Part shown: positions 1 through 64,000 of the stretch, one piece after another
Position numbering within the stretch: the first letter of the stretch is position 1
Layout of the letters: each line of letters starts with the position of its first letter
NCBI RefSeq assembly: GCF_001273845.1
Contig: NZ_JHBW01000064.1
Span: forward strand, 62,001 to 126,000
Direction of reading: 5' to 3'
From: Leucobacter musarum subsp. musarum
GTDB lineage: Bacteria; Actinomycetota; Actinomycetes; Actinomycetales; Microbacteriaceae
DNA length: 64,000 nucleotides
Position numbers and translations under genes: made by a program
The notes under the pieces: generated by a model
What the model was told of the DNA's origin: nothing
Databases searched by the model: none
The model's input: the letters and a program-made list of their open reading frames with translations, nothing else

Positions 1-28
1 GACGTGCGGCGATCCGGCCCTGATTCGT

Positions 29-105
29 CCTCGCGCACCGATTCGACGAAAGGCAGACAGTTTCTCGCCGAAACTGATATCAGTTCGTCGAATCGGTGCG
101 CGAGG
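29..105. repeat. nested palindromic element (22-bp arms)
   Basis: Positions 29-50 and 84-105 are perfect inverted repeats of 22 bp (core CACCGATTCGACGAA). The 33-nt spacer holds a second hairpin at 58-76, where CAGTTTC pairs with GAAACTG. The element lies just past the 3' end of the minus-strand flavin reductase gene, so it could act as a transcription terminator or be a REP-like repeat. There is no T-run. The sequence left of it is too short to interpret. Confidence 0.7.
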
Positions 106-134
106 GCACGTGCTGTGACCCGCGCTTGAGCGCC

Positions 135-701
135 TCAGATCTGGTATTCGAGCTCGTGGTACTTGCCGCGGTAGAACAGCAGCGGCGCGCGATCGGGGTC
201 GGTCGAGATGCCCGAGACGGCGACCAGGAAGATGAGGTGGTCGCCCGCCTCGATCTCGCGCTCGATCTCGCCCGCGACCCAGCCGGTGCCGCCCGCGAGG
301 GTCGGTGCGCCGTTGCTCTCGGAGGGGTACCAGTCGACGCCGGCCCACTTGTCGGTGCCGGATCGGGCGAACTGCCCGCTGAGGTGCTGCTGCTCCGCGC
401 TCAAGAAGTTGACGACGACCTGCCCGTGCTCGCGCACGGCGGCGAGGCTCTTCGAGGTGCGGGCGACCGAGAACGAGATCAGCGGCGGGTCGATCGACAC
501 GCTGTAGAAGGATTGGCATGTGAAGCCGACGGGGCCGTCGGGGCCGTGGGTGGTGATGATGGTGATGCCCGAGGCGAAGCCGCCCATGGCGTCGCGGTAC
601 TCGCGCTGGTCGAACGCGGCGACGGGGGCCGCGGCCTCGACGGCCGGCTCGACCGCGGTGGCGGTGTCGGGGAGCTCGATGGTGGTGGTGTCGGTGCTCA
701 T
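135..701 (-). CDS. flavin reductase family protein (FMN reductase, two-component monooxygenase partner)
   Basis: This 188-residue protein belongs to the flavin reductase-like FMN-binding family (HpaC/NtaB type), which reduces free FMN with NAD(P)H and hands FMNH2 to a separate oxygenase. The family core runs from about residue 30 (DQREYRDAMGGFASGITIIT) to the end and includes the FTCQSFYSVSIDPPLISFSV flavin-binding stretch. The first ~28 residues are a low-complexity Ala/Thr/Glu extension. The start codon overlaps the stop of the upstream NADPH:FMN reductase gene in an ATGA, so the two are translationally coupled. Being divergent to two LLM monooxygenases at 1493-4218 makes supply of FMNH2 to them the likely role (inference from context). 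Confidence 0.88.
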   Translation of the reverse strand: MSTDTTTIELPDTATAVEPAVEAAAPVAAFDQREYRDAMGGFASGITIITTHGPDGPVGFTCQSFYSVSIDPPLISFSVARTSKSLAAVREHGQVVVNFLSAEQQHLSGQFARSGTDKWAGVDWYPSESNGAPTLAGGTGWVAGEIEREIEAGDHLIFLVAVSGISTDPDRAPLLFYRGKYHELEYQI

Positions 702-1219
702 GCGGAGGCCTCCGTTCGGTCGAGTGCGGGCAGCAGCAGGCGCCCTTCAGATGCGGTCCACTCGTCGAGAATCTCGTCGCGGCGGTCGAAGCGCGGGGTG
801 GCGAAGGCCAGGCCTCGGGTGGGCACGCTCGCCCCGAGCTCGACGAGCAGGGGGCGCAGGGTGAATTCGACGGCGAGGGCGTGCTCGTCTGACGCGGTGG
901 TGAAGACGGGAATCGCGGTGACGCCGTCGAGGCCGCGTGCCGGATAGCGGTCGAGGAATGCCTTCAGCAGACCGGTGTAGCTGGCCTTGTAGGTCGGGGT
1001 CGCGATGATCGCGTAGGTGGAGGATCGCAGCTGCTCGTTCAGCGAGTCGACCGAGGGCGCGGGCCAGGCGAAGAGCTCGGCGGCGTGGTCGATGAGGTCG
1101 ACCGTCGGCAGTACCTCGGCGCCGGTCGTCGCTGCGACGCGCTGTGCGAGGTCTTCGGCGATCTGCCGCGTGCGCGATTGCGGCTTCGGGTTGCCGACGA
1201 TGACGGAGATGGTGGACAA
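698..1219 (-). CDS. NADPH-dependent FMN reductase (SsuE/MsuE-like)
   Basis: The protein is about 173 residues and starts STISVIVGNPKPQSRTRQIAE, the flavodoxin-fold signature GNPKPxSRT that binds the FMN phosphate. A second motif, IIATPTYKASYTGLLKAFLDR, is typical of the SsuE/MsuE subgroup, which makes reduced FMN for alkanesulfonate or sulfone monooxygenases. I chose the TTG at 1219 because the family homology begins there and an AAGGGAG ribosome site lies 5 nt upstream; the frame stays open to 1330, but that stretch has no family similarity. The downstream flavin reductase overlaps by ATGA. The association with sulfur metabolism is family knowledge; the actual partner here is inferred. Confidence 0.87.
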   Translation of the reverse strand: MSTISVIVGNPKPQSRTRQIAEDLAQRVAATTGAEVLPTVDLIDHAAELFAWPAPSVDSLNEQLRSSTYAIIATPTYKASYTGLLKAFLDRYPARGLDGVTAIPVFTTASDEHALAVEFTLRPLLVELGASVPTRGLAFATPRFDRRDEILDEWTASEGRLLLPALDRTEASA

Positions 1220-1452
1220 GACGCTCCCTTCGGGAAAGCAGCTGGGTGCGGCGCCGCGGTCGTGCTCATGAGCGCGCTCGGCGTCGCATGGCTTCATCGG
1301 CTGCATGCGGGCGGTTGGGTCATGATCCACGGTGTGATGTCGCGGAGTCGCCTCGGGATCTCATCCCGGGGAACTGTGCTCCAGTGTATGGCTGACATTC
1401 GCTGCGGTGAAGATTCGGCTGCAACCGGGCGTAACGGTCATGGTTCGTCATC

Positions 1453-1492
1453 TTTGTTTCACGATCGTGATCGGTTCGCATAAGCTCCACGC
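1453..1492 (+). promoter_or_regulatory. leaderless promoter with a 12-bp palindrome, monooxygenase operon
   Basis: A -10-like box TAAGCT (1481-1486) ends 6 nt before the ATG at 1493, so transcription probably starts at the start codon; no Shine-Dalgarno sequence is visible. A perfect palindrome TCACGATCGTGA (1459-1470) covers the expected -35 position and is a candidate operator for a regulator encoded elsewhere. Confidence 0.55.
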
Positions 1493-2809
1493 ATGTCTTC
1501 CATAACGATACCCGCAGCGGGTGCCGCCGTTCCGACGGTCGGAATTGCCCTCGACGGCGCCGGGTGGCACCCGGCGGCCTGGCGCGAGCCCAGTGCTCGG
1601 CCCGATGCGCTCTTCACCGCCGACTACTGGCAGCAGCTCGTCGACACCGCCGAAGCCGCGGGTGCCGATTACGTCACGTTCGAAGACGCGCTGCGTCTGC
1701 AGAGCGCTCCGATGCTCGGCGGAGCGGCCGATGCGACCGCTGATGCGGGCATCGATCCGACCATCGTCGAGGGGCGCCTGGACGCGCTACTCACCGCCAG
1801 CTGGATCGCCCCGCGCACGCGCACCATCGGCCTGATTCCGACGGTCACGACCACGCACACCGAACCGTTCCACGTCGCGACCGCGCTGCAAACACTCGAT
1901 CACGTCTCTGCCGGACGCGCGGGCTGGCAGCTCCGGTTCTCGGCCGAGTCGGTATCGGCCGACGCGTTCGGGCGCCGCGCCGCACCGCAGATCGATGTCG
2001 AGCGCGTGCTGGCGGGCGAGGCCGACGCGGGCCTGACCGAGCTGCTCGACGATGCGCACGATGCGGCAGAGGTCGCACGCCGACTCTGGGACAGCTGGGA
2101 AGACGACGCCATCATTCGCGACCTCGAGTCGGGCCGCTTCTTGGATCGCGATCGCGTGCACCACATCAACTTTGAGAGCGAGCGCTTCTCCGTCGTCGGG
2201 CCGTCGATCGTGCCTCGTTCGCCGCAGGGTCAGATCGTTGTGACGCTGCTCGCGCACGCCGCGCCGATTTATGGCCTCGCCGCGCGCGTCGCCGACGTGG
2301 TCTTCATCACTCCCGAGAACGACGCCCCGAACGCTGGTGCGTCGCGCGGCAAAGGCACGGCCGAGATCGTCGCCGAAGTGCGCGCCGCCGAGGCCGAGGC
2401 TGACCGTGCTGCGGCGGGTCTGGCCCCACTGCGCATCATCGCCGACCTGGTCGTCGCACTTGATACGACGGAGGAGCTCGCCGTCGATCGCATTGCGCGC
2501 CTCGACGATGCTGCCGGTGCGGCCTTCGCGAGCGATGCACGTATCGAGGCCGGCAGCGCCGCGCAGATTGCCGACCGCATCGCCGAGTGGCACTCGGCCG
2601 GCATCGACGGGGTGCGTCTGCGCCCGGCCGCCCTCCCGCTCGACCTCGACCTCATCGCCGCCGAGCTGCTGCCGCTGCTGCGCGAGCGCGGTCTCGCGGG
2701 GGTCGCCGCCGCCGGTTCGCTGCGCGACCGCTTCGATCTCGGCAACGCCGTCAACCGTCATACCGCGGCCCGCACCGCATCCGAGCACGCCGAGGAGGCC
2801 GCAGCATGA
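1493..2809 (+). CDS. LLM class flavin-dependent oxidoreductase (monooxygenase)
   Basis: A 438-residue bacterial luciferase-like monooxygenase. These (beta/alpha)8 proteins use FMNH2 from a separate reductase and O2 to oxygenate small organic substrates. Family signatures seen are the N-terminal VGIALDGAGWHPAAW strand, DYVTFEDALRLQ, TRTIGLIPTVTTTHTEPFHVATALQTLDHVS near residues 105-140, and SPQGQIVVTLLAHAAP. Translation is probably leaderless. It is the first gene of a run to 11204 and overlaps the second monooxygenase gene by ATGA. The two are only distantly alike, so they may act on different substrates or as sequential steps. Confidence 0.88.
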   Translation: MSSITIPAAGAAVPTVGIALDGAGWHPAAWREPSARPDALFTADYWQQLVDTAEAAGADYVTFEDALRLQSAPMLGGAADATADAGIDPTIVEGRLDALLTASWIAPRTRTIGLIPTVTTTHTEPFHVATALQTLDHVSAGRAGWQLRFSAESVSADAFGRRAAPQIDVERVLAGEADAGLTELLDDAHDAAEVARRLWDSWEDDAIIRDLESGRFLDRDRVHHINFESERFSVVGPSIVPRSPQGQIVVTLLAHAAPIYGLAARVADVVFITPENDAPNAGASRGKGTAEIVAEVRAAEAEADRAAAGLAPLRIIADLVVALDTTEELAVDRIARLDDAAGAAFASDARIEAGSAAQIADRIAEWHSAGIDGVRLRPAALPLDLDLIAAELLPLLRERGLAGVAAAGSLRDRFDLGNAVNRHTAARTASEHAEEAAA

Positions 2810-4218
2810 GCAAGCGTCAGGTGCGACTCGTCGCGCACTTCCCGGGTGTCAACAGCACGACGGTCTGGAGCGACCCCGAGTCGGGTAGCCAGATCGACTT
2901 CGCGTCGTTCGAGCACTTCGCCCGCACGGCCGAGCGAGGCTTCTTCGACTACGTCTTCTTCGCCGAGGGCCTGCGCCTGCGCGAACACGGCGGGCAGATC
3001 CACGACCTCGACGTCGCGGGTCGCCCGGCCACGCTGGCGATACTCGCCGCTATCGCGTCGGTGACCGAGCACATCGGGGTCGTCGGCACGCTTTCGGCCA
3101 CGTTCAACGAGCCCTATGAGCTCGCGCGCCAGCTCGCGACCATCGATCATCTGTCGGGTGGTCGCGTGGGCTGGAACGTCGTCACCTCGCCCGACGCGTT
3201 CCACGGAGGCAACTTCCGCCGCGGCGGGTTCCTGCCCTACGACGAGCGCTACACCCGTGCAGAAGAGTTCGTCACGCTGGCGAAGCACCTCTGGGATTCG
3301 TGGCAGACGGGCGCCGTGACCGCAGACCAGCAGCTGGGACGCTTCGTCGATCCGGCACGCGTGCAGCGCGTCACCCACGCCGGCCCGCAGTTCGATGTCA
3401 CCGCCACCAGCACCGTGCCGCGCAGCCCGCAGGGGTACCCGGTCATCGTGCAGGCGGGTGACTCGCCCGCCGGCCGCGACTTCGCCTCCGCGAACGCCGA
3501 GGTCATCTTCTCGCGGCACACCGGGTTCGCCGACGGCCAGGCGTTCTACCGCGACGTCAAGGGTCGCCTGCCCGCAGCCGGGCGCACGGAAGAGTCGCTG
3601 CTGATCCTGCCCGCAGCCACGTTCGCGCTCGGCGACACCGATGCCGAGGCGCGCGAAGCGTCGCGCGAGATCGGCTTCGCGCAGACCACCCCGCAGACCG
3701 CCGTCGCCTGGATCGAGGCGATCTGGGGGCAGGAGCTGCCGGGCCTCGACCCCGATGGGCCGCTGCCGACCGTCGAACCGCAAGAGACCGAGCAGCGCCA
3801 AGGGCAGGCCGCGACGAAGATCGACCGTGCGGCACGCGCGGCCGAGTTGCGGGATCGCGCCCAGCGCGACGGCCTCACCGTGCGCCAGCTGGTCGCCGCC
3901 GAGACCGCCTCGCACACGTTCGTCGGCTCGGCCGAGACCATCGCGTCCGAGATCGACCGCTACGTGCAGGGCCGCGCCTCCGACGGGTTCGTGCTCGTGC
4001 CGCACCTGACCCCGGGCGGGCTCGACGGGTTCGTTGACCAGGTGGTGCCGCTGCTGCAGGAGCGCGGCGTATTTCGCGAGCAGTACGAGACCGATGCGGC
4101 GACCGGTGCCCCGGTGACGCTGCGCCGTACGCTCGGTCTGCCGACCCCTCCCGGGCCGGCCGACGCATCGTCGGTGCGCGCGACGACCGAGCGCGAGACC
4201 GCCGAGGCCGCCGCATGA
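2806..4218 (+). CDS. NtaA/SnaA/DszA-family FMN-dependent monooxygenase
   Basis: The 470-residue product begins MSKRQVRLVAHFPGVNSTTV and carries the nitrilotriacetate monooxygenase family pattern: YVFFAEGLRLREHGG, a TATIDHLSGGRVGWNVVTS-type core (about residues 110-130), GGNFRRGGFLPYDERYTRAEEF, and VPRSPQGYPVIVQAGDSPAGRDFA. I chose the ATG at 2806, which overlaps the preceding stop, although the frame is open from 2587. This family cleaves C-N or C-S bonds by monooxygenation with externally supplied FMNH2; B. subtilis YxeK, which opens S-(2-succino)cysteine derivatives, belongs to it. The neighbouring acetyltransferase and amino-acid importer match that kind of pathway, but the substrate is inferred, not shown. 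Confidence 0.88.
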   Translation: MSKRQVRLVAHFPGVNSTTVWSDPESGSQIDFASFEHFARTAERGFFDYVFFAEGLRLREHGGQIHDLDVAGRPATLAILAAIASVTEHIGVVGTLSATFNEPYELARQLATIDHLSGGRVGWNVVTSPDAFHGGNFRRGGFLPYDERYTRAEEFVTLAKHLWDSWQTGAVTADQQLGRFVDPARVQRVTHAGPQFDVTATSTVPRSPQGYPVIVQAGDSPAGRDFASANAEVIFSRHTGFADGQAFYRDVKGRLPAAGRTEESLLILPAATFALGDTDAEAREASREIGFAQTTPQTAVAWIEAIWGQELPGLDPDGPLPTVEPQETEQRQGQAATKIDRAARAAELRDRAQRDGLTVRQLVAAETASHTFVGSAETIASEIDRYVQGRASDGFVLVPHLTPGGLDGFVDQVVPLLQERGVFREQYETDAATGAPVTLRRTLGLPTPPGPADASSVRATTERETAEAAA

Positions 4219-4838
4219 GCGTGACCGTTGCGCTGCCCGAGACCGGCCCGGCCGTCACGGAGCCCGAGCTCACGGTGCCGGATCAGGATGCGTTCGAGAT
4301 CCGCATCGTGCACCCGGATGACGCGCTCGCGCGGCCGCTGCTCGACGACCTCGAGCGCGAGTACGACGCGCGGTACGGCGTCGAGGTCTTCGGAGAGCCC
4401 GCCTCGGCCGAGATGAACCGCTACCCGGTCGCCGACTTCACGGCGCCGAACGGCACCTTCCTCCTGCTGCTGCAGGGCGGTGCGCCCGTCTCGGGCGGCG
4501 CCTTCATGCGGTACGACGAGCGCACCGCCGAATTCAAGCGCATCTGGACGCGCGCCGACCTGCGCGGCCGCGGGCTCGCGCGTCGCGTGCTCACCGCGCT
4601 CGAGCAGGAGGCGGCTCGCCTCGGCTACGACCGGGTGTACCTGACGACCGGCCCGCGTCAGCCGGAAGCCGTGACGCTGTACCTCCGCACGGGGTACACC
4701 CCGCTCTTCGACCCGGCGCTCACCGCCGAAGAGATCGGCGTGCACGCGTTCGAAAAAGCTCTGCCGCCCATCGCCTCACGCGATGGTGCGGAATCCGCAA
4801 CATCCCCCGCCGACACCGCGAAGGAGGCACGATCGTGA
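4215..4838 (+). CDS. GNAT family N-acetyltransferase
   Basis: A 207-residue protein with one GNAT domain (about residues 30-190). The acetyl-CoA motif A is RGRGLARRVLTALEQEAARL, followed by VYLTTGPRQPEAVTLYLRTGYTPL. The first ~30 residues are a Pro/Glu-rich extension. The ATG overlaps the monooxygenase stop, and its own TGA overlaps the GTG of the permease. In comparable cysteine S-conjugate clusters (B. subtilis yxeL, ytmI) the acetyltransferase N-acetylates the imported amino acid before oxidation. That role is inferred here from gene order. Confidence 0.87.
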   Translation: MSVTVALPETGPAVTEPELTVPDQDAFEIRIVHPDDALARPLLDDLEREYDARYGVEVFGEPASAEMNRYPVADFTAPNGTFLLLLQGGAPVSGGAFMRYDERTAEFKRIWTRADLRGRGLARRVLTALEQEAARLGYDRVYLTTGPRQPEAVTLYLRTGYTPLFDPALTAEEIGVHAFEKALPPIASRDGAESATSPADTAKEARS

Positions 4839-5878
4839 CCGCAACACTCGACGCACCCCAGGCCGAGGTGGTGAACCGCACCGCGAAGCCGAAGCAGAAG
4901 CTCGACGTCGTGCCGCTGCGCCACTGGTGGCGCTGGGCATTCAGCGCCATCGGCGTCTTCCTGCTCGCCCAGCTCGTCTGGACGTTCTTCTCGAACCCGC
5001 AGTGGCGCTGGCACATCTTCGCCGAGTACTTCTTCAACGATGCGGTGCTGCGCGGCCTGTGGCTGACGCTCTGGCTCACCGCAGTCTCGGCGGTCATCGG
5101 GTTCATTCTCGGCGGGCTGCTCGCGGTGGCGCGGTTGTCGGGATCCGCGATCCTCAGCTCATTCGCCTGGGGCTTCATCTGGTTCTTCCGCTCCGTGCCC
5201 CTCGTGGTGCAGCTGGTCATCTGGTACAACCTCGGCTACCTCTTTCCGACGCTCGGGATCGGCTGGCCGTTCACGTACGACTTCTTCGTGGTCGAGTTCG
5301 ACACGGTGCGCCTGCTCTCCGGTTCCGTCGCGGCCATCCTGGGCCTGTCGCTGCACCAGGCCGCCTACTCCGCCGAGATCATCCGTGGCGGTCTGCTCTC
5401 GGTCGATCAGGGCCAGCTCGAAGCCGCCCGCGCACTCGGCATTCCCCGCGGCCGCCGTTTCTTCCGCATCGTGCTGCCCCAGGCGGCGCGCGCGATTCTG
5501 CCGAACGCCTTCAACGAGGTCATCGGCCTGCTCAAGGGCACCTCGGTCGTCTTCATCGTCGCGCTGCCCGAACTCTTCTACACGGTGCAGGTGATCTACA
5601 ACCGCAACCAGCAGGTCGTGCCCCTGCTGCTCGTCGCGGCCGTCTGGTACACGATCTTCACGACCGTGCTCAGCATCGCCCAGTTCTACATCGAGCGACG
5701 ATTCGCACGCGGCACCGCCCGCGAGCTGCCCCCGACGCCGATTCAGAAGCTGCGTCGCCGCATCTCGCAGTTCACCGGGCGCGGCACCGCCGTCGCACCG
5801 TCGGCGCCCGTCGCCGCAGCCCCCGGTACCGCCCTGTCCACCCACTCCGGCGCGGCCACCTCCGCGAGCGCCCAGTAA
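4835..5878 (+). CDS. amino acid ABC transporter permease (HisM/GlnP type)
   Basis: A 347-residue inner-membrane permease of the polar amino-acid uptake family. About five to six membrane segments are visible from residue 30 on, and the EAA loop reads EAARALGIPRGRRFFRIVLPQA (about residues 192-213), where the ATPase docks. FRSVPLVVQLVIWYNLG is the usual conserved segment. The GTG start overlaps the acetyltransferase stop. The C-terminal ~45 residues are Ala/Thr/Pro-rich and probably cytoplasmic. Only one permease gene is present, so it probably forms a homodimer. Confidence 0.9.
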   Translation: MTATLDAPQAEVVNRTAKPKQKLDVVPLRHWWRWAFSAIGVFLLAQLVWTFFSNPQWRWHIFAEYFFNDAVLRGLWLTLWLTAVSAVIGFILGGLLAVARLSGSAILSSFAWGFIWFFRSVPLVVQLVIWYNLGYLFPTLGIGWPFTYDFFVVEFDTVRLLSGSVAAILGLSLHQAAYSAEIIRGGLLSVDQGQLEAARALGIPRGRRFFRIVLPQAARAILPNAFNEVIGLLKGTSVVFIVALPELFYTVQVIYNRNQQVVPLLLVAAVWYTIFTTVLSIAQFYIERRFARGTARELPPTPIQKLRRRISQFTGRGTAVAPSAPVAAAPGTALSTHSGAATSASAQ

Positions 5879-5888
5879 GGAGGCCGTC

Positions 5889-6776
5889 ATGACCATCACC
5901 ACCGCATCAGCCACGGCGGCCGTCGAGGCGCCGACCTCAGACGCCGCAGCGCCCGTCGTCGAAACAGGCAGCGCCGCGACTCCCGAAGCCGTCGCGACCC
6001 CCGCCGCTCGATCGGGCAAAGGGCTCGTCGAGATCACCGGCGTGCACAAGTCGTACGGCGCCCACGAGGTGCTCCACGACATCACCCTGCGCGTCGAGCC
6101 CGGTCAGGTCGTCTCGCTGCTCGGCCCGTCGGGCTCGGGCAAGTCGACCCTGCTGCGCGCGATCAACCACCTCGAGACCATCGATGCCGGGTCGATCACC
6201 ATCGACGGCGAGTACATCGGCTACGAGCAGCGCGGCGGCAAGCTGCACGAGCTGCACGAGAAGCAGGTGCTCGAACGCCGCACCCGCGTCGGCATGGTGT
6301 TCCAGAACTTCAACCTGTTTCCGCACCTCACCGCGATCGAAAACATCATCGAGGCACCGATCGGACTGAAGCGCGCCAAGCGCGCCGAGGCCATCGCCCA
6401 GGCCAAGGTGCTGCTCGAGCGAGTCGGCCTCGCCGACCGGGCCGACCACTACCCCCGCCAGCTCTCGGGCGGCCAGCAGCAGCGCGTCGCGATCGCCCGC
6501 GCGCTCGCCCTGCAGCCCGACGTGCTGCTGTTCGATGAGCCGACGAGCGCGCTCGACCCCGAGCTCGTGGGTGAGGTATTGCGGGTGATCCGCGACCTCG
6601 CGCACGGCGGCACCACCCTGATCATCGTCACGCACGAAATCGGCTTCGCCTCAGAAGTGTCTGACCACGTCGTCTTTCTCGACGGCGGACGCGTGATCGA
6701 AGAGGGCACTCCCGAGCAGGTGCTGCACGCCCCCGAACAGGCCCGCACCCAGGAGTTCCTCGACTGGGTCATCTGA
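5889..6776 (+). CDS. amino acid ABC transporter ATP-binding protein
   Basis: A 295-residue ABC ATPase of the GlnQ/HisP family. Walker A is GPSGSGKST, the Q-loop region is GMVFQNFNLFPHLTAIENI, the signature is LSGGQQQRVAIARAL, Walker B is VLLFDEPTSALD, and the switch His lies in IIVTHEIGF. About 45 Ala/Thr/Pro-rich residues precede the domain, an unusual extension for this family. An AAGGAGG ribosome site precedes the ATG, 11 nt after the permease stop. It energises uptake together with the permease and one or both binding lipoproteins downstream. Confidence 0.92.
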   Translation: MTITTASATAAVEAPTSDAAAPVVETGSAATPEAVATPAARSGKGLVEITGVHKSYGAHEVLHDITLRVEPGQVVSLLGPSGSGKSTLLRAINHLETIDAGSITIDGEYIGYEQRGGKLHELHEKQVLERRTRVGMVFQNFNLFPHLTAIENIIEAPIGLKRAKRAEAIAQAKVLLERVGLADRADHYPRQLSGGQQQRVAIARALALQPDVLLFDEPTSALDPELVGEVLRVIRDLAHGGTTLIIVTHEIGFASEVSDHVVFLDGGRVIEEGTPEQVLHAPEQARTQEFLDWVI

Positions 6777-6837
6777 CCCCTCCGTACCACCCCGCAACAC
6801 CCCCATATTCCCTTTCATGACCCAAAGGACATCACGC

Positions 6838-7848
6838 ATGCCCACCATTACACGCCGGGTTCGCACCGGCTCCGCGCTCGTCGCGCTCTCCGCACTCGCA
6901 CTCGCCGGCCTCACCGCTTGCAGCGCCGTCGTCAGCGATGAAGACGCCGCGAAGGCCGACTCGGGCGAGGTCACGAAGGGCGAATCGCCCTTCGACCTGA
7001 CGAGCAAGAACGCCGACGAGCGACTGCACATCGACCCCGTGCCCGAGGCTGTCGAGGCGCTCAAGGAAAGCGGATTCACGCCGATCCAAGACGGCAAGCT
7101 CACCGTCGCCCACTCGGCGTACGAGGCCCCGCTCGGCTTCCTCGCCGAAGACGACAACACGACCCTGCTCGGCATCGAGCCCGACATCGCGAACCTCGTC
7201 GCCGACGGTCTCGGCCTCGAATACGCCCCCGAGAACGTCGCCTGGGCCGACTGGCCGCTCGGCGTCGAGTCGGGCAAGTACGACGCCGTCGTCTCGAACG
7301 TCACGGTGACCGAAGAGCGCAAAGACATCTTCGACTTCGCGACGCACCGCCAGGATGTGCTCGCTTTCTCCGTCGCCGCCGACAGCGACATCGACTCGAT
7401 CAAGGAAGCCAAAGACGTTTCCGGCCTCAAGGTCGTCGTCGGCAGCGGCACGAACCAGGAGAAGATTCTGCTCGACTGGTTCGCCGAGAACGAGAAGGCC
7501 GGTCTCGAGCCCGGCGAAGCCGTGTACTACGACGACAACGCGGCGGGCCAGCTCGCGCTCGTCTCGGGCCGCGTCGACGCGATCTTCGGGCCGAACCCGA
7601 CCGCATCGTACGTCGCAGCCGTGAGCGGCGAGTCCAAGGTCGTCGGCACGCTCAACGGCGGCTTCCCCGAGAACGCCGAGATCGGTGTCACCACGGCGAA
7701 GGGCAACGGCCTCATCGAGCCCGTGCAGATCGTGCTCAACTCGATCATCGAAGACGGCACCTACGCCAAGGCGCTTGATCGCTGGAATCTCGCGGATGAG
7801 GCCATCGACGAGTCGCGCATCAACCCGCCCGGACTGCCCCGCCCGTAG
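6838..7848 (+). CDS. amino acid ABC transporter substrate-binding lipoprotein (copy 1)
   Basis: A 336-residue type-II periplasmic-binding-fold protein (SBP_bac_3). It has a signal peptide with lipobox LTAC (residues ~22-25), so it is anchored to the membrane surface. The domain shows NVAWADWPLGVESGKYDAVVSNVTVTEERKDIFDFA, the family's substrate-loop region. I chose the ATG at 6838 because an AAAGGA site lies 9 nt upstream and the n-region starts there; an ATG at 6817 in the same frame lacks one. It is closely similar along its full length to the next gene. Confidence 0.9.
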   Translation: MPTITRRVRTGSALVALSALALAGLTACSAVVSDEDAAKADSGEVTKGESPFDLTSKNADERLHIDPVPEAVEALKESGFTPIQDGKLTVAHSAYEAPLGFLAEDDNTTLLGIEPDIANLVADGLGLEYAPENVAWADWPLGVESGKYDAVVSNVTVTEERKDIFDFATHRQDVLAFSVAADSDIDSIKEAKDVSGLKVVVGSGTNQEKILLDWFAENEKAGLEPGEAVYYDDNAAGQLALVSGRVDAIFGPNPTASYVAAVSGESKVVGTLNGGFPENAEIGVTTAKGNGLIEPVQIVLNSIIEDGTYAKALDRWNLADEAIDESRINPPGLPRP

Positions 7849-7855
7849 CGGTCGC

Positions 7856-7889
7856 GTGCTGGGGCGCGTCGATCGGCGCGCCCCAGCAC
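7856..7889 (+). terminator. hairpin between the two binding-protein genes
   Basis: A perfect 13-bp stem (7856-7868 with 7877-7889, arm GTGCTGGGGCGCG) and an 8-nt loop lie 8 nt past the stop of copy 1. A short CCCTCTT tract follows. It probably acts as a partial terminator or 3' stabiliser that raises binding-protein mRNA relative to downstream genes. Confidence 0.6.
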
Positions 7890-7980
7890 CCCTCTTCGCA
7901 CCACTTGCACGACCGTGCACGCGCAGCGACGCACGGCCAGGTGATCCCGCATCACCGCACCACACACTCTGGAGAACATC

Positions 7981-9003
7981 GTGACCACCCTCACCACCGC
8001 CCGAATCGCCCGCCGGGGCGCGACGCTCGTCGGCCTGCTGGCCGCTGCGACCCTCGCGCTCACCGCCTGCTCCGCGGTGGTCACCGAAGACGACGCCGCC
8101 GCGAAGTCGACGGGCGAGACCGCGGTGAAAACCGAAGCACCGTTCGACCTCACGACCGCGAACCTCGACACCCGACCGCACATCGATGCGGTGCCAGAGG
8201 CCGTCGCCGCGCTCAAGGCGAGCGGCTTCGAGCCGGTGCAGCCCGGCAAGCTCACCGTCGCGATCAACGGCGCGGGAACCCCGCCGACCACATTCTTCGC
8301 CGAAGACGACGCGCAGACCATTCTCGGCAGCGACGCCGACTTCGCCTCGCTCCTCGCCGAGGGGCTCGGACTCGAATACACGCCCGAGAACGTCGCCTGG
8401 GCCGACTGGCCGCTCGGCGTCGAGTCGGGCAAGTACGACATCGCCCTCACCAACATCGGTGTGACCGAAGAGCGGAAGGAGCTCTTCGACTTCGCCACCT
8501 ATCGCGACGCCGTCATGGCGTTCACCGTAGCCGACGGATCGGACATCACCGAGATCTCGAAGCCCGCCGATGTCTCCGGGCTCAAGGTGATCGTCGGCAG
8601 CGGCACCAATCAAGAGGCGTACCTGCTCGACTGGTTCGACCAGAACGAAAAGGCCGGAATCGACCCGGGCGAACCCGTTTACTACGACGACGCCGCCGCC
8701 GCGACGCTCGCGCTCTCGTCGGGTCGCGCCGATGCGAACATCACGCCGTACGCCCTCGCCGCATTCCAACAGGCCACGCTCGGCGACACGCGCATCGTCG
8801 GCAAGTTCAACAGCGCCTATCCGGTCGACGGCCAGGTCGGGGCGGTTACCGCGAAGGGCAGCGGGCTCATCGAACCCGTGCAGCTCGTCTTCACCGCGCT
8901 GCTCGCCGACGGCACCTACGACGCCGTGCTCGAGCGTTGGGGCCAAGAAGAAGAGGCCGTCGCTGAATCGCTCATCAATCCGCCGGGACTTCCGAAGCCG
9001 TGA
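7981..9003 (+). CDS. amino acid ABC transporter substrate-binding lipoprotein (copy 2)
   Basis: A 340-residue paralogue of the preceding lipoprotein, with lipobox LTAC and the same stretches ENVAWADWPLGVESGKYD and VTEERKxxFDFAT, ending NPPGLPKP where copy 1 ends NPPGLPRP. A GTG start is preceded by TGGAGA. The C-terminal lobe differs more (NITPYALAAFQQATLG versus IFGPNPTASYVAAVSG), consistent with different ligands sharing one permease (inference). Its stop overlaps the next gene's GTG. Confidence 0.9.
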   Translation: MTTLTTARIARRGATLVGLLAAATLALTACSAVVTEDDAAAKSTGETAVKTEAPFDLTTANLDTRPHIDAVPEAVAALKASGFEPVQPGKLTVAINGAGTPPTTFFAEDDAQTILGSDADFASLLAEGLGLEYTPENVAWADWPLGVESGKYDIALTNIGVTEERKELFDFATYRDAVMAFTVADGSDITEISKPADVSGLKVIVGSGTNQEAYLLDWFDQNEKAGIDPGEPVYYDDAAAATLALSSGRADANITPYALAAFQQATLGDTRIVGKFNSAYPVDGQVGAVTAKGSGLIEPVQLVFTALLADGTYDAVLERWGQEEEAVAESLINPPGLPKP

Positions 9004-11204
9004 CGCAGTTCTCTCACGCAACCGCGGCGCCGGTCACCATCGCATGGGTGGGGGCCGGCCCCGGCGCGATCATGCTGCTCGAACGCGTAATCGCGAACCA
9101 CGCCCGCGATACCCCGGGCACCCCGGTGGCGGTGCACCTCATCGACCCGCACCGACCCGGCGGCGGGCGCATTTGGCGTCGCGAGCAGTCGCCGCTGCTC
9201 AAACTCAACTCGATGCTCGAAGACGTCGCATTCTTCACCGACGCCTCGTGCACCATTGAGGGGCCCATCGCTCCCGGCCCGTCGCTCGCCGAGTGGGTGC
9301 GTGCGGTGCGTGCGGGCGACATCGCCCGACCGGAGTGGATCGACGCGGCACTCGAACGCGAGATCGCCGAGATCGGCGACCGCGATTTTCCGACGCGACG
9401 CCTCAACAACGCCTACCTGAGCTGGGCGTACGACGAGACCCTGCGGCGAGCCGATCCCGCGTTCTCCGTGACCTGGCATCAGGACACGGCGGTGGCGATC
9501 GGTGCTGGTGCCGGTGCTGATGTTGCTGATGATCCTGCACAGGATCGCTCGGCCGCGCATGGCTCTGCCGAGCATGGCCCCGCCGCGCATCGCCCCGCCG
9601 CGCATCGTGTGCAACTTGCTTCGGGGCGGACGATCGACGCCGACCTCGTCGTCTACACCCTCGGGCACAACGGCACCGACCCCTCGGCCGACGCACTGCG
9701 TCTCGAAGCCTTCGCCGCACGTCATGGCCTCGACTACGTCGCGCCGGCGTTCACCGCCGAACTCGACCTCGACTTCATCGAGCCCGGCACCGAGGTGATC
9801 GTGCGCGGTCTCGGACTCGCCGCCATCGACCTCGCCGTGATGCTCACGGGCGGACGAGGTGGCGAATTCTCGACGCGGGCCGACGGCACACTCGCGTACA
9901 CTCCCAGTGGGCGCGAACCCGTGCTGCACTTCGGATCGCGCCGCGGTGTGCCCTACCGTTCGAAGATCACGAGTCGCATGGTCGGTGATCCCGTTGCGCT
10001 GCAGTACCTCGGAGCCGAGTTCCATGCGCAGCTCGCCGAGCGCACCGAACCTCTCGACTTCGAGCACGATGCGTGGCCGTTGATCGCCGCCGAACTCGTC
10101 ACCGGGTACTACCGCGAACTCTTCACCGGGCACCCCGAGCTCGTCGTCGGCTCCTGGGATGCGTTCGCTCCCGCGCTTCGGGCAGCGCTCGCGGAAGAAC
10201 GCGGCTGGGATTCGCCGCGGCTCACCGCCCTCATTGCCGAGCACGTGCCCGACGCCGATCATCGATTCGACCTCGAAGCGTTCGACCGGCCGCTCGCGTT
10301 TGCGCCTGAGGGTGGGGATGGTGCTGGTGTTGGTGTTGGTGTTGGTGTTGGTGTTGGTGTTGGTGCAGATGCTCGTGTTGACGCTGATACCGGTGCTGGC
10401 GTCTCGGCAGATGCCGACGCCGACGCCGGCGCCGCAGCGGTGCAGCGCCGCGTGATCGAGCACATCGCCACCGATCTGCGGCACCGCACGAGCCAAGATC
10501 ACAGCGCGACCCAGGCGCTGTTCATGACCTGCCTCTTCGCGTACATTTCACTCGCCGAGGTGGCGCCCGAGCGCTGGAACGCGCGCAGCCGCACCAGCCT
10601 GCTGCCGCGCCGCTGGCACACCTACTTCAGCTACCTTGCGAGCGGCCCGCCCGGGCATCGGCTCGAGGAGCTCGTCGCACTCGCCGAAGCCGGTGTGGTG
10701 CGTTTTCTTGGAGGCGATGTCGAGCTCGACGCCGACGACGCACTGGGGGTCTTCACCGCGCGCGGCAGCGTCGTGCTCGCCGCTGGTGCTGAAGATGCGT
10801 CTCCGGTGACCGCGAGCGCCACCGTCACCACGCGCACGCTGATCGATGCGTGGCTGCCCGAGGCGCGGGCCTCGCGGAGCGACAACGCGCTGTTGCGCCA
10901 GCTCGTCGCGACTGGACGTGCGGCGGAGCTTTCGGTGACCGACGCCGAGGGGACCTCGTCAACGGGGCAGATCGGCGTCGCGCCGGGCGGGCGTATCCTT
11001 GGGAGCGACACCGAGTTCGCGCTCGGCCCGTTTGTCGCCGCACCGAGCGGCGGTGCGTTCACGCGACCGGGCCTCGATTCGCTGCCCTTCCGCATGCACG
11101 ACCGTGTGGCGCGGGCGATCGTCGACACCCTTGCCGGTGCTCCTGCCGCTGCCACTGCGAATCGCGGCTTCGAAGCCGAGCTGCACGACATCGCGGTGGC
11201 TTGA
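9000..11204 (+). CDS. FAD/NAD(P)-binding protein with repeat insertions
   Basis: A 734-residue member of the NAD_binding_9 (FAD-NAD(P)-binding) family. The dinucleotide motif is WVGAGPGAIMLLERV at residues ~15-29, followed by GGGRIWRREQSPLLKLNSML. The family is related to lysine/ornithine N-hydroxylases, and members often sit in sulfur or amino-acid salvage operons; the exact reaction is unknown. Two in-frame low-complexity inserts interrupt the fold: an Ala/His/Pro block near residues 167-202, and a (Val-Gly)n plus Ala/Asp block near 440-480, encoded by a GTGTTG repeat. The GTG start overlaps the upstream stop. Confidence 0.82.
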   Translation: MTQFSHATAAPVTIAWVGAGPGAIMLLERVIANHARDTPGTPVAVHLIDPHRPGGGRIWRREQSPLLKLNSMLEDVAFFTDASCTIEGPIAPGPSLAEWVRAVRAGDIARPEWIDAALEREIAEIGDRDFPTRRLNNAYLSWAYDETLRRADPAFSVTWHQDTAVAIGAGAGADVADDPAQDRSAAHGSAEHGPAAHRPAAHRVQLASGRTIDADLVVYTLGHNGTDPSADALRLEAFAARHGLDYVAPAFTAELDLDFIEPGTEVIVRGLGLAAIDLAVMLTGGRGGEFSTRADGTLAYTPSGREPVLHFGSRRGVPYRSKITSRMVGDPVALQYLGAEFHAQLAERTEPLDFEHDAWPLIAAELVTGYYRELFTGHPELVVGSWDAFAPALRAALAEERGWDSPRLTALIAEHVPDADHRFDLEAFDRPLAFAPEGGDGAGVGVGVGVGVGVGADARVDADTGAGVSADADADAGAAAVQRRVIEHIATDLRHRTSQDHSATQALFMTCLFAYISLAEVAPERWNARSRTSLLPRRWHTYFSYLASGPPGHRLEELVALAEAGVVRFLGGDVELDADDALGVFTARGSVVLAAGAEDASPVTASATVTTRTLIDAWLPEARASRSDNALLRQLVATGRAAELSVTDAEGTSSTGQIGVAPGGRILGSDTEFALGPFVAAPSGGAFTRPGLDSLPFRMHDRVARAIVDTLAGAPAAATANRGFEAELHDIAVA
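9496..9610 (+). repeat. in-frame low-complexity insert in FAD-binding gene
   Basis: The stretch encodes alternating Gly/Ala/Asp and then Ala-Ala-His-Arg-Pro blocks. The 14-mer CCCGCCGCGCATCG occurs twice in a row, and GCATGGC-type units recur. It lies between conserved parts of the protein and looks like slippage-driven expansion. Confidence 0.5.
10321..10368 (+). repeat. hexanucleotide repeat, six exact GTGTTG units
   Basis: Six consecutive GTGTTG units (10327-10362) are flanked by one-mismatch units GTGCTG and GTGCAG. They encode a Val-Gly dipeptide repeat inside the FAD-binding protein. The unit is a multiple of three, so copy-number change alters length without shifting the frame. Confidence 0.85.
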
Positions 11205-11250
11205 GTCTGCTGGGGGGACCGGGTGCTCCCGGTGTGCTGACGCTCCTGCA

Positions 11251-11310
11251 GGAGAAATTCGTTCACGCGAGTGAACCCGCGCAGGGTGCACCGCATGAGC
11301 GAATTTCTCC
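11251..11310. terminator. long imperfect hairpin between convergent genes
   Basis: Positions 11251-11269 pair with 11292-11310. The outermost 11 bp (GGAGAAATTCG) are perfect, followed by further paired bases with one wobble and one mismatch, and a 22-nt loop. It sits between the plus-strand FAD-binding gene and the minus-strand DUF1684 gene, where a bidirectional terminator is expected. There is no T-tract. Confidence 0.55.
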
Positions 11311-11375
11311 GGTGTGACGGAACACGCAGGTGGAGGCTGTTGGCGAGTTGCCGGCGCCCGGGCGGTCGCGCTGGG

Positions 11376-12194
11376 CTACGCGCCGCTCAGGGCGACCCCG
11401 GGTCGCAGTTCGCCGGCTTCGATGCGCACGTCGAGACGGTTCTCGGTCGGCGGGAACGGGCAGGTCGCCGCGTCGGAGTAGGCGCACGGCGGGTTCGTCG
11501 CGCGATTGAAGTCGATGCGCACGGTGTCGGCGTCGATCACCTGCGCGCCGACGAATCGCACCGCGGGGTACGTCAGATCGCCCCCGGTTGCATCGGCGAA
11601 CAACGCGCGCAGATTGCCGGCCTCGGGTGACCCGAAGAGCGTCAGAGCGACGGGCTGCCCGTCGATCTCGAACTCGGCTGACCCCGCGGACTCGTAGTGC
11701 TGGGTGCGGCCCTCGCCCGCGGCGCTGCCGACCTCGACGATGTGCGGCTCGGCGGGGGCGAAGCGGGCGGTGACGGCCCAGCGCTCATCTGCTGGGAAGG
11801 TGTTCGTGCCGGCGTAGTCGATGCGATCCTGCGCGGCCGGATCGCGCGGCCGCACCACGAGTGCCCCGCTGCGCGCGGCGACCTCGATCTGAATCTCGCC
11901 CCACACGATCGTGGTCGACTCGATGCCGGTGAGCGGCCCGATGCGCACTTCGCCAGAGAGTGGGGCGCCGTCAGGGCTCACACCGTCGGATTCGGCGAGC
12001 ACCGCGGTGGCGACACCGTCGGCATCGGCGCTCCAGATTCCGGGGAGACCGGGCAGTGAAGTCGGCGTCGCAGTGAGCCAGTGGAGCGCAGTGACGCTCA
12101 GCGGGCCGTAGGGTGCGACGCGCGCCGCCTCGACCTGCGCGTGCCAGGCGGCGTGCGCGTCGGCGAAGGAGGTGCTGCTGATGGATTCGGTCAT
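11376..12194 (-). CDS. DUF1684 domain-containing protein
   Basis: A 272-residue protein of the DUF1684 family, found widely in actinobacteria; its biochemical function is not established. Recognisable parts are WHAQVEAARVAPYGPLSVTALHWL at the N-terminus and, near the C-terminus, VRIDFNRATNPPCAYSDAATCPFPP with ENRLDVRIEAGE, which is the family hallmark. I chose the ATG at 12194, which has GAGGGAG 5 nt upstream; the frame is open to 12278 without homology. It is a single-gene unit, and no signal peptide or membrane segment is visible. Confidence 0.85.
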   Translation of the reverse strand: MTESISSTSFADAHAAWHAQVEAARVAPYGPLSVTALHWLTATPTSLPGLPGIWSADADGVATAVLAESDGVSPDGAPLSGEVRIGPLTGIESTTIVWGEIQIEVAARSGALVVRPRDPAAQDRIDYAGTNTFPADERWAVTARFAPAEPHIVEVGSAAGEGRTQHYESAGSAEFEIDGQPVALTLFGSPEAGNLRALFADATGGDLTYPAVRFVGAQVIDADTVRIDFNRATNPPCAYSDAATCPFPPTENRLDVRIEAGELRPGVALSGA

Positions 12195-12330
12195 GAGGCT
12201 CCCTCGATGCGGTCGGCGCGTGATCACCAGCCCATCACAGGCCACCGACATTCGGTCGAGTGTGACCGCAGATTGCACTGACTGCCGAGGCTATGGGCCC
12301 CTCCGCCGGGCATGCTCGTGTTCAGTAGCC

Positions 12331-12384
12331 GATCTGCGCTCAGAGGAACCGTATTGGCTGAATTCGTGCCTCTGAGTGCAGATC
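12331..12384. repeat. 16-bp inverted repeat
   Basis: Positions 12331-12346 (GATCTGCGCTCAGAGG) and 12369-12384 are inverted repeats matching at 15 of 16 positions, with a 22-nt spacer. The element lies in the intergenic region downstream of the minus-strand VOC gene. It has no T-tract, so it may be a weak terminator or a palindromic repeat. Confidence 0.6.
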
Positions 12385-12456
12385 TTCCGCTGAGTGCTGA
12401 GAAGAGCGGGTTGCTGCCCTCATGCCGACCCCGCCAAGCGCAGGGCGATTGCTCGG

Positions 12457-12825
12457 TTACGCGGCCGAGTGCACGGTCATTCGGTATCCATCAGGATCGA
12501 CGAAGGTGAACTGCATCCCGAACTTGCCGTCGGTGGGGGCCTCGGCGATCTCGACGCCGGCGGTTGCCAGTCGATCGTGCAGGCGGAGGGTGTCGTCGGA
12601 ATGGAACCACAGTGCGATGCCGACGCCGGGCTGCCCCGACTCGAGGTCGGTGCCGGGCAAGAGGTCGCGCACGGCGAACGTGAGGCCACCGGTCGTGAAG
12701 AGGGAGACGACGGGGTTCGGAGCGGGCAGTGCGGTGAGGCCGACGAGGCGCTCGTAGAAGTCGGCGGATGCGGCGCGGTCGCGCACCTGGAGCGAGAGGA
12801 AGTCGAGCGCGGGTGCCTGGGTCAT
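12457..12825 (-). CDS. VOC family protein (glyoxalase/bleomycin-resistance fold)
   Basis: A 122-residue single-domain protein of the vicinal oxygen chelate superfamily. It starts MTQAPALDFLSLQVRDRAASADFYERL and ends with GMQFTFVDPDGYRMTVHSA, the usual last strand. The members' reactions vary (glyoxalase, dioxygenase, antibiotic binding), so the substrate cannot be read from sequence. The ATG at 12825 has GAAGGAG 5 nt upstream. It is divergent from a MarR regulator across two operator-like palindromes, so it is probably repressed by that protein and induced by a small aromatic or toxic compound (inference). Confidence 0.86.
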   Translation of the reverse strand: MTQAPALDFLSLQVRDRAASADFYERLVGLTALPAPNPVVSLFTTGGLTFAVRDLLPGTDLESGQPGVGIALWFHSDDTLRLHDRLATAGVEIAEAPTDGKFGMQFTFVDPDGYRMTVHSAA

Positions 12826-12854
12826 GAGGGCTCCTTCGGAATGAAGTTGTATGT

Positions 12855-12872
12855 GTGTCAATATCCTGACAC
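12855..12872. promoter_or_regulatory. MarR operator candidate O1
   Basis: GTGTCAATATCCTGACAC has perfect 6-bp arms and a 6-bp centre. It lies in the divergent promoter region between the VOC gene and the MarR gene, over the expected -10 box for the VOC gene. Confidence 0.65.
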
Positions 12873-12886
12873 TGATTTGCAATCTG

Positions 12887-12902
12887 TGTCAAACTGTTGA
12901 CA
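12887..12902. promoter_or_regulatory. MarR operator candidate O2
   Basis: TGTCAAACTGTTGACA has perfect 6-bp arms and a 4-bp centre. Its reverse complement supplies a TTGACA -35 box for the VOC gene. It ends at the MarR start codon, so binding here would block both genes. O1 and O2 share the TGTCA half-site, and their centres are about 31 bp (three helical turns) apart. Confidence 0.65.
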
Positions 12903-13375
12903 TGGATGGAATGGCGCCCGCCGATCAACTCGGCCTGCTGGTGAAAGAAGCTCAGGCCATGCTCCACCTCCGCATGACCGAAGCGTTGAGACCTCTCGGC
13001 CTGAGCGTGCCGCAGTACGCCTGCCTGAACGCGCTGCACGAGCAACCCGGGCTCACGAGTTCGGAGCTGGCGCGTCGAGCGTTCGTCTCTCGGCAGTCGA
13101 TGAACGTGCTGCTGCAGGGACTTGAGCAACACGGGCTCGTCGAGCGTTCGACCGAGCCCGGACCGCGGCGCGAGCGCGCAGCGATGCCGACGGAGGCGTC
13201 GGGGCAGCTCCTGATCCGAGCGCATCGGGTCGTCGGCGAGGTCACGCGGGTGATGACGGGCGGGCTCTCGAGTGATGACGTGGTGCAGGCATTGGCGATC
13301 CTGCGCCTCTGCCGTGATGCCCTGCTCGATTCCGGCTCCAAGATCGCATCTGACACGGTGTCGGGCACCGACTGA
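12902..13375 (+). CDS. MarR family transcriptional regulator
   Basis: A 157-residue winged-helix regulator. The DNA-binding part is LSVPQYACLNALHEQPGLTSSELARRAFVSRQSMNVLLQGLEQHGLVERS (about residues 37-86), and helices for dimerisation are at both ends. No ribosome site precedes the ATG at 12902 (or a possible ATG at 12911), so translation may start near the transcript end. It most likely represses itself and the divergent VOC gene through the two adjoining palindromes. Confidence 0.88.
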   Translation: MDGMAPADQLGLLVKEAQAMLHLRMTEALRPLGLSVPQYACLNALHEQPGLTSSELARRAFVSRQSMNVLLQGLEQHGLVERSTEPGPRRERAAMPTEASGQLLIRAHRVVGEVTRVMTGGLSSDDVVQALAILRLCRDALLDSGSKIASDTVSGTD

Positions 13376-13423
13376 TCGGCGCGCGAACCGCCCATTGTCG
13401 GCGGGTCGGTGCAGAATACCGAC

Positions 13424-14023
13424 ATGGCTCTCGATCACCCCGGCACACTGCGCGGTGCCCTCGTCACCCTTGAACCGCTTGCACTCGATCACCTGGAGGG
13501 GCTCGCCGCTGCCTCCGCTGACGGTGAGATGTGGAAGGTCTGGTACACGTCGATTCCGGCGCCTGACGAGATGGAAGCGGAGATTCGACGTCGCCTCGGC
13601 CTGCAAGAGGCCGGGTCGATGCTGCCGTTCACCGCTCGGCGCAACGACACCGGTGCCATCATCGGCATGACGACGTTCATGAACATCGACGCGGTCACCC
13701 CGCGCGTCGAGATCGGTTCCACTTGGAACGCGTTGAGTGCACAGGCGACGGGCACGAACCCCGAGTCCAAGCTGATGCTGTTGCAGCACGCGTTCGAGGT
13801 CTGGGGCTGCTCAGCGGTCGAGTTCCGCACCGATCACAACAATCATCAGTCGCGCGCGGCGATTGCACGGCTCGGTGCGAAGCAAGACGGCATTCTTCGC
13901 GCGCACCTGCGGCCCCCGGCTGGGTACGTGCGCGACACCGTGGTGTTCTCGATCACGCAGCCCGAGTGGGCCGGTGTGAAGCTCGGGCTCGAGTATCGCG
14001 TTGCGCGTCACCGCGTGCGCTGA
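13424..14023 (+). CDS. RimJ/RimL-type GNAT acetyltransferase
   Basis: A ~199-residue acetyltransferase of the RimJ/RimL subgroup. It shows LVTLEPLALDHLEGL at the start, ARRNDTGAIIGMTTFMNID and VEFRTDHNNHQSRAAIARLGAKQDGILRAH, the typical late acetyl-CoA motif where N-x-x-S-R-x-A-I-x-x-L-G is conserved. Substrates in this group are protein N-termini or small amines; the target here cannot be told. A GTG at 13409 in the same frame is an alternative start. It converges with the TetR gene downstream. Confidence 0.85.
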   Translation: MALDHPGTLRGALVTLEPLALDHLEGLAAASADGEMWKVWYTSIPAPDEMEAEIRRRLGLQEAGSMLPFTARRNDTGAIIGMTTFMNIDAVTPRVEIGSTWNALSAQATGTNPESKLMLLQHAFEVWGCSAVEFRTDHNNHQSRAAIARLGAKQDGILRAHLRPPAGYVRDTVVFSITQPEWAGVKLGLEYRVARHRVR

Positions 14024-14079
14024 GTCATCGAGGGTCGGTGACCAGGAGCGCGCGGCCGATGGGGTCTTCCGCGCGTGAC

Positions 14080-14664
14080 TCAGGGGGCCTCTGGGCCCAG
14101 CGCGACAGTGATGAGGCCCCGGATCGCCGCGTCATCCAGGGGTGAGCGACTGAGGGCGCGCAGCAGCAGTGCCCCGACGAGCGCCTCGGCGATCTCGTCG
14201 ATCGGTGCGCCAGGCGTGAGGTTCGGTTCCGTGCCGGTCGCGGCGTGCAGTCTCGTCGACAGCGCGCCCGACCCCGCGATCGCATCGCGCAGCCGGCGCC
14301 CCACATCGGCGTTGTCCGTTGCAGCTGCGATGAGCGAACGAGCGAGCCCCTCGCCCTGCGGGCTGAGCAGCACTTCGCCGATGGCCTTGAGCCACGCGCC
14401 GAGGTCGGCGCGCACATCGCCGGTGTTCGGCAGATCGAGTCGCTCGCGCAAGATCATGCCCTCGAGCAGCGCCTCCGCGATGATCGCGCTCTTCGACCGC
14501 CACCAGCGGTAGATAGTCTGCTTGCCGACGCCGGCGCGCGCCGCGATGCCCTCGATGGCGAGATGGTCGTACCCGCGTTCGGCGAGCAGCTCGACGGCCG
14601 CCGTCAGGATCGCCCGTCGTGCAGCTTCACTGCGTACCGGGCCGGAGCGCGTGGAAGCGGTCAC
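14080..14664 (-). CDS. TetR/AcrR family transcriptional regulator
   Basis: A ~194-residue regulator with an N-terminal TetR helix-turn-helix: RRAILTAAVELLAERGYDHLAIEGIAARAGVGKQTIYRWWRSKSAI (about residues 17-62). The C-terminal half, with GEVLLSPQGEGLARSLIAAATDNADVGRRL, is a TetR_C-type ligand domain. I chose the GTG at 14664 because GAAAGGAG lies 5 nt upstream. It is divergent from an MMPL exporter gene and probably represses it. Confidence 0.88.
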   Translation of the reverse strand: MTASTRSGPVRSEAARRAILTAAVELLAERGYDHLAIEGIAARAGVGKQTIYRWWRSKSAIIAEALLEGMILRERLDLPNTGDVRADLGAWLKAIGEVLLSPQGEGLARSLIAAATDNADVGRRLRDAIAGSGALSTRLHAATGTEPNLTPGAPIDEIAEALVGALLLRALSRSPLDDAAIRGLITVALGPEAP

Positions 14665-14753
14665 GGTGACTCCTTTCAAGGCGGTGCGAGGCGGTTCAGT
14701 TCGGTTCAGTTCGGCGCGGTGCGCCGGTTAGTGAGGTCTTCGAGCGCGTCGTT

Positions 14754-14780
14754 TCGATTCGTCCAGTAAAGACGAGACGG
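14754..14780. promoter_or_regulatory. possible TetR operator upstream of MMPL gene
   Basis: TCGTC (14759-14763) and GACGA (14771-14775) form an inverted repeat around a 7-bp centre, with two further matching outer bases. It lies in the shared intergenic region between the TetR and MMPL genes. A 10-bp direct repeat (TTCAGTTCGG, twice) is at 14695-14714. Weak evidence. Confidence 0.3.
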
Positions 14781-14858
14781 TCCGTGTTATCTTACCCATG
14801 CTGGTCGAAGACGATGGCGACCGGTATCTCGGTCGTCCCGTGAGCTGAGGGAGATTGC

Positions 14859-17399
14859 ATGGCCGAGTTGCTGCACCGCTTGGGAACGTTCGCCGCGCGG
14901 CGCGCCTGGACCGTGATCATCGCCTGGGCGGTGATCGTCGGGATTGCGGTCGGCGGCTTCCTTATCGGGTTCAAGGGGCTGAGCTCGAGCTTTGACGTGC
15001 CCGGCACGGCGTCGGGCAAGGTGCTCGAAGAGCTTGAAGATTCGTTGCCCGACTTCAGCGGTGCGTCAGGAACCGTCGTGTTCCACTCCACTGACCGCAA
15101 GGCCTTCACCGACGAACAGCGCGCAGAGATCACGAAGCTCGCGGCGGGCGCGAAAGATCTGCCCGACGTCGCCGATGTGATCGATCCCTTCGAAGCCCAG
15201 CAGCAGCTCGCAGACCAGCAGCAGCAACTCCTCGACGGGCAGCAGCAGCTCGACGACGGTCGCGCGCAGGCCGAGGCCGGCCAACAGCAGCTCGAAGCCG
15301 CACGCCAGCAGATCGCCGACGGCCAGGCGCAGCTCGACGCCGCGAACGCGCAGCTCGCCGCGATCGAGATGCCCGACGAAGCACGAGCCCCGCAGCTCGC
15401 CGCACTCGAAGCCCAGCAGCAGCAGCTCGATGCCGGCAACGCCGAACTCGATGCGCAGCAGCAGCAGGTCGATGCCGGCGTCGCCGAGCTCGACGCGAAC
15501 CAGGTCAAGCTCGACCAGGGCGCGAAACTCGCCTCGTTCGCCGAGAATATTCGCCTCGTCTCGAACGACGACACGACCGCGCTCGTCAACATTTCGTTCA
15601 CGGAGCCCCGCCTCGATCTCTCGCAGGAGTCGAAGGACGCGGTGATCGAGCACTTCGAGGGCACCGCAATTGACGGCGTCGACGTGGCGCTGTCGACGGA
15701 CATTTCGCAGGGCGTTCCCGAGATTCTCGGGGTCGGCGAAGCGATCGGCGTGCTGCTCGCGGCGATCGTATTGATCGTCGTGCTCGGCTCGATCCTCGCC
15801 GCAGCATTCCCGATCGTCACCGCGCTCGTCGGCGTTGGCGTCGGGGCGATGGCCACGCTGTCGTTCTCGGGGCTCGTACAGATGGCCTCGGTCACGCCGA
15901 TCTTGGGCGTCATGCTCGGGCTCGCGGTCGGCATCGACTACTCGCTGTTCATTCTCTATCGTCACCGCCGCCAGCTGCTGCAGGGTGCCGGCGTCGAAGA
16001 ATCGATCGGGCTCGCGAATGGCACCGCCGGCAACGCGGTCGTCTTCGCCGGTACGACCGTGATCGTGGCGCTGCTCGCGCTGAACATCACCGGCATTCCT
16101 TTCCTCGGGCTCATGGGCACCGCGGGAGCCGTGAGCGTCGCGGTCGCCGTGCTCATCGCGGTATCGCTGACCCCGGCACTGCTCGGGATCGCCGGCACCC
16201 GCGTGCTCAGCCGTCGAGCGCGCGCTCGCGCCGCCGAGGCTGCCGCGCACGAGCCTGGAACGGCACCTGATCCGATGCGCTCGGTGAAGCCGATGAGTAA
16301 CGTTCGGGCGATCCTGACCGCCGTCGTCTCGGTCATCGTGTTGCTCGTCATTGCGATCCCCTCGATGTCGATGCGCCTCGGGCTGCCCGACGGTGGCTCC
16401 GAAGCCGCCGGATCGACCGCGTACCGCGCCTACACCCTGACCAACGACGCGTTCGGTGAGGGGGCCAACGGGCCGCTGCTCATCACCGCCGACCTGCCCG
16501 ACGGGCTCGACGACGACGGGGTGCTCGACGCGCAGGTCGACGTCGCCAGCCTGCTCGCGGAGCAGAGCGACGTGGTCGCCGTCGCGCCGGTCGCCGTCTC
16601 CGACGACCACCGGCTGGCAGCGTTCCAGGTCGTGCCCGCCGAGGGGCCGAACAGCGAATCGACCGAGGCTCTGGTGCGCGACCTGCGGGCGCTGCCCGCG
16701 ATCAGCTCCGACGGCGGCGACATCACGCTCGGCGTCGCTGGCCAGGCTGCGATCAACATCGACATCTCCGAGGGCCTGCAGAACGTGCTGCCGCAGTACC
16801 TCGCCGTCGTGGTGGGGCTCTCATTCCTCATCATGGTGATGGTGTTCCGGTCGCTGCTCGTGCCGCTGCTCGCCACCGGCGGATTCGTGCTGTCGCTGTT
16901 CGCGACCTACGGGGCCGTCACCGCGGTGTTCCAGTGGGGCTGGCTCGGCGGTCTGCTCGGCGTGCACAACCCCGGGCCGATCCTGAGCTTCCTGCCGGTG
17001 ATCCTCGTCGGCATTCTGTTCGGGCTTGCGATGGATTACCAGCTGTTCCTCGCCACCGGCATGCGTGAGGCATATGCGCACGGTGCGCCGGCGCGGCTTG
17101 CGGTCGCGCAGGGCTTCCGGGCGGGGCGCACCGTGGTGATCGCGGCCGCCGTCATCATGGTCGCCGTGTTCGGCGGCTTCATCGCCTCGGAGTCCGTGAT
17201 GATCAAGTCGATGGGTCTCGGGCTCGCGCTCGGCGTGCTGTTCGACGCGTTCATCGTGCGCATGCTGCTCGTGCCGGCGCTCATGCACCTCGTCGGGCGA
17301 GGCGCCTGGTGGCTGCCGAAGTGGCTCGACCGCATCATTCCCAACGTCGACGTGGAGGGCGCGGCGCTCGAACGCCGCCACCCCGTGCACCACGGGTGA
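14859..17399 (+). CDS. MMPL family RND-type transporter with long coiled-coil loop
   Basis: An 846-residue membrane protein with the two-fold MMPL/RND layout: one segment near residue 20, five near 285-440, one near 490, and five near 640-830. Family motifs include GLAVGIDYSLFILYRHR and GILFGLAMDYQLFLATGMREAY, each holding the conserved Asp-Tyr pair in the proton pathway. The first extracytoplasmic loop (about residues 108-225) is Gln/Leu/Asp/Ala-rich with heptad-like QQQLxxG repeats and should form a long coiled coil. Such proteins export lipids or drugs; regulation by the adjacent TetR fits drug or lipid-stress efflux. Confidence 0.9.
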   Translation: MAELLHRLGTFAARRAWTVIIAWAVIVGIAVGGFLIGFKGLSSSFDVPGTASGKVLEELEDSLPDFSGASGTVVFHSTDRKAFTDEQRAEITKLAAGAKDLPDVADVIDPFEAQQQLADQQQQLLDGQQQLDDGRAQAEAGQQQLEAARQQIADGQAQLDAANAQLAAIEMPDEARAPQLAALEAQQQQLDAGNAELDAQQQQVDAGVAELDANQVKLDQGAKLASFAENIRLVSNDDTTALVNISFTEPRLDLSQESKDAVIEHFEGTAIDGVDVALSTDISQGVPEILGVGEAIGVLLAAIVLIVVLGSILAAAFPIVTALVGVGVGAMATLSFSGLVQMASVTPILGVMLGLAVGIDYSLFILYRHRRQLLQGAGVEESIGLANGTAGNAVVFAGTTVIVALLALNITGIPFLGLMGTAGAVSVAVAVLIAVSLTPALLGIAGTRVLSRRARARAAEAAAHEPGTAPDPMRSVKPMSNVRAILTAVVSVIVLLVIAIPSMSMRLGLPDGGSEAAGSTAYRAYTLTNDAFGEGANGPLLITADLPDGLDDDGVLDAQVDVASLLAEQSDVVAVAPVAVSDDHRLAAFQVVPAEGPNSESTEALVRDLRALPAISSDGGDITLGVAGQAAINIDISEGLQNVLPQYLAVVVGLSFLIMVMVFRSLLVPLLATGGFVLSLFATYGAVTAVFQWGWLGGLLGVHNPGPILSFLPVILVGILFGLAMDYQLFLATGMREAYAHGAPARLAVAQGFRAGRTVVIAAAVIMVAVFGGFIASESVMIKSMGLGLALGVLFDAFIVRMLLVPALMHLVGRGAWWLPKWLDRIIPNVDVEGAALERRHPVHHG

Positions 17400-17493
17400 G
17401 CGGCGGGGCGGTGGGCGCTGCCGCTGCTGCTGCTCCGCCGTTCTGCCGCACGGCCTTCTGCCGCTCCGCCGCTCGGCCGTTCTGCTCTTTCCG

Positions 17494-17563
17494 GATCGGG
17501 GTAACTTCGGACCAGTGTTGACGCTCAAATGGCGCTCCACACTGGTCCGAAGTTACCCCGATC
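17494..17563. repeat. palindromic repeat copy 1 (GGGGTAACTTCGGACCAGT family)
   Basis: Perfect 25-bp arms (17494-17518 and 17539-17563) enclose a 20-nt loop. It lies between the convergent MMPL and DUF559 genes. The arm core is the same as in copies at 18690-18755 and 24711-24786, while the three loops differ. Confidence 0.9.
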
Positions 17564-17569
17564 GGCGAC

Positions 17570-18523
17570 CTAGCGCTGTGCTGCGGTCGCCACAGCGATC
17601 GCGCGGGCGAGCGCGGCGATGAAGTCCGTGGGGTCCGCCAGATCCTCATCGGTGGCCTGCAATACTGTCCAGCCAGCATCGATCATCGCTCGCCGACGGC
17701 GCAGATCGAACTTCACCTGCATTGCGTTGGCGAAATGGTATTTGCCTTCATACTCGATTGCGATGCGAAGCTCGGGGTATCCGAGATCGGCGAAGAGCAC
17801 ACGTTCGCGTGTCGCAACGGGGCAGCTCACGATGGGCTCGGGGAGTGGTGCGCGGAGGATCGCCAGACGCAGATACGATTCAGGCGGTGAGTCAACGGGA
17901 GCCCGCAGCAGCGAGACAGCCCGGCGCCGAAGAGGCGAGCCTGTGGTGCGTTGATGGCGTCGGCGAGCTCGCTCGATGTCGTCGAGTGTGCAGAGCGGTG
18001 GCGTGCGCCGCTGAGCCGCGTGCGAGCGTGCGGAGACGTCAACGATCGGTGCGCCAGAGATGAGGAAGTCACCTGCGGCGACCAGCTGTTCGAACGTGAC
18101 GACTGCAGCGAGTTGGCACCAGATGTCGGCCGGTGTCGGTGTGATGATCCCGCCGATCTCTGCCCATTCCACCGATCCGTTTCGGACCCGATGCCCCGAC
18201 ACGATGCGGGTCTGTGGCGCTTTGAGCGGGCTGAAGGAGGACACATCGACGCGTCCGCCAGGGGCCATTGGCGCGGGCACTCCCCACAGGATGGCGGCAG
18301 ATCGGTGCGAGATGAAGTGGCCTTGACGCAGTGTTTCTGCCACTGCAATGCAGCGCTGCCGATAATCGAACGGGTCGAATTGCAGTGCAGGATGAATAAC
18401 ATAGCCGCGTGCGATGCGGCGAATGTCGGTGGCACGCAGCCTTTGCGCCGAGACCCCGTGCTCTCGGAGCTCAGAAGTTCGGTACACGCGGGGATTGAGA
18501 TGAAGTGGGCGGCGACGAGTCAT
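17570..18523 (-). CDS. AbiEi-like/DUF559 endonuclease-fold domain protein
   Basis: A 317-residue protein. The N-terminal ~60 residues (YRTSELREHGVSAQRLRATDIRRIARGYVI) resemble the winged-helix of AbiEi-type antitoxins. The C-terminal ~100 residues carry a Vsr/DUF559 nuclease-like core, ELRIAIEYEGKYHF, with the E-x-E-G-K pattern of PD-(D/E)XK folds, then RRRAMIDAGWTVLQATDEDL. The family is common in Microbacteriaceae, often near mobile or defence genes, and its function is unproven. No toxin partner is adjacent. It is flanked on both sides by copies of one palindromic repeat and has somewhat less extreme GC than its neighbours. Confidence 0.75.
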   Translation of the reverse strand: MTRRRPLHLNPRVYRTSELREHGVSAQRLRATDIRRIARGYVIHPALQFDPFDYRQRCIAVAETLRQGHFISHRSAAILWGVPAPMAPGGRVDVSSFSPLKAPQTRIVSGHRVRNGSVEWAEIGGIITPTPADIWCQLAAVVTFEQLVAAGDFLISGAPIVDVSARSHAAQRRTPPLCTLDDIERARRRHQRTTGSPLRRRAVSLLRAPVDSPPESYLRLAILRAPLPEPIVSCPVATRERVLFADLGYPELRIAIEYEGKYHFANAMQVKFDLRRRRAMIDAGWTVLQATDEDLADPTDFIAALARAIAVATAAQR

Positions 18524-18630
18524 GCGGTTAGCTTCAAGCTCAGGAGATACTGCAATTCGCCATTCTGAGCAATCTATGGAGAGCGCGCGAGAGCAAGCGG
18601 CAATCCGCGCACTGTGAGCGCATCATCAGC

Positions 18631-18670
18631 GTGGGCGCGTGGGCGCGTGGGCGTGTGGGCGTGTGGGCGG
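18631..18670. repeat. tandem octamer repeat, five units
   Basis: Five consecutive 8-bp units vary only in their last base: GTGGGCGC twice, GTGGGCGT twice, GTGGGCGG once. It lies ~110 bp upstream of the DUF559 gene start, so it could change promoter spacing if copy number varies. Confidence 0.85.
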
Positions 18671-18689
18671 TCGCCGTCGTATCGCACGT

Positions 18690-18755
18690 TCGGGGTAACT
18701 TCGGACCAGTGCTCAGACGGTTGAGAGCCTAAATACTGGTCCGAAGTTACCCCGA
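18690..18755. repeat. palindromic repeat copy 2
   Basis: Arms of 21 bp (18690-18710 and 18735-18755) with a 24-nt loop carry the same core, CGGGGTAACTTCGGACCAGT, as copies 1 and 3. It lies between the DUF559 gene start and the lldD gene end, both on the minus strand. Confidence 0.9.
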
Positions 18756-18941
18756 TCGCGTGAGTCGGAGACTGGGTGGCGCGGAGGAGGCGCTGCGGCA
18801 GCCGCTACGCCGCACCGCGCCGCACACGCCGCAGACAGCGCAAACGCGGCCGGCCGGCGGGCGTCGTGGGCGCGACATCCGCTGGCCGACCGCGTTCGCA
18901 GTCTGGGGGAGTGATCGAGGGGCCGCGTGCGGCCCGACGAG

Positions 18942-20207
18942 TTACAGGCCCGCGCGGGCGCGGGCGGCGAGGCCGGGCTCGACCGGCGCGAGGCGCTGCA
19001 ACTGGGTGACGTGCGCCGGCTCGAGCTCCTCGATCGACGAGACACCGAGCAGCTTCATGGTGCGCTCAATCTCGCTCTTCAGGATCGCGATGGTGCGGTC
19101 GACGCCTGCGCGTCCACCGGCCATCAGACCGTAAAGGTAGGCGCGGCCGATGAGCGTGAACTTCGCACCCTGCGCGATAGACGCGACGATGTCGGCGCCG
19201 TTCATGATGCCGGTATCGACCATCACGGTCGCGTCTTCGCCGACCTCGCGCACGACCTGCGGCAGCAGGTGGAACGGGATCGGTGCGCGGTCGAGCTGGC
19301 GCCCGCCGTGGTTCGACAGGATGATGCCGTCGACGCCGTGGTCGGTCAGCTTCGCGGCGTCTTCCACGGTCTGCACACCCTTGACGACGAGCTTGCCCGG
19401 CCACATGTCGCGGATGACGCGGAGGTCGTCGAAGCTGATCGTCGGATCCATTGCCGCGTCGAGCAGTTCGCCGACGGTGCCGCCGGTGGTCGACAGCGAC
19501 GCGAACTCGAGCTTCGGCGTGGTGAGGAAGTCGACCCACCACCAAGGGCGCGGGATCGCGTTGACGATCGTGCCGAGGGTGAGCTGCGGCGGAATGGAGA
19601 AGCCGTTGCGCTTGTCACGCAGGCGGGCGCCCGCAACGGGGGTGTCGACGGTGAACTGCAGGGTGTCGAACCCGGCTTCGGCGGCACGCTGCACGAGGCC
19701 GTATGAGATCTCGCGGTCGCGCATGACGTAGAGCTGGAACCAGTTGCGGCCCTCGGGGTTCGCGGCCTTCACATTCTCGATCGAGGTCGTGCCGAGCGTC
19801 GAAAGCGTGAACGGAATGCCTGCGGCCCCTGCAGCGCCGGCGCCGGCGATCTCGCCCTCGGTCTGCATGAGACGAGTGAACCCGGTCGGAGCGATACCGA
19901 AGGGGAGCGCCGACGTGCCGCCGAGAATCTCGACAGAAGTATCGACGTTGGCGGCGGGCTTCAAGATGCCGGGGTGGAATTCGACATCTTCGAACGCCTG
20001 ACGGGCGCGCGCCAGCGACAGCTCGCCCTCGGCAGCACCATCGGTGTAGTCGAAGGCGGCTTTCGGGGTGCGGCGCTTCGCGATCGTGCGCAGATCGTTG
20101 ATCGTCAGCGCCGAGTCGAGGCGGCGCTTCTTGCCGTCGAGTTCGGGGCGCTTGAACTGCATGAGCTCGAAGAGCTCTTTGGGGTTGGGAAGCTGACGGG
20201 AGACCAT
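18942..20207 (-). CDS. lldD: FMN-dependent L-lactate dehydrogenase (alpha-hydroxy-acid oxidising)
   Basis: A 421-residue alpha-hydroxy-acid dehydrogenase with an FMN-binding TIM barrel. Key parts are [35 protein letters not shown], the catalytic region [14 protein letters not shown] (active His and Arg), and the flavin-phosphate site [20 protein letters not shown]...IGRAYLYG. It oxidises L-lactate to pyruvate and passes electrons to the quinone pool in the family. AAGG lies 8 nt before the ATG. It follows rhaB by 10 nt in the rhamnose operon, where the aldolase/dehydrogenase branch yields L-lactate, so it closes the route to pyruvate (inference from context). Confidence 0.88.
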
Positions 20208-20217
20208 GGTTGAAACC

Positions 20218-21711
20218 TTACGAAGAACTCGGGATGTAACGGATGGGAGCGGTGGATCGAGCTACGACGGCGCGCAGCTCGGCGAGACCGGGTGCGATGA
20301 GCCCAAGCGCCTGCGCCTGAATGAGCAGGTTGCCCATTGCGGTCGCCTCGACGGGGCCGGCGAGCACCTCGAGACCGGATCGATCTGCGAGGCGCTGGCA
20401 GAGCAGTGTGTTCTGGGACCCGCCGCCGACGACGTGAATCACCGATACCTCGCGATCGGCGAGGCGGCTCGCGGTGGTGACCGCATCGGCGAATGCCACC
20501 GCAAGGCTCTCGGTGATGGAGCGCAGGATCTCGGCTCGGCCTTCGGGTGCGCGTTCGCCTCGCTCCGTGAACCAGCCCACAATGCGCTCGGGGAGGTCTC
20601 CGGGCGGGAAGAACCGAGCGTCGTTCGCATCGAACACCGGCGCGGGGCCGGTGAGCGTTGCGGCCTCGGCAAGAAGCTCTCCGAGTAGACTCGAACGCTG
20701 AGCGTCGGTCGCGCCAGGCTCCCAGGAGCGGAGCGACTCGGAGAAGAGCCAGGTGCCCATCACGTTGTGCAGGAATCGCGTGGTGCCTTCGAGCCCGCCT
20801 TCGTTGGTGAAGTTGGCCTCTCGAGCTTCGTCGGTGAGCACTGGAGCATCGAGCTCCAAGCCCACGAGACCCCAGGTGCCGCACGAGATGTACGCGAAGT
20901 CTGGGCGAGTGGCTGGCACGGCGGCGACTGCTGAAGCGGTGTCGTGCGATGCGACCGAAACGACGTCGAATGACCGGCCGATCACCCGGGCGGCTTCCTC
21001 TGTGATCTGACCGAGTCGCTCACCGGCTTCGATGAGCGGAGGCAGGATGCGTGCGGGAATGCCGGCGGCCTCCGCCAACTCGAGATCCCATTCGCGGGTG
21101 CGCGGGTCGAGCAGGCCAGTCGTCGACGCGTTGCTCCGCTCGGCAGCTTCGACGCCGGTCAGCCAATAGTTGAAGAGATCGGGTACGAGGAGCGCGCGTT
21201 CTGCGACCTCCAGGAGCCCGTCTTCTGCCGCCAACTGGAAGATCGTGTTGAAGGTGAGGTGCTGCAGCCCGTTGCGTGCATAGAGCTCGTCGGCGGGTAC
21301 GCGGGCATGCACGGCGGCGACGCCGAGGTCGCAACGCGCGTCGCGGTAGTGGAATGGGATGCCCAGGAGCCGACCGTGGCGCAGCAGTCCGTAGTCGACT
21401 GCCCAGGAATCCACGCCCACGGACGCGATCTCACCGGGAGCGCTGCGCTCGGCGGCGGCCAGACCCTGGAGTGCCTGGCGGTAGAGCTCGAGAAAATTCC
21501 AGTGCAGACCGTCAGGCGTGCGCACGGGGTCGTTCGCAAATCGTGCAATGTGCTGCGTGTGCAGTTCGGCACCATCAGCGCCTTGCACGATTCGCCCGAC
21601 GATGACGCGCCCACTGGTCGCCCCGAGGTCGACGGCCGCGACAGCGGTGCCGGCGGTCGAACCGCTGGCACCGCTTGCGTTGACCGTCGAGTCAGAAGCC
21701 GGAGTAGTCAT
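20218..21711 (-). CDS. rhaB: rhamnulokinase
   Basis: A 497-residue FGGY-family sugar kinase. Residues ~25-36 hold the phosphate-1 motif [13 protein letters not shown], and [18 protein letters not shown] and [16 protein letters not shown] are rhamnulokinase signatures; [19 protein letters not shown] is the late FGGY signature. It phosphorylates L-rhamnulose to L-rhamnulose-1-phosphate with ATP. The N-terminal ~22 residues are a Ser/Ala/Gly extension. The ATG overlaps the stop of the aldolase/dehydrogenase gene and lldD follows directly, so one transcript is likely. Confidence 0.93.
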
Positions 21712-23750
21712 CGCAGGAACGCCGCCGCGACGCCGGAGTCGACCGGAATGTGGAGGCCGGTGGTGCGAGTCAGCTCGGGCCCGGTGAGCACGTACACGGC
21801 GTCGGCCACGTTCTCGGGGACGACCTCTCGCTTGAGGATCGTGCGGTTCGCATAGAACTGGCCGAGATCTTCTTCCTTGACGCCGTAGGTCGCGGCGCGG
21901 TTGGCGCCCCAGCCGGCGGCGAAGATGCCCGACCCGCGCACCACGCCGTCAGGGTTGATGCCGTTGACGCGGATGCCGTGTTCGCCGAGCTCGACGGCCA
22001 GCAGTCGCACCTGGTGCGCCTGGTCGGCCTTCGTCGCCGAGTAGGCGATGTTGTTGGGGCCCGCGAAGACGCTGTTCTTCGACGAGATGTAGATGACATC
22101 TCCGCCGAGGCCCTGGGCGATCATGGCGCGTGCCGCAGCCTGCGAGACGAGGAAGGAACCCTTTGCCATGACGTCGTGCTGCAGGTTCCAGTCGGCCTCG
22201 GTGGTGTCGAGGAGCGACTTCGAGAGCGACAGGCCCGCATTGTTCACGATGAGGTCGATGCCGCCGAAGGCGAGCACTGCGGCGTCGATGGCGCCCTGCA
22301 CGGCTGCCGCGTCCGCGACATTCGCGGCGACGCCGATCGCGACGTCGGTGCCGCCGAGCTCTGCGGCTGCGGCCTGCGCCTTCTCGAGGTCGAGGTCGGC
22401 GACGACGACGCAGGCGCCTTCGGCCGCGAGGCGCGTTGCGATGGCCTTGCCGATGCCCGATGCCGCGCCGGTTACGAACGCGATGCGTCCCTGGTGCGAC
22501 TTCGGCTTCGGCAAGCGCTGCAGCTTCGCCTCTTCGAGCGCCCAGTACTCGATGCGGAACTTCTCGGCATCGCTGATCGGGGAGTAGGTCGAGAGCGCCT
22601 CGGCGCCGCGCATGACGTTGATCGCGTTGACGTAGAACTCACCGGCCACGCGTGCGGTCTGCTTGTTCGCGCCGTAGCTGAACATGCCGACTCCGGGGAT
22701 GAGCACGATGAGCGGGTCGGCGCCACGCATGGCCGGGCTCGCGTCGTCGGCGTGCGCTTCGTAGTACGCACGGTAGTCGTCGCGGTACGCCGCGTGCAGC
22801 TCCTGGAGACGCGCGATCTGCTCGTCGATCGTTGCCGACGTCGGCAGATCGAGTACGAGCGGCTTCACCTTGGTGCGCAGGAAGTGGTCGGGGCAGCTGG
22901 TGCCGAGTGCGGCGAGGGGGGCGAGCTTCTCGCGCGACAGGAAGTCGAGCACCGCGTCGGCGTCGGTGAAATGACCCACCATGGGCTTGTCGGTGCTGGC
23001 GATGCCGCGCACGACGGGGGCGAGGCGCGCGGCACGCTCGCGACGCTCAGCCTCGGGCAGGGGCTCGAAGCCGGATACGACGGCGCCGAACGGCTCAGGA
23101 GCACCATGCTCGGCGATGTACGCCGCAGCGGTGTCGATGATCCAGAGTGAATTCTGCTCGGTCTCTTCGCTCGTGTCGCCCCACGCGGTGATGCCGTGGC
23201 CGCCGAGAATGCAGCCGATCGCCGAGGGGTTGTCGGCCTTGATCGCCGCGATGTCGAGGCCGAGCTGGAAGCCGGGGCGGCGCCACGGCACCCAGACGAC
23301 CTTGTCGCCGAAGATGGTGCTGGTGAGGGCTTCGCCGTCGGCGGCGGTCGCGATGGCGATGCCGGAGTCGGGGTGCAGGTGATCGACGTGCGCGGCGTCG
23401 ACGAGGCCGTGCATGGCCGTGTCGATCGAGGGTGCTGCCCCGCCCTTGCCGTGCAGGCAGTAGTCGAGTGCGGCCACCATCTCGTCCTCGCGCTCGAGGC
23501 CCGGGTACACGCCGACGAGTGCGCGCAGGCGGTCGATGCGCAGCGTCGAGAGGCCGGCCTCGGTCAGCGTGCCCAGGTCGCCGCCCGACCCCTTGACCCA
23601 CATGAGCTCGACGTCGTCGCCGGTCACGGGATCTTTCGTGAATCCCTTGGCCGAGGTGTTGCCGCCGGCGAAGTTCGTATTCTTCTTATCGGCGCCCAGT
23701 CGGTTCGAGCGGGCGATGAGTGCCTGGGCGGTGGGATCGGTGTGCGTCAT
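21708..23750 (-). CDS. rhaEW: bifunctional rhamnulose-1-phosphate aldolase/lactaldehyde dehydrogenase
   Basis: A 680-residue fusion. Residues ~1-400 are a class-II aldolase domain with the metal-binding HVDHLHPDSGIA and GCILGGHGITAWG. Residues ~425-680 are a short-chain dehydrogenase with cofactor motif TGAASGIGKA, LIVNNAGLS, and the catalytic YSATKADQ Tyr/Lys pair. The aldolase splits L-rhamnulose-1-phosphate into DHAP and L-lactaldehyde; the second domain oxidises lactaldehyde to L-lactate. The ATG at 23750, with AAGG 7 nt upstream, was chosen over an upstream in-frame ATG at 23819. The divergent promoter contains TTTCGAAA palindromes. Confidence 0.92.
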   Translation of the reverse strand: MTHTDPTAQALIARSNRLGADKKNTNFAGGNTSAKGFTKDPVTGDDVELMWVKGSGGDLGTLTEAGLSTLRIDRLRALVGVYPGLEREDEMVAALDYCLHGKGGAAPSIDTAMHGLVDAAHVDHLHPDSGIAIATAADGEALTSTIFGDKVVWVPWRRPGFQLGLDIAAIKADNPSAIGCILGGHGITAWGDTSEETEQNSLWIIDTAAAYIAEHGAPEPFGAVVSGFEPLPEAERRERAARLAPVVRGIASTDKPMVGHFTDADAVLDFLSREKLAPLAALGTSCPDHFLRTKVKPLVLDLPTSATIDEQIARLQELHAAYRDDYRAYYEAHADDASPAMRGADPLIVLIPGVGMFSYGANKQTARVAGEFYVNAINVMRGAEALSTYSPISDAEKFRIEYWALEEAKLQRLPKPKSHQGRIAFVTGAASGIGKAIATRLAAEGACVVVADLDLEKAQAAAAELGGTDVAIGVAANVADAAAVQGAIDAAVLAFGGIDLIVNNAGLSLSKSLLDTTEADWNLQHDVMAKGSFLVSQAAARAMIAQGLGGDVIYISSKNSVFAGPNNIAYSATKADQAHQVRLLAVELGEHGIRVNGINPDGVVRGSGIFAAGWGANRAATYGVKEEDLGQFYANRTILKREVVPENVADAVYVLTGPELTRTTGLHIPVDSGVAAAFLR

Positions 23751-23801
23751 TGGCGGCCTTTCGAGATCCGATGGGTACGAGTCAACCATAGGCACTTGAG
23801 C

Positions 23802-23852
23802 TTTCGAAAACAAGTACAACTGATTCCGTTTGAAAGGAGATGCGTTTCGAAA
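23802..23852. promoter_or_regulatory. paired TTTCGAAA operators in rhaEW/deoR-family divergent promoter
   Basis: The palindrome TTTCGAAA occurs at 23802-23809 and again at 23845-23852 (extended there to GTTTCGAAAC), start-to-start 43 bp, about four helical turns. An imperfect TTTGAAA lies between them at 23829-23835. This is the expected layout for a DeoR-family repressor that loops or binds cooperatively. A -10-like TATCAT at 23879-23884 lies just before the regulator's ATG. Confidence 0.6.
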
Positions 23853-23892
23853 CTCGCACTCGGGGTGCTGGATCGCGGTATCATCAACAACT

Positions 23893-24654
23893 ATGACCCC
23901 ACCGGCAGATCAACGCGATGAGCGCATTCTCGACCTTCTCGAGGGCCGCGAACAGGTGCCGGTCGTCGAACTCGCCGAACAGGTCGGGGTTTCGGAAGTC
24001 ACGATTCGGAAAGATCTCGAACGATTGGTGCGCAGCGCGCTGATCGAGCGCGTGCGCGGGGGCGCCCGGTTGCGCACCGGCGAAGAGGGGCCGCTGGCCG
24101 AGCGCCTGGGGCAGCGCGTGACCGCCAAACGCGCGGTGGCCCGTCGCGCGGCCGAGCTGGTCGAACGCGAAGCGGTGATCGCGATCGACTCGTCATCGAC
24201 GGGTTACTACCTCGCGCTGGAGCTCGCCGAGCGGGCGGATGCGACGGTGGTGACGAATTCACTGCGTGTGGCGAGCCAGCTCGCCGAGCGCTCCGGCCCG
24301 GCGGTCGTGATGCTCGGCGGCACGGTGCGACGCACCTCATTCTCGACGGTCGGCTTTCCGCCCGAACTGCTGCGCGGCTACGGCACTATCGACATGGCGT
24401 TTCTCGGGGTCTCGGCGCTCTCGCCCGAGCAGGGGCTGCTCGAGCGCTCGTTCTCCGAGGCGGAAACAAAACGGGCGATCGCATTGGCGGCGAACCGCGT
24501 CGTCGGGCTGTTCGACTCTTCGAAGGCGTCAGGGTTCGGTCAGCACAGCGTGGTTCCCGCCTCGGCGGTCGATCGCCTCATTACCGATGACGAATTCAGT
24601 GAGGCAGACGCCGCGCCCTGGCGCGCACTCGGCGTCGACGTCGATCGCGTCTAG
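23893..24654 (+). CDS. DeoR family transcriptional regulator of rhamnose genes
   Basis: A 253-residue DeoR/GlpR regulator. The N-terminal helix-turn-helix is ILDLLEGREQVPVVELAEQVGVSEVTIRKDLERL (about residues 12-45). The C-terminal DeoRC sugar-phosphate sensor domain shows IAIDSSSTGYYLALEL and MLGGTVRRTSFSTVG. It is divergent from rhaEW-rhaB-lldD, so it probably represses that operon and is released by a rhamnose pathway phosphate such as rhamnulose-1-phosphate (family inference). The ATG at 23893 was chosen where the domain begins; no strong ribosome site precedes it and translation may be near-leaderless. Confidence 0.88.
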   Translation: MTPPADQRDERILDLLEGREQVPVVELAEQVGVSEVTIRKDLERLVRSALIERVRGGARLRTGEEGPLAERLGQRVTAKRAVARRAAELVEREAVIAIDSSSTGYYLALELAERADATVVTNSLRVASQLAERSGPAVVMLGGTVRRTSFSTVGFPPELLRGYGTIDMAFLGVSALSPEQGLLERSFSEAETKRAIALAANRVVGLFDSSKASGFGQHSVVPASAVDRLITDDEFSEADAAPWRALGVDVDRV

Positions 24655-24710
24655 CGGCCACATCGCGCTGATCGCTTGCTGAGCGCCTGCGCCCCGCTGC
24701 CCCCACCCAG

Positions 24711-24786
24711 TGCGATCGGGGTAACTTCGGACCAGTGTGACACGGCGATTCCGCCCCAACACCGGTCCGAAGTTACCCCGATCGCA
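24711..24786. repeat. palindromic repeat copy 3
   Basis: Arms of 28 bp (24711-24738 and 24759-24786) differ at one position, and the loop is 20 nt. The core matches the copies at 17494 and 18690. It separates the convergent DeoR-family gene and rhaI. Confidence 0.9.
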
Positions 24787-24799
24787 AGGAAGTCAGCGA

Positions 24800-25969
24800 C
24801 TACGCGCCCCAGCTGGCCTGAGCGCCGCCGACGCGGTCGGCGTTGATGCGCTGCTGGTAGCCCGATGCGGCGTAGGCGGCCATCGGGTCGGCGGGCAGGC
24901 CGCGCGACTCGCGCCACTCGGCGAGTGCGGGGCGCACGTCGGTGTAGAACGCGTCCATGAACACGGCGTTGGCGCCGAGCACGTCGCCGGCGGCCTCAGC
25001 AGCGCCGAGGGCGTCGCGGTCGAGCAGCAGGGCGCGGGCCGTCATCTCTTGCACGTTGAGCACGGAGCGGATCTGGCCGGGGATCTTCTCTTCGACGTTG
25101 TGGCACTGGTCGAGCATGAAGGCCACGTCGGGGTTGTTGAGCCCGCCGCCGCGCACGACCTCGACGAGAATGCGGAAGAGCTGGAACGGGTCGGCCGCGC
25201 CCACGATGAGGTCATCGTCGGCGTAGAAGCGGCTGTTGAAGTCGAACGAGCCGAGCTTGCCGAGGCGCAGCAGCTGCATCACGATGAACTCGATGTTGGT
25301 GCCGGGTGCGTGGTGGCCGGTATCGAGGCAGACCATGGCCTTCTCGCCGAGCGACGACACCTGCGCGTACGAGGTGCCCCAGTCGGGAACATCGGTGTGG
25401 TAGAAAGCCGGCTCGAAGAACTTGTACTCGAGCACGAGCCGCTGGTCGGCGGAGAGGCGTGCGTAGATCTCCTGGAGCGACTCCTGGAGGCGATCCTGAC
25501 GGCCGCGCATGTCGGCCTGACCCGGGTAGTTGGAGCCCTCGGCGAGCCAGATCTTGAGGTCGCGCGATCCGGTCTCGTCCATGACGTCGATGCACTTCAG
25601 GTGGTGGTCGATGGCCTTGCGGCGCACGGCGGCGTCGACGTGGGTGAGGGCGCCGAATTTGTACTCGTCGTCTTGGAACGTGTTCGAGTTGATCGTGCCG
25701 AGTTCGACCCCAAGGTCTTCCGCGTGCTTGCGTAGCACCGCGAAGTCGTCGACGAGATCCCACGGAATGTGCAGCGCGACGGCGGGCGCGAGGCCGGTGA
25801 CGCGGTGCACCTCGGCGGCGTCGGCGATCTTCTCGAACGGGTCGCGCGGGGTGCCCGGCGTGCCGAAGACCTTGAATCGCGTGCCCGAGTTGCCGTAGGC
25901 CCACGACGGCACCTCGATCGCCTGCTGGGCGAGGGTCTGCTGGATTTCAGGGGTGAACAGTGAGCTCAT
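24800..25969 (-). CDS. rhaI: L-rhamnose isomerase (RhaI type)
   Basis: A 389-residue TIM-barrel isomerase of the RhaI group, different from E. coli RhaA. Conserved parts include PSWAYGNSGTRFKVFGTPGTPRDPFEKI, LVLEYKFFEPAFYHTDVPDWG with metal-binding Glu, VCLDTGHHAPGTNIEFIV, SFDFNSRFYADDDLIVGAADPFQLF and FMLDQCHNVEEKIPGQI. It converts L-rhamnose to L-rhamnulose with a divalent metal. It ends 14 nt from palindromic repeat copy 3, and its ATG is 28 nt after the rhaM stop, so it is the last gene of the rhaTPQSMI operon. Confidence 0.93.
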   Translation of the reverse strand: MSSLFTPEIQQTLAQQAIEVPSWAYGNSGTRFKVFGTPGTPRDPFEKIADAAEVHRVTGLAPAVALHIPWDLVDDFAVLRKHAEDLGVELGTINSNTFQDDEYKFGALTHVDAAVRRKAIDHHLKCIDVMDETGSRDLKIWLAEGSNYPGQADMRGRQDRLQESLQEIYARLSADQRLVLEYKFFEPAFYHTDVPDWGTSYAQVSSLGEKAMVCLDTGHHAPGTNIEFIVMQLLRLGKLGSFDFNSRFYADDDLIVGAADPFQLFRILVEVVRGGGLNNPDVAFMLDQCHNVEEKIPGQIRSVLNVQEMTARALLLDRDALGAAEAAGDVLGANAVFMDAFYTDVRPALAEWRESRGLPADPMAAYAASGYQQRINADRVGGAQASWGA

Positions 25970-25996
25970 GATCTGCGCTTTCTTTCCGGTACTGCG

Positions 25997-26350
25997 CTAT
26001 GCGCGATTCGTGCTCGCGTGGTGGCGGGCGAGTTGGTCCTCGAGGTTGAACACCTCGGGAAGTCGGGGGGCCTCCTGGTCGGGGCGGCCGGTCGATGCGA
26101 CGAAGTAGTCGGCCATCTTCGCCTCCCACGTGGCGGTGCGGGGGTCGGCTTCGAGCGCTCGCTGCGCGGCCTCGTCGTCATCGGTTTCGTAGTAGCCGAT
26201 GAGCAGCCCGTCGGGGCGCAGGAAGAGCGAGTAGTTGCGGCGGCCGGCGTCGGCGATGGCCTCGAGCATGTCGGGCCAGACGGCCGCGTGGTGCTCGGCG
26301 TACTCGGCCAGGCGGTCGGGCTTGACCTGCATTTGGAAGCACACGCGCAT
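25997..26350 (-). CDS. rhaM: L-rhamnose mutarotase
   Basis: A 117-residue protein of the RhaM/RhaU family, which interconverts alpha- and beta-L-rhamnose so that the isomerase receives its preferred anomer. It begins MRVCFQMQVKPDRLAEYAEH and continues HAAVWPDMLEAIADAGRRNYSLF with the conserved His and Trp-Pro, and ends with MADYFVASTGRPDQEAPRLPEVF. The ATG at 26350 fits the family start; upstream sequence in the same frame has no homology. Confidence 0.92.
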   Translation of the reverse strand: MRVCFQMQVKPDRLAEYAEHHAAVWPDMLEAIADAGRRNYSLFLRPDGLLIGYYETDDDEAAQRALEADPRTATWEAKMADYFVASTGRPDQEAPRLPEVFNLEDQLARHHASTNRA

Positions 26351-26450
26351 GGGAGTCTCCGAGTCTGGTGGGGCGCGGCCTGGCCTGCGCGGGGTGGGGC
26401 GGTGGTGCGGTGGTGCGGTGCTGCGGAACTGCGTGACAGAGCGGGGTGGT

Positions 26451-26484
26451 GCGGGGGCGGGATCGCAACCGATCCGGCCCCCGC
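26451..26484 (-). terminator. hairpin between rhaS and rhaM
   Basis: A 15-bp GC-rich stem (26451-26465 with 26470-26484, one mismatch) with a CAAC loop lies 11 nt past the rhaS stop. It probably attenuates transcription so that the binding protein is made in excess over RhaM and RhaI. Confidence 0.5.
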
Positions 26485-26495
26485 CCCGTGGCGGC

Positions 26496-27545
26496 TTAGA
26501 AGTCGAAGTCGCCGATGTTGTCTGCGTTGAAGCGGAACGGGTCGCCGAGCAGCACGACGCCGTCCTTGCCCACGGTGAAGTCGCCGAGGTCGCCGGCGGT
26601 GAAGGTGTCACCCTCCTTGCCCTCGATCTCGCCCGAGACGAGTGCGTTGGCGGCGTAGGCGGTCAGGTAGCCGAGATCCTCCGGGTTCCACAGTGCGAAC
26701 TCGGTGACGGTGCCGTCTTCGACGTACTCGCGCATCTGGTTCGGGGTGCCGAGGCCGGTCACTGCGACCTTGCCCTTCGCGTCCGAGGTCGAGACGTAGC
26801 GCGCGGCTGCGGCGATGCCGACGGTGGTCGGCGAGACGATGCCCTTGAGCTCCGGGTAGGTCTGGAGCAGCGCGGCGGTCTTGTCGAACGAGGTCTGATC
26901 GTCGTCGTCGCCGTAGACGGTCTCGACGAGCTCGACGTCGGGGTGGTTGGCCTTGAGCTCTTCCTTCATGAGGTCGATCCAGGCGTTCTGGTTGGTCGCG
27001 TTCGCCGCGGCCGAGAGAATCGCGATCTGACCCTTGTCACCGATCTGCTCGGTGATCATGTCGACCTGCACCTTTGCAATGCCCTCGGCATCGGCCTGGT
27101 TGATGAACAGGTCGCGGCAGTCGGCGCTGGTGTCGGAGTCGAACGTGACCACCTTGACGTCGTTATCGCGTGCCTCGTTGATCGCGTCGCAGATGGCCTT
27201 CGGGTCGTTCGCCGAGATGGCGAGCGCGTCGACGCCCTGCTGCGTCGCGGTGTTGATGAAGCTCACCTGCGCGTCGGGGGTTGCCTCGGTGGGGCCGACC
27301 TCGTTGAAGGTGCCGCCGAAGGCCTCGACGGCTGCCTTGCCGCCCTTGCTCGACGTATCGAAGTAGGGGTTGCCGAGGTTCTTGGGCAGGAAGGTGACGC
27401 TGGCGCCGGATCCGCCCGAACCCGAGTCCGATCCGCCGTCGCCCGCGTCGCCGCCGCCGGTGGAGCAGCTCGAGAGCAGCAGCGCTGCGCTGGCTGCGAG
27501 CGCGAGAACCGCGCCCGCCTTCTTCTTATTCTTCGTGAACCACAT
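26496..27545 (-). CDS. rhaS: rhamnose ABC transporter substrate-binding lipoprotein
   Basis: A 349-residue type-I sugar-binding protein (Peripla_BP_4). A signal peptide ends in lipobox LLSSC near residue 27, followed by a Gly/Ser/Asp-rich linker. Binding-fold motifs are FLPKNLGNPYFDTSSKGGK, DALAISANDPKAICDAINEA and KVVTFDSDTSADCRDLFINQA. The Asp-Cys pair is typical of RhaS. The ATG at 27545 has AAAGGAAA upstream. It delivers L-rhamnose to RhaPQ. Confidence 0.92.
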   Translation of the reverse strand: MWFTKNKKKAGAVLALAASAALLLSSCSTGGGDAGDGGSDSGSGGSGASVTFLPKNLGNPYFDTSSKGGKAAVEAFGGTFNEVGPTEATPDAQVSFINTATQQGVDALAISANDPKAICDAINEARDNDVKVVTFDSDTSADCRDLFINQADAEGIAKVQVDMITEQIGDKGQIAILSAAANATNQNAWIDLMKEELKANHPDVELVETVYGDDDDQTSFDKTAALLQTYPELKGIVSPTTVGIAAAARYVSTSDAKGKVAVTGLGTPNQMREYVEDGTVTEFALWNPEDLGYLTAYAANALVSGEIEGKEGDTFTAGDLGDFTVGKDGVVLLGDPFRFNADNIGDFDF

Positions 27546-27613
27546 CGTTCGGTGTTTCCTTTCCTGGCCCGCGAGTGCGGGGGTGTGGGTGTGGTGGGTC
27601 GTGAGAGTCAGGG

Positions 27614-28681
27614 TCAGGCCGTGGTGGCGGCCCGTGCGCCGGCGATCTGCAGCTTTCTGCCGGTCTTTCGCCGGTTCTTGAATGCTGCGATGACGCTGGT
27701 CGAGATCACGGCGGCGATGAGCAGCACGCCGGTGATGATGTTGATGACGTCGGAGGTGACGTTCGCGAGGCGCAGCGCGCTGCCGAGCACGCCGATGAGC
27801 AGCACGCCGGCGATGACGCCGTGCAATGCGCCGCGGCCGCCGAAGATCGAGACACCGCCGAGCAGCACTGCCGCGATGACCTGCATCTCCATGCCCGTCG
27901 CGTTGTCGCCGCGAGCGCTGCCGTATCGCAGCGTGTAGTAGATGCCGGCGAGTGCGGCAACGGCACCGCTGAGCACGAACAGCACCATCTTGGTGCGGGC
28001 GACGTCGACGCCTGAGAAGCGCGCAGCCTCGGGCGAGAGGCCGATCGCGAAGACCCCGCGACCGAACTTCGTGAAGTGCAGCAGAATTGTGAAGACAGCG
28101 GCGAGCAGCACGAAGAGCACGATGACGACGGGAATGCCGGTCGAGCCGATTTTCTCCTTGGCCAGGTCGGTCCAGAACGACGGGAAGTCGGTGACCGCGG
28201 TGGTGCCGAGCAGGCCGACCGCGATGCCGCGGTAGAGCGCCAACGTACCGATCGTCACCGCGAGCGAGGGGAGCCCGACGGCGGTGATGAGCCAGCCGTT
28301 GATGGCGCCGCCCACCGCACCGGCTGCGATGGCGAGCACGATGGTGATCCCGAACGGCACGCCCGCCTGGGTGAGCACACCGGTGAGCACGCTCGAGAGC
28401 CCGACCACACTGGCGACCGAGAGGTCGATCTCGCCGGTGACGATGATCGCGGTCATCGGCAGGGCGATGATCAGAATCGGGAACATGTCGAGCAGCAGGT
28501 AGGTCATCGTGATCTTGCTGCCGAAGTTCGGCACCAGGATCGCGGCGACGAGCACGACCACGACGAAGAGGGCGATAATCGCGCTCTCGCGGGTCAGCAG
28601 CAGGCGCTGCCAGAGGGGGCGGTCGTAGTCCGCGATGTGGCGGATGCCGGTCGTCGCGGTGGCGGTGGTGATCGCGGTCAT
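27614..28681 (-). CDS. rhaQ: rhamnose ABC transporter permease
   Basis: A 355-residue inner-membrane permease of the ribose/xylose type (BPD_transp_2) with about 9-10 hydrophobic segments. VTGEIDLSVASVVGLSSVLTG is the conserved E-I-D-L-S motif, and GRGVFAIGLSPEAARFSGVDVARTKMVLF is the cytoplasmic coupling region. Its ATG overlaps the stop of the preceding permease gene. The C-terminus has a positively charged tail (KNRRKTGRK). It pairs with RhaP to form the channel. Confidence 0.9.
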   Translation of the reverse strand: MTAITTATATTGIRHIADYDRPLWQRLLLTRESAIIALFVVVVLVAAILVPNFGSKITMTYLLLDMFPILIIALPMTAIIVTGEIDLSVASVVGLSSVLTGVLTQAGVPFGITIVLAIAAGAVGGAINGWLITAVGLPSLAVTIGTLALYRGIAVGLLGTTAVTDFPSFWTDLAKEKIGSTGIPVVIVLFVLLAAVFTILLHFTKFGRGVFAIGLSPEAARFSGVDVARTKMVLFVLSGAVAALAGIYYTLRYGSARGDNATGMEMQVIAAVLLGGVSIFGGRGALHGVIAGVLLIGVLGSALRLANVTSDVINIITGVLLIAAVISTSVIAAFKNRRKTGRKLQIAGARAATTA

Positions 28682-29709
28682 CGCTGCGTCTCCCGTTCTT
28701 CGATGAGTTTGCGATGTTGTCTGAGCGACAGCACGCGGTCGAGCACGATGGCTCCGATGATGAGCACGCCGACGACGGCGCGCTGCCAGAAGTCGGGCAC
28801 ACCGAGCACGGGGAGGGCGCGGTTGATGGTCATGAGCAGGAAGGCGCCGATGGCCGCGCCCCACACCGAGCCGACACCGCCGAAGATCGCGACGCCGCCG
28901 ATGACCGCTGCGCCGATGGCGTCGAGCTCCCAGCCCGAGCCCGCCTGCGAGTTGATCGTGCCGTAGCGCGCGGCATAGAGCACGCCGGCGAAGCCGGAGA
29001 GCGCGCCCGACAGCACGAATGCGACGAGAATGCGGCGGGTGACGGGCAGGCCGTAGAGGTGAGCCGCATCGGGGTCGGAGCCGATGGCGTAGCTTTCGCG
29101 ACCGGCGCGCGTGTTCTTCATCCACCACGCGACCGCGATCAGCACGACGAGGGCGATGATCGTGAGTACCGGAATGGTGAAGACCTGCGCGGTGCCGAGC
29201 GCCAGGAAGCCACGGGGCATGTCGGAGGCGTTGATGCGATCAGAACCCGTCCAGAGCACGTTGATGCCGCGGAACGCGTACATCGTGCCGAGTGTGATGA
29301 CGAGCGCGGGCACCTTCGCGAAGGCGACGAGTGCACCGTTGATCAAGCCGAGCAGGCCGCCGAAGACGATGGCGATCAGCACCACGACGATCGCCGGCAG
29401 GCCCGGCATGTCGATGAACAGACGACCGGTGAGGTATGCGCTGAGGCCCAAGATGGAGCCGACCGACAGGTCGACGTTGCGCGTGATGAGCACGACCGCC
29501 TGGCCGACCGCGACGAGCAGCAGCAGCGAGGGCGTGAGCCACAGGTCGCGGTAGCCGTCGGTCGAGAACAGGAAGTTCGGGTTCTTGATTGTGGCGGCCG
29601 CGACGACGAGCAGCACGGCAAGCAAGATGCTGGCCTCGCGAGCCCGGGTCAGGCGCCCGACGATCGCGCCGAAACCGACGCTCGGGGCATTCAGGGTGGT
29701 GGCGCTCAT
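28678..29709 (-). CDS. rhaP: rhamnose ABC transporter permease
   Basis: A 343-residue partner permease with motif [23 protein letters not shown] and the coupling segment [29 protein letters not shown]. It has about 9-10 membrane segments. It overlaps rhaT upstream and rhaQ downstream by ATGA, so the three are translationally coupled. Confidence 0.9.
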
Positions 29710-31235
29710 GCGTGCTGCTCCGTATCTGCGTTCGCGCTGTGCGTGGCGGCACGCATCACGTTCTCTTGCGTCGCGTCTTCGCGGTCGATCGTCGCGGTGA
29801 TGCGCCCCTCGTGCATGACGACGACGCGGTCGGCCATGCCGAGCACCTCGGGCAGCTCGCTCGAGATCATCAGCACGCCCATGCCCTGGCTGGCGAGGGT
29901 CGAGAGCAGGCGGTGCACCTCAGACTTCGTGCCGACGTCGATGCCGCGGGTCGGCTCATCGATGATGAGTACGCGCGGGTCGGTGGCGAGCCACTTGCCG
30001 AGCACGACCTTCTGCTGATTGCCGCCCGACAGGGTGCCGGCGATCGTGGTGAGCGCGTTGGCCTTCACCTCGAGCTTCTCTGACCACGGGCGCGCGGCGC
30101 GGTTCTCCGCGCCGGTCGTGACGATGCCGAGCTTCGCCAGCGAATCCAAGATCACCGAGGTGGTGTTGCGGCCGACGCTCGACTCGAGCACCAGGCCCTG
30201 CTTGCGACGATCTTCGGGAACCAGTGCCAGGCCGGCGCGCATGGCGGCGGTCGGCTTGCCCTTGGCGACGTTCTTGCCCGCGACCTGCACGCTGCCGCTG
30301 CGGTACCCGTCGACCCCGAACACGGCGCGAGCGACCTCGCTGCGGCCGGCGCCGACGAGGCCGGCCAGGCCAACGATCTCACCGGAGTGCACGGTGAAGC
30401 TGATGTCGTTGAAGACGCCGGGGCTCGTGAGCCCCTCGACGACGAGCAGCGGCTCGCCGACCTCGGTCTCGAGCTTCGGGAAGAGCTCGGTGATCTCACG
30501 GCCGACCATCTCGGCGACCACGCTGTCGGGGTCGGTCTCGCTGATGGCGCGGGTCGACACGTAGCTGCCGTCGCGCATGACGGTGATGGTGTCGCAGAGC
30601 GCGAACACCTCGTCGAAGCGGTGCGAGATGAAGACGAGGGCGCGGTTCTCATCGCGCAGTGCACGGGCCACCTGGAACAGGCGATCGACCTCGACCCCCG
30701 AGAGAGCTGCTGTGGGCTCGTCCATAATGAGCACGCGGGCATCGAGCGAGATGGCCTTCGCGATCTCGATCATCTGCTGGTCGGCGATGGAGAGCCCGTC
30801 GGCCGTGCGATCCGGGTCCATGGCCACGCCGAGGCGAGCGAACAGCGATTGCACCTCGGTGCGCATGGCGGCGCGATCGATGCGGCCGAAGCGGCCGCGA
30901 GGCTGGCGGCCCATGAAGATGTTCTCGGTGACCGAGAGGTCGGGGAAGAGCGTGGGCTCCTGGTAGATCACGGCGATGCCGGCGGCCTTCGACTCGGCGG
31001 TCGACGCGAAGTCGACGGTCTCGCCGTCGAGCCGGAAGTCGCCCGAGTCGCGGCGGTACAGGCCGGCAATGATCTTCACGAGCGTCGACTTGCCGGCGCC
31101 GTTCTCGCCCACGAGGGCGTGGATTGATCCCGGGTGCAGAGCGAGCGTGCTGTCGCGCAGCGCGATCACCTGGCCGAAGGCCTTGGCAACGCCGCGCAGT
31201 TCGAGCAGCGGCTCGCCAGCGGGTGGTTTCTTCAT
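29706..31235 (-). CDS. rhaT: rhamnose ABC transporter ATP-binding protein (two ABC domains)
   Basis: A 509-residue tandem ABC ATPase. Domain 1 has Walker [10 protein letters not shown], signature-like [15 protein letters not shown] and Walker [13 protein letters not shown]. Domain 2 has the family's degenerate Walker [10 protein letters not shown], signature [15 protein letters not shown] and Walker [13 protein letters not shown]. It powers RhaPQS. The ATG at 31235 was chosen over 31268 because the family N-terminus begins there. It is the first gene of the uptake operon and diverges from a LacI-family gene across operator-like palindromes. Confidence 0.93.
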
Positions 31236-31317
31236 TGAACTCACGACTTCCTGCCATTGGAAGGGCATCTCAGGGTGTTGCTGAAACGGATCGACGACCG
31301 ATTGAACAATCGATCAA

Positions 31318-31329
31318 TGAATCGTTTCA
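31318..31329. promoter_or_regulatory. LacI-family operator candidate, rhaT side
   Basis: TGAATCGTTTCA is an imperfect palindrome (TGAAnCGnTTCA) typical of LacI-family operators with a central CG. It covers a -35-like TTGAAA for rhaT on the minus strand. A weaker pair, ATTGA...TCAAT, lies beside it. Confidence 0.65.
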
Positions 31330-31402
31330 ATATCAGTGAGCCTGAGTTTACGCACGGCGATCGAAATGCGTCAAGTCGAAGTCAACACGGTTTCCAAGTC
31401 GT

Positions 31403-31420
31403 TATTGAAGCGTTTCAATA
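31403..31420. promoter_or_regulatory. LacI-family operator candidate, regulator side
   Basis: TATTGAAGCGTTTCAATA matches its reverse complement at 16 of 18 positions around a central CG. It overlaps the expected -35 of the LacI-family gene, whose -10 is TAGACT at 31437-31442, so autoregulation is likely. Confidence 0.7.
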
Positions 31421-31485
31421 TCGTGAGCGGATCGAATAGACTCTGGCGAATACAGGACACTGACGACCGGATAGGGGACAACGCT

Positions 31486-32508
31486 ATGGCAGCGAGTATC
31501 CGAGACGTCGCGCGTGCCGCGGGGGTGTCGGTCGGCACGGTCTCGAACGTGCTGAACCGGCCAGAGATCGTGGCCGCAGCGACCGTGGAACGCGTGACGC
31601 AGGCGATCGAAGAACTCGGCTTCGTGCGCAACGACGCCGCGCGCCAGCTGCGTGCCGGGCGCAGCACCAGTTTCGGGCTCGTGGTGCTCGATACCCGCAA
31701 CCCGTTCTTCATGGACCTCGCTCACGGCGCCCAGCGCCGCGCGATCGACGACGGCTACACCGTGCTCATGGGCGGCAGTGACGACTCGAGCACGCGCGAG
31801 CACAGCATCCTCGACATGTTCGAGGAGCATCGCGTCGCCGGGGTGCTCATCTCACCCGTCGACACCGACCTCACGCAGCTCTGGAAGCTGCGGCAGGCCG
31901 GCACCCCGGTCGTGCTCGTCGACCGCGGTTCGAGTGACCGCTCCTTTTCATCGGTGTCGGTCGATGACGTTGAGGGCGGGCGCATCGCCGCGCGCCACCT
32001 GCTCTCGCTCGGGCGGCGGCGGCTCGCCTTCGTCGGCGGCCCGCTCGGCATCAAGCAGGTCTCCGATCGACTGAACGGCGCGAGATCGGTCGTCGCCGAA
32101 ACCCCCGATGCCACGCTCACCGTGCACGAGACGCCGGCGTTGAGTGTCATCGAGGGGCGCCGGATCGCCGAAGAGATCGTGGCTCTGCCCCCCGAGCGCA
32201 GGCCCGACGCCGTTTTCGCGGCCAACGACCTGCTGGCGATGGGCGTGCTGCAGGCATTCGTGATGACCGGATCGCTGCGCGTACCCGAAGACATCGCACT
32301 CGTCGGCTACGACGACATCGACTTCGCCAACGCCGCCGTGGTGCCCATCACCTCGGTGCGTCAGCCGGCGATCGAGATCGGTGCGACCGCGGTCGGGCTG
32401 CTCATCAAGGAGGCCCAGGCCGGGCCCGACGCTCCGCGCGAGCAGATCGAGTTCACGCCCGAACTCGTCGTGCGCGCATCGACCGTCGGTGCGGACGCGG
32501 TGAGCTGA
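31486..32508 (+). CDS. LacI family transcriptional regulator, probable rhamnose repressor
   Basis: A 340-residue LacI/GalR regulator. The N-terminal helix-turn-helix and hinge are SIRDVARAAGVSVGTVSNVLNRPEIVAAATVERV (residues ~4-37). The ligand domain shows VVLDTRNPFFMDLAHGAQRRA, DAVFAANDLLAMGVLQAF and IALVGYDDIDFANAAVVPITSVRQP. The ATG at 31486 fits the family start; the frame is open from 31336. It is divergent from rhaTPQSMI with palindromes over both promoters, so control by rhamnose or a pathway intermediate is inferred. Confidence 0.9.
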   Translation: MAASIRDVARAAGVSVGTVSNVLNRPEIVAAATVERVTQAIEELGFVRNDAARQLRAGRSTSFGLVVLDTRNPFFMDLAHGAQRRAIDDGYTVLMGGSDDSSTREHSILDMFEEHRVAGVLISPVDTDLTQLWKLRQAGTPVVLVDRGSSDRSFSSVSVDDVEGGRIAARHLLSLGRRRLAFVGGPLGIKQVSDRLNGARSVVAETPDATLTVHETPALSVIEGRRIAEEIVALPPERRPDAVFAANDLLAMGVLQAFVMTGSLRVPEDIALVGYDDIDFANAAVVPITSVRQPAIEIGATAVGLLIKEAQAGPDAPREQIEFTPELVVRASTVGADAVS

Positions 32509-32538
32509 GGCGGGTCTGTCTGCGGTGCTGCCCCGGGC

Positions 32539-32901
32539 CTACGCCTGGGCCAGCGCTGCGTCTTTGAGAGCGGCGGCCTTCGCGGCGTCGTCACGACGCG
32601 TGAGGCGCCCGGTGCGGCGCAGCCAGATCTCCATCGGAATCGTCACGAGCGGCGGAACCGAAGCGGCGAGTGCGAGCAGGGCAACCCACCAGCCCCAGCG
32701 CAGCCGGATCGCGGCGACGATCGTGATGATGCCGTAGATGATGAACGCGCCGCCGTGCAGCGAACCGAAGATGGTAACGCCCATCGCGGTCGTCTCAGTC
32801 ACGTACTTCAAAAACATGCCGACGAGCAGACCGGCCCAGGTGAAGGCCTCCACGAAAGCGATCCAAGCGTAGGCGCGGCCGATTCCTGTGGCTTTCGTCA
32901 T
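32539..32901 (-). CDS. DUF3817 domain-containing membrane protein
   Basis: A ~120-residue protein of the DUF3817 (YdzA-like) family with three predicted membrane segments. RAYAWIAFVEAFTWAGLLVGMFLKYV, GSLHGGAFIIYGIITIVAA with the conserved His-Gly, and WWVALLALAASVPPLVTIPMEIWL are the hallmarks. The function is unknown. The ATG at 32901 is preferred because AGGA lies upstream at suitable spacing; 32910 is an alternative. Confidence 0.85.
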   Translation of the reverse strand: MTKATGIGRAYAWIAFVEAFTWAGLLVGMFLKYVTETTAMGVTIFGSLHGGAFIIYGIITIVAAIRLRWGWWVALLALAASVPPLVTIPMEIWLRRTGRLTRRDDAAKAAALKDAALAQA

Positions 32902-32971
32902 GGTCGGCATCCTATCGATGCAGGATCAGCAGGTCCCGTGAAGCTGCAGCGTCGGCGGCTGCTCCCGGGTG

Positions 32972-33685
32972 TTACACCCGAGTGTGCGCCCAGACGACAG
33001 CCTGGATGCGGTCGCGCACCCCGAGCTTCTGTAGCAGGTTCGAGACGTGCGTCTTGATGGTGGCTTCGCCGAGGAAGAGCGCTTTGGCGATTTCAGCGTT
33101 CGAACGCCCCTCTGCGACGAGTCCGAGGACTTCGCGCTCGCGCTCCGTGAGCCCGGCCGCCTCCATCGCCGCGCTCGTGGCGTCGAGGTCAGATTCAGCA
33201 TCAGGTGACGGGGCAGCCGCATCTGCGGCGGAAACGGTGCCGCCCCCCGTGCTTCGTTCTGCTGCAACGCGCTCGATGACGGCACGCGTGACGTCGGGGC
33301 CGAGCAATGCGTTGCCGGCTGCGAGCGAGTGCACCGCGTCGATCAGTTGCTCGGCGCGAGACGTCTTGAGAAGAAAGCCGCTGACTCCCGCCGCGAGGGC
33401 GTCGAAGAGGTACTGCTCGTGACCGAACGTGGTGAGCACGAGCACCGAAGGTGCGGCATCAGCGGGTGCTGCCGTGAGGATGCGTCGCGAGGCCTCGATG
33501 CCGTCGAGCACCGGCATCTCGACGTCCATGCAGATGACGTCGGGCGCGAGTTCGGCAGCGAGCTCGACGGCGATTGCGCCGTTCTCGGCTTCACCGACGA
33601 CCTCGATGTCGGGCTCCGATTCGAGGATGATGCGGAAACCCGAGCGCACCAGCGCCTGGTCGTCGACGAGGAGCACGCGAATCAT
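32972..33685 (-). CDS. NarL/LuxR-type response regulator
   Basis: A 237-residue response regulator. The receiver domain has acidic pair Asp8-Asp9, phospho-acceptor Asp54 (CMDVEMP) and VLVLTTF. The C-terminal LuxR helix-turn-helix is LTEREREVLGLVAEGRSNAEIAKALFLGEATIKTHVSNLLQKLGV. A ~25-residue Ala/Ser/Pro-rich linker between domains is longer than usual. Its ATG overlaps the kinase stop. The adjacent divergent ABC exporter is the likely target (inference). Confidence 0.92.
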   Translation of the reverse strand: MIRVLLVDDQALVRSGFRIILESEPDIEVVGEAENGAIAVELAAELAPDVICMDVEMPVLDGIEASRRILTAAPADAAPSVLVLTTFGHEQYLFDALAAGVSGFLLKTSRAEQLIDAVHSLAAGNALLGPDVTRAVIERVAAERSTGGGTVSAADAAAPSPDAESDLDATSAAMEAAGLTEREREVLGLVAEGRSNAEIAKALFLGEATIKTHVSNLLQKLGVRDRIQAVVWAHTRV

Positions 33686-34968
33686 GCGGGCCTTTCAATC
33701 AGGGCGGATGCTGAGGAGGAAACGGGCACGCTGGCCCGCACGATGAATCCGCCGCGCTCGCGGCGGTCGGCGGTCACGGTGCCGCCGACGGCGCCAATGC
33801 GTTCGCGCATGCCGCGCAGCCCGAGCCCGGAGCCGGCAGCACGCTGGCCGAGCTCCTGGCGCACGCCGTCGTCCGAGATCTCGACCTCGGTGGCGTCGGG
33901 AGTGAACCGGAGGCGCACTTCTGCGCGGGCGCCGCGGCCGGCGTGCTTGCGCACGTTGGTCAGTGCCTCCTGCACCACCCGGTACAGGGCAACGTCGACG
34001 AGCATCGGTACCGGGCGCGGTTCTCCGGCGACGATGAGTGTTGCCGGGGTGCCCGAGCTCTGTGATTCGGAGACCAGCGTCGAGAGATGAGCGACACCGA
34101 TGGTGGTCGGGGCCGAGGCGTCGCCGCCCGGGTCGCGCAGTGTGCCGAGCAGTGCGCGCAACTCGGCGACAGCGTTACTGGCGCTCTCTTCGACGACTTC
34201 GAGTGCGGCAACCGCGCGTTCGGGGTCGCGCGCGATGCTGCGTCTGGCCGCAGCGGCTTGAATGCCCATGACCGATACGTGATGCGCAACGACGTCGTGC
34301 AGTTCGCGCGCGATGGCGATGCGATCAAGAGCGACCGCCTGCGCCGCGCTCGTCTGCCGCTCGAGTTCGAGCTCGCGCCCCTGCGCCTCAAGCAGCGCCT
34401 GTGCACGCGCCGCGTTCCAGGATCGCTCGCCGAAGAAATAGGCGCCGCCGAAGTACAGGAGGTTGGTGATGATCTGAATGACGGCGTACGTCGCGTACGC
34501 CGAGAAGATGCCCGAGCGAGATATACCCGGAAACGCATCCTCTTGCGATGACGCGATGATGAGCGTGATCACGAGCCACACGATCATGATCACGCCGATG
34601 CCGACGCGTGACCACACGGCGAGCGCGCGACGCCGCTCCCAGGCGCCCACCGTGTACATCGCACAGAACAAGCTGATGTTGACGATGAGTACCTCGGGTA
34701 CACCGAACTGCCCGCACACGAAGAAGCCGATGGCCACCACGATGGCGACGGGCACGGGGTACCTGCGGCGCACCGCGAGCGGCAGTGTGGCGAGGCCCAG
34801 GCCGATGACCCAGACCCAACCGGGCGCCGGATTCTCATACATGCCGGTGCGCGCATACAGGAGCGCCGTGGTGGCGGACGCGAAGGCGAGGAGCACCGCG
34901 AGCCCGATATCGGCGCGCAGCGCGCGACGATCGGGCGCGGGGCGACTCCAGGCGGCGTGTGGCTGCAT
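33682..34968 (-). CDS. sensor histidine kinase (HisKA_3 type)
   Basis: A ~428-residue kinase. About five to six hydrophobic segments fill residues ~25-190. The dimerisation/phospho-acceptor motif is IARELHDVVAHHVSVM, and the ATPase has VQEALTNVRKHAGRG and GSGLGLRGMRERIGAVGG. There is no large extracytoplasmic sensor, as in intramembrane-sensing kinases paired with ABC exporters. The ATG at 34968 was chosen over an open frame to 35100 because the Arg-rich N-terminus of the membrane domain starts there. It is the first gene of the pair with the response regulator. Confidence 0.9.
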   Translation of the reverse strand: MQPHAAWSRPAPDRRALRADIGLAVLLAFASATTALLYARTGMYENPAPGWVWVIGLGLATLPLAVRRRYPVPVAIVVAIGFFVCGQFGVPEVLIVNISLFCAMYTVGAWERRRALAVWSRVGIGVIMIVWLVITLIIASSQEDAFPGISRSGIFSAYATYAVIQIITNLLYFGGAYFFGERSWNAARAQALLEAQGRELELERQTSAAQAVALDRIAIARELHDVVAHHVSVMGIQAAAARRSIARDPERAVAALEVVEESASNAVAELRALLGTLRDPGGDASAPTTIGVAHLSTLVSESQSSGTPATLIVAGEPRPVPMLVDVALYRVVQEALTNVRKHAGRGARAEVRLRFTPDATEVEISDDGVRQELGQRAAGSGLGLRGMRERIGAVGGTVTADRRERGGFIVRASVPVSSSASALIERPA

Positions 34969-35117
34969 GACTCCAGCGTAGGGGGAGCTGCCGACATCGG
35001 GCATCCGCCCTGAGGGGGAGCACTGGCGGGGCCGGGCGATCCCGCAGTCATTCGCTCGGGGGAAGCGCAATGTCGACGGCACCCGCCAAGCTGGAGGCAA
35101 CGACAGAAGGGATCGAG

Positions 35118-36023
35118 ATGATCGACATCGCAGGCGTCTCCCGCAGCTTCGGCGACCGACGCGTGCTCGACGACGTGAGCTTCACGGTCGAGGGCGGTCG
35201 CATGACCGGCTTCGTCGGGGGCAACGGCGCGGGCAAGACCACCACCATGCGCATCATTCTCGGGGTGCTGTCGGCCGACGCCGGCACGGTGAGCCTCGAC
35301 GGGTCGCCGCTCACTCCAGCAGATCGGGCGCGCTTCGGCTACATGCCCGAAGAGCGCGGGCTCTACCCCAAGATGCAGGTGCTCGAACAACTCGTGTACC
35401 TCGGCAGGCTCCATGGCCTCAGCGCGTCAGATGCGAAGGCGTCGGCGACCGAGCTCATCGAACGGCTCGGCCTCGGCGAGCGCGCAACCGACACGCTTGA
35501 AAGCCTCTCGCTCGGCAACCAGCAGCGCGCGCAGATCGCCGCCGCCCTCGTGCACCGCCCGTCGGCGCTGGTGCTCGACGAACCGTTCTCGGGGCTCGAC
35601 CCGATGGCGGTTGAGGTTGTGCTCGGCGTGCTGCGCGACTATGCCGCGCAGGGCGTGCCCGTACTCTTCTCCTCGCATCAGCTCGACATCGTCGAACGCC
35701 TCTGCGACGACGTGGTCGTGATCGGCGGGGGCAAGATCCTCGCCTCGGGGTCACGTGAAGGGCTGCGTGCGCAGCACTCCGGCAGCAGCTTCGAGCTCGA
35801 GGTCGTCGGCACCGGAGCCGACGCCGGGTGGGTGCGCGAGCAGACCGGCATCACGGTGACGCATCTCGACGGCGGGTTCGCGCGCTTCGACGCAATCGAC
35901 GAGCACGCCGCTCAGGGCGTGCTGACCGCCGCCGTGCAGCAGGCGCAGCCCGGCGTGACGGTGCGCCGATTCGCCCCCATCACCCCGTCTCTGGCCCAGA
36001 TCTTCAAGGAGGTCGTGCGATGA
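35118..36023 (+). CDS. ABC transporter ATP-binding protein (DrrA/NatA type)
   Basis: A ~301-residue ABC ATPase. Walker A is GGNGAGKTT, the signature is LSLGNQQRAQIAAAL (LSLGN in place of LSGGQ, as in many NatA-type exporters), Walker B is ALVLDEPFSGLD, and the switch is SSHQLDIVE. A ~70-residue C-terminal domain follows. I chose the ATG at 35118 with AAGG upstream, since the domain begins immediately (MIDIAGVSRSFG); an in-frame ATG at 35070 is the alternative. It overlaps the permease gene by ATGA. Function: export, substrate unknown. Confidence 0.88.
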   Translation: MIDIAGVSRSFGDRRVLDDVSFTVEGGRMTGFVGGNGAGKTTTMRIILGVLSADAGTVSLDGSPLTPADRARFGYMPEERGLYPKMQVLEQLVYLGRLHGLSASDAKASATELIERLGLGERATDTLESLSLGNQQRAQIAAALVHRPSALVLDEPFSGLDPMAVEVVLGVLRDYAAQGVPVLFSSHQLDIVERLCDDVVVIGGGKILASGSREGLRAQHSGSSFELEVVGTGADAGWVREQTGITVTHLDGGFARFDAIDEHAAQGVLTAAVQQAQPGVTVRRFAPITPSLAQIFKEVVR

Positions 36024-37162
36024 ACGCCCCCACACCCGCTGCGACGCAGTCGTCGCGATCCACGTCACGCCCAGTGAGCGGCGCCCAGGGCGCCTGGCTC
36101 GTCGCCGAGCGTGAGATCACCACGAAACTGCGCAGCAAGGCCTTCCTCATCTCGACGGTGATACTGCTGCTGCTCGTGCTCGGCTCGGTGCTCTTCAGCG
36201 GCTTCATGGCGAAGAACGGCGGGTTCGCCAGTGATACCTCAGTGGCGGTGGTCGGCGAGGCCGCTGCGACGGTCGATCCGCTCGACGGCAACGGCTTCGA
36301 GGTCACCGAGGTGGCGGATCGCGCGGCCGCCGAACAGGCCGTGCGCGATGGCGAGGTCGACGCCGCGGTGGTGCCGGGCGGCGATACCCCGGTGGGCCTC
36401 ACCATTCTCGCGAACGACAGCCCTCCGACCGGGCTGCTGCAGGCGCTCTCGGCATCGCCGACGGTCGAGCTGCTCGAGCCGACGAGTGAGAATCCCTTCC
36501 TGGCCTACATCATTGCGATCGCCTTCGGCGTCGTCTTCATGATGAGTGCGATCACCTTCGGCACGACGATCGCGCAGAGCGTGGTCGAAGAAAAGCAGAC
36601 GCGCATCGTCGAGATTCTGCTCGCCACTGTCTCAGCCCGCACCATGCTCGCGGGCAAGATTCTCGGCAACAGCATTCTCGCGCTCGCCCAGGTCGTCGCG
36701 ATCGCGGCGCTGGCCTCCGTGGGCATGCTCGCGACCGGGCAAGACCTGCTGCTGGGTGAACTCGGCACGGCACTGATCTGGTTCGGCATCCTGTTCGCGT
36801 TCGGGTTCGTGCTGCTCGCCGCGATGTACGCCGCACTCGCCGCCCTGGTCTCGCGTCAGGAAGACATCGGCTCGGTGACCAGCCCCGTCATGATGCTGGT
36901 GATGCTTCCGTACATCGGCGTCATCGTGTTCTACGACAACCCGACCGTGCTCGCGATCATGAGCTACCTGCCCTTCTCGGCCCCGGTCGGCATGCCCATG
37001 CGCCTCTACCTCGGCACCGCCGAATGGTGGGAGCCGATCGCATCGCTCGGCATCCTCGCCGTGTCGATCGCGATCGTCATCTCGATCGGGTCGCGCATCT
37101 ACAGCAACTCGATTCTGCGCACCGGTGCCCGGGTGAAGCTGGGCGACGCGCTCAAGGGCTAA
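36020..37162 (+). CDS. ABC-2 family transporter permease (NatB-like)
   Basis: A 380-residue ABC-2 membrane protein. One segment near residues 45-65 is followed by an extracytoplasmic domain (SDTSVAVVGEAAATVDPL...), and then five to six segments start near residue 165. VVEEKQTRIVEILLATVSARTMLAGKILG is the NatB/ABC-2 signature. It forms an exporter with the preceding ATPase, possibly under the divergent two-component system. Confidence 0.88.
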   Translation: MNAPTPAATQSSRSTSRPVSGAQGAWLVAEREITTKLRSKAFLISTVILLLLVLGSVLFSGFMAKNGGFASDTSVAVVGEAAATVDPLDGNGFEVTEVADRAAAEQAVRDGEVDAAVVPGGDTPVGLTILANDSPPTGLLQALSASPTVELLEPTSENPFLAYIIAIAFGVVFMMSAITFGTTIAQSVVEEKQTRIVEILLATVSARTMLAGKILGNSILALAQVVAIAALASVGMLATGQDLLLGELGTALIWFGILFAFGFVLLAAMYAALAALVSRQEDIGSVTSPVMMLVMLPYIGVIVFYDNPTVLAIMSYLPFSAPVGMPMRLYLGTAEWWEPIASLGILAVSIAIVISIGSRIYSNSILRTGARVKLGDALKG

Positions 37163-37178
37163 CGGGCGAACCTGCGAG

Positions 37179-37218
37179 ACTGCGGGCCCGGGGCGCTGTC
37201 GCGCTCCGGGCCCGCAGT
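37179..37218 (+). terminator. terminator hairpin after ABC-2 operon
   Basis: An 18-bp stem (37179-37196 with 37201-37218; one G-T wobble, otherwise perfect) and a TGTC tetraloop start 17 nt past the permease stop. No strong T-tract follows, but the stem is very stable and ends the operon just before the cytidine deaminase promoter. Confidence 0.7.
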
Positions 37219-37244
37219 GCGATGTGCGCCGATACGCTGGTCGC

Positions 37245-37640
37245 ATGGCACCCGAGATCGACTGGACCGCGCTGCAGCAGGCGGCACTCGCCGCTGCGGA
37301 GCACGCGTACGCACCCTACTCCGGCTACTCCGTCGGGTGCGCCGCGCTGGTCGACGACGGCCGGGTGATCACCGGCTGCAACGTCGAGAACGCCAGCTAC
37401 GGGGTGACGCTCTGCGCCGAGTGCGCGATGGTCGGCCAGTTGCATCTCGGTGGAGGCGGGCGCCTCGTCGCGTTCACCTGCGTCGGCAACGGTGAGGTCA
37501 TTACCCCGTGCGGGCGCTGCCGCCAGGTGCTTTCGGAGGCCTCAGCTCCCGGCATGCTGCTGCAGACTCCCGCGGGGCTCGCCACCATCGAGCAGATGCT
37601 GCCCGAGGGGTTTGGCCCGGCAGCGCTCGCGACCCCCTAG
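37245..37640 (+). CDS. cdd: cytidine deaminase
   Basis: A 131-residue homotetramer-type cytidine deaminase that converts cytidine and deoxycytidine to uridine and deoxyuridine in pyrimidine salvage. The zinc site is CAECAMVGQL (Cys and catalytic Glu) plus PCGRCRQVL, with NVENASYGVTLCAEC as substrate loop. A TACGCT box at 37233-37238 ends 6 nt before the ATG and no ribosome site is visible, so translation is probably leaderless. Confidence 0.93.
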   Translation: MAPEIDWTALQQAALAAAEHAYAPYSGYSVGCAALVDDGRVITGCNVENASYGVTLCAECAMVGQLHLGGGGRLVAFTCVGNGEVITPCGRCRQVLSEASAPGMLLQTPAGLATIEQMLPEGFGPAALATP

Positions 37641-37671
37641 CAATGTCGGCGCCCAGGAGTAGTCTGCTCGG

Positions 37672-39219
37672 GTGAGTTCCGAACACCCCTCCGCCAGTCA
37701 GCCCGCTCCCGGCACCACCCCGGCGCCCAAACCCGACATTCGACCCTGGCCGGCACTCTGGTCACTGGTGCTGGGCTTCTTCATGATCCTGGTCGACACG
37801 ACGATCGTGTCGGTGGCGAACCCGTCAATCATGGAAGGGCTCGAGACCACCATGGTCGCGACGCTGTGGGCGACGAGCGCGTACCTGCTCGCGTACGCCG
37901 TGCCGCTGCTCATCACCGGGCGACTCGGCGACCGCTTCGGCCCGCGCCGCATCTACCTGTTCGGGCTCACCATCTTCACGCTGTCGTCGCTCGCGTGCGG
38001 GCTCTCGGGCACCATCGAGGCGCTCATCATCGCCCGCGTGTTCCAGGGCCTCGGCGCCGCCCTCATGACGCCGCAGACGATGGCCGTGATCACCCGTATC
38101 TTCGCGCCGCGCGAGCGCGGTTCGGCGATGGCCGTCTGGGGCATCACCGCCGGCGTGGCGACGCTCGTCGGCCCGATCTTGGGCGGCGTGCTGCTCGACG
38201 GCTTCGGCTGGGAGTGGATTTTCTTCATCAACGTGCCGGTCGGCATCATCGGGTTCGTGCTCGCGATGCGCTTCGTGCCGCAGCTTGAGACCCACGCGCA
38301 CCGCTTCGACTGGGTCGGCGTGCTGCTGAGTGCCGCGGGCATGTTCATGCTGGTCTTCGGCATTCAAGAGGGCGAGAGCTACGACTGGGGTCAGATCTGG
38401 GGCCCGATCTCGGTGTGGAGCCTGATCGTGCTGGGCGTTGTGGTGCTGGCGCTCTTCGTGATCTGGCAGCGGGTGCAGCGCGGCGAACCACTGTTGCCGC
38501 TCGAAATCTTCCGCGACCGCAACTTCTCCGTCGGCTCCTCCGCCATCACGATGGTCGGTCTCGCCGTCACGAGTATGGGCCTGCCGCTCATGTTCTACTA
38601 TCAGCTCGTGCGCGGCCTGACGCCGACGCAGTCGGCCCTGATGCTCGTTCCGATGGCACTGCTCTCCGCTGGTCTCGCACGGCCCATCGGCCTGCTCATC
38701 GACCGCACTGACCCCCGCCGCATAGCCACCCTCGGTCTCGTGCTCGTCGGTGCCGGCATGCTGCTCTACAGCTTCCTGCTGCAGCCCGACACCCCGCTCT
38801 GGCTCCTGCTCGTGCCGAGCGCGGTGCTCGGCATCGCGAACGCCTGCATGTGGGGCCCGCTCGCCTCGATCACGACCTTCAGCCTCGCACCCGAACTCGC
38901 CGGTGCGGGCTCGGGCGTCTACAACACGTCGCGCCAGGTCGGCGCGGTGCTCGGTTCGGCTGCGATCGCCGCGCTCATGCAGTCACGCATCTCCGCCGAA
39001 CTCGGAGCTGGCGCGGCCGATGGTATGAGCGGCGGTGAGTCCTCGGGGGCCGCGGGCCAGCTGCCCGAGGCGCTGCACGCGGGCTTCGCTGCAGCGATGG
39101 GGCAGTCGCTGTACCTGCCGATCGCCGCCATTTTGCTCGGTGCCATCATCTCGCTCTGGTTCGGTCGACGCCCGCAGAAGGCGACCACCCGGCCGGTCGA
39201 GGTGCCCGCCGAAGCCTGA
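37672..39219 (+). CDS. DHA2 family MFS multidrug transporter
   Basis: A 515-residue 14-segment major facilitator of the EmrB/QacA group. Visible motifs are DTTIVSVANPSIMEGL in segment 1, GRLGDRFGPRRIYL (motif A), RVFQGLGAALMTPQTMA and GPILGGVLLDGFGWEWIFFINVPVGI (motif C region). It probably exports drugs by proton antiport. The GTG start follows a TAGTCT box that ends 6 nt upstream, another leaderless-type start. Confidence 0.9.
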   Translation: MSSEHPSASQPAPGTTPAPKPDIRPWPALWSLVLGFFMILVDTTIVSVANPSIMEGLETTMVATLWATSAYLLAYAVPLLITGRLGDRFGPRRIYLFGLTIFTLSSLACGLSGTIEALIIARVFQGLGAALMTPQTMAVITRIFAPRERGSAMAVWGITAGVATLVGPILGGVLLDGFGWEWIFFINVPVGIIGFVLAMRFVPQLETHAHRFDWVGVLLSAAGMFMLVFGIQEGESYDWGQIWGPISVWSLIVLGVVVLALFVIWQRVQRGEPLLPLEIFRDRNFSVGSSAITMVGLAVTSMGLPLMFYYQLVRGLTPTQSALMLVPMALLSAGLARPIGLLIDRTDPRRIATLGLVLVGAGMLLYSFLLQPDTPLWLLLVPSAVLGIANACMWGPLASITTFSLAPELAGAGSGVYNTSRQVGAVLGSAAIAALMQSRISAELGAGAADGMSGGESSGAAGQLPEALHAGFAAAMGQSLYLPIAAILLGAIISLWFGRRPQKATTRPVEVPAEA

Positions 39220-39277
39220 CCTCCCGAGTCGCGAACGCCCCACCTGCATCACCCCGCCCCGAACGAACGGATCCTTC

Positions 39278-39577
39278 ATGATTCTCGCCTTCTCCGTCGC
39301 CCCGTCGGGCACCGGCAACGCCTCCGTCTCAGATGCCGTCGCCGAGGCGGTGAAGATCGTGCGCGCCTCGGGGCTGCCGCACCGCACGTCGTCGATGTTC
39401 ACCGAGATCGAGGGTGAGTGGGATGAGGTCTTCGACGTCGTGAAGCGCGCGACCGAGGCGGTGCTGCCCTTCGGGTCGCGGGTGTCGCTCGTGATGAAAG
39501 CCGACATCCGCCCCGGGTTCGAGGGTGAGCTTGACGGGAAGTTGGAGCGGTTGGAGGCGGCGATCGAGGGCAAGTAA
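39278..39577 (+). CDS. thiamine-binding protein (MTH1187/YkoF-like)
   Basis: A 99-residue ferredoxin-like-fold protein of the MTH1187 family, members of which bind thiamine or related hydroxymethylpyrimidines. Family features are FSVAPSGTGNASVSDAVAEAVKIV, SGLPHRTSSMFTEIEGEWDEV and a C-terminal KADIRPG. The physiological role is poorly known. The ATG at 39278 matches the family N-terminus. Its stop codon lies in the left direct repeat of a possible insertion. Confidence 0.88.
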   Translation: MILAFSVAPSGTGNASVSDAVAEAVKIVRASGLPHRTSSMFTEIEGEWDEVFDVVKRATEAVLPFGSRVSLVMKADIRPGFEGELDGKLERLEAAIEGK

Positions 39578-39767
39578 GTGAGTGCAGCCAGCGGTCGCAA
39601 TGCCCGTGATCGGTCTGGCATCCGCTTTAAGGTTTTGCCACGGCGACGCGGGACCCTTGGCTGAGTGTTTGATCGGGCCTGTTGCGACGTCGATGAGTAG
39701 CGAGGTTGGCACTGTGTGCCGGCCTAATGAAGCGTAGCGGCTTCGCTCCGCTGCTGTAAGTGAGTGC
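39575..39767. repeat. possible MITE-like insertion flanked by 11-bp direct repeats
   Basis: TAAGTGAGTGC occurs exactly at 39575-39585 and 39757-39767, bracketing 171 bp with no convincing gene. The inner ends are partly inverted (both carry CAGCGG, then imperfectly matched bases). This resembles a target duplication around a small non-autonomous element, with the left copy including the stop of the thiamine-binding gene. No transposase is seen. Confidence 0.4.
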
Positions 39768-39825
39768 TGGCGTGGTCGCGACCTCACGTGCGCGACCACA
39801 CCAGACAGGTCTACTCCGTCGATGT

Positions 39826-42800
39826 TCAGCGACGGCGGCGCATCAGCGCAAAGCCCCCACCCGCGAGCAGTAGCAGCGCGACCAATGCGGCACCCCACAA
39901 CGGGGCTCCGCCAGTCTGGCTCAACTTCCCATTGGGTCGTTCTGAGGCCGTCGGTGCGCCCTCCGAACTGTCGGAACCGGCGGCACCGTCAGCGTCCGCA
40001 GTACCCGCGCCACCCGCATCGGCTTCTGCGGCCGCAGAGGAATCAGCGTCTGCCGCGACCCCTGCGTCCGCATCCGCATCCGCATCGACCTCGGCCTCAT
40101 CGTCACCCGGGGCCAGCGGCTGCACATCGAGATACGCTGAGACCACGAGCGGCCCGGTCATTCCGTATATCTGGCGCTCGAGGCCCGAGCCTCCGACCTG
40201 GGCCGGAGACTGGCTGGCAACCGCGTTACGCAGGGTGGTCGCGATGGAAACCTCGATCTCATTGTCGCCGGCCTGCACGGCGGGGCCAAGATCGACCGTT
40301 GTGTCGATCTGGCTGACGGGCAACTCCATCCCGTTGACCGTGACCGCGTAGGTGTGAGCCTGCGGTCCGAGCTGCAAGATGAGACCGGCGGCGTTACTCC
40401 AGTCTTCGGGCAGTGAGAACGATGATCGGTAGTGGCCGATGCCCGAAGTGTCGGGATACCCCAGGGCGTCCCAAGTCGGGAAACTGCCGTCTTCGTTCGG
40501 CGTGATCGTGAGCGGTTTAAGTGCGATCTTGTCGGTCGTGAATCCGGTCGCCGGTCGTTGCCACGATTCGATCTCCAAGGTCCACGGTGCGAACTCGGGT
40601 GCGACCGGCACATTGGTCACCTCCGCTGCGAGTTCGACGCCACCCGCAGTCGTGGCGGTGACCGTGCCCGGCTCGGTGACGCGCACACGAACGGCATCCT
40701 CGGTCGTCACGAGCGGTGCCGAAGCCGCGACGATCGGATCGGCTGGTGCAGGTGCGAACCCCAGGCCTTCAGGGTCTGCGGTGACCGCGAAGATGCCCGT
40801 CTCGCCCGGCTGCAGGTTCACCGGAACAGTGACGGCGCCGTCTCCACGGATTGTGCCGGGCACGATGCCCGTATCGCCGCTCCAGGGGTCCATGCTGTAT
40901 GCGAAACCCGTTCCGCTGAGCGAAACACTCGTCGACAGCGCGGCATCCGATGCGTTGAAGAAGAAGTAGTAATCCTCGGACGGCGAGGTGCGATGCATGA
41001 TCTGCAGGCCACTCGGTTCGGCGACTTGAGCGGCAGGTGACACCCCAGTGGCCGACAGTGCGCCCGCGAGCTCAGCGGTCGATCCGACCGATACGACACT
41101 GTCGAGCGCGGTGATCTCTGACCAGACGGCTGCGAGCTTTGCGTCTTCATTGGTCGCGCCAGTTGTATTGACGGCGCGTGAAGGCTGCTCGCCGACGAGG
41201 ATCACTGGCAGGCCAGCCTGCGCGTACCCGAGTACTCGTTCTGCCGAGGCTACCGAGAATGTCTGCTGGTTCTGGATCACGAGCGCGCGGTATCCCGGAC
41301 CGTCGGCGGCCAGTACACCGCCTGTTACGCCCTGTGCGCTCAGATCGGAGCTGCTCAAGTAGCCCCAACTGTATCCAGCGCCGGCGAGAGCCGGTTCGGA
41401 GAGGGGTCCGTCTCCCATCGCGTTGACGTCGTCGGCGTACACTGCGAAGTCTGTGGAAAGTGCGCCCTGTCGCAGTACGTATTGGCTGCGGCCGAGATAC
41501 TCGTTGATTGCCGTCTGATGCCCCCACGAGGGCTGGCGGGTATCCCACGGTTCGGCGATCCCTGTGACCGGAATGAACGGTGACCAGCCAGGCCATTCGT
41601 TCTGCCCAAAGATGAACATCAAGTCCGAGACGTTCTGCTCGGGAAAACCATGGAACTCCACCAGGGTCGAGCCGGTCGACAAGGTCTGATTCACGCGGTA
41701 CAGCACGTCAGACCATTGCTGACGCCACGAGCTGTTGCCGAAGTTGATGAATGCACAGCATTCGGTCGGAACGAGAGATGTCCCCTGCAATGCCGCTGCG
41801 GAAGCGACTGCGCGGGAATCCTGCGATTCAGATTCGGGGACGTCCACTGCTTGCCACGCGTCGCTCGGCGACATCGCAACCGGGCCTGAGCTGCTGTAGG
41901 TCTGGTAACGCAGGGTCATGCCGAGATCGTGTGACCACTCGCGCAACGGTGCGAGGTGGTACTCGATGAAGTTCTCGCTCATCGTCTGCTTCCAGTCTGA
42001 GCGATATCGCTCGTCGGAACCGTCGGAGAACACGAATTCGGGCGATTCGAGTGAGATCGAGGGGAGGCCAGCAACGAGTGAGTAGCCACGACGTGCTTCA
42101 AAGTCCTGCAGCAGACTCGGCGTCCAATCTGAAGCCTCGGTGAGCTCGAGAGAATCAAGCCACATGGATCCCGCGTTTTCGGCAAGGAGGGCGCGTAGCT
42201 CCTCCGTAAGTACTTCTTCGTTCCAGGTGGACATGAGAGCATCGGTGCCCTCGCGGCTATAGTGATCGACGAGGACGGTGCCGCGAACGTTCGCATCCAT
42301 GCCGGCCGTCGGCTTCAGGCCGCTGCCTTGGCTGAAGTACGAAAGCACCAGCCACGTGCCGTCTTCAGGCGCTTCGGGCGCCGTCCATTCGACAGTCAGG
42401 CCGTTCCCCGCGTTGTCGGCGCTATCGCGTACGACCTGCTCAGTGAGGTCAACGACAGAATCGGCGGCGAGTGTTGTCGGGGCATCGGTGCATCCGTTCT
42501 CGCAGCGGACGGCGAGCACGCCGACGAGCTCACGTTGTTGCACGCCTGACGCGAGACTCGACAGTGGGATCTGGCCGGAGAATGTTGCGCCGGCGGCAAG
42601 GGGCTCGGAGCGGGCGCTTCCCAGCGTCTTCGCGGATCCGGGGGAGTCGGGTGTGACGCGATTTGACCCCGCTGACCAGCCCGGGGCGATCAGCGCGTCA
42701 ACTTGCACGTCGTTGTCGATGCCAGCGCGCACGGCTTCGGTGAGTTTCGCGGTCCATGCCGGCGATCCAAATGCCTTGTCGGCGCCGTAATATTGAGCGA

Positions 42801-43095
42801 GCACGAGGTCGTTGAAGGTGACCCGACCGATTCCGTTTCTCGCTTGTGCTTCGATGTCTGCGCGCACCTGCTGAGGATCGCCTGTGCCAGCGGCGACCCA
42901 GTAGCGGTTCGAGGGGAGGTAGTCGGCGGCGGGCTGTGCGAAGCCCGCCGCGAACGTGCCTGCTGCTGGCGCGTCGTCGACGGCCGCGCTTGGTGACGGG
43001 CTCGCGATAAGCAATGAGGAGAACAATGCTGCGGAGGCGAACAGCGCACCTCCGGCTCGCCGGGTCGCGTAATTGAATCGTTTCATTTTTTTCAT
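39826..43095 (-). CDS. cell-surface GH106-type glycosidase, probable alpha-L-rhamnosidase
   Basis: A 1089-residue secreted protein with a KK-rich signal peptide ending near SPSAA, and a GH106-like N-terminal region (RYWVAAGTGDPQQVRADIEAQARNGIGRVTF) that matches the alpha-L-rhamnosidase family layout. A galactose-binding-like domain lies near residues 860-990 (HYRSSFSLPEDWSNAAGLILQLG). The C-terminus has an Asp/Ala-rich wall-spanning linker, sorting motif LSQTG (~1058-1062), a hydrophobic segment and RRRR, so sortase anchoring is expected. It likely releases L-rhamnose outside for the import system encoded 8 kb away. The ATG at 43095 has AAGGGA upstream. GH106 assignment is by pattern, not search. 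Confidence 0.75.
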   Translation of the reverse strand: MKKMKRFNYATRRAGGALFASAALFSSLLIASPSPSAAVDDAPAAGTFAAGFAQPAADYLPSNRYWVAAGTGDPQQVRADIEAQARNGIGRVTFNDLVLAQYYGADKAFGSPAWTAKLTEAVRAGIDNDVQVDALIAPGWSAGSNRVTPDSPGSAKTLGSARSEPLAAGATFSGQIPLSSLASGVQQRELVGVLAVRCENGCTDAPTTLAADSVVDLTEQVVRDSADNAGNGLTVEWTAPEAPEDGTWLVLSYFSQGSGLKPTAGMDANVRGTVLVDHYSREGTDALMSTWNEEVLTEELRALLAENAGSMWLDSLELTEASDWTPSLLQDFEARRGYSLVAGLPSISLESPEFVFSDGSDERYRSDWKQTMSENFIEYHLAPLREWSHDLGMTLRYQTYSSSGPVAMSPSDAWQAVDVPESESQDSRAVASAAALQGTSLVPTECCAFINFGNSSWRQQWSDVLYRVNQTLSTGSTLVEFHGFPEQNVSDLMFIFGQNEWPGWSPFIPVTGIAEPWDTRQPSWGHQTAINEYLGRSQYVLRQGALSTDFAVYADDVNAMGDGPLSEPALAGAGYSWGYLSSSDLSAQGVTGGVLAADGPGYRALVIQNQQTFSVASAERVLGYAQAGLPVILVGEQPSRAVNTTGATNEDAKLAAVWSEITALDSVVSVGSTAELAGALSATGVSPAAQVAEPSGLQIMHRTSPSEDYYFFFNASDAALSTSVSLSGTGFAYSMDPWSGDTGIVPGTIRGDGAVTVPVNLQPGETGIFAVTADPEGLGFAPAPADPIVAASAPLVTTEDAVRVRVTEPGTVTATTAGGVELAAEVTNVPVAPEFAPWTLEIESWQRPATGFTTDKIALKPLTITPNEDGSFPTWDALGYPDTSGIGHYRSSFSLPEDWSNAAGLILQLGPQAHTYAVTVNGMELPVSQIDTTVDLGPAVQAGDNEIEVSIATTLRNAVASQSPAQVGGSGLERQIYGMTGPLVVSAYLDVQPLAPGDDEAEVDADADADAGVAADADSSAAAEADAGGAGTADADGAAGSDSSEGAPTASERPNGKLSQTGGAPLWGAALVALLLLAGGGFALMRRRR
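43074..43085. promoter_or_regulatory. exact copy of rha LacI operator core at the rhamnosidase start
   Basis: TGAATCGTTTCA here is identical to the candidate operator at 31318-31329. It lies inside the first codons of the rhamnosidase gene, a position where a bound repressor would block transcription. It also encodes part of Lys-Arg-Phe-Asn, so chance codon use must be considered. Confidence 0.5.
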
Positions 43096-43348
43096 GCGGT
43101 AATCCCTTGGTGACTCGATCGACCGCATCGCTCGTCAGTGGGTTGCACCCGGGCTCGGAAAGCTGCGTTGAGCCTCAACTCCGCTCAGAGTGCGGGGTCA
43201 CCCCGAATACTGCGGGGAAGGGGATTGGCTCACGAATGGCGCAGTTCACGCGAGGATGTGATGCATCCAACTCCTCATTGAGTGGTGGGCCGATCGTGGC
43301 CGACGTTCGGCCATCGTCAGTGTATGTAGCGCTCGCAGGGGTGTCAAT

Positions 43349-43377
43349 GATTTACGTCATCGGTGGTGACGTAAATC
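43349..43377. promoter_or_regulatory. 11-bp-arm palindrome at TetR gene 3' end
   Basis: GATTTACGTCA (43349-43359) and TGACGTAAATC (43367-43377) are perfect inverted repeats around a 7-bp centre. It overlaps the last codons of the TetR gene and lies ~255 bp upstream of the rhamnosidase start. It could be a regulator-binding site or a terminator; arms and spacing resemble operators more. Confidence 0.5.
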
Positions 43378-43972
43378 TGTCGATGCGGCCACCTTTACCC
43401 TGTGGAGGCGTGATGAGCATCTGGATCGCCGGACCGTAATATCGCACGATCTGTGTGAGGGGCAATGCCTGCTCCTCAGCGAGCACCCACCACGACAGTT
43501 CGAGCCCGAGCAGTTGCGCGCCGATGAGTTCGGCTCTCAAATGGGTGTCCGAGCCGGCCAACCGAAGGGCAAGAGGGCCCACAATGTGGGTATTCATCGA
43601 ATCGAGAAGGTACTCGCGCACTGCTGTCTGGCCGAGTGCTCCCATCACCGCGACCAGCTCGGACCGCGGGGCTACACCGTTGACGCCGTACAAGCGGTCA
43701 AGCATCGCGGCACCGAGCGTTGCGAGAGGGCCCGAAGTGAGCGACTCATAGCGATCGGTGACCTGTAGCGTTTCGAGAAAGAGCGCGGTCTTTGAGCCGA
43801 AGTTGCGGGACACGAGAGCGGGATCCACGCCGGCTTCCGTCGCCACGTCGCGCATGCTCGTCGCGTCAAATCCTCGCTCGAGAAAGAGACGTGCTGCTGC
43901 TGAGCGAATGAGATCGCGACTTCGACTCGAACGTGGGCGACCGCGCGGGCGCCGGGCGGGAGGAGTCGTCAC
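43352..43972 (-). CDS. TetR/AcrR family transcriptional regulator
   Basis: A 206-residue regulator. After an Arg/Pro-rich tail (ARRPRGRPRSSRSRD) comes the helix-turn-helix LIRSAAARLFLERGFDATSMRDVATEAGVDPALVSRNFGSKTAL. The C-terminal half resembles the TetR_C domain of actinobacterial efflux regulators. It starts with GTG and is divergent from an MMPL transporter gene, which it probably represses through the palindrome at 44058-44073. Confidence 0.87.
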   Translation of the reverse strand: MTTPPARRPRGRPRSSRSRDLIRSAAARLFLERGFDATSMRDVATEAGVDPALVSRNFGSKTALFLETLQVTDRYESLTSGPLATLGAAMLDRLYGVNGVAPRSELVAVMGALGQTAVREYLLDSMNTHIVGPLALRLAGSDTHLRAELIGAQLLGLELSWWVLAEEQALPLTQIVRYYGPAIQMLITPPQGKGGRIDRFTSPPMT

Positions 43973-43988
43973 GATTCAAGTATTTCGC

Positions 43989-44020
43989 ACCTGCGGCACT
44001 TGCGGCACTTGCGGCATTGC
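43989..44020. repeat. short tandem repeat in TetR/MMPL divergent promoter
   Basis: Units of CACTTGCGG or close variants (CACCTGCGG, CACTTGCGG, CACTTGCGG, CATTGCGG) follow each other just upstream of the TetR gene start. It might affect spacing of the promoter. Confidence 0.55.
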
Positions 44021-44057
44021 GGTGCTGGTGCGCTGGAGGGCAACTGTCTCGCAAAGC

Positions 44058-44073
44058 TACTGCATCTGCAGTA
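44058..44073. promoter_or_regulatory. TetR operator candidate
   Basis: TACTGCATCTGCAGTA has perfect 7-bp arms around a 2-bp centre, a typical TetR-family operator. It lies about 90 bp from both the TetR start and the MMPL start, in their shared promoter region. Confidence 0.6.
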
Positions 44074-44164
44074 CATCGGTCGCTGCGCATGGAGGACGCG
44101 CTTGTCGCCGTGCGGCCGCAGGCTGGTAGCGGTGCACAATTGCGTCCGCAACGAAAGGAAATTT

Positions 44165-46402
44165 ATGGCTCGCTGGCTCTCTCGAATCGGCCGTTCCGCG
44201 GCACGACACCGTTGGGCGACGGTGCTGACGTGGCTAGTGCTGCTCGGCACTCTTGCGGTGGTAGCGCTCTCCGGAATGAAGTTCGGAGATGGTGGATTTG
44301 ATGTGCCGGGCACTCCTTCCAGCAAAGCGATGACTGTGCTCGAAGATCAGTTCCCCTCTGACGGCGATGGTGAGGGCACGCTGCAGCTCGTTGCAGAGCG
44401 GCCAGACGGTGAGATCACCGATCCGGCGACGGCCTCCAGCATCTCCGATGCCCTCGCCGCAGCGCGATCAGTAGACGGCGTGGTGTCGGTCTCAGACCCG
44501 TTCGACCCCGCGATGCCGTACATCTCAGAAGACTTAAGCACGGTTGTCGCCACGGTGAAAGTGGAGGCCGGCGCTGACCCGGATCGCATGGTTGATGACA
44601 TCACCGACGTCGCCCAGCAGCTGCGAGATGTAGGTCTCAACGCAGAAGTTGGGGGGTCGCTCGGGGACGGCGTCCCAGACATTCTCGGGCCCAGCGAGGT
44701 CGTTGGTGCCGCACTTGCGTTCCTGGTGCTGCTCATCACTTTTGGCTCACTTGTTGCGGCCGGAGCGAACATGCTGAGCGCGCTAGTGGGCGTCGGCGTC
44801 GGAATTCTCGGTGTATTGGCGTTCTCCGCGATCACCCCGATCGGATCGCTGACCCCGATCCTCGCCGTCATGCTCGGCCTTGCCGTCGGCATCGACTACA
44901 CGCTTTTCATCCTCGCGCGCTTCCGCACCGAACTGCGTGACGGGCGCTCCGTGCCCGATGCCATCGGCACCGCGGTCGGAACGGCCGGCTCCGCCGTCGT
45001 CTTTGCCGGAGCGACCGTTGTCATCGCGCTGACCGCTCTCACCGTGGTCGGCATCACGTTCCTCGGCGAAATGGGCCTCGCGGCGGCGTTTGCTGTCGCA
45101 GTGGCCGTGCTGATGGCGCTGACCTTCGTGCCTGCCATGCTGGCGTTCATGGGACACCGCGCACTATCGCGACGGGACCGTGCGCAGGTCGGTCAGCCTG
45201 CTGCAGAACGCTCCGGGTTCATCGGCGGCTGGGCTCGGTTCGTGACGCGACATCGCGTGGTCAGCCTGCTCGCCGGCATCGCTGTGCTCGCCGTAACCGC
45301 AGTGCCAGTGCTCTCGATGCAAACGGCGCTCAATATGCCGGGCGGAGAGGATCCGGACTCATCGCAGCGCGTGGCCTACACGCTCGTCGCCGATAAATTC
45401 GGTGTCGGAGCGCAAGATCCGCTCGTCGTGATCGCTCAGGAAGATGCGATTGCGGATCAGGTACCGACGCTCCTGACCGAACTGGGAGAAGTAGACAACG
45501 TTGCCATGGTGGTGCCCGCTGCCGTGTCCAGCGACGGCACCGTCGCAATGCTGACGGTGATATCGAAGTACGGCCCACTCGACGAACGAACCTCTGACAT
45601 CGTGCACGATATTCGAGCCCTCAGCGACCCGGATGACGGCGCCGAACTCCTCGTCACCGGCGGCACCGCGATCGGTCTCGACTCGAACGAGCAACTGCAG
45701 TCAGCGCTGCTTCTGTACATCGCGATCATTGTCGGGCTGTCACTCGTTCTCATGATCATTCTGTTCCGTTCGCTCCTGATTCCGCTGATCGCAACGATCG
45801 GGTTTCTCCTCTCACTGGGCGCCGGGCTGGGAGCGACGGTCGCCGTCTTCCAATGGGAATGGCTTGATGCGATCGTGCCATCGCCGCAGGGGAATCCTCT
45901 GCTGAGCCTGCTGCCCATCGTGGTGACGGGCATCCTCTTCGGCCTCGCAATGGACTATCAGGTCTTCCTGGTGTCTCGCATGCACGAAGCGCACACTCGC
46001 GGACTCGCTCCGATCGATGCGATCCGCACTGGATTCCACCACTCCGCGATCATCGTGGTTGCCGCCGCGGCAATCATGGCGGCCGTGTTCGGAGGGTTCG
46101 CGATGAGCCACTCATCGCTCGTCGGGTCGATAGCCTTCGCGCTGACCATCGGTGTGATTGCTGATGCCTTCGTCGTGCGAATGGTGCTCGTGCCGGCGGC
46201 GCTTTCGCTGCTCGGCCGTGCCGCATGGTGGATGCCACGTTGGCTCGACCGGCTCTTGCCGACGATTGATGTCGAAGGCGCAAACCTTGATACCGACTCT
46301 TCGGCCACTGCGCAGGCCGGAGGCATGCATATCGACCACCGTGAGACCGATGTTCCTCGTCCCGTCTCCGCGCGAGACGCGGTGGGGGCAGGCCGGAACT
46401 AA
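44165..46402 (+). CDS. MMPL family RND-type transporter
   Basis: A 745-residue membrane transporter with the MMPL two-fold pattern. Motifs are FDVPGTPSSKAMTVLEDQF after segment 1, GLAVGIDYTLFILARFR and GILFGLAMDYQVFLVSRMHEAH with the conserved Asp-Tyr pairs. Unlike the other MMPL protein in this window (14859-17399), it lacks the long coiled-coil loop and is ~100 residues shorter. GAAAGGAAA precedes the ATG at 44165. It is probably controlled by the divergent TetR; the two-component genes directly downstream could be co-transcribed. Confidence 0.9.
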   Translation: MARWLSRIGRSAARHRWATVLTWLVLLGTLAVVALSGMKFGDGGFDVPGTPSSKAMTVLEDQFPSDGDGEGTLQLVAERPDGEITDPATASSISDALAAARSVDGVVSVSDPFDPAMPYISEDLSTVVATVKVEAGADPDRMVDDITDVAQQLRDVGLNAEVGGSLGDGVPDILGPSEVVGAALAFLVLLITFGSLVAAGANMLSALVGVGVGILGVLAFSAITPIGSLTPILAVMLGLAVGIDYTLFILARFRTELRDGRSVPDAIGTAVGTAGSAVVFAGATVVIALTALTVVGITFLGEMGLAAAFAVAVAVLMALTFVPAMLAFMGHRALSRRDRAQVGQPAAERSGFIGGWARFVTRHRVVSLLAGIAVLAVTAVPVLSMQTALNMPGGEDPDSSQRVAYTLVADKFGVGAQDPLVVIAQEDAIADQVPTLLTELGEVDNVAMVVPAAVSSDGTVAMLTVISKYGPLDERTSDIVHDIRALSDPDDGAELLVTGGTAIGLDSNEQLQSALLLYIAIIVGLSLVLMIILFRSLLIPLIATIGFLLSLGAGLGATVAVFQWEWLDAIVPSPQGNPLLSLLPIVVTGILFGLAMDYQVFLVSRMHEAHTRGLAPIDAIRTGFHHSAIIVVAAAAIMAAVFGGFAMSHSSLVGSIAFALTIGVIADAFVVRMVLVPAALSLLGRAAWWMPRWLDRLLPTIDVEGANLDTDSSATAQAGGMHIDHRETDVPRPVSARDAVGAGRN

Positions 46403-46427
46403 AGGTCCGGGTGGGAGAATGCTGACT

Positions 46428-47576
46428 ATGGGAGCGTCACCGGCAGTAGCGCACAGCCTGACCCGCTGGGAATGGGTGCTCGATATTGCTGCGGTCATCG
46501 CACTGATCGCCGGTATCTCCCAGGTCGTCAGCGGTGGCGGTGGGATCGAGTTCGTCGAACTCGCACTCGCCGCTGCCGCGGTTTGCGCACGGCGATGCCT
46601 TCTTCGCACCTCGGCCGGCTTGGCGCTGGCGTGCAGCGCGGCCGTCTTCGCTCACCCCGGTCTGGCGGTGCCGGTGTGGGTGATGGCCGAGGTCGTGCTC
46701 TTCTCTCTCGCCATTCGAGCTCGGCGGAAAACCGCTGTCGCGATCGGAGCGGCACACGCGCTACTGCTGTACGCCGGAGCGATCGTCGTGTTCCGTGAAC
46801 TGCCCTATGAGCCCGTGGCGCTCGTGCTGCCGGTGTGGACGTGCGCGGTCGTTGCCACTGGGCTCGCACTTCGGGCGAACGCCGACTCCGTTGAGGCCTT
46901 GAAAGAGCGGGCGGCCGTCGCAATCGCCCATCGCGAGAACGAAATCGCACGACGTGTCGGCGAGGAACGATTGCGTATTGCTCGCGATCTGCACGACTCG
47001 GTCGCGCACGCGGTCTCCGTGATCGCGGTGCACGCGGGCGCCGCATCCCGGCACATCGGCGAGAACGATGCGCGAGCACGGGAATCGGTCACACTGGTGC
47101 GCGAGACCAGCCGACGTGTGATCGAAGAGCTGCAAGACATCGTGACCGTGCTCCGCGCAGATCACCCCGAGGAGCGCGATACTGCAGAGGTTCCAGGAGT
47201 AGCCGGAATCCCGGCACTAATTGACACAGCACGGTCCGCAGGGATGCAGGTCGATTTTACGCAGGGAGATCTGCCGCCCATGGAGGTCGCAGTCGAGCTC
47301 GCACTCTTCCGCATCCTGCAGGAGGCGCTGACGAACGCACGCAAACATGGAGATGGTGGGGTGCGCGTGGCGATCGAGGCGACGCAGGATCGCGTCTTCC
47401 TCAAGGTCTCCAACACGATCGAGGCCTCATCGAGCGGCGGCGCAGGCTTTGGTCTCGTCGGCATGCGGGAACGGGCCGACAGCGTGCACGGCGAGTTCGC
47501 GGCCGAGGCCAGCAGCGGCGAATGGCAGTTGTGTGCGATTTTGCCGCTGCACGCTCGAGACGGGGGAGCCCGATGA
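46428..47576 (+). CDS. sensor histidine kinase (HisKA_3 type)
   Basis: A ~382-residue kinase. Five or so hydrophobic segments fill residues ~15-150, with a short linker helix. The phospho-acceptor motif is IARDLHDSVAHAVSVIAVHAG, and the ATPase has EALTNARKHGDGG and GFGLVGMRERADSVHG. GGGAGA lies 9 nt before the ATG at 46428, an ATG at 46419 being an alternative. It starts 25 nt after the MMPL stop and overlaps its response regulator by ATGA, so it may sense membrane or drug stress handled by that pump (inference). Confidence 0.9.
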   Translation: MGASPAVAHSLTRWEWVLDIAAVIALIAGISQVVSGGGGIEFVELALAAAAVCARRCLLRTSAGLALACSAAVFAHPGLAVPVWVMAEVVLFSLAIRARRKTAVAIGAAHALLLYAGAIVVFRELPYEPVALVLPVWTCAVVATGLALRANADSVEALKERAAVAIAHRENEIARRVGEERLRIARDLHDSVAHAVSVIAVHAGAASRHIGENDARARESVTLVRETSRRVIEELQDIVTVLRADHPEERDTAEVPGVAGIPALIDTARSAGMQVDFTQGDLPPMEVAVELALFRILQEALTNARKHGDGGVRVAIEATQDRVFLKVSNTIEASSSGGAGFGLVGMRERADSVHGEFAAEASSGEWQLCAILPLHARDGGAR

Positions 47577-48226
47577 TCCGCATCGTGCTCGTCGACGATC
47601 AGGCGATGATTCGTGCCGGAATTCGGAGCATTCTCGAATCGGCAGCGATGGAGATCGTCGCCGAAGCCGCCGACGGTGAACGGGGCGCAATCGCTGTGCG
47701 GCAGACCCGCCCGGACGTGGTGCTCATGGACCTCCGTATGCCCGGTGCCGACGGGCTGCACGGCATCGGGGAACTCCGGGCGCCGGGTGCGCCGGACGGG
47801 TGCGGGATTCTGGTGCTCACCACGTTCGACGGCGACGAGGAAGTGCTCGAGGCCCTCGCCGCGGGCGCAGATGGATTCATCAGCAAGTCGGCTGATCCCG
47901 AGGCGCTGATCGCGGCCGTCGAACGTGTGGCTCGCGGCGAAGCAACACTGTCGCCGCGAGCCTCACGAGCGGTCACCCGTCATCTGGCGAGTAGCCAGAA
48001 GCCGCTCCACGATCCCGAGCTTGCGGCGCGCCTGGACCTGCTGACCGCTCGTGAGCGTGATGTCACGGTCGCTGCCGCGCGCGGCCTTGACAACCAGGAG
48101 ATCGGGCGCGAGATGTCGATTTCTCCGTATACCGTGAAGACGCACCTCAACCGCGCAATGGCGAAGGTCGATGCTCGTGACCGGGGTCAGCTCGTCGCCT
48201 TTGCCTACCGCAGCGGGCTGATGTGA
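47573..48226 (+). CDS. NarL/LuxR-type response regulator
   Basis: A 217-residue response regulator. The receiver has Asp8-Asp9 and phospho-acceptor Asp53 (LMDLRMPGADGL), with VLTTF and KSADPEALIAAVERV. The C-terminal LuxR helix-turn-helix is LTARERDVTVAAARGLDNQEIGREMSISPYTVKTHLNRAMAKV. It is the partner of the overlapping kinase. Confidence 0.92.
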   Translation: MIRIVLVDDQAMIRAGIRSILESAAMEIVAEAADGERGAIAVRQTRPDVVLMDLRMPGADGLHGIGELRAPGAPDGCGILVLTTFDGDEEVLEALAAGADGFISKSADPEALIAAVERVARGEATLSPRASRAVTRHLASSQKPLHDPELAARLDLLTARERDVTVAAARGLDNQEIGREMSISPYTVKTHLNRAMAKVDARDRGQLVAFAYRSGLM

Positions 48227-48538
48227 CATCCGGCCCTCGCCACTCGGGCGATCGAATAAGCACATCACGAATTGGTGCTTTCCGCCGAAACGTGACCCCG
48301 GATCGCGCCTGTGATGGCGTCCGGGTTGGCGGGCGCCACAGGTCTGATGATTGCGTCGACCCGACGCGGGATGAGATGGGCCAATCCAATCGGTCTTTGT
48401 CGCGAAAAGGAGGGCTTTGCCGGCAGGTGCAAATCTCCCCTTCTCTGTACCAAGTCTCCACGCTAGCCGCTTCGAGGAAGCGCGTCCGAGATCTCACACG
48501 ATTGACGCTCACCGGGTTCGAGGGTGACGTTTAGCTGA
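48227..48538. other. 312-bp gene-free convergent region
   Basis: Between the response regulator and the minus-strand TetR gene. I see one hairpin near 48410-48441 (GGAG/CTCC outer and TTTGC/GCAAA inner stems). Short open frames exist on both strands but match nothing I recognise. It may be the eroded remainder of a gene. Confidence 0.5.
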
Positions 48539-49033
48539 TCAGGCTTCGGCGCTTACGGATTCGTGATCGCTCACGGCAAAGTGCAGCGCAATCGGATCAA
48601 TGCTCGCTGCGCAGACGCAGTCCCCCCGCGGCTGGCTCGACACTGTAAACAGTTCTTGGAGATCGGCGAGTAACTGCGCGACCCGACCCTGTCGGCTCCG
48701 GTGCGCGAGGAGATCAAAGAACGCCGGCGAAGAGAACGCCGGAAAGTTTCGATGCGGTCCTTGAGGATTCGAAGCAGTGCAAGTCTCCTCCACACGACAT
48801 GTCTGCGCCATCGAAACTGTCTCTGCGCGAAGTGCGTGCTCGTACATGGTGAACGCCTGGTCGAGGAGTTCCTCGATTCCTGAGAAGTAATAGGTCAGCG
48901 ATCCCAAAGGCACTTCCGCCCGCGCAGCGATGCGTCGGAAACTGGCCGCACGCAAGCCGCCCTCCTCGATCACGCAGAGTGCCGCGCGTGTGATGACCTG
49001 CTTCCGCGGTTCGGATGGCGCCGTCGAGGTCAT
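48539..49033 (-). CDS. short TetR family transcriptional regulator
   Basis: A ~164-residue protein. The N-terminal helix-turn-helix is clear: ITRAALCVIEEGGLRAASFRRIAARAEVPLGSLTYYFSGIEELLDQAF. The C-terminal half is short and unlike typical TetR ligand domains (rich in Ser, Cys and Pro), so it may be divergent or damaged by a frameshift. The ATG at 49033 has GGAGAA upstream. It is divergent from the AcoR-like regulator gene and could control it. Confidence 0.7.
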   Translation of the reverse strand: MTSTAPSEPRKQVITRAALCVIEEGGLRAASFRRIAARAEVPLGSLTYYFSGIEELLDQAFTMYEHALRAETVSMAQTCRVEETCTASNPQGPHRNFPAFSSPAFFDLLAHRSRQGRVAQLLADLQELFTVSSQPRGDCVCAASIDPIALHFAVSDHESVSAEA

Positions 49034-49260
49034 GCAATTCTCCGATCTGCCCAAGTACCGCAAATCGTGCACGGACGTCTTCGAAGCCTACGGTGACCGC
49101 GATGCCAGCGGTGCGCCTGCACCAAGTTGGGACGCCCATTCGGATGTTCTGCCAATCGGAGTGTCCCGTTTTCGACTTTTCCAGACATCAGAGCGTGATG
49201 TTTCTGTGTTACTTTCGTCGCATATTCCGACACTCAGTGTGGAGATTCAGGAGGTGCGCG

Positions 49261-51066
49261 ATGACTGGTCATGCAATTGTTTCGACCCGGCGCGTAAACG
49301 AGTTCAGAGTCGCCGATCGAGCCCGAGACTCAATTCTCGAGGCCTTGGATGCGGAGATTACGGGCGTGCGCCCGATGATCGCCCGCTCGTGGTACCGCAG
49401 CCGAGCTGCGGGCGTGGACGGCTCGGCCGATCGAGGCATGGTCGATGCCGGTCGAGTCGATGAGTACACGCTCAGCGCCGCAGAACCGCACCTCCGCAAG
49501 CTTGATGAGGTCGCGTCCGACCTCGGCGGCTACGTGAGCTTGACGGCGCCGAACGGTGCGCTCATTCACCCCAGTTTCTTGCGGGCGGATGACAGTTTTC
49601 CCGAGGGATACTCGCTGCTTGAAGAGAGCTGCGGCAGCAACGGCGAGGGGCTCGCGCTCGAAGAAGGTCGCGGCGTCTGGCTCGCGCCCGAAGAACACTT
49701 CCGGGAAGACATGCGGGGCAACTGGTGCTTCGGTTCGCTCGTCCGCGACCCGTTCCACAACCGTGTGCGTGCAGTGGTCGGTTTAACGTTCCCCGAAGCG
49801 AGAGTGTCGCACATTGATCCCGCGTCGACCCTGCTCATGCTCGAGGGAGTATCGTCGCGCATCGAGCACGATATCGCCACGCGCACGTCGTCGAAAGAGC
49901 GGGCCCTGCTTGACGAGTACCTCACGGTGACTCGGCGCAGGGGAGACACCCCTATCATCGCCATGGACGGCAAGAACTCGCTCATGAACGCGGCGGCAAC
50001 CTCCCGCCTCCAAGACAACGATCTCGCCATCATCGAGGGCTATGCAAAGTCGGTGATGTCATCGGGTCGCTCAAGTACCGCGACGGTGTCGCTCAGCGGG
50101 GTCGGCTCGGCTGAGCTGACACTGACGGCGGTGCAGCTCTCAGGGGCGAGCGTTGGCGCGATCGTCACGGTGAGGCCGCGCGCGGAACAACGTACGCTGC
50201 GCCGGGCGGCGAGCACAGCCCCCGCGACGACCTCCGAGCCGACCACGCAAACTTTCGCTCTCACTCAGCTGCGCCAGCGACTCGTCGGTGCGAGCGAGGA
50301 GTTTGAAACGACGCTTGCCCTGGCCGCCCGCGCCATCGAGCAATCTCGGTCAGCAGTCATCATTGGCGAAGCGGGCACGGGGAAGCGGCGGCTCGCCGGT
50401 GCGATTGCAGCGCTGCGCGGCAGCAGCGTCTTCGTCGATGCGCGCCATCGCAACAGTTCGCTGTCGCTCACCGAGGAAGTGGCCCAGTCACTTGGCGCAC
50501 ATCCCGACACGCTGGTGATCGGCCACGCCGACGAACTCAGTCAGCTCGACGGCATCGAGCTCGTGCGCACCATCGGGGCGCACCCGACGGCAAAGGTGAT
50601 CTTGACCGCGCATCGCGCGACACCGACCACTCTCCGCATCTCTGAGTTCTGCGGTGCCCTTGAACTCGAAGTGGCGCCGCTGCGCAACCGGCGGGAAGAC
50701 ATCCCGTTGCTCGCGCAAGCCATTGCCGCCGATCTCGGAGATAAGTCGCTCTCTCGGAAGATGCTTTCGGCGCTCATGAACTCTGACTGGGAACGCAACG
50801 TTGAGCAGTTGCGATCGGTCGTGATCAATGCGGTCGAACGCGCACGGGGCGGCGAGGCGACAATGGATGACCTGCCGATCTCGTTCCAGCGCGTTGCGTC
50901 GACCGGGCGTTTGTCACGTCTTGAAGAGGCCGAGTACAGCGAGCTTCGCAGTGCATTGCGCGAGGCACAGGGAAATCGTCGTCTGGCGGCATCGATGCTG
51001 CAGATCGGCCGCTCGACGCTCTATCGGCGCATGGACTTTTTCCGCAGTCGGGGGCTCGATCTCTAA
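49261..51066 (+). CDS. AcoR-like Fis-family transcriptional activator, lacking the sigma-54 motif
   Basis: A 601-residue regulator of the AcoR/NtrC-like family. The N-terminal part (~residues 50-200) is a GAF-like sensor (LTAPNGALIHPSFLRADD; GSNGEGLALEEGRGVWLAPEEHFREDM). The AAA+ region has Walker A GEAGTGKR near residue 369, but Walker B is degenerate (VIGHADEL) and the GAFTGA loop needed for sigma-54 contact is absent. The C-terminal Fis-type helix-turn-helix is AQGNRRLAASMLQIGRSTLYRRM. AGGAGG precedes the ATG at 49261. It probably activates the adjacent catabolic operon with the housekeeping sigma factor (inference). Confidence 0.85.
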   Translation: MTGHAIVSTRRVNEFRVADRARDSILEALDAEITGVRPMIARSWYRSRAAGVDGSADRGMVDAGRVDEYTLSAAEPHLRKLDEVASDLGGYVSLTAPNGALIHPSFLRADDSFPEGYSLLEESCGSNGEGLALEEGRGVWLAPEEHFREDMRGNWCFGSLVRDPFHNRVRAVVGLTFPEARVSHIDPASTLLMLEGVSSRIEHDIATRTSSKERALLDEYLTVTRRRGDTPIIAMDGKNSLMNAAATSRLQDNDLAIIEGYAKSVMSSGRSSTATVSLSGVGSAELTLTAVQLSGASVGAIVTVRPRAEQRTLRRAASTAPATTSEPTTQTFALTQLRQRLVGASEEFETTLALAARAIEQSRSAVIIGEAGTGKRRLAGAIAALRGSSVFVDARHRNSSLSLTEEVAQSLGAHPDTLVIGHADELSQLDGIELVRTIGAHPTAKVILTAHRATPTTLRISEFCGALELEVAPLRNRREDIPLLAQAIAADLGDKSLSRKMLSALMNSDWERNVEQLRSVVINAVERARGGEATMDDLPISFQRVASTGRLSRLEEAEYSELRSALREAQGNRRLAASMLQIGRSTLYRRMDFFRSRGLDL

Positions 51067-51103
51067 CTCGATTCACACCCGCCGCTGACGCGGCACGATA
51101 CCC

Positions 51104-51155
51104 AGGCGTACTGCTGAGACCGTGCAATCCACGGTCTCAGCAGTACGCCTTTTTT
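51104..51155 (+). terminator. strong rho-independent terminator
   Basis: A perfect 21-bp stem (51104-51124 with 51130-51150) and a CAATC loop are followed at once by five T. It ends the activator gene and separates it from the catabolic operon, so that operon must have its own promoter. Confidence 0.92.
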
Positions 51156-51288
51156 CGGCGTCTTCCCGTGTACCGATCTGGGACGTTTCGCGCTCGCTTG
51201 CGGGCGGTGGAATGGTCACACCCCGCGAACGGAACTCGATTTCGACTGCGGACCTCAACCGTCACAGACGAGAACAGGATTGCTGCAC

Positions 51289-52236
51289 ATGAACCGCGAA
51301 GGACAGGGGACCATCCTGGTCGCTCCCCACCACTTCCCCGATCTCGACCGCGAGCACGCGCTCGCGAAGGAGCTCAACTACGAGCTCGTCGCCGCAAGCG
51401 ATGTCGATGAGTTCCGTGAGGGCCTCGCCGGGGCTGAGATCGTGATGATTACGCCCTACGCCAAGTTGACGGCGAGCGACTTCCCGACCATGCAGCAGTG
51501 CAAGGCAGTGATTCGCTACGGGATCGGGTATGACAACATCGACGTCGATGCGGCGTCCGCAGCGAACATCCCGGTCTCAATCGTGCCGGGCACCGCATCT
51601 GAAGAAGTCGCATCGCACGCGTTCTCAATGGGTCTCGCACTCGCGCGTCGCCTCCCCGCGGGCGATGCCGCGATTCGCGATTTCGCCTGGGGCGGCATCA
51701 TCGGTTACGACACCCCGGTGCTCTCGCAGCTGGAGGTGGGCGTCGTCGGTCTTGGGCGCATCGGTGCCCACGTCGCGCGAATGTACACCGCAGTCGGTGC
51801 GCAGGTGCGCGCCTACGACCCCTTCGTGTCCGAGAGCGAGTTCGCGCTCGCCGAGCTCGACGACATTCTCGAGAACTCGGATGTGGTGTCGCTGCACCTG
51901 CCGTTGACCGATGACACCTGGAACCTCATCTCGGGCGAGGTTCTCGGACGAATGCGCCGCGGCGCAGTCGTCGTCAATGTATCTCGCGGGGGGCTCGTCG
52001 ACGAGGCGGCTCTGGCTGAAGCACTGATCAGCGGCCATATCGCCGGCGCCGGCATCGACACCTTCGCGCAGGAGCCGCTCGACGCCGAGCACCCGTTGCG
52101 CAACGCGCCCAACACCATTCTGACGCCGCATATCGCCTGGCGTTCGAATCGCTCAACGGGTGCGCTGCAGGAGGGTGCCGTCGACCGCGTTCGCCGTGCG
52201 CTCACCGGGCAGCCGCTGATCGACCTTGTGAACTGA
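51289..52236 (+). CDS. NAD-dependent 2-hydroxyacid dehydrogenase, CtBP-like
   Basis: A 315-residue D-isomer-specific 2-hydroxyacid dehydrogenase close to the C-terminal-binding-protein group. The NAD motif is VGVVGLGRIGAHVARM (GxGxxG), and the catalytic stretch ends VNVSRGGLVDEAALAEAL...ILTPHIAW with the active His. RYGIGYDNIDVDAA and GTASEEVASHAFSMGLALAR are family hallmarks. The ATG at 51289 has AGGA upstream. It is the first gene of an operon running to HyuB with gaps of 1-51 nt, so it likely reduces or oxidises an oxoacid intermediate of that pathway. Confidence 0.88.
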   Translation: MNREGQGTILVAPHHFPDLDREHALAKELNYELVAASDVDEFREGLAGAEIVMITPYAKLTASDFPTMQQCKAVIRYGIGYDNIDVDAASAANIPVSIVPGTASEEVASHAFSMGLALARRLPAGDAAIRDFAWGGIIGYDTPVLSQLEVGVVGLGRIGAHVARMYTAVGAQVRAYDPFVSESEFALAELDDILENSDVVSLHLPLTDDTWNLISGEVLGRMRRGAVVVNVSRGGLVDEAALAEALISGHIAGAGIDTFAQEPLDAEHPLRNAPNTILTPHIAWRSNRSTGALQEGAVDRVRRALTGQPLIDLVN

Positions 52237-52254
52237 GAATCGGGAGACAACGAC

Positions 52255-53535
52255 GTGAATACCAATACCGCCACTGAGCGCATCAAGCACGAAGTGCTCG
52301 CCGAAGATCCCCACCTGCGTCGCGGCCCGCGCGGTTTTCCGCTGCTGCCCGGCGGCTATGGGCGCTCGACCTACTTCACGGGGGAGCCCAGCCCGTACGC
52401 GATTCGCGGCGTCGGCTTCCGGGTGTGGGACGACCGAGGGCGCGAGCTCATCGACGCCAACAACAACTTCACCTCGCTGATCCACGGCAATGCGCACCCG
52501 GAGATCACCGAAGCCGCCACGAAGGCGCTTTCGGCCGGTTCAAGCTGGGGCATTCCGAACCTCTGGGAGTGGGAGCTCGCCGAGCTGCTGCTGAAGCGCT
52601 TGCCGTCGCTCGACCAGGTGCGTTTCACCAACTCGGGCACCGAGGCTGTGATGTCGGCGTTGCGAATCGCGCGTGCCGCGACCGGTCGCGACAAGGTCAT
52701 TGTGACCAAGGGTGGCTACCACGGGACATCGGACGTCGCGTTGGTGCCCGGCGGGCCGTCGTACACGAAGGGTGTGCCTCAGGGCGTCATCGACGATGTG
52801 ACCGCGGTGCCGTTGAATGACATCGAGTTTCTGACGCAGGCGGTCGAGTCGGCGCCGCAGGCGTACGCGGCGATCATTCTCGATCTACTGCCGAACCGCG
52901 CCGGCCTGCTCAGCATCACCGAGGAGTTCGTTCGAGCTGCACGCGATCTCGCAACAAAGCACGGCATCGTGCTCATCATCGATGAGACCATCAGCCTGCG
53001 TCTCGGCTACAGCGGCCTGAGCGGCGAGTACGGCGTCGAGCCCGATCTGCTCACGACCGGCAAGCTCATCGGCGGAGGATTCCCCGTGGGTGCTGTGGCC
53101 GGGCTCGGCGCACTCATGGCTGAGGTCGATCCGACGCGCGCCGGCAACCTGCCGCACGGCGGCACGTTCTCGGGCAACCCCGTCAGTATGGCCGCGGGCG
53201 CAGCAGCAGTGCGCCTCTACACCGCGGGGCAGGTGCAGCGACTCAACCGTCTCGGTGATGCAGTGCGCACCGCTGTGGGCGAGCGCATCGCAGACTCCGG
53301 CTGGGAGGTGCGCGGCCGCGGCTCGTTGCTCCGCGCAGTGCCGGCCGGCGCCGAGAAAGTCGCCGAAGACGTGCAGCACCGTCTCTGGTGGGCGACCTAC
53401 GAGCGAGGACTGCTCGGGTCGCCGGCGAACCTCCTCTCATTGTCGACGGAAATGGACGAGAACGTCGGCGCGGATATCGTCGACCGACTCGCCGATGCCG
53501 TCAATTCCGTAGCCGCCGGCACCGACCGCGCCTGA
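52255..53535 (+). CDS. class-III aminotransferase (glutamate-1-semialdehyde aminomutase-like)
   Basis: A 426-residue PLP enzyme of the aminotransferase class-III fold, nearest in pattern to glutamate-1-semialdehyde aminomutases. RFTNSGTEAVMSALRIARAATGRDKVIVTKGGYHGTSD is the cofactor-phosphate region, LIIDETISLRLGYSG holds the PLP-pyridine Asp, and TTGKLIGGGFPVGAVAG holds the Schiff-base Lys. Its place in a catabolic operon argues for an amine-to-oxo step, not tetrapyrrole synthesis (inference). The start is GTG with GGGAGA upstream. Confidence 0.88.
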   Translation: MNTNTATERIKHEVLAEDPHLRRGPRGFPLLPGGYGRSTYFTGEPSPYAIRGVGFRVWDDRGRELIDANNNFTSLIHGNAHPEITEAATKALSAGSSWGIPNLWEWELAELLLKRLPSLDQVRFTNSGTEAVMSALRIARAATGRDKVIVTKGGYHGTSDVALVPGGPSYTKGVPQGVIDDVTAVPLNDIEFLTQAVESAPQAYAAIILDLLPNRAGLLSITEEFVRAARDLATKHGIVLIIDETISLRLGYSGLSGEYGVEPDLLTTGKLIGGGFPVGAVAGLGALMAEVDPTRAGNLPHGGTFSGNPVSMAAGAAAVRLYTAGQVQRLNRLGDAVRTAVGERIADSGWEVRGRGSLLRAVPAGAEKVAEDVQHRLWWATYERGLLGSPANLLSLSTEMDENVGADIVDRLADAVNSVAAGTDRA

Positions 53536-53554
53536 CTCGAAAGCAGCGACAGCG

Positions 53555-54448
53555 ATGAAACTCGTTTCGTACAACCACCCCTACGGCACCCGCGGCGGCG
53601 TGCAGATCGGCGATGCCGTCTACGACCTGGAACGGCTGCTCGCGGATGCTGATGCCGCTGACCGCGGGGCCCCGAGCTCGGTCAAGGAGTTCCTGGCGCT
53701 CTACGGTGATCGCCTGGCCGAACTCGGCGAGGTTTTCGACAGCGCCAGTGACAACGCGATCGGGGCGCTGGTCGGCCCGGTCACTGACGCCGGGCTGGTC
53801 GGCCCCGTGCCTGATCCGGCGAAGGTGTTGTGCGTGGGCCTGAACTACAAGGATCACGTCGCAGAGACCGGCCGTGCCCTCCCTGAGTTCCCCGACGTGT
53901 TCACGAAGTTCGCGTCGACGCTCATCGGTCCGTTCGACGAGATCGGCGGTGCCGAGGTCAGCGAGAACCTCGACTTCGAGGGCGAGGTGGCCGTGGTCAT
54001 CGGCCGACGCGCATCGAAGGTCAGCGAAGCCGAAGCGCTCGACTATGTTGCGGGCCTCGCGCCTCTGAACGACGTCACCGCGCGCGACTTGCAGTACCGC
54101 GGCACCCAGTGGACTGCGGGCAAAGCGGTCGACGGTTCGACGCCGTGGGGCCCCGCGCTCGTCACGCTCGACGAGGTCGGCGACCCGCAAACCCTCGATC
54201 TCGTCACCCGAGTCAACGATGTGGAGATGCAGCGCTCGAACACACGGCATCAGATCTTCCCGATCGCCACGATCATCGCCTACCTCTCCAACTTCCTGAC
54301 CCTTGAACCCGGCGACGTGATCGCCACCGGTACCCCGCAGGGCATCGGGGCGAAGCGCACCCCACCGGTGTGGATCGCTCCAGGCGACACCGTCGAGATC
54401 GAGATCGAGCGCGTGGGCACGCTGCGCAACCAAGTCGCTTCGATCTGA
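53555..54448 (+). CDS. fumarylacetoacetate hydrolase family protein
   Basis: A 297-residue FAH-family protein. The motif VLCVGLNYKDHVAETG, metal-binding FEGEVAVVIGR with ENLDF upstream, NDVTARDLQY and GDVIATGTPQGIGAKRTPPVW match the FAH/HpcE/2-hydroxyhepta-dienedioate isomerase superfamily. These enzymes cleave or isomerise C-C bonds of beta-diketo acids using Mg or Mn. It lies 19 nt after the aminotransferase gene. Confidence 0.88.
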   Translation: MKLVSYNHPYGTRGGVQIGDAVYDLERLLADADAADRGAPSSVKEFLALYGDRLAELGEVFDSASDNAIGALVGPVTDAGLVGPVPDPAKVLCVGLNYKDHVAETGRALPEFPDVFTKFASTLIGPFDEIGGAEVSENLDFEGEVAVVIGRRASKVSEAEALDYVAGLAPLNDVTARDLQYRGTQWTAGKAVDGSTPWGPALVTLDEVGDPQTLDLVTRVNDVEMQRSNTRHQIFPIATIIAYLSNFLTLEPGDVIATGTPQGIGAKRTPPVWIAPGDTVEIEIERVGTLRNQVASI

Positions 54449-54499
54449 TCTGCACCACGATCACACTTCACCCCGCACTATTCACGAAAGACACACATC

Positions 54500-56581
54500 A
54501 TGAGTCAAGATCTCACGGGCGCCGACGAGGCGCGGTACCGCATCGCAGTCGATACGGGCGGCACGTTCACCGACGTCGTCGTCGGCTCCAGCACCGGGGG
54601 CATGGCCGTCGGTAAGGCCCTCACCACCTACGACCGCGTCTTCACCGGATTCGAGGCGTCGGTGCGCCGCGCCGCCGAATCGGTCGGTTGGGACGGCGAC
54701 GCGGTGCTGCGCAACGCGGATGTCATCGTCTACGGTACGACGCACGCCACGAACGCCGTGCTCACCGGCAAGGTCGCGAAGACCGCGCTGCTGACGACCA
54801 CGGGGTTCGCCGACACCCTGCTGCTCCGCGAGGGCGGCCGTCGTGAAGCCTTCGACTCGAAGGCCGCGTACCCGCCAGCGTACATTCCGCGCAACCAGAC
54901 CTTCGAGATCACGGAGCGTCTCTCGGCCGAGGGCGAGGTGCTCGTACCCCTGGATGAGGAGCGCACTCGTGAGGTGCTGCGCGGGCTCGCCACAGATGGC
55001 ACCGAAGCGATTGCGGTCGGGTTCCTCTGGTCGATCATCAACGATGCGCACGAGCGCCGCGTCGGCGAACTGATCGAGGAAGAACTGCCCGGCATTCCTT
55101 ACACGCTCTCGAACGAGGCGAACCCCACGATTCGTGAGTACCGGCGCACCTCGGCGGCGGCGATCGATGCTTCCCTGAAGCCATTGATGGCGGATCACCT
55201 CGGCAATCTGCGGGCAGACCTCGTCGAGTATGGATTTACTGGCGACCTGCTCGTCGTCACTTCGGAGGGTGCGGTGCTCGACGTCGCCGACGTACTGAAC
55301 CGACCCGTGCTCCTGCTCAACTCGGGCCCCTCGATGGCCCCGCTCGTCGGCGCAGCAGCCGCGCCCGACCGCGACACGGTCGTGGTCTGCGATATGGGCG
55401 GCACCACCTTCGACGTGTCGCTCGTCGAGAACGGCATCGTGCGTCACACCCGCGAGGCATGGCTCGGCGAGCCATTCGTCGGGCACCTGACCGGTCTTTC
55501 TTCCGTCGCAGTGACGAGCATCGGCGCCGGCGGCGGCAGCATCGCTTGGATCGACGGCGGCGGCCTGCTGCGCGTCGGTCCCCAGAGCGCGCGCAGCACG
55601 CCCGGCCCGGCCGCATACGGCCGCGGGGGCGAGGAGCCGACGGTGACCGACGCGTGCGTCGCTCTCGGATACCTCGACGCGCAGGGCTTCGAAGGCGGCT
55701 TCACACTCGACCGCGATGCCGCGACGCGTGCCATCGACAGCCGCATCTCGGGACCGCTCGGACGCGACACGCTGCAGTCGGCTCAGGCGATCCTTGACGT
55801 ATCTGCGAACCACATGGCGACTGCGATCCGTCAGTCCTCGCTTGAGCAGGGCGTCGACCCCCGCGGCGCTCTCATCGTCGCCGGCGGAGGTGCGGGCGCT
55901 ATGGTCGCAGCTGCGATCGGTGCGCTGCTCGAAGCCGACACCGTGTTGATTCCTGCAACGGCGGGCGTGCTTGCTGCATACGGTGCGCATCGCGCACCCA
56001 TCGCGACCGAGTTCCTCTCGCCGCTGCACAACGACACCCGCGCGTTCAACGTGAGTTCAGCGGCCACGGCGCTGCGCGACCTCTCGGGCAAGGCTGCGGT
56101 CTTCGCCGAGCGATTCAGCGGCACCGACGCGGTGATTTCCTACTTCGTCGATGCTCGGTACCCGGGCCAGGCGTGGGATCTCCGCGTGATCCTCGACGAA
56201 TCGCCATCACCTGAGTCGGCAGCCGAGATCGTCGAGCAGGCATTCCACGTCGAGCACGATCGTCGCAACGGCACCCATGATCCGGACAGCCGCGTTGAGA
56301 TCATCACCTGGGGCGTACGCGTTGAGATTCCGCGACCCGAGCTCGTCGCTCTTGCCGGGTCGAACGACTCGACGCCTGAAGTGCATCGCACTGACGACAT
56401 TGTGTTCGGTGGCAAGCCTTTCGCGACGGCGCGTTACCGCGGCGTCACTCTGAGCCCCGGCGATCGCATCGCCGGCCCTGCGGTCATCGACCAGCCGACG
56501 ACCACCATCGTGGTTCCGCCGGAGTGGGACGCTCAGCTCGACGACCGATCCAACATCTACCTCACCCGCAAGGAGGCGTGA
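54500..56581 (+). CDS. hyuA: hydantoinase/oxoprolinase A subunit (HyuA-like)
   Basis: A 693-residue ATP-dependent subunit of the hydantoinase A/5-oxoprolinase family. The nucleotide-binding motifs are IAVDTGGTFTDVVVGS at the N-terminus and VVCDMGGTTFDVSLVENG near residue 296, as in ASKHA ATPases. TTHATNAVLTGKVAKTALLTT is the family linker. The family opens lactams, hydantoins or 5-oxoproline, or carboxylates ketones, with ATP. HyuB follows after 1 nt. Confidence 0.9.
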   Translation: MSQDLTGADEARYRIAVDTGGTFTDVVVGSSTGGMAVGKALTTYDRVFTGFEASVRRAAESVGWDGDAVLRNADVIVYGTTHATNAVLTGKVAKTALLTTTGFADTLLLREGGRREAFDSKAAYPPAYIPRNQTFEITERLSAEGEVLVPLDEERTREVLRGLATDGTEAIAVGFLWSIINDAHERRVGELIEEELPGIPYTLSNEANPTIREYRRTSAAAIDASLKPLMADHLGNLRADLVEYGFTGDLLVVTSEGAVLDVADVLNRPVLLLNSGPSMAPLVGAAAAPDRDTVVVCDMGGTTFDVSLVENGIVRHTREAWLGEPFVGHLTGLSSVAVTSIGAGGGSIAWIDGGGLLRVGPQSARSTPGPAAYGRGGEEPTVTDACVALGYLDAQGFEGGFTLDRDAATRAIDSRISGPLGRDTLQSAQAILDVSANHMATAIRQSSLEQGVDPRGALIVAGGGAGAMVAAAIGALLEADTVLIPATAGVLAAYGAHRAPIATEFLSPLHNDTRAFNVSSAATALRDLSGKAAVFAERFSGTDAVISYFVDARYPGQAWDLRVILDESPSPESAAEIVEQAFHVEHDRRNGTHDPDSRVEIITWGVRVEIPRPELVALAGSNDSTPEVHRTDDIVFGGKPFATARYRGVTLSPGDRIAGPAVIDQPTTTIVVPPEWDAQLDDRSNIYLTRKEA

Positions 56582-56582
56582 C

Positions 56583-58346
56583 ATGACACGCGAATTCGAC
56601 CCGGTGAAGCTCTCCGTCCTCGCCAACGCTTTCGACGGCATCGTCCGCGAAATGACGAGTGGACTGCTTCGCTCCGCACGCTCATCGGTGATCAACACGG
56701 CGCGCGACTTCTCGTGCGCGGTGCTCACCGCAGACAACCAACTGCTTGCCGCAGCGGAGGGCGTGCCGGTGCACGTGTTCGGTGCCGGCCCGTTGGGCGA
56801 AGACATGGTGGAGCTCCACGACGACATTCGTGAGGGCGATGCATTCCTGCACAACGACCCCTACCGCGGCAACTCCCACGCGGCCGACCACTGCATCCTG
56901 GTGCCGATTTTCATCGAGGGTCGCCATCTGTTCACCGCAGTGACGAAGGCGCACCAGGCCGACTGCGGCGACTCGCTGCCGACGACCTTCTTCGCGACCG
57001 CTCGCGATGTCTATGAAGAGGGCGCGCTCATTTTCCCGTGCGTCCGGGTGCAGCGTGACTACACGGATATTGACGACATCGTGCGTATGTGCCGTGCGCG
57101 TATCCGCGTGCCCGATCAGTGGTACGGCGACTACCTCGCCTCGGTCGGTGCATCGCGTATCGCCGAGCGTCGCATCCAGGAACTCGCTGAGAAGTTCGGT
57201 GCCGATGATCTCGTCGACTTCGTCGACGCGTGGTTCAACTACTCGGAGCGCCTTGCCCAGTCCACGATCGAGACGCTGCCTGCGGTAGAGCTTCACGGAT
57301 CCACCGCTCACGATCCCTTCCCGGGTACCGGCCCCGACGGGGTGCCGCTGCAGGCGACCATCGCGGTGCGCCCGGAGGAAGGGCGCATTTCGATCGATCT
57401 GCGCGACAACCCCGACAACCTCCCGAACGGTCTCAACCTCACCCGCGCGACGGCGACGGGCGCGGCGCTCGCGGGTATTCTCTCGGGCCTGCCCGAGAAC
57501 CTGCCGAGCAACGCCGGAACGTTCCGACGCATCGAGGTGCAGCTGCGCGACGGCTGCGTCGTCGGGGTGCCGAAGCATCCGTTCTCGTGCTCATCGGGAA
57601 CGACCAACCTCGCCGACCGCGTTGTTAACCTCGTGCAGGCGGCGTTCGCGCAGATCGACGATGGCTACGGTGCCGCCGAGGGAGCTGCCGGACAGGCTCC
57701 TGCGAAGTCGGTGATCTCGGGCATCGATGAGCGCAACGGGAACGCGTACGTGAACCAGATTCTCGTCGGCGGCGTCGGCGGCCCGGCGACCCCGTTCGTC
57801 GACGGGTGGCCCACCTACCAGCGCCCGGTGTGCGGTGCCCTGCTGTACCACGACAGCGTCGAAGTCGATGAGCAGCGCTACCCGATCCTGGTGCACGAGC
57901 GCACGCTCGTCGCCGATACCGGCGGCGCTGGGCGCCAGCGCGGCGGCCTCGCAACGCGCGTCGTGATGGAGGCCCGTGATGAGGAGGTGACGCTCACCTA
58001 TGGCATCGAGGGCAAGCTGAACCCGCCCCAGGGCGTGCGTGGCGGTCACGGCGGCACTGAGCCAGAGGCATGGGTCATTGATGCTGCCTCGGGGGAGCGC
58101 AAGGAGATCCCGATCGTCGGTCGCTACGACCTGCGTCGCGGGGAAAAGGTCGTCTCGATCACCCCGGGCGGTGGCGGATACGGTGACCCGCTGGAGCGCG
58201 AGCCCGAGGCCGTGCTGACCGACGTCGAGGATCTGCGTGTGACCCTCGAGACGGCGCGTGACATCTACGGTGTGGTTATCGCAGGAGGCGCCATTGACGC
58301 AGAGGCGACGACTGCTCAGCGACGCGATCTTCTTGCGGCTCGCTAA
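56583..58346 (+). CDS. hyuB: hydantoinase/oxoprolinase B subunit (HyuB-like)
   Basis: A 587-residue partner subunit. The N-terminus, KLSVLANAFDGIVREMTSGLLRSARSSV, the GDAFLHNDPYRGNSHAADH segment and the C-terminal GGGGYGDPLEREPEAV tail are family signatures. With HyuA it forms the cyclic-amide hydrolase or carboxylase. The substrate is unknown; the neighbouring aminotransferase and dehydrogenases argue for a ring-opened amino acid as product (inference). Confidence 0.9.
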   Translation: MTREFDPVKLSVLANAFDGIVREMTSGLLRSARSSVINTARDFSCAVLTADNQLLAAAEGVPVHVFGAGPLGEDMVELHDDIREGDAFLHNDPYRGNSHAADHCILVPIFIEGRHLFTAVTKAHQADCGDSLPTTFFATARDVYEEGALIFPCVRVQRDYTDIDDIVRMCRARIRVPDQWYGDYLASVGASRIAERRIQELAEKFGADDLVDFVDAWFNYSERLAQSTIETLPAVELHGSTAHDPFPGTGPDGVPLQATIAVRPEEGRISIDLRDNPDNLPNGLNLTRATATGAALAGILSGLPENLPSNAGTFRRIEVQLRDGCVVGVPKHPFSCSSGTTNLADRVVNLVQAAFAQIDDGYGAAEGAAGQAPAKSVISGIDERNGNAYVNQILVGGVGGPATPFVDGWPTYQRPVCGALLYHDSVEVDEQRYPILVHERTLVADTGGAGRQRGGLATRVVMEARDEEVTLTYGIEGKLNPPQGVRGGHGGTEPEAWVIDAASGERKEIPIVGRYDLRRGEKVVSITPGGGGYGDPLEREPEAVLTDVEDLRVTLETARDIYGVVIAGGAIDAEATTAQRRDLLAAR

Positions 58347-58350
58347 GCGA

Positions 58351-58369
58351 GTGTCTCACAATGGGACAC
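58351..58369. promoter_or_regulatory. inverted repeat GTGTC-n9-GACAC
   Basis: GTGTCTCACAATGGGACAC lies 4 nt past the hyuB stop and ~160 nt upstream of the Gfo/Idh gene. Seven of eight position pairs outside the 3-bp centre are complementary. A related site is at 63838-63856. Confidence 0.55.
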
Positions 58370-58405
58370 GTTCCACCTCGCTCATTCTGAGAATGTAGAA
58401 ACACT

Positions 58406-58436
58406 GAACGGGCGAACCGCTACGGTTCGCCCGTTC
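58406..58436 (+). terminator. terminator-like hairpin after hyuB
   Basis: A perfect 13-bp stem (58406-58418 with 58424-58436) and a GCTAC loop are followed by GTTTCTC. It may end the hyu operon or, if transcription starts at the palindrome upstream, act as a leader structure for the next gene. Confidence 0.65.
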
Positions 58437-58527
58437 GTTTCTCAGGGCGGTGATCAGTGCGCCGTCCGCCCCCGAAGCCGCCGCGAACGCGCGGCTCATC
58501 GAGAAATGTGATTGACGGAGAAGAATC

Positions 58528-59670
58528 ATGGAACCCATTCGAGTCGGCATCATCGGCGTCGGAAACGTTCTGAACCAGTACCTCGACAAGATCGGCGTGC
58601 ATCCCGACGTAGACATCGTGGCGCTGGCCGACGTGAACGAGGCGGCAGTTACCGCGCGCGCTGAGGAGTACGGCGTGCGCAAGGCGCTGAGCCCCGACGA
58701 GTTGCTCGCGGATCCCGAGATTGAGCTCGTGCTCAACCTCACCCCGCCGAAGCTCCACGCGCCGGTCAGCCTACAGGCGATTGCAGCGGGCAAGCACGTA
58801 CTGTCGGAGAAGCCCTTTGCCACCTCGCTCGAAGAGGCGCAGCAGATCCTCGACGCCGCGAAAGCGGCCGGTGTCTACGCCGGTTCCGCTCCCACCACTT
58901 TCCTGGGTTCGGGAGCGCAGACCAGCCGCAAGTTGATCGATGACGGGTGGATCGGTGAGCCGGTCGCCGCATTCGGCTCGTTCGTGAACCGCGGCTACGA
59001 GCACTGGCATCCCAACGTGGATCCCTTCTACAGCCCGGGTGCCGGCCCGATGCTCGACATCGGGCCCTACCTGATCACCAATCTCGTCAACATCTTCGGA
59101 CCGGTGCGCCGTGTGTCGGCCTCGGCGGCGAAGTCTTCTGAGACCCGACCCCGCCCTGACGGATCCGGCGGGTACGAGGGGGAGATCCCGATTCAGACGC
59201 CGACGCACATCTCAGGGTCGATCGACTTCGAGTCGGGCGCCGTGGCGACGGTCGTCGTGAGCTGGGACGTATGGAACCACAATCTTCCGCACTTCGAGAT
59301 CTACGGCACCGCCGGTTCGATCGCTGCTCCGAATCCTGATCACTTCGATGGAGCCCCCGTGCTGCGTCGGGGCGAGCCGCGCGACCTGGCGCTCGATATG
59401 ACGCCTCCGGGTGGTGGCGATTGGCGTGAGACCGCCCTGACGCACCGTGATGACGCATATCGCGGGATCGGCCTCGCCGAGTTTGGCCACGCGATTCGGG
59501 CCGGCATCGAGCCGCGCACGGGTGGAGCCTTCGCGTATCACGTGCTCGAGGTGCTGCTCGCCTTTGAGCAGTCGTCGCAGGAGGGTCGCCACATTGACAT
59601 CGCGAGCACTTGCGAGCGACCGAGGCCGCTGCCGTCGGTCGGCCCGCATGAGCCGTATCGATTCGATTAA
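58528..59670 (+). CDS. Gfo/Idh/MocA family oxidoreductase
   Basis: A 380-residue NAD(P)-dependent oxidoreductase. The Rossmann motif is VGIIGVGNVLNQYLDKI with VALADVN after it, and EKPFATSLEEAQQIL holds the catalytic Lys of the EKP motif. The C-terminal alpha/beta domain (GPMLDIGPYLITNLVNIFGPV) follows. The family acts on sugars, inositols and related polyols, and sometimes on imines. The ATG has GGAGAAG upstream. Confidence 0.88.
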   Translation: MEPIRVGIIGVGNVLNQYLDKIGVHPDVDIVALADVNEAAVTARAEEYGVRKALSPDELLADPEIELVLNLTPPKLHAPVSLQAIAAGKHVLSEKPFATSLEEAQQILDAAKAAGVYAGSAPTTFLGSGAQTSRKLIDDGWIGEPVAAFGSFVNRGYEHWHPNVDPFYSPGAGPMLDIGPYLITNLVNIFGPVRRVSASAAKSSETRPRPDGSGGYEGEIPIQTPTHISGSIDFESGAVATVVVSWDVWNHNLPHFEIYGTAGSIAAPNPDHFDGAPVLRRGEPRDLALDMTPPGGGDWRETALTHRDDAYRGIGLAEFGHAIRAGIEPRTGGAFAYHVLEVLLAFEQSSQEGRHIDIASTCERPRPLPSVGPHEPYRFD

Positions 59671-59675
59671 TACCC

Positions 59676-59713
59676 GACCAGAACGCCCCGGCACCGACCG
59701 GGGCGTTCTGGTC
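59676..59713 (+). terminator. terminator-like hairpin after Gfo/Idh gene
   Basis: A perfect 16-bp stem (59676-59691 with 59698-59713) and a CACCGA loop begin 6 nt past the stop. It is followed by TCTC, not a T-run. It separates the oxidoreductase gene from the PucR-type regulator. Confidence 0.75.
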
Positions 59714-59735
59714 TCTCAAGGATGAGAGCACCGAG

Positions 59736-61253
59736 ATGCCCCAGCAGATGACCCAGACCCGCGTGGCACGCGGGCAGCTCACCGTCGCCGAACTGGTCGC
59801 CATGCCGCATCTCGGCCTCGAACTCGCCGCGGGGGCAGCAGGCCTCGAACGGCGGGTGCAGTGGACCCATACCTCTGAGCTCGAAGACCCCGGTCCATGG
59901 CTCGAGGGTGGCGAACTGCTCATCGTCAACGGCTTCGGGATCCCGGAGGACGGCCCGGGCCAGACGGAATACGTGCGGCGTCTTGCCCAGCATAGGCTCG
60001 CCGGCGTCGCTGTCAGCGTGCGCGCACCGGAGCTCACTCCCGAGATGCTCGCGGTCGCCGACGAACTCGGCTTCCCCGTGATGAAGATTCCTCGCCAGGT
60101 GCCGTTCATCGAACTGTCGTACCTGGTGGCCAATGCGAGCGAGCGGTCGGCGCGGGATCGCCTGGCCAGGCACCTCCGCATCTTCGAGACGCTCCGATTG
60201 CGCAACGCGATCGACAGCGACGTACCGGGTATCTACCGCCAGTTGGAGCAGATCTCCGGGTACCGCCTGGCACTGATCTCGCCCTCGGGTCAGGCGCTGC
60301 TCGAAGACTGGGCATGGGTGCCGGATGTTGACTGGGGAGACGCACTCCAAGCGACCGACTTGCGGGTGGTGCCGGGCGGGTATCTCGTTCCGCTGTTCGT
60401 GGGCGACCGGGTGACCGCGTATCTAGTGGGCATCGAGCACGACGAGGTGTCACCCGAGGGCCTCGCGGCCCTGCAGCACGTGAGTACCCTGGCTGCGCTC
60501 GATGCCATTGAGGATCAGCGCAGGCGAGAAGCCGAGCACCGCAAGGGCGGTTCGGCGCTGTTGCGGGCCATGGAACCAGGTGCGCCCCATGCCGAAGTTG
60601 AACGACGACTGCAAGATGCCGGGCTGGTACGCGACACGCCTTTCCGCGTCGTTGCATTCGGCCGTATCGCTCACGCGCTGCCCGAGACTCGCGCGCGGGA
60701 TTGGCTTGCGGATCGCCGGATCCCACATGCCATCCTGTGGCAGGAGCAGCTCATCGGAATGCTCCAGTGCAGCGACGAGCAGCTTTCCGAACTCGGATCC
60801 GCACTGGGTGTTTCCATCGGAGCCAGTCCGACAAGTGCAACCGTGTCAGAGATTCCGCGATTGCTGAGACAGGCTCGGTGGTCGTTGAGCCTCGCTGTCG
60901 AGATCGACGCTCCGGAAGTCATTTTTACCGAGCGCCAACTCGGTCTTGCACGCTGGCTGAATCCTGATGCGCGCACCATGGAGCGACTTGCCGAGGACAC
61001 GCTGCGCCCCGTGCTCGAACACGATGTTGCACAGGGATCGGAACTCTTTCATACGCTCGCGGTGTACTTCCGGCAGCACGGGCGCATGCGCGCGACTGCG
61101 GGGGCACTCTTCGTACACGAGCACACGCTGCGGTACCGACTGAATCGCATCGAGCAATTGACCGGCAAGAGTCTGAAGAACATGCGCGAGTCATTCGAGC
61201 TGTGGCTCGCGGTCGAGGCCCACGCCCTCGTCGCTCGCGACGACGACGAATAG
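59736..61253 (+). CDS. PucR family transcriptional regulator
   Basis: A 505-residue regulator. The N-terminal PucR domain (TVAELVAMPHLGLELAAGAAGLERRVQWTHTSELEDPGPWLEGGELL) senses small molecules. The C-terminal helix-turn-helix of the CdaR/PucR type (HTH_30) is HGRMRATAGALFVHEHTLRYRLNRIEQLTG. PucR proteins regulate purine or nitrogen-compound catabolism in many bacteria. Here it lies between the Hyu/Gfo genes and a transporter, so it is a second candidate regulator of the region. Confidence 0.88.
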   Translation: MPQQMTQTRVARGQLTVAELVAMPHLGLELAAGAAGLERRVQWTHTSELEDPGPWLEGGELLIVNGFGIPEDGPGQTEYVRRLAQHRLAGVAVSVRAPELTPEMLAVADELGFPVMKIPRQVPFIELSYLVANASERSARDRLARHLRIFETLRLRNAIDSDVPGIYRQLEQISGYRLALISPSGQALLEDWAWVPDVDWGDALQATDLRVVPGGYLVPLFVGDRVTAYLVGIEHDEVSPEGLAALQHVSTLAALDAIEDQRRREAEHRKGGSALLRAMEPGAPHAEVERRLQDAGLVRDTPFRVVAFGRIAHALPETRARDWLADRRIPHAILWQEQLIGMLQCSDEQLSELGSALGVSIGASPTSATVSEIPRLLRQARWSLSLAVEIDAPEVIFTERQLGLARWLNPDARTMERLAEDTLRPVLEHDVAQGSELFHTLAVYFRQHGRMRATAGALFVHEHTLRYRLNRIEQLTGKSLKNMRESFELWLAVEAHALVARDDDE

Positions 61254-61301
61254 CATGCGGCGTCCCCTGCGCGTTCTGTGATGCGCAGGGGACGCCGCAT
61301 G
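61254..61301. terminator. bidirectional terminator hairpin
   Basis: A perfect 19-bp stem (61254-61272 with 61283-61301) and a 10-nt loop lie between the convergent PucR and MFS genes, starting 1 nt after the PucR stop and ending 2 nt before the end of the MFS gene. Confidence 0.85.
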
Positions 61302-61302
61302 A

Positions 61303-62622
61303 TCAGTTCTGCAGTGCGCCGTGCGCGGTCTCGCGCGACAGTATGACGCCCGTGATGCCGATGACCGAGGCGGCGACGCCGAGCCAGAGCACGCTGAGCC
61401 AGGTGCCGGTGGCACTGAGGAGTGCGAACGAGATCAGCGGGGTGAGCCCGGCGAAGGCGGAAGCGCCCTGGAACCCGATCGACATCCCTGTGTAGCGCAC
61501 CTTCGCAGGAAAGAGCTCGGCGAGGTAGGCGGAGAGCGGACCATAGGTCGCGCCGACGAAGAACAACTGGCCGCCAACCGCGAGCACGATCGTGCCGAGC
61601 CCGGAACTCGGTGTGAGCAGGGTAAAGTACACGGGAAGCCAGAGCAGGCAGCCAATGAATCCAATCGCCAGCACGGGCTTCCGGCCGAAGCGGTCGGAGA
61701 TTGCCGCCCAGGTCAACGACACCACGATGTAGAGCACCTGCGCGATCGTGATAGACCAGAGCACCATGCTGGCGTTGAGCCCGAGATGCGTGGTGGCGTA
61801 GGGAGTCACAAATACGAGCGAGAGCTGGTAGTAGACGAGCGAGAGGCAAATGGCGATGCCGCAGAAGACTGCACGTCCATGCTGCGCGAAGAGTTCGGTG
61901 ATCGGCAGTCGTTCTCGCTTGGCGGGTTGAGCTCGGCGCGCTGCCTGCATCTCAAGAAAGGCGGGAGTGTCGGCGATCTTCGTGCGGATGTAGGCTCCCA
62001 CGATCAGGAGGACTGCGCTGACTAGGAACGGAATGCGCCAGCCCCAGGCCTCAAATTGCGCTGGAGTGAGCGTGCCGAGCAGAATCGCGAGCAGCGCCGA
62101 CGACATGAGGAACCCGAACGAGGCACCCACGTTCGCGATCGTCGACAGGAAGGCGCGGTGTCGCGTCTCTGCCGCGTGTTCGATGATGAGCGTCGCAGCA
62201 CCGGCGAACTCGCCGCCGACGGCAATGCCCTGCACGAGGCGCAGCAACACGAGCATCGCAGTCGCCCACCCGCCGAGTACGGCGAACGTGGGGAGCAATC
62301 CGAGCAGCACGGTGCTGCCACCCATCAACCAGACCGTGACGACCAGCATGCGCTTGCGTCCGATGCGATCTCCGAAGTGGCCGAAGATGATGCCGCCCAC
62401 GGGCCGCGCGAAGTAACCGACGGCGAGGGTGCTGAACCCAAGCAGCACCTCTGAGACGGGGTCGCCCGGCTCAAAGAAGAGTCTGCCGAGAATGAGACCT
62501 GATAAGGAGGCGAAGATGAAGAAATCGAACCACTCGAGCACCGCGCCGACGGTGCTCGAAGCGACGACTCTGGCCAACGAGGTGCGTGCGGTGGCCGGGG
62601 GAGCAGAAGTTGCAGTGTGCAT
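61303..62622 (-). CDS. MHS-type MFS transporter (metabolite:H+ symporter)
   Basis: A 439-residue 12-segment transporter. ASSTVGAVLEWFDFFIFASLSGLI and FARPVGGIIFGHFGDRIGRKRMLVVTVWLMG are signatures of the metabolite:H+ symporter family (shikimate/ProP/alpha-ketoglutarate carriers), followed by RLVQGIAVGGEFAGAATLI. It likely imports the organic acid or amide degraded by the neighbouring enzymes (inference). The ATG at 62622 was chosen where the family N-terminus begins; the frame is open to 62793. Confidence 0.9.
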   Translation of the reverse strand: MHTATSAPPATARTSLARVVASSTVGAVLEWFDFFIFASLSGLILGRLFFEPGDPVSEVLLGFSTLAVGYFARPVGGIIFGHFGDRIGRKRMLVVTVWLMGGSTVLLGLLPTFAVLGGWATAMLVLLRLVQGIAVGGEFAGAATLIIEHAAETRHRAFLSTIANVGASFGFLMSSALLAILLGTLTPAQFEAWGWRIPFLVSAVLLIVGAYIRTKIADTPAFLEMQAARRAQPAKRERLPITELFAQHGRAVFCGIAICLSLVYYQLSLVFVTPYATTHLGLNASMVLWSITIAQVLYIVVSLTWAAISDRFGRKPVLAIGFIGCLLWLPVYFTLLTPSSGLGTIVLAVGGQLFFVGATYGPLSAYLAELFPAKVRYTGMSIGFQGASAFAGLTPLISFALLSATGTWLSVLWLGVAASVIGITGVILSRETAHGALQN

Positions 62623-62897
62623 GGGTACCTGTGATTCGTCGTTGAATGAGCGCTCGGATCGCGAGCTGTGCAGCTGAGTGCTCGGCCGACAGTAACAGCG
62701 CTCCGCGACGGGATTCATTGGACAAACGTATGAACCCCTTTCGGGGGTGTTGGGCAGAAGTGACAACCGCAACGGCGGCCTCACAAACCGCATCTGCGGA
62801 TGAGTAGCATCGAGCTCTGCCGTGCTCCGTCACGGTGCCCGCGGTGCGCGATTGAGTGATCCTGCACCACTTCACACCTCGAGATCTGGAGCCCGAG

Positions 62898-63827
62898 ATG
62901 CCCGAATCACAGCCACTGGTGGTGAGTTTGCCAGACGCAGAGTTGCGCCAGCGGATCAGGAGTTTTCCTGAGGTTCGCTACGTGGAGTGGAATTTCTCGA
63001 CGCCACCACCCGAGACCCATATTGACGTCGTGGTGCTGCCGTATCTCTCGTCGATGCGACCGATCCACGCCCTCACGCAGGTGTCGAGCCGTCTGGTGCA
63101 GAGCCCGGCACTCGGCTTCGACGGTATCGCGGACTTGCTGCCGGCAGGCGTGACCTTCGCAAATGGTGTCGGGGTGCACGAGACGGCTACGGCCGAACTC
63201 GCGCTCACCCACGTGCTCATGGCGCAGCGAGAGATGCACCGGATGTTCCGGGATCAACTGCGTGGCCACTGGGAAACCGAAGACCGATTCGTGCCAGGTC
63301 TCGCCGACCGCGAGGTATTCGTCGTGGGATACGGCGGGGTCGGTCGCGAAATCGTGCGCAGACTCGAACCGTTCGGGCCTCGGCTTTCGGTGTTCACTTC
63401 ACGTCGATACATCGCCGACGATGGCCGACGGGTGGGTTCGGGCTCCGACCTCCTCGAGGCATTACCGACCGCTGATGTGGTCGTGCTCGCGGTGCCCCTG
63501 AATCAGCGCACGCTCGGAATGGTGGATCGTGATTTTCTTGCGCGCATGTGCGACGATGCGCTGCTGGTGAATGTCTCACGCGGGCCCGTTGCCGTGACCG
63601 CCGACCTCGTCGGTGAGATCGGCCGACTCCGATTCGCACTCGACGTGACGGATCCCGAACCGCTGCCGGCAAACCACCCGCTCTGGAGCGCGCCGGGGGT
63701 GGCGATCACTCCGCACGCTGCGGCCGGCAGTCGTGCCATGGGGCCGCGGATGGTCGCCCTCGTCGAATCGCAGGTCTCGCGCCTGCGCGCCGGAGAGGAG
63801 CCGCTGCACGTCGTGATTCGCACGTAG
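62898..63827 (+). CDS. NAD-dependent 2-hydroxyacid dehydrogenase (second copy)
   Basis: A 309-residue D-2-hydroxyacid dehydrogenase, only distantly related to the one at 51289. The NAD motif is VFVVGYGGVGREIVRRL, and the catalytic part is LLVNVSRGPVAVTADL with ITPHAAAGS holding the active His. GGAG lies 7 nt upstream of the ATG. It is divergent from the MHS transporter across a 275-bp intergenic region with a small hairpin near 62732-62750 (AACCCC/GGGGGTGTT). Confidence 0.87.
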   Translation: MPESQPLVVSLPDAELRQRIRSFPEVRYVEWNFSTPPPETHIDVVVLPYLSSMRPIHALTQVSSRLVQSPALGFDGIADLLPAGVTFANGVGVHETATAELALTHVLMAQREMHRMFRDQLRGHWETEDRFVPGLADREVFVVGYGGVGREIVRRLEPFGPRLSVFTSRRYIADDGRRVGSGSDLLEALPTADVVVLAVPLNQRTLGMVDRDFLARMCDDALLVNVSRGPVAVTADLVGEIGRLRFALDVTDPEPLPANHPLWSAPGVAITPHAAAGSRAMGPRMVALVESQVSRLRAGEEPLHVVIRT

Positions 63828-63837
63828 TCATCGGGCC

Positions 63838-63856
63838 AGTGTCAAAGTGGGACACT
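63838..63856. promoter_or_regulatory. inverted repeat GTGTC-n7-GACAC
   Basis: AGTGTC (63838-63843) and GACACT (63851-63856) flank a 7-nt centre, ~83 nt upstream of the last gene start. It resembles the site at 58351-58369 except for spacer length; both read GGGACAC followed shortly by TTCC. Confidence 0.5.
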
Positions 63857-63938
63857 TCCGACCGACGGCCCAGTGGGAGTCTGAACCGGTACACGGCGGC
63901 CGCGGTCGCCGACCCGCTTCGAACTTTGAGGAGAACCC

Positions 63939-64000
63939 ATGAGCAGCACGGCCGCTGCCGTTGCAGGTATTGGTGACCCGAAGGCGCCCGTGCGGCGTCG
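63939..64000 (+). CDS. partial gene start, product unknown
   Basis: An ATG at 63939 with GAGGAG 7 nt upstream opens a frame that runs off the window end after about 20 residues (MSSTAAAVAGIGDPKAPVRR). This is too short to identify. The position after the 2-hydroxyacid dehydrogenase and the palindrome at 63838-63856 suggest it belongs to the same cluster. Confidence 0.5.
   Translation, partial: MSSTAAAVAGIGDPKAPVRR

Follow-up and report, generated by a model that had tools for sequence, protein, structure and literature searches.

In the caprolactam cluster of Pseudomonas jessenii, genes for a lactamase, an aminotransferase and an SSADH-like ALDH lie together, and the caprolactamase acts first, followed by the aminotransferase and the ALDH (PMC6061476). 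The ATP phosphate motifs of HyuA and the Asp-His-Asp-His metal site of HyuB are described in a further study (PMC8453981). No published pathway with the genes considered below was found in the openly licensed literature searched, which was represented mostly by titles and abstract openings. These genes lie in and beside the window, a stretch of 64,000 nucleotides from Leucobacter musarum subsp. musarum. We tentatively favour reading the island as a set of catabolic genes, spread by horizontal transfer, that act on a polyhydroxylated cyclic amine of nortropane or aminocyclitol type and are probably controlled by an AcoR-like activator.

A conserved cassette in actinobacterial genomes

Profile matches (Pfam and NCBIfam) recover all ten genes that the earlier note had named, in the families and at or near the positions it gave. 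On the forward strand, a gene for an AcoR-like transcription activator (49261..51066, with an AAA lid and a Fis-type HTH_8; its longest open frame begins at 49015) precedes DH1, a D-isomer 2-hydroxyacid dehydrogenase of CtBP/PGDH type (51289..52236; 2-Hacid_dh); AT3, a class III aminotransferase of a GSAM-like group (52255..53535; Aminotran_3); an FAH-family hydrolase (53555..54448; FAA_hydrolase); and HyuA and HyuB, the ATP-binding (54500..56581; Hydantoinase_A) and metal-binding (56583..58346; Hydantoinase_B) subunits of a putative ATP-dependent lactamase. The intergenic gaps measure 18 bp between DH1 and AT3, 19 between AT3 and FAH, 51 between FAH and HyuA, and 1 between HyuA and HyuB. Then follow, also on the forward strand unless indicated, a Gfo/Idh/MocA oxidoreductase (58528..59670; GFO_IDH_MocA), a PucR-family regulator (59736..61253), an MHS-family importer of the MFS type (61303..62793, reverse strand), a second 2-hydroxyacid dehydrogenase, DH2 (62856..63827; 2-Hacid_dh), and the 5' part (63939..64000) of a gene for an IolD-like TPP enzyme of 648 aa, which runs past the window (L037 5940-7886) and is followed there by the gene for an ALDH, SSADH-like by profile match. 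The best NCBIfam models for AT3 are those of GSAM/HemL, its 243.5 bits against the HemL model TIGR00713 falling under the cut-off of 527.3; for FAH the best is 2,4-didehydro-3-deoxy-L-rhamnonate hydrolase, at 212 bits against a cut-off of 500.

The order DH1-AT3-FAH-HyuA-HyuB-Gfo-IolD-ALDH is kept in all 20 comparison loci, with five actinobacterial families among the hosts; these loci represent at most 19 genomes (Arthrobacter sp. S39 contributes two), and the counts leave out L061, whose contig is of the same length (294003) as that of L030. The core of the catabolic set proposed in the earlier note is thus conserved rather than scattered in relatives, and the unit also includes IolD and ALDH, which that proposal lacked. 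Among the surrounding genes counted as members, Gfo keeps its place throughout and the AcoR-like gene lies immediately 5' of DH1 in 18 of the 20 loci; PucR, present in only eight, is an optional member, and the MHS importer and DH2 fall outside the conserved unit, neither the importer nor a DH2 at the corresponding place occurring in any of the 20 locus stretches examined. PucR is followed directly by IolD in L017 and L018. A related but distinct 2-hydroxyacid dehydrogenase, DH3, lies downstream of ALDH in those two loci and in the host genome, and IolG-type genes lie downstream of the cassette in several genomes.

Relatives of AT3 (E<=1e-100; 76-83% identical) and close relatives of HyuA (79-84%) are found in the same genomes, which number 3 of 199 in the family and 4 of 396 in the order, the host counted. 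In three genomes from outside the family, five cassette enzymes show stronger conservation than RpoB does, which suggests horizontal transfer of the cassette. No cassette was present in the nine more distant HyuA genomes inspected (L009-L012 as 5-kb pieces; L035, L036 and L038-L040 as 20 kb or whole short contigs), nor in L032 (Pacificispira, HyuA 30%); AT3-like genes of 30% identity adjoin HyuAB in L035 and L038.

HyuA and HyuB pass the Pfam gathering scores of Hydant_A_N, Hydantoinase_A and Hydantoinase_B. Their best models are those of caprolactamase (CapA 476 bits, CapB 294.5 bits), below the equivalog cut-offs of NF050156 and NF050157 (1000 bits each), whereas carboxylase models score lower (ApcC 258.7 and ApcA 169.3 for HyuA, ApcD 117.2 for HyuB; Apc cut-offs 1250-1500); a tight grouping with carboxylases of known function, which would have weakened the ring-opening role given to HyuAB in the earlier note, was thus not found. 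HyuA carries the phosphate motifs DTGGTFTD and DMGGT, and the four metal ligands of CapB align to D42, H99, D102 and H124 of HyuB, an Asp-His-Asp-His metal site. The adenosine motif GxxPGP, found in all 11 non-cassette HyuA relatives compared, reads RSTPGP in HyuA, as it does in cassettes L013, L029 and L031. Two CapB pocket positions are tentatively Lys and Arg in HyuB (K375 and R414), positions at which other HyuB relatives also deviate from CapB. From these family features we propose that HyuAB is an ATP-dependent lactamase.

The IolD-like enzyme scores 742.8-742.9 bits against TIGR04377, above the cut-off of 715, and the 21 cassette IolD sequences form one clade (100/100, stem 1.78), separate from two other IolD sequences of the host genome; the branches are long and the exact placement is unsure. 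IolG in the wider island of the host reaches 358 bits (cut-off 355). A search at 1e-8 of the host DNA (the window and ~33 kb) and ten cassette loci recovered relatives of iolD and iolG only, and none of iolB, iolC or iolE; elsewhere in the host genome (L074) there are relatives of iolB, iolC and, weakly, iolE.

Operator-like sites and the putative regulator

A 19-bp palindrome lies upstream of DH1 and upstream of IolD in all 20 loci, and in the host DNA it also precedes Gfo and several genes past the window. Within the window, the predicted operators lie upstream of the DH1 operon (51168..51186; 19.8 bits), in the gap between HyuB and Gfo (58351..58369; 21.6 bits; absent from the matrix seeds, and lacking in some of the 20 loci) and upstream of IolD-ALDH (63837..63855; 16.3 bits). 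Such sites extend to contig position 145626, and the host genes downstream of them include a sugar-type ABC transporter with a Peripla_BP_4 binding protein, an SDR and others. In L033 (G036), the gene downstream of an operator site encodes a xylose-isomerase-like TIM-barrel protein, of the fold group to which IolE belongs; this protein and the IolG-type genes after the cassette favour a more inositol-like compound.

The matrix was built from 24 seed sites, chosen after earlier matrix matches were known, and sites at the seed loci are in-sample; the host DH1 site at 51168 is identical to the L017 site, which is a seed. Matches outside the seeds are those in the host at 58351, 63837, 68491, 70409, 72061, 75099 and 83626, and five in L052; a Gfo/Idh gene apparently follows the site at 83626, but its longest open frame extends far enough 5' to include that site. 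In the host DNA, 7 sites of at least 12 bits occur in 77,990 bases against 0.77 expected from Markov-2 simulations. All seven are intergenic and none lies upstream of 51168; the two weakest, before an APC permease (12.3 bits) and an FAD-FeS oxidase (14.3 bits), are individually insecure. A plain consensus search allowing up to three mismatches gave no enrichment (5 matches observed and 3.88 expected for the window, 1 and 1.26 for L037), and its sole outstanding match was the exact one at 51168. With a matrix made from DH1 sites alone, an off-target match at 27837 (16.0 bits) ranked second in the host DNA and the IolD site sixth; with a mis-registered palindrome matrix from the same 24 seed sites, an off-target match at 40466 ranked first.

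Five operator matches surround cluster 2 of Rhizobium leguminosarum L052, which carries an AcoR homologue (30%). Among the rhizobial stretches without an AcoR match (L049, L050, L051 and L053), L050 contains a single such site, of 14.5 bits and outside its HyuAB cluster, and the other three contain none scoring more than 14 bits. The AcoR-like protein is, on these associations, likely to be the regulator of the island.

Candidate reactions and substrates

The earlier note placed the action of HyuAB first. The IolD-like, ring-cleaving enzyme, the Gfo/Idh dehydrogenases and the operator-linked sugar-type ABC transporter instead point to a polyhydroxylated cyclic amine as the starting compound, with the lactam as an intermediate. 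The reactions and their order, like the regulator and the substrate, are assigned here from enzyme families, and the route may run as follows. The compound would enter via the sugar-type ABC transporter or an amino-acid permease, and a Gfo/Idh-type dehydrogenase would oxidise a ring hydroxyl adjacent to a carbonyl, so that a 1,2-dione results. The IolD-like TPP enzyme would then hydrolyse the bond joining both carbonyls, yielding an acid held as a lactam by the ring amine and an aldehyde that ALDH would oxidise. HyuAB would open the lactam with ATP, AT3 would convert the gamma-amino group to a ketone, DH1 would convert the 2-hydroxyacid to a 2-oxoacid, and FAH would hydrolyse the 2,4-dioxoacid.

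Calystegines are the leading substrate candidate by analogy, because a diverged gene set is found on pRM41A of Sinorhizobium meliloti Rm41, which we take to be the plasmid behind calystegine catabolism in that strain and the carrier of its calystegine genes. A title naming the calystegine catabolic plasmid of Rm41 stands in the reference list of PMC6095057. The more specific proposal, in which actinobacteria use the cassette to degrade nortropane alkaloids of calystegine type, is possible and, in our judgment, doubtful. In such a pathway, IolD would cut C1-C2 of the oxidised nortropane and the hemiaminal would become a 5-substituted 2-pyrrolidinone; HyuAB would open this gamma-lactam, and AT3, DH1 and FAH would finish the route via a succinylpyruvate-type intermediate, with succinate and pyruvate or hydroxypyruvate as end products. 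The cassette would then be a related or convergent counterpart of the pRM41A gene set. Opines (agropinic acid) were likewise weighed as a substrate class. Swainsonine was considered as Arthrobacter sp. HW08 degrades it, and was set aside: the proteins named in the HW08 proteomics paper are different ones, and neither a hydantoinase nor an aminotransferase occurs in its main text (PMC4885060; PMC3847719).

It is also conceivable, and rather unlikely, that, along the lines of the earlier note, the pathway starts from a lactam or hydantoin, opened by HyuAB first and passed to AT3, ALDH, DH1 and FAH, while the IolD-like enzyme and Gfo act on a sugar moiety or a second substrate. Such an order would match that of P. 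jessenii, where caprolactamase acts before the aminotransferase and ALDH in the account cited above (PMC6061476), and would accord with the SSADH-like ALDH and the caprolactamase models being best for HyuAB. However, the IolD paralogue and Gfo are kept in the same 20 loci as HyuAB, operator sites precede IolD and (save in some loci) Gfo as well as the host sugar-type ABC transporter, and the Lys and Arg of HyuB depart from the CapB pocket, a tentative difference; other HyuB relatives differ there too.

A narrower form of the polyhydroxylated cyclic amine explanation, to which we give a low probability, replaces the seven-membered nortropane with a six-membered aminocyclitol of inosamine or streptamine type, for which the route would be an amino counterpart of the inositol pathway. 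The IolD and IolG family enzymes within the island, the sugar-type transporter with its Peripla_BP_4 binding protein and the operator-linked TIM-barrel protein of L033 are consistent with this. But the inositol route needs a dehydratase, and a search at 1e-8 with the IolE query gave no relative, either in the host DNA tested or in ten cassette loci; by structural reasoning, moreover, the 2,4-dioxoacid for FAH would be possible for only one amine position.

That HyuAB is no lactamase but carboxylates its substrate with ATP, in the manner of the acetone/acetophenone carboxylases, is very improbable: the superfamily is common to both and the ApcC model does match, but the CapA model scores higher and the aminotransferase of the operon suggests nitrogen chemistry. 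The chance that the genes are unrelated neighbours without joint function, as the variable MHS importer, DH2 and PucR might suggest, is close to negligible against their collinearity in 20 of 20 loci, their co-occurrence in the same genomes and their common operator sites.

Under the favoured reading, a catabolic unit for a polyhydroxylated cyclic amine, a sparsely distributed and apparently mobile gene set is linked to a testable reaction sequence, a substrate hypothesis is offered for a HyuAB group without assigned function, and an IolD paralogue apparently serves a role other than inositol breakdown. Should the substrate prove to be calystegines or glycosidase inhibitors like them, the cassette would supply candidate genes for the use of these plant compounds by soil bacteria, and the calystegine trait of S. 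meliloti Rm41 would gain a candidate gene cluster.

Comparison with known systems

The cassette HyuAB has its protein family and motifs in common with 5-oxoprolinase and N-methylhydantoinase, but its best model is caprolactamase, though below the cut-off, and none of the cassette genes was recognisably specific to hydantoin or oxoproline. Like the CapAB pathway of P. jessenii, as outlined above, the cassette has genes for an aminotransferase and an SSADH-like ALDH clustered with those of a putative ATP-dependent lactamase of HyuA/HyuB type. That pathway, however, uses an omega-aminotransferase and 6-oxohexanoate dehydrogenase, whereas the aminotransferase here is GSAM-like and the cassette adds a 2-hydroxyacid dehydrogenase, an FAH hydrolase, an IolD-like TPP enzyme and Gfo. 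With myo-inositol (iol) catabolism it shares the IolD-family TPP enzyme and, in the wider island of the host, IolG; it differs in the lack of iolB, iolC and iolE relatives in the cassette loci tested, in its separate IolD clade and in its nitrogen-handling enzymes.

The pRM41A-type cluster likewise brings together a CtBP-type dehydrogenase, a GSAM-like class III aminotransferase, HyuA, HyuB and FAH. Five plasmids of rhizobia or related bacteria, pRM41A among them, carry this diverged set; the strains are S. meliloti Rm41, Rhizobium N324, Agrobacterium CFBP7129, R. leguminosarum BIHB 1217 and Ochrobactrum A44, and on pRM41A identity to the cassette is 63% for the CtBP-type dehydrogenase, 37% for the aminotransferase, 32% for HyuA, 28% for HyuB and 60% for FAH. 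Unlike the cassette, these clusters have GMC/FAD oxidases and MurR/RpiR regulators (annotated or matched), their HyuA is only 32-35% identical, and IolD has no match in the five rhizobial stretches (E<=1e-6, coverage >25%). pRM41A also bears other catabolic clusters (positions 80001-213900 of 246023 examined). In R. leguminosarum, an operator-bearing cluster contains DH1, AT3 and FAH without HyuAB or IolD, so that this core may serve several substrates.

A conserved catabolic cassette and its distribution

All ten genes named in the earlier note are there, and their families are borne out by Pfam and NCBIfam; the window spans positions 62001-126000 of contig C92, in a genome of 3.4 Mb. Window proteins were mapped onto close HyuA relatives to give 20 comparison loci, comprising 15 loci, one Arthrobacter plasmid, two genomes of the same family (G036 and G100), and two from outside it (G272 and G516). 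Two of the 20 come from Arthrobacter sp. S39, and a further out-of-family genome, G569, was omitted to avoid counting a Brevibacterium locus twice. The order DH1 (a 2-hydroxyacid dehydrogenase), AT3 (a class III aminotransferase), FAH, HyuA, HyuB, Gfo (a Gfo/Idh/MocA oxidoreductase), an IolD-like enzyme, and an aldehyde dehydrogenase (ALDH) is found on a single strand in 20 of 20 loci. The last two genes are additions to the original set: the IolD-like gene, which starts at 63939, matches TIGR04377 (IolD) at 742.9 bits (cut-off 715), and ALDH reaches 441 bits against a succinic-semialdehyde dehydrogenase model, under its cut-off of 730. Within the stretches examined, the MHS importer and the second dehydrogenase, DH2, accompany this unit in none of the 20 loci, and the PucR regulator in only eight. 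An AcoR-like protein (54-85% identical) is encoded immediately 5' of DH1 in 18 loci; the two are separated in Brevibacterium by genes for a lactone-oxidase-like protein and a GntP permease, and the relative upstream of DH1 in Mycobacterium reaches only 31% identity.

The window's HyuA shares 94% identity with its counterparts in Leucobacter sp. cx-328 and cx-42. Pacificispira, the sixteenth HyuA match (30%), is without the cassette. Arthrobacter sp. S39 carries two copies (L019 and L025), on separate contigs and with unlike downstream genes. In the Arthrobacter plasmid StoSoilB13 (L013, 14094-15855), the HyuB gene lacks its start and is matched over just 88% of its length; this copy is possibly broken or mis-sequenced.

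With our genome counted, close HyuA relatives (E≤1e-200) turn up in four of the 396 order genomes searched and in one of 396 for the phylum. At 1e-100, 12 of 199 family genomes have a match: ours, G036 and G100 at 79% identity or more, the other nine at 35-50%. In the family and order samples, AT3 (E≤1e-100) is confined to the genomes with close HyuA (3/199 and 4/396), and three same-genus genomes listed have neither HyuA nor AT3. RpoB of the window is 71.3%, 74.0%, and 73.7% identical to that of G272, G516, and G569, and DH1, AT3, HyuA, HyuB, and Gfo exceed these values (76.8-86.1%); the remaining proteins do not do so throughout (FAH 66-72%, ALDH 67-74%, AcoR 51-61%, PucR 54-56%, IolD 73-79%). 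Within the family, RpoB identities (82.1% to G036, 76.6% to G100) are similar to those of the cassette. In the IolD tree, Leucobacter wl10 groups with Nocardia, Mycobacterium, G036, and G272 (88/97), and the remaining Leucobacter cassettes group with G100 and Arthrobacter (95/91). Taken together, the distribution, the RpoB comparison, and the tree point to horizontal transfer.

Predicted operators and regulation

Alignment of DH1 upstream regions recovered a conserved element. Cruder motif scans were unconvincing. A 19-bp palindromic matrix (consensus GTGTCTCAAATTGAGACAC), whose 24 seed sites all come from other loci, was run over 77,990 bases of our genome; it finds seven sites of at least 12 bits, versus 0.77 expected from 100 Markov-2 simulations, and five above 16 bits, versus 0.06 expected. 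Predicted operators lie at 51168 before DH1 (19.8 bits), at 58351 in the HyuB-Gfo gap (21.6), and at 63837 before IolD (16.3); beyond the window, they precede an SDR (22.4), an APC permease (12.3), a sugar-type ABC transporter (ATPase, BPD_transp_2, Peripla_BP_4; 18.7), and a FAD-oxidase/4Fe-4S protein (14.3). An eighth, of 22.8 bits, is close to where a further Gfo/Idh gene begins. Sites before DH1 and before IolD occur in 20 of 20 loci each, partly by construction because the same loci supplied the matrix. Other loci, partly from our own genome, were scanned as well (488,211 bases in all); there, sites above 14 bits appear only in L043 (our IolD site again) and two rhizobial loci, L050 (one, 14.5 bits) and L052 (five). 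The cassette is, on this sequence evidence, apparently co-regulated.

The five L052 sites, on plasmid pPR1 of R. leguminosarum BIHB 1217, surround a cluster (30600-43450) encoding an APC permease, a DH1 split across two frames, an AcoR homologue, an SDR, a luciferase-like monooxygenase, FAH (59%), AT3 (61%), a flavin reductase, and ALDH; HyuAB and IolD are absent from it. These sites and this cluster suggest that the AcoR-like protein is the regulator, and that DH1-AT3-FAH forms a module with varied front ends. The AcoR-like protein (49261-51066) matches the sigma-54 interaction domain only under the Pfam cut-off, and no GAFTGA motif, a mark of sigma-54 dependence, was seen by eye in its translation; it may therefore work without sigma-54. 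In L019 (20073-22087), and likewise in other Arthrobacter loci, an operator is followed by an SDR and an IlvD/EDD-family dehydratase, hinting at a sugar-acid-like intermediate.

Enzyme features and candidate substrates

The cassette is real, conserved, and catabolic, and is drawn from known enzyme families; no description of this combination was found in the literature searched. The phosphate motifs for ATP binding and the full set of four metal ligands known from caprolactamase are retained in HyuAB, and in the HyuA adenosine motif Arg replaces the first Gly (motifs and ligands as given in PMC8453981). Relative to the CapB pocket lining, HyuB appears to carry Lys375 for Ile368 and Arg414 for Pro408, both invariant across the 20 loci, a tentative difference because the alignment has a gap close to Lys375 and CapB is not matched at these positions by other HyuB relatives either. 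The nearest PDB entries are, for AT3, the class III aminotransferase 6k8h, ForI, and GSAM enzymes, and, for FAH, the FAH-family protein 8sky, HpaG/HpcE-type enzymes, and L-2,4-diketo-3-deoxyrhamnonate hydrolase; both proteins score far under equivalog cut-offs. Two more IolD genes over cut-off are present in our genome (L074 and L075, contig C91), the former adjoined by relatives of iolB, iolC, and, weakly, iolE. Near the cassette in our genome, and in ten cassette loci, no such relatives were found at 1e-8. Counted against this absence of iolE-type context was G036 (L033, 18976-19895), where an operator precedes a TIM-barrel gene of xylose-isomerase-like type that adjoins a second Gfo/Idh gene.

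Six-membered aminocyclitols are candidate substrates too but fit less well than a calystegine-type compound, which would give every cassette enzyme a role and make an extra dehydratase unnecessary. Such a seven-membered amino-ring compound would be oxidised at C2 to a 1,2-dione, which the IolD paralogue would cut between C1 and C2; C1 would end up as a carboxyl group in the gamma position relative to the C5 amine, yielding a 2-pyrrolidinone, and ALDH would oxidise the C2 aldehyde. HyuAB would then open the lactam, AT3 would generate the 4-oxo group and DH1 the 2-oxo group, and FAH would cleave 2,4-dioxoheptanedioate to succinate and pyruvate, or hydroxypyruvate if more hydroxylated.

Searches (tblastn) with DH1 and FAH recover rhizobial plasmids, including pRM41A of S. 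meliloti Rm41, which we take to be the calystegine catabolic plasmid of that strain. Such a plasmid of Rm41 is named in the title of Guntli et al. (1999), as listed in the references of PMC6095057. The link from the cassette to CALYSTEGINES through pRM41A is suggestive only, because the plasmid has further catabolic regions (positions 80001-213900 examined). Its cluster encodes a CtBP dehydrogenase, a GMC oxidase, a class III aminotransferase, HyuA, HyuB, an NTF2-like protein, a GMC oxidase, and FAH, with ABC transporters adjoining.
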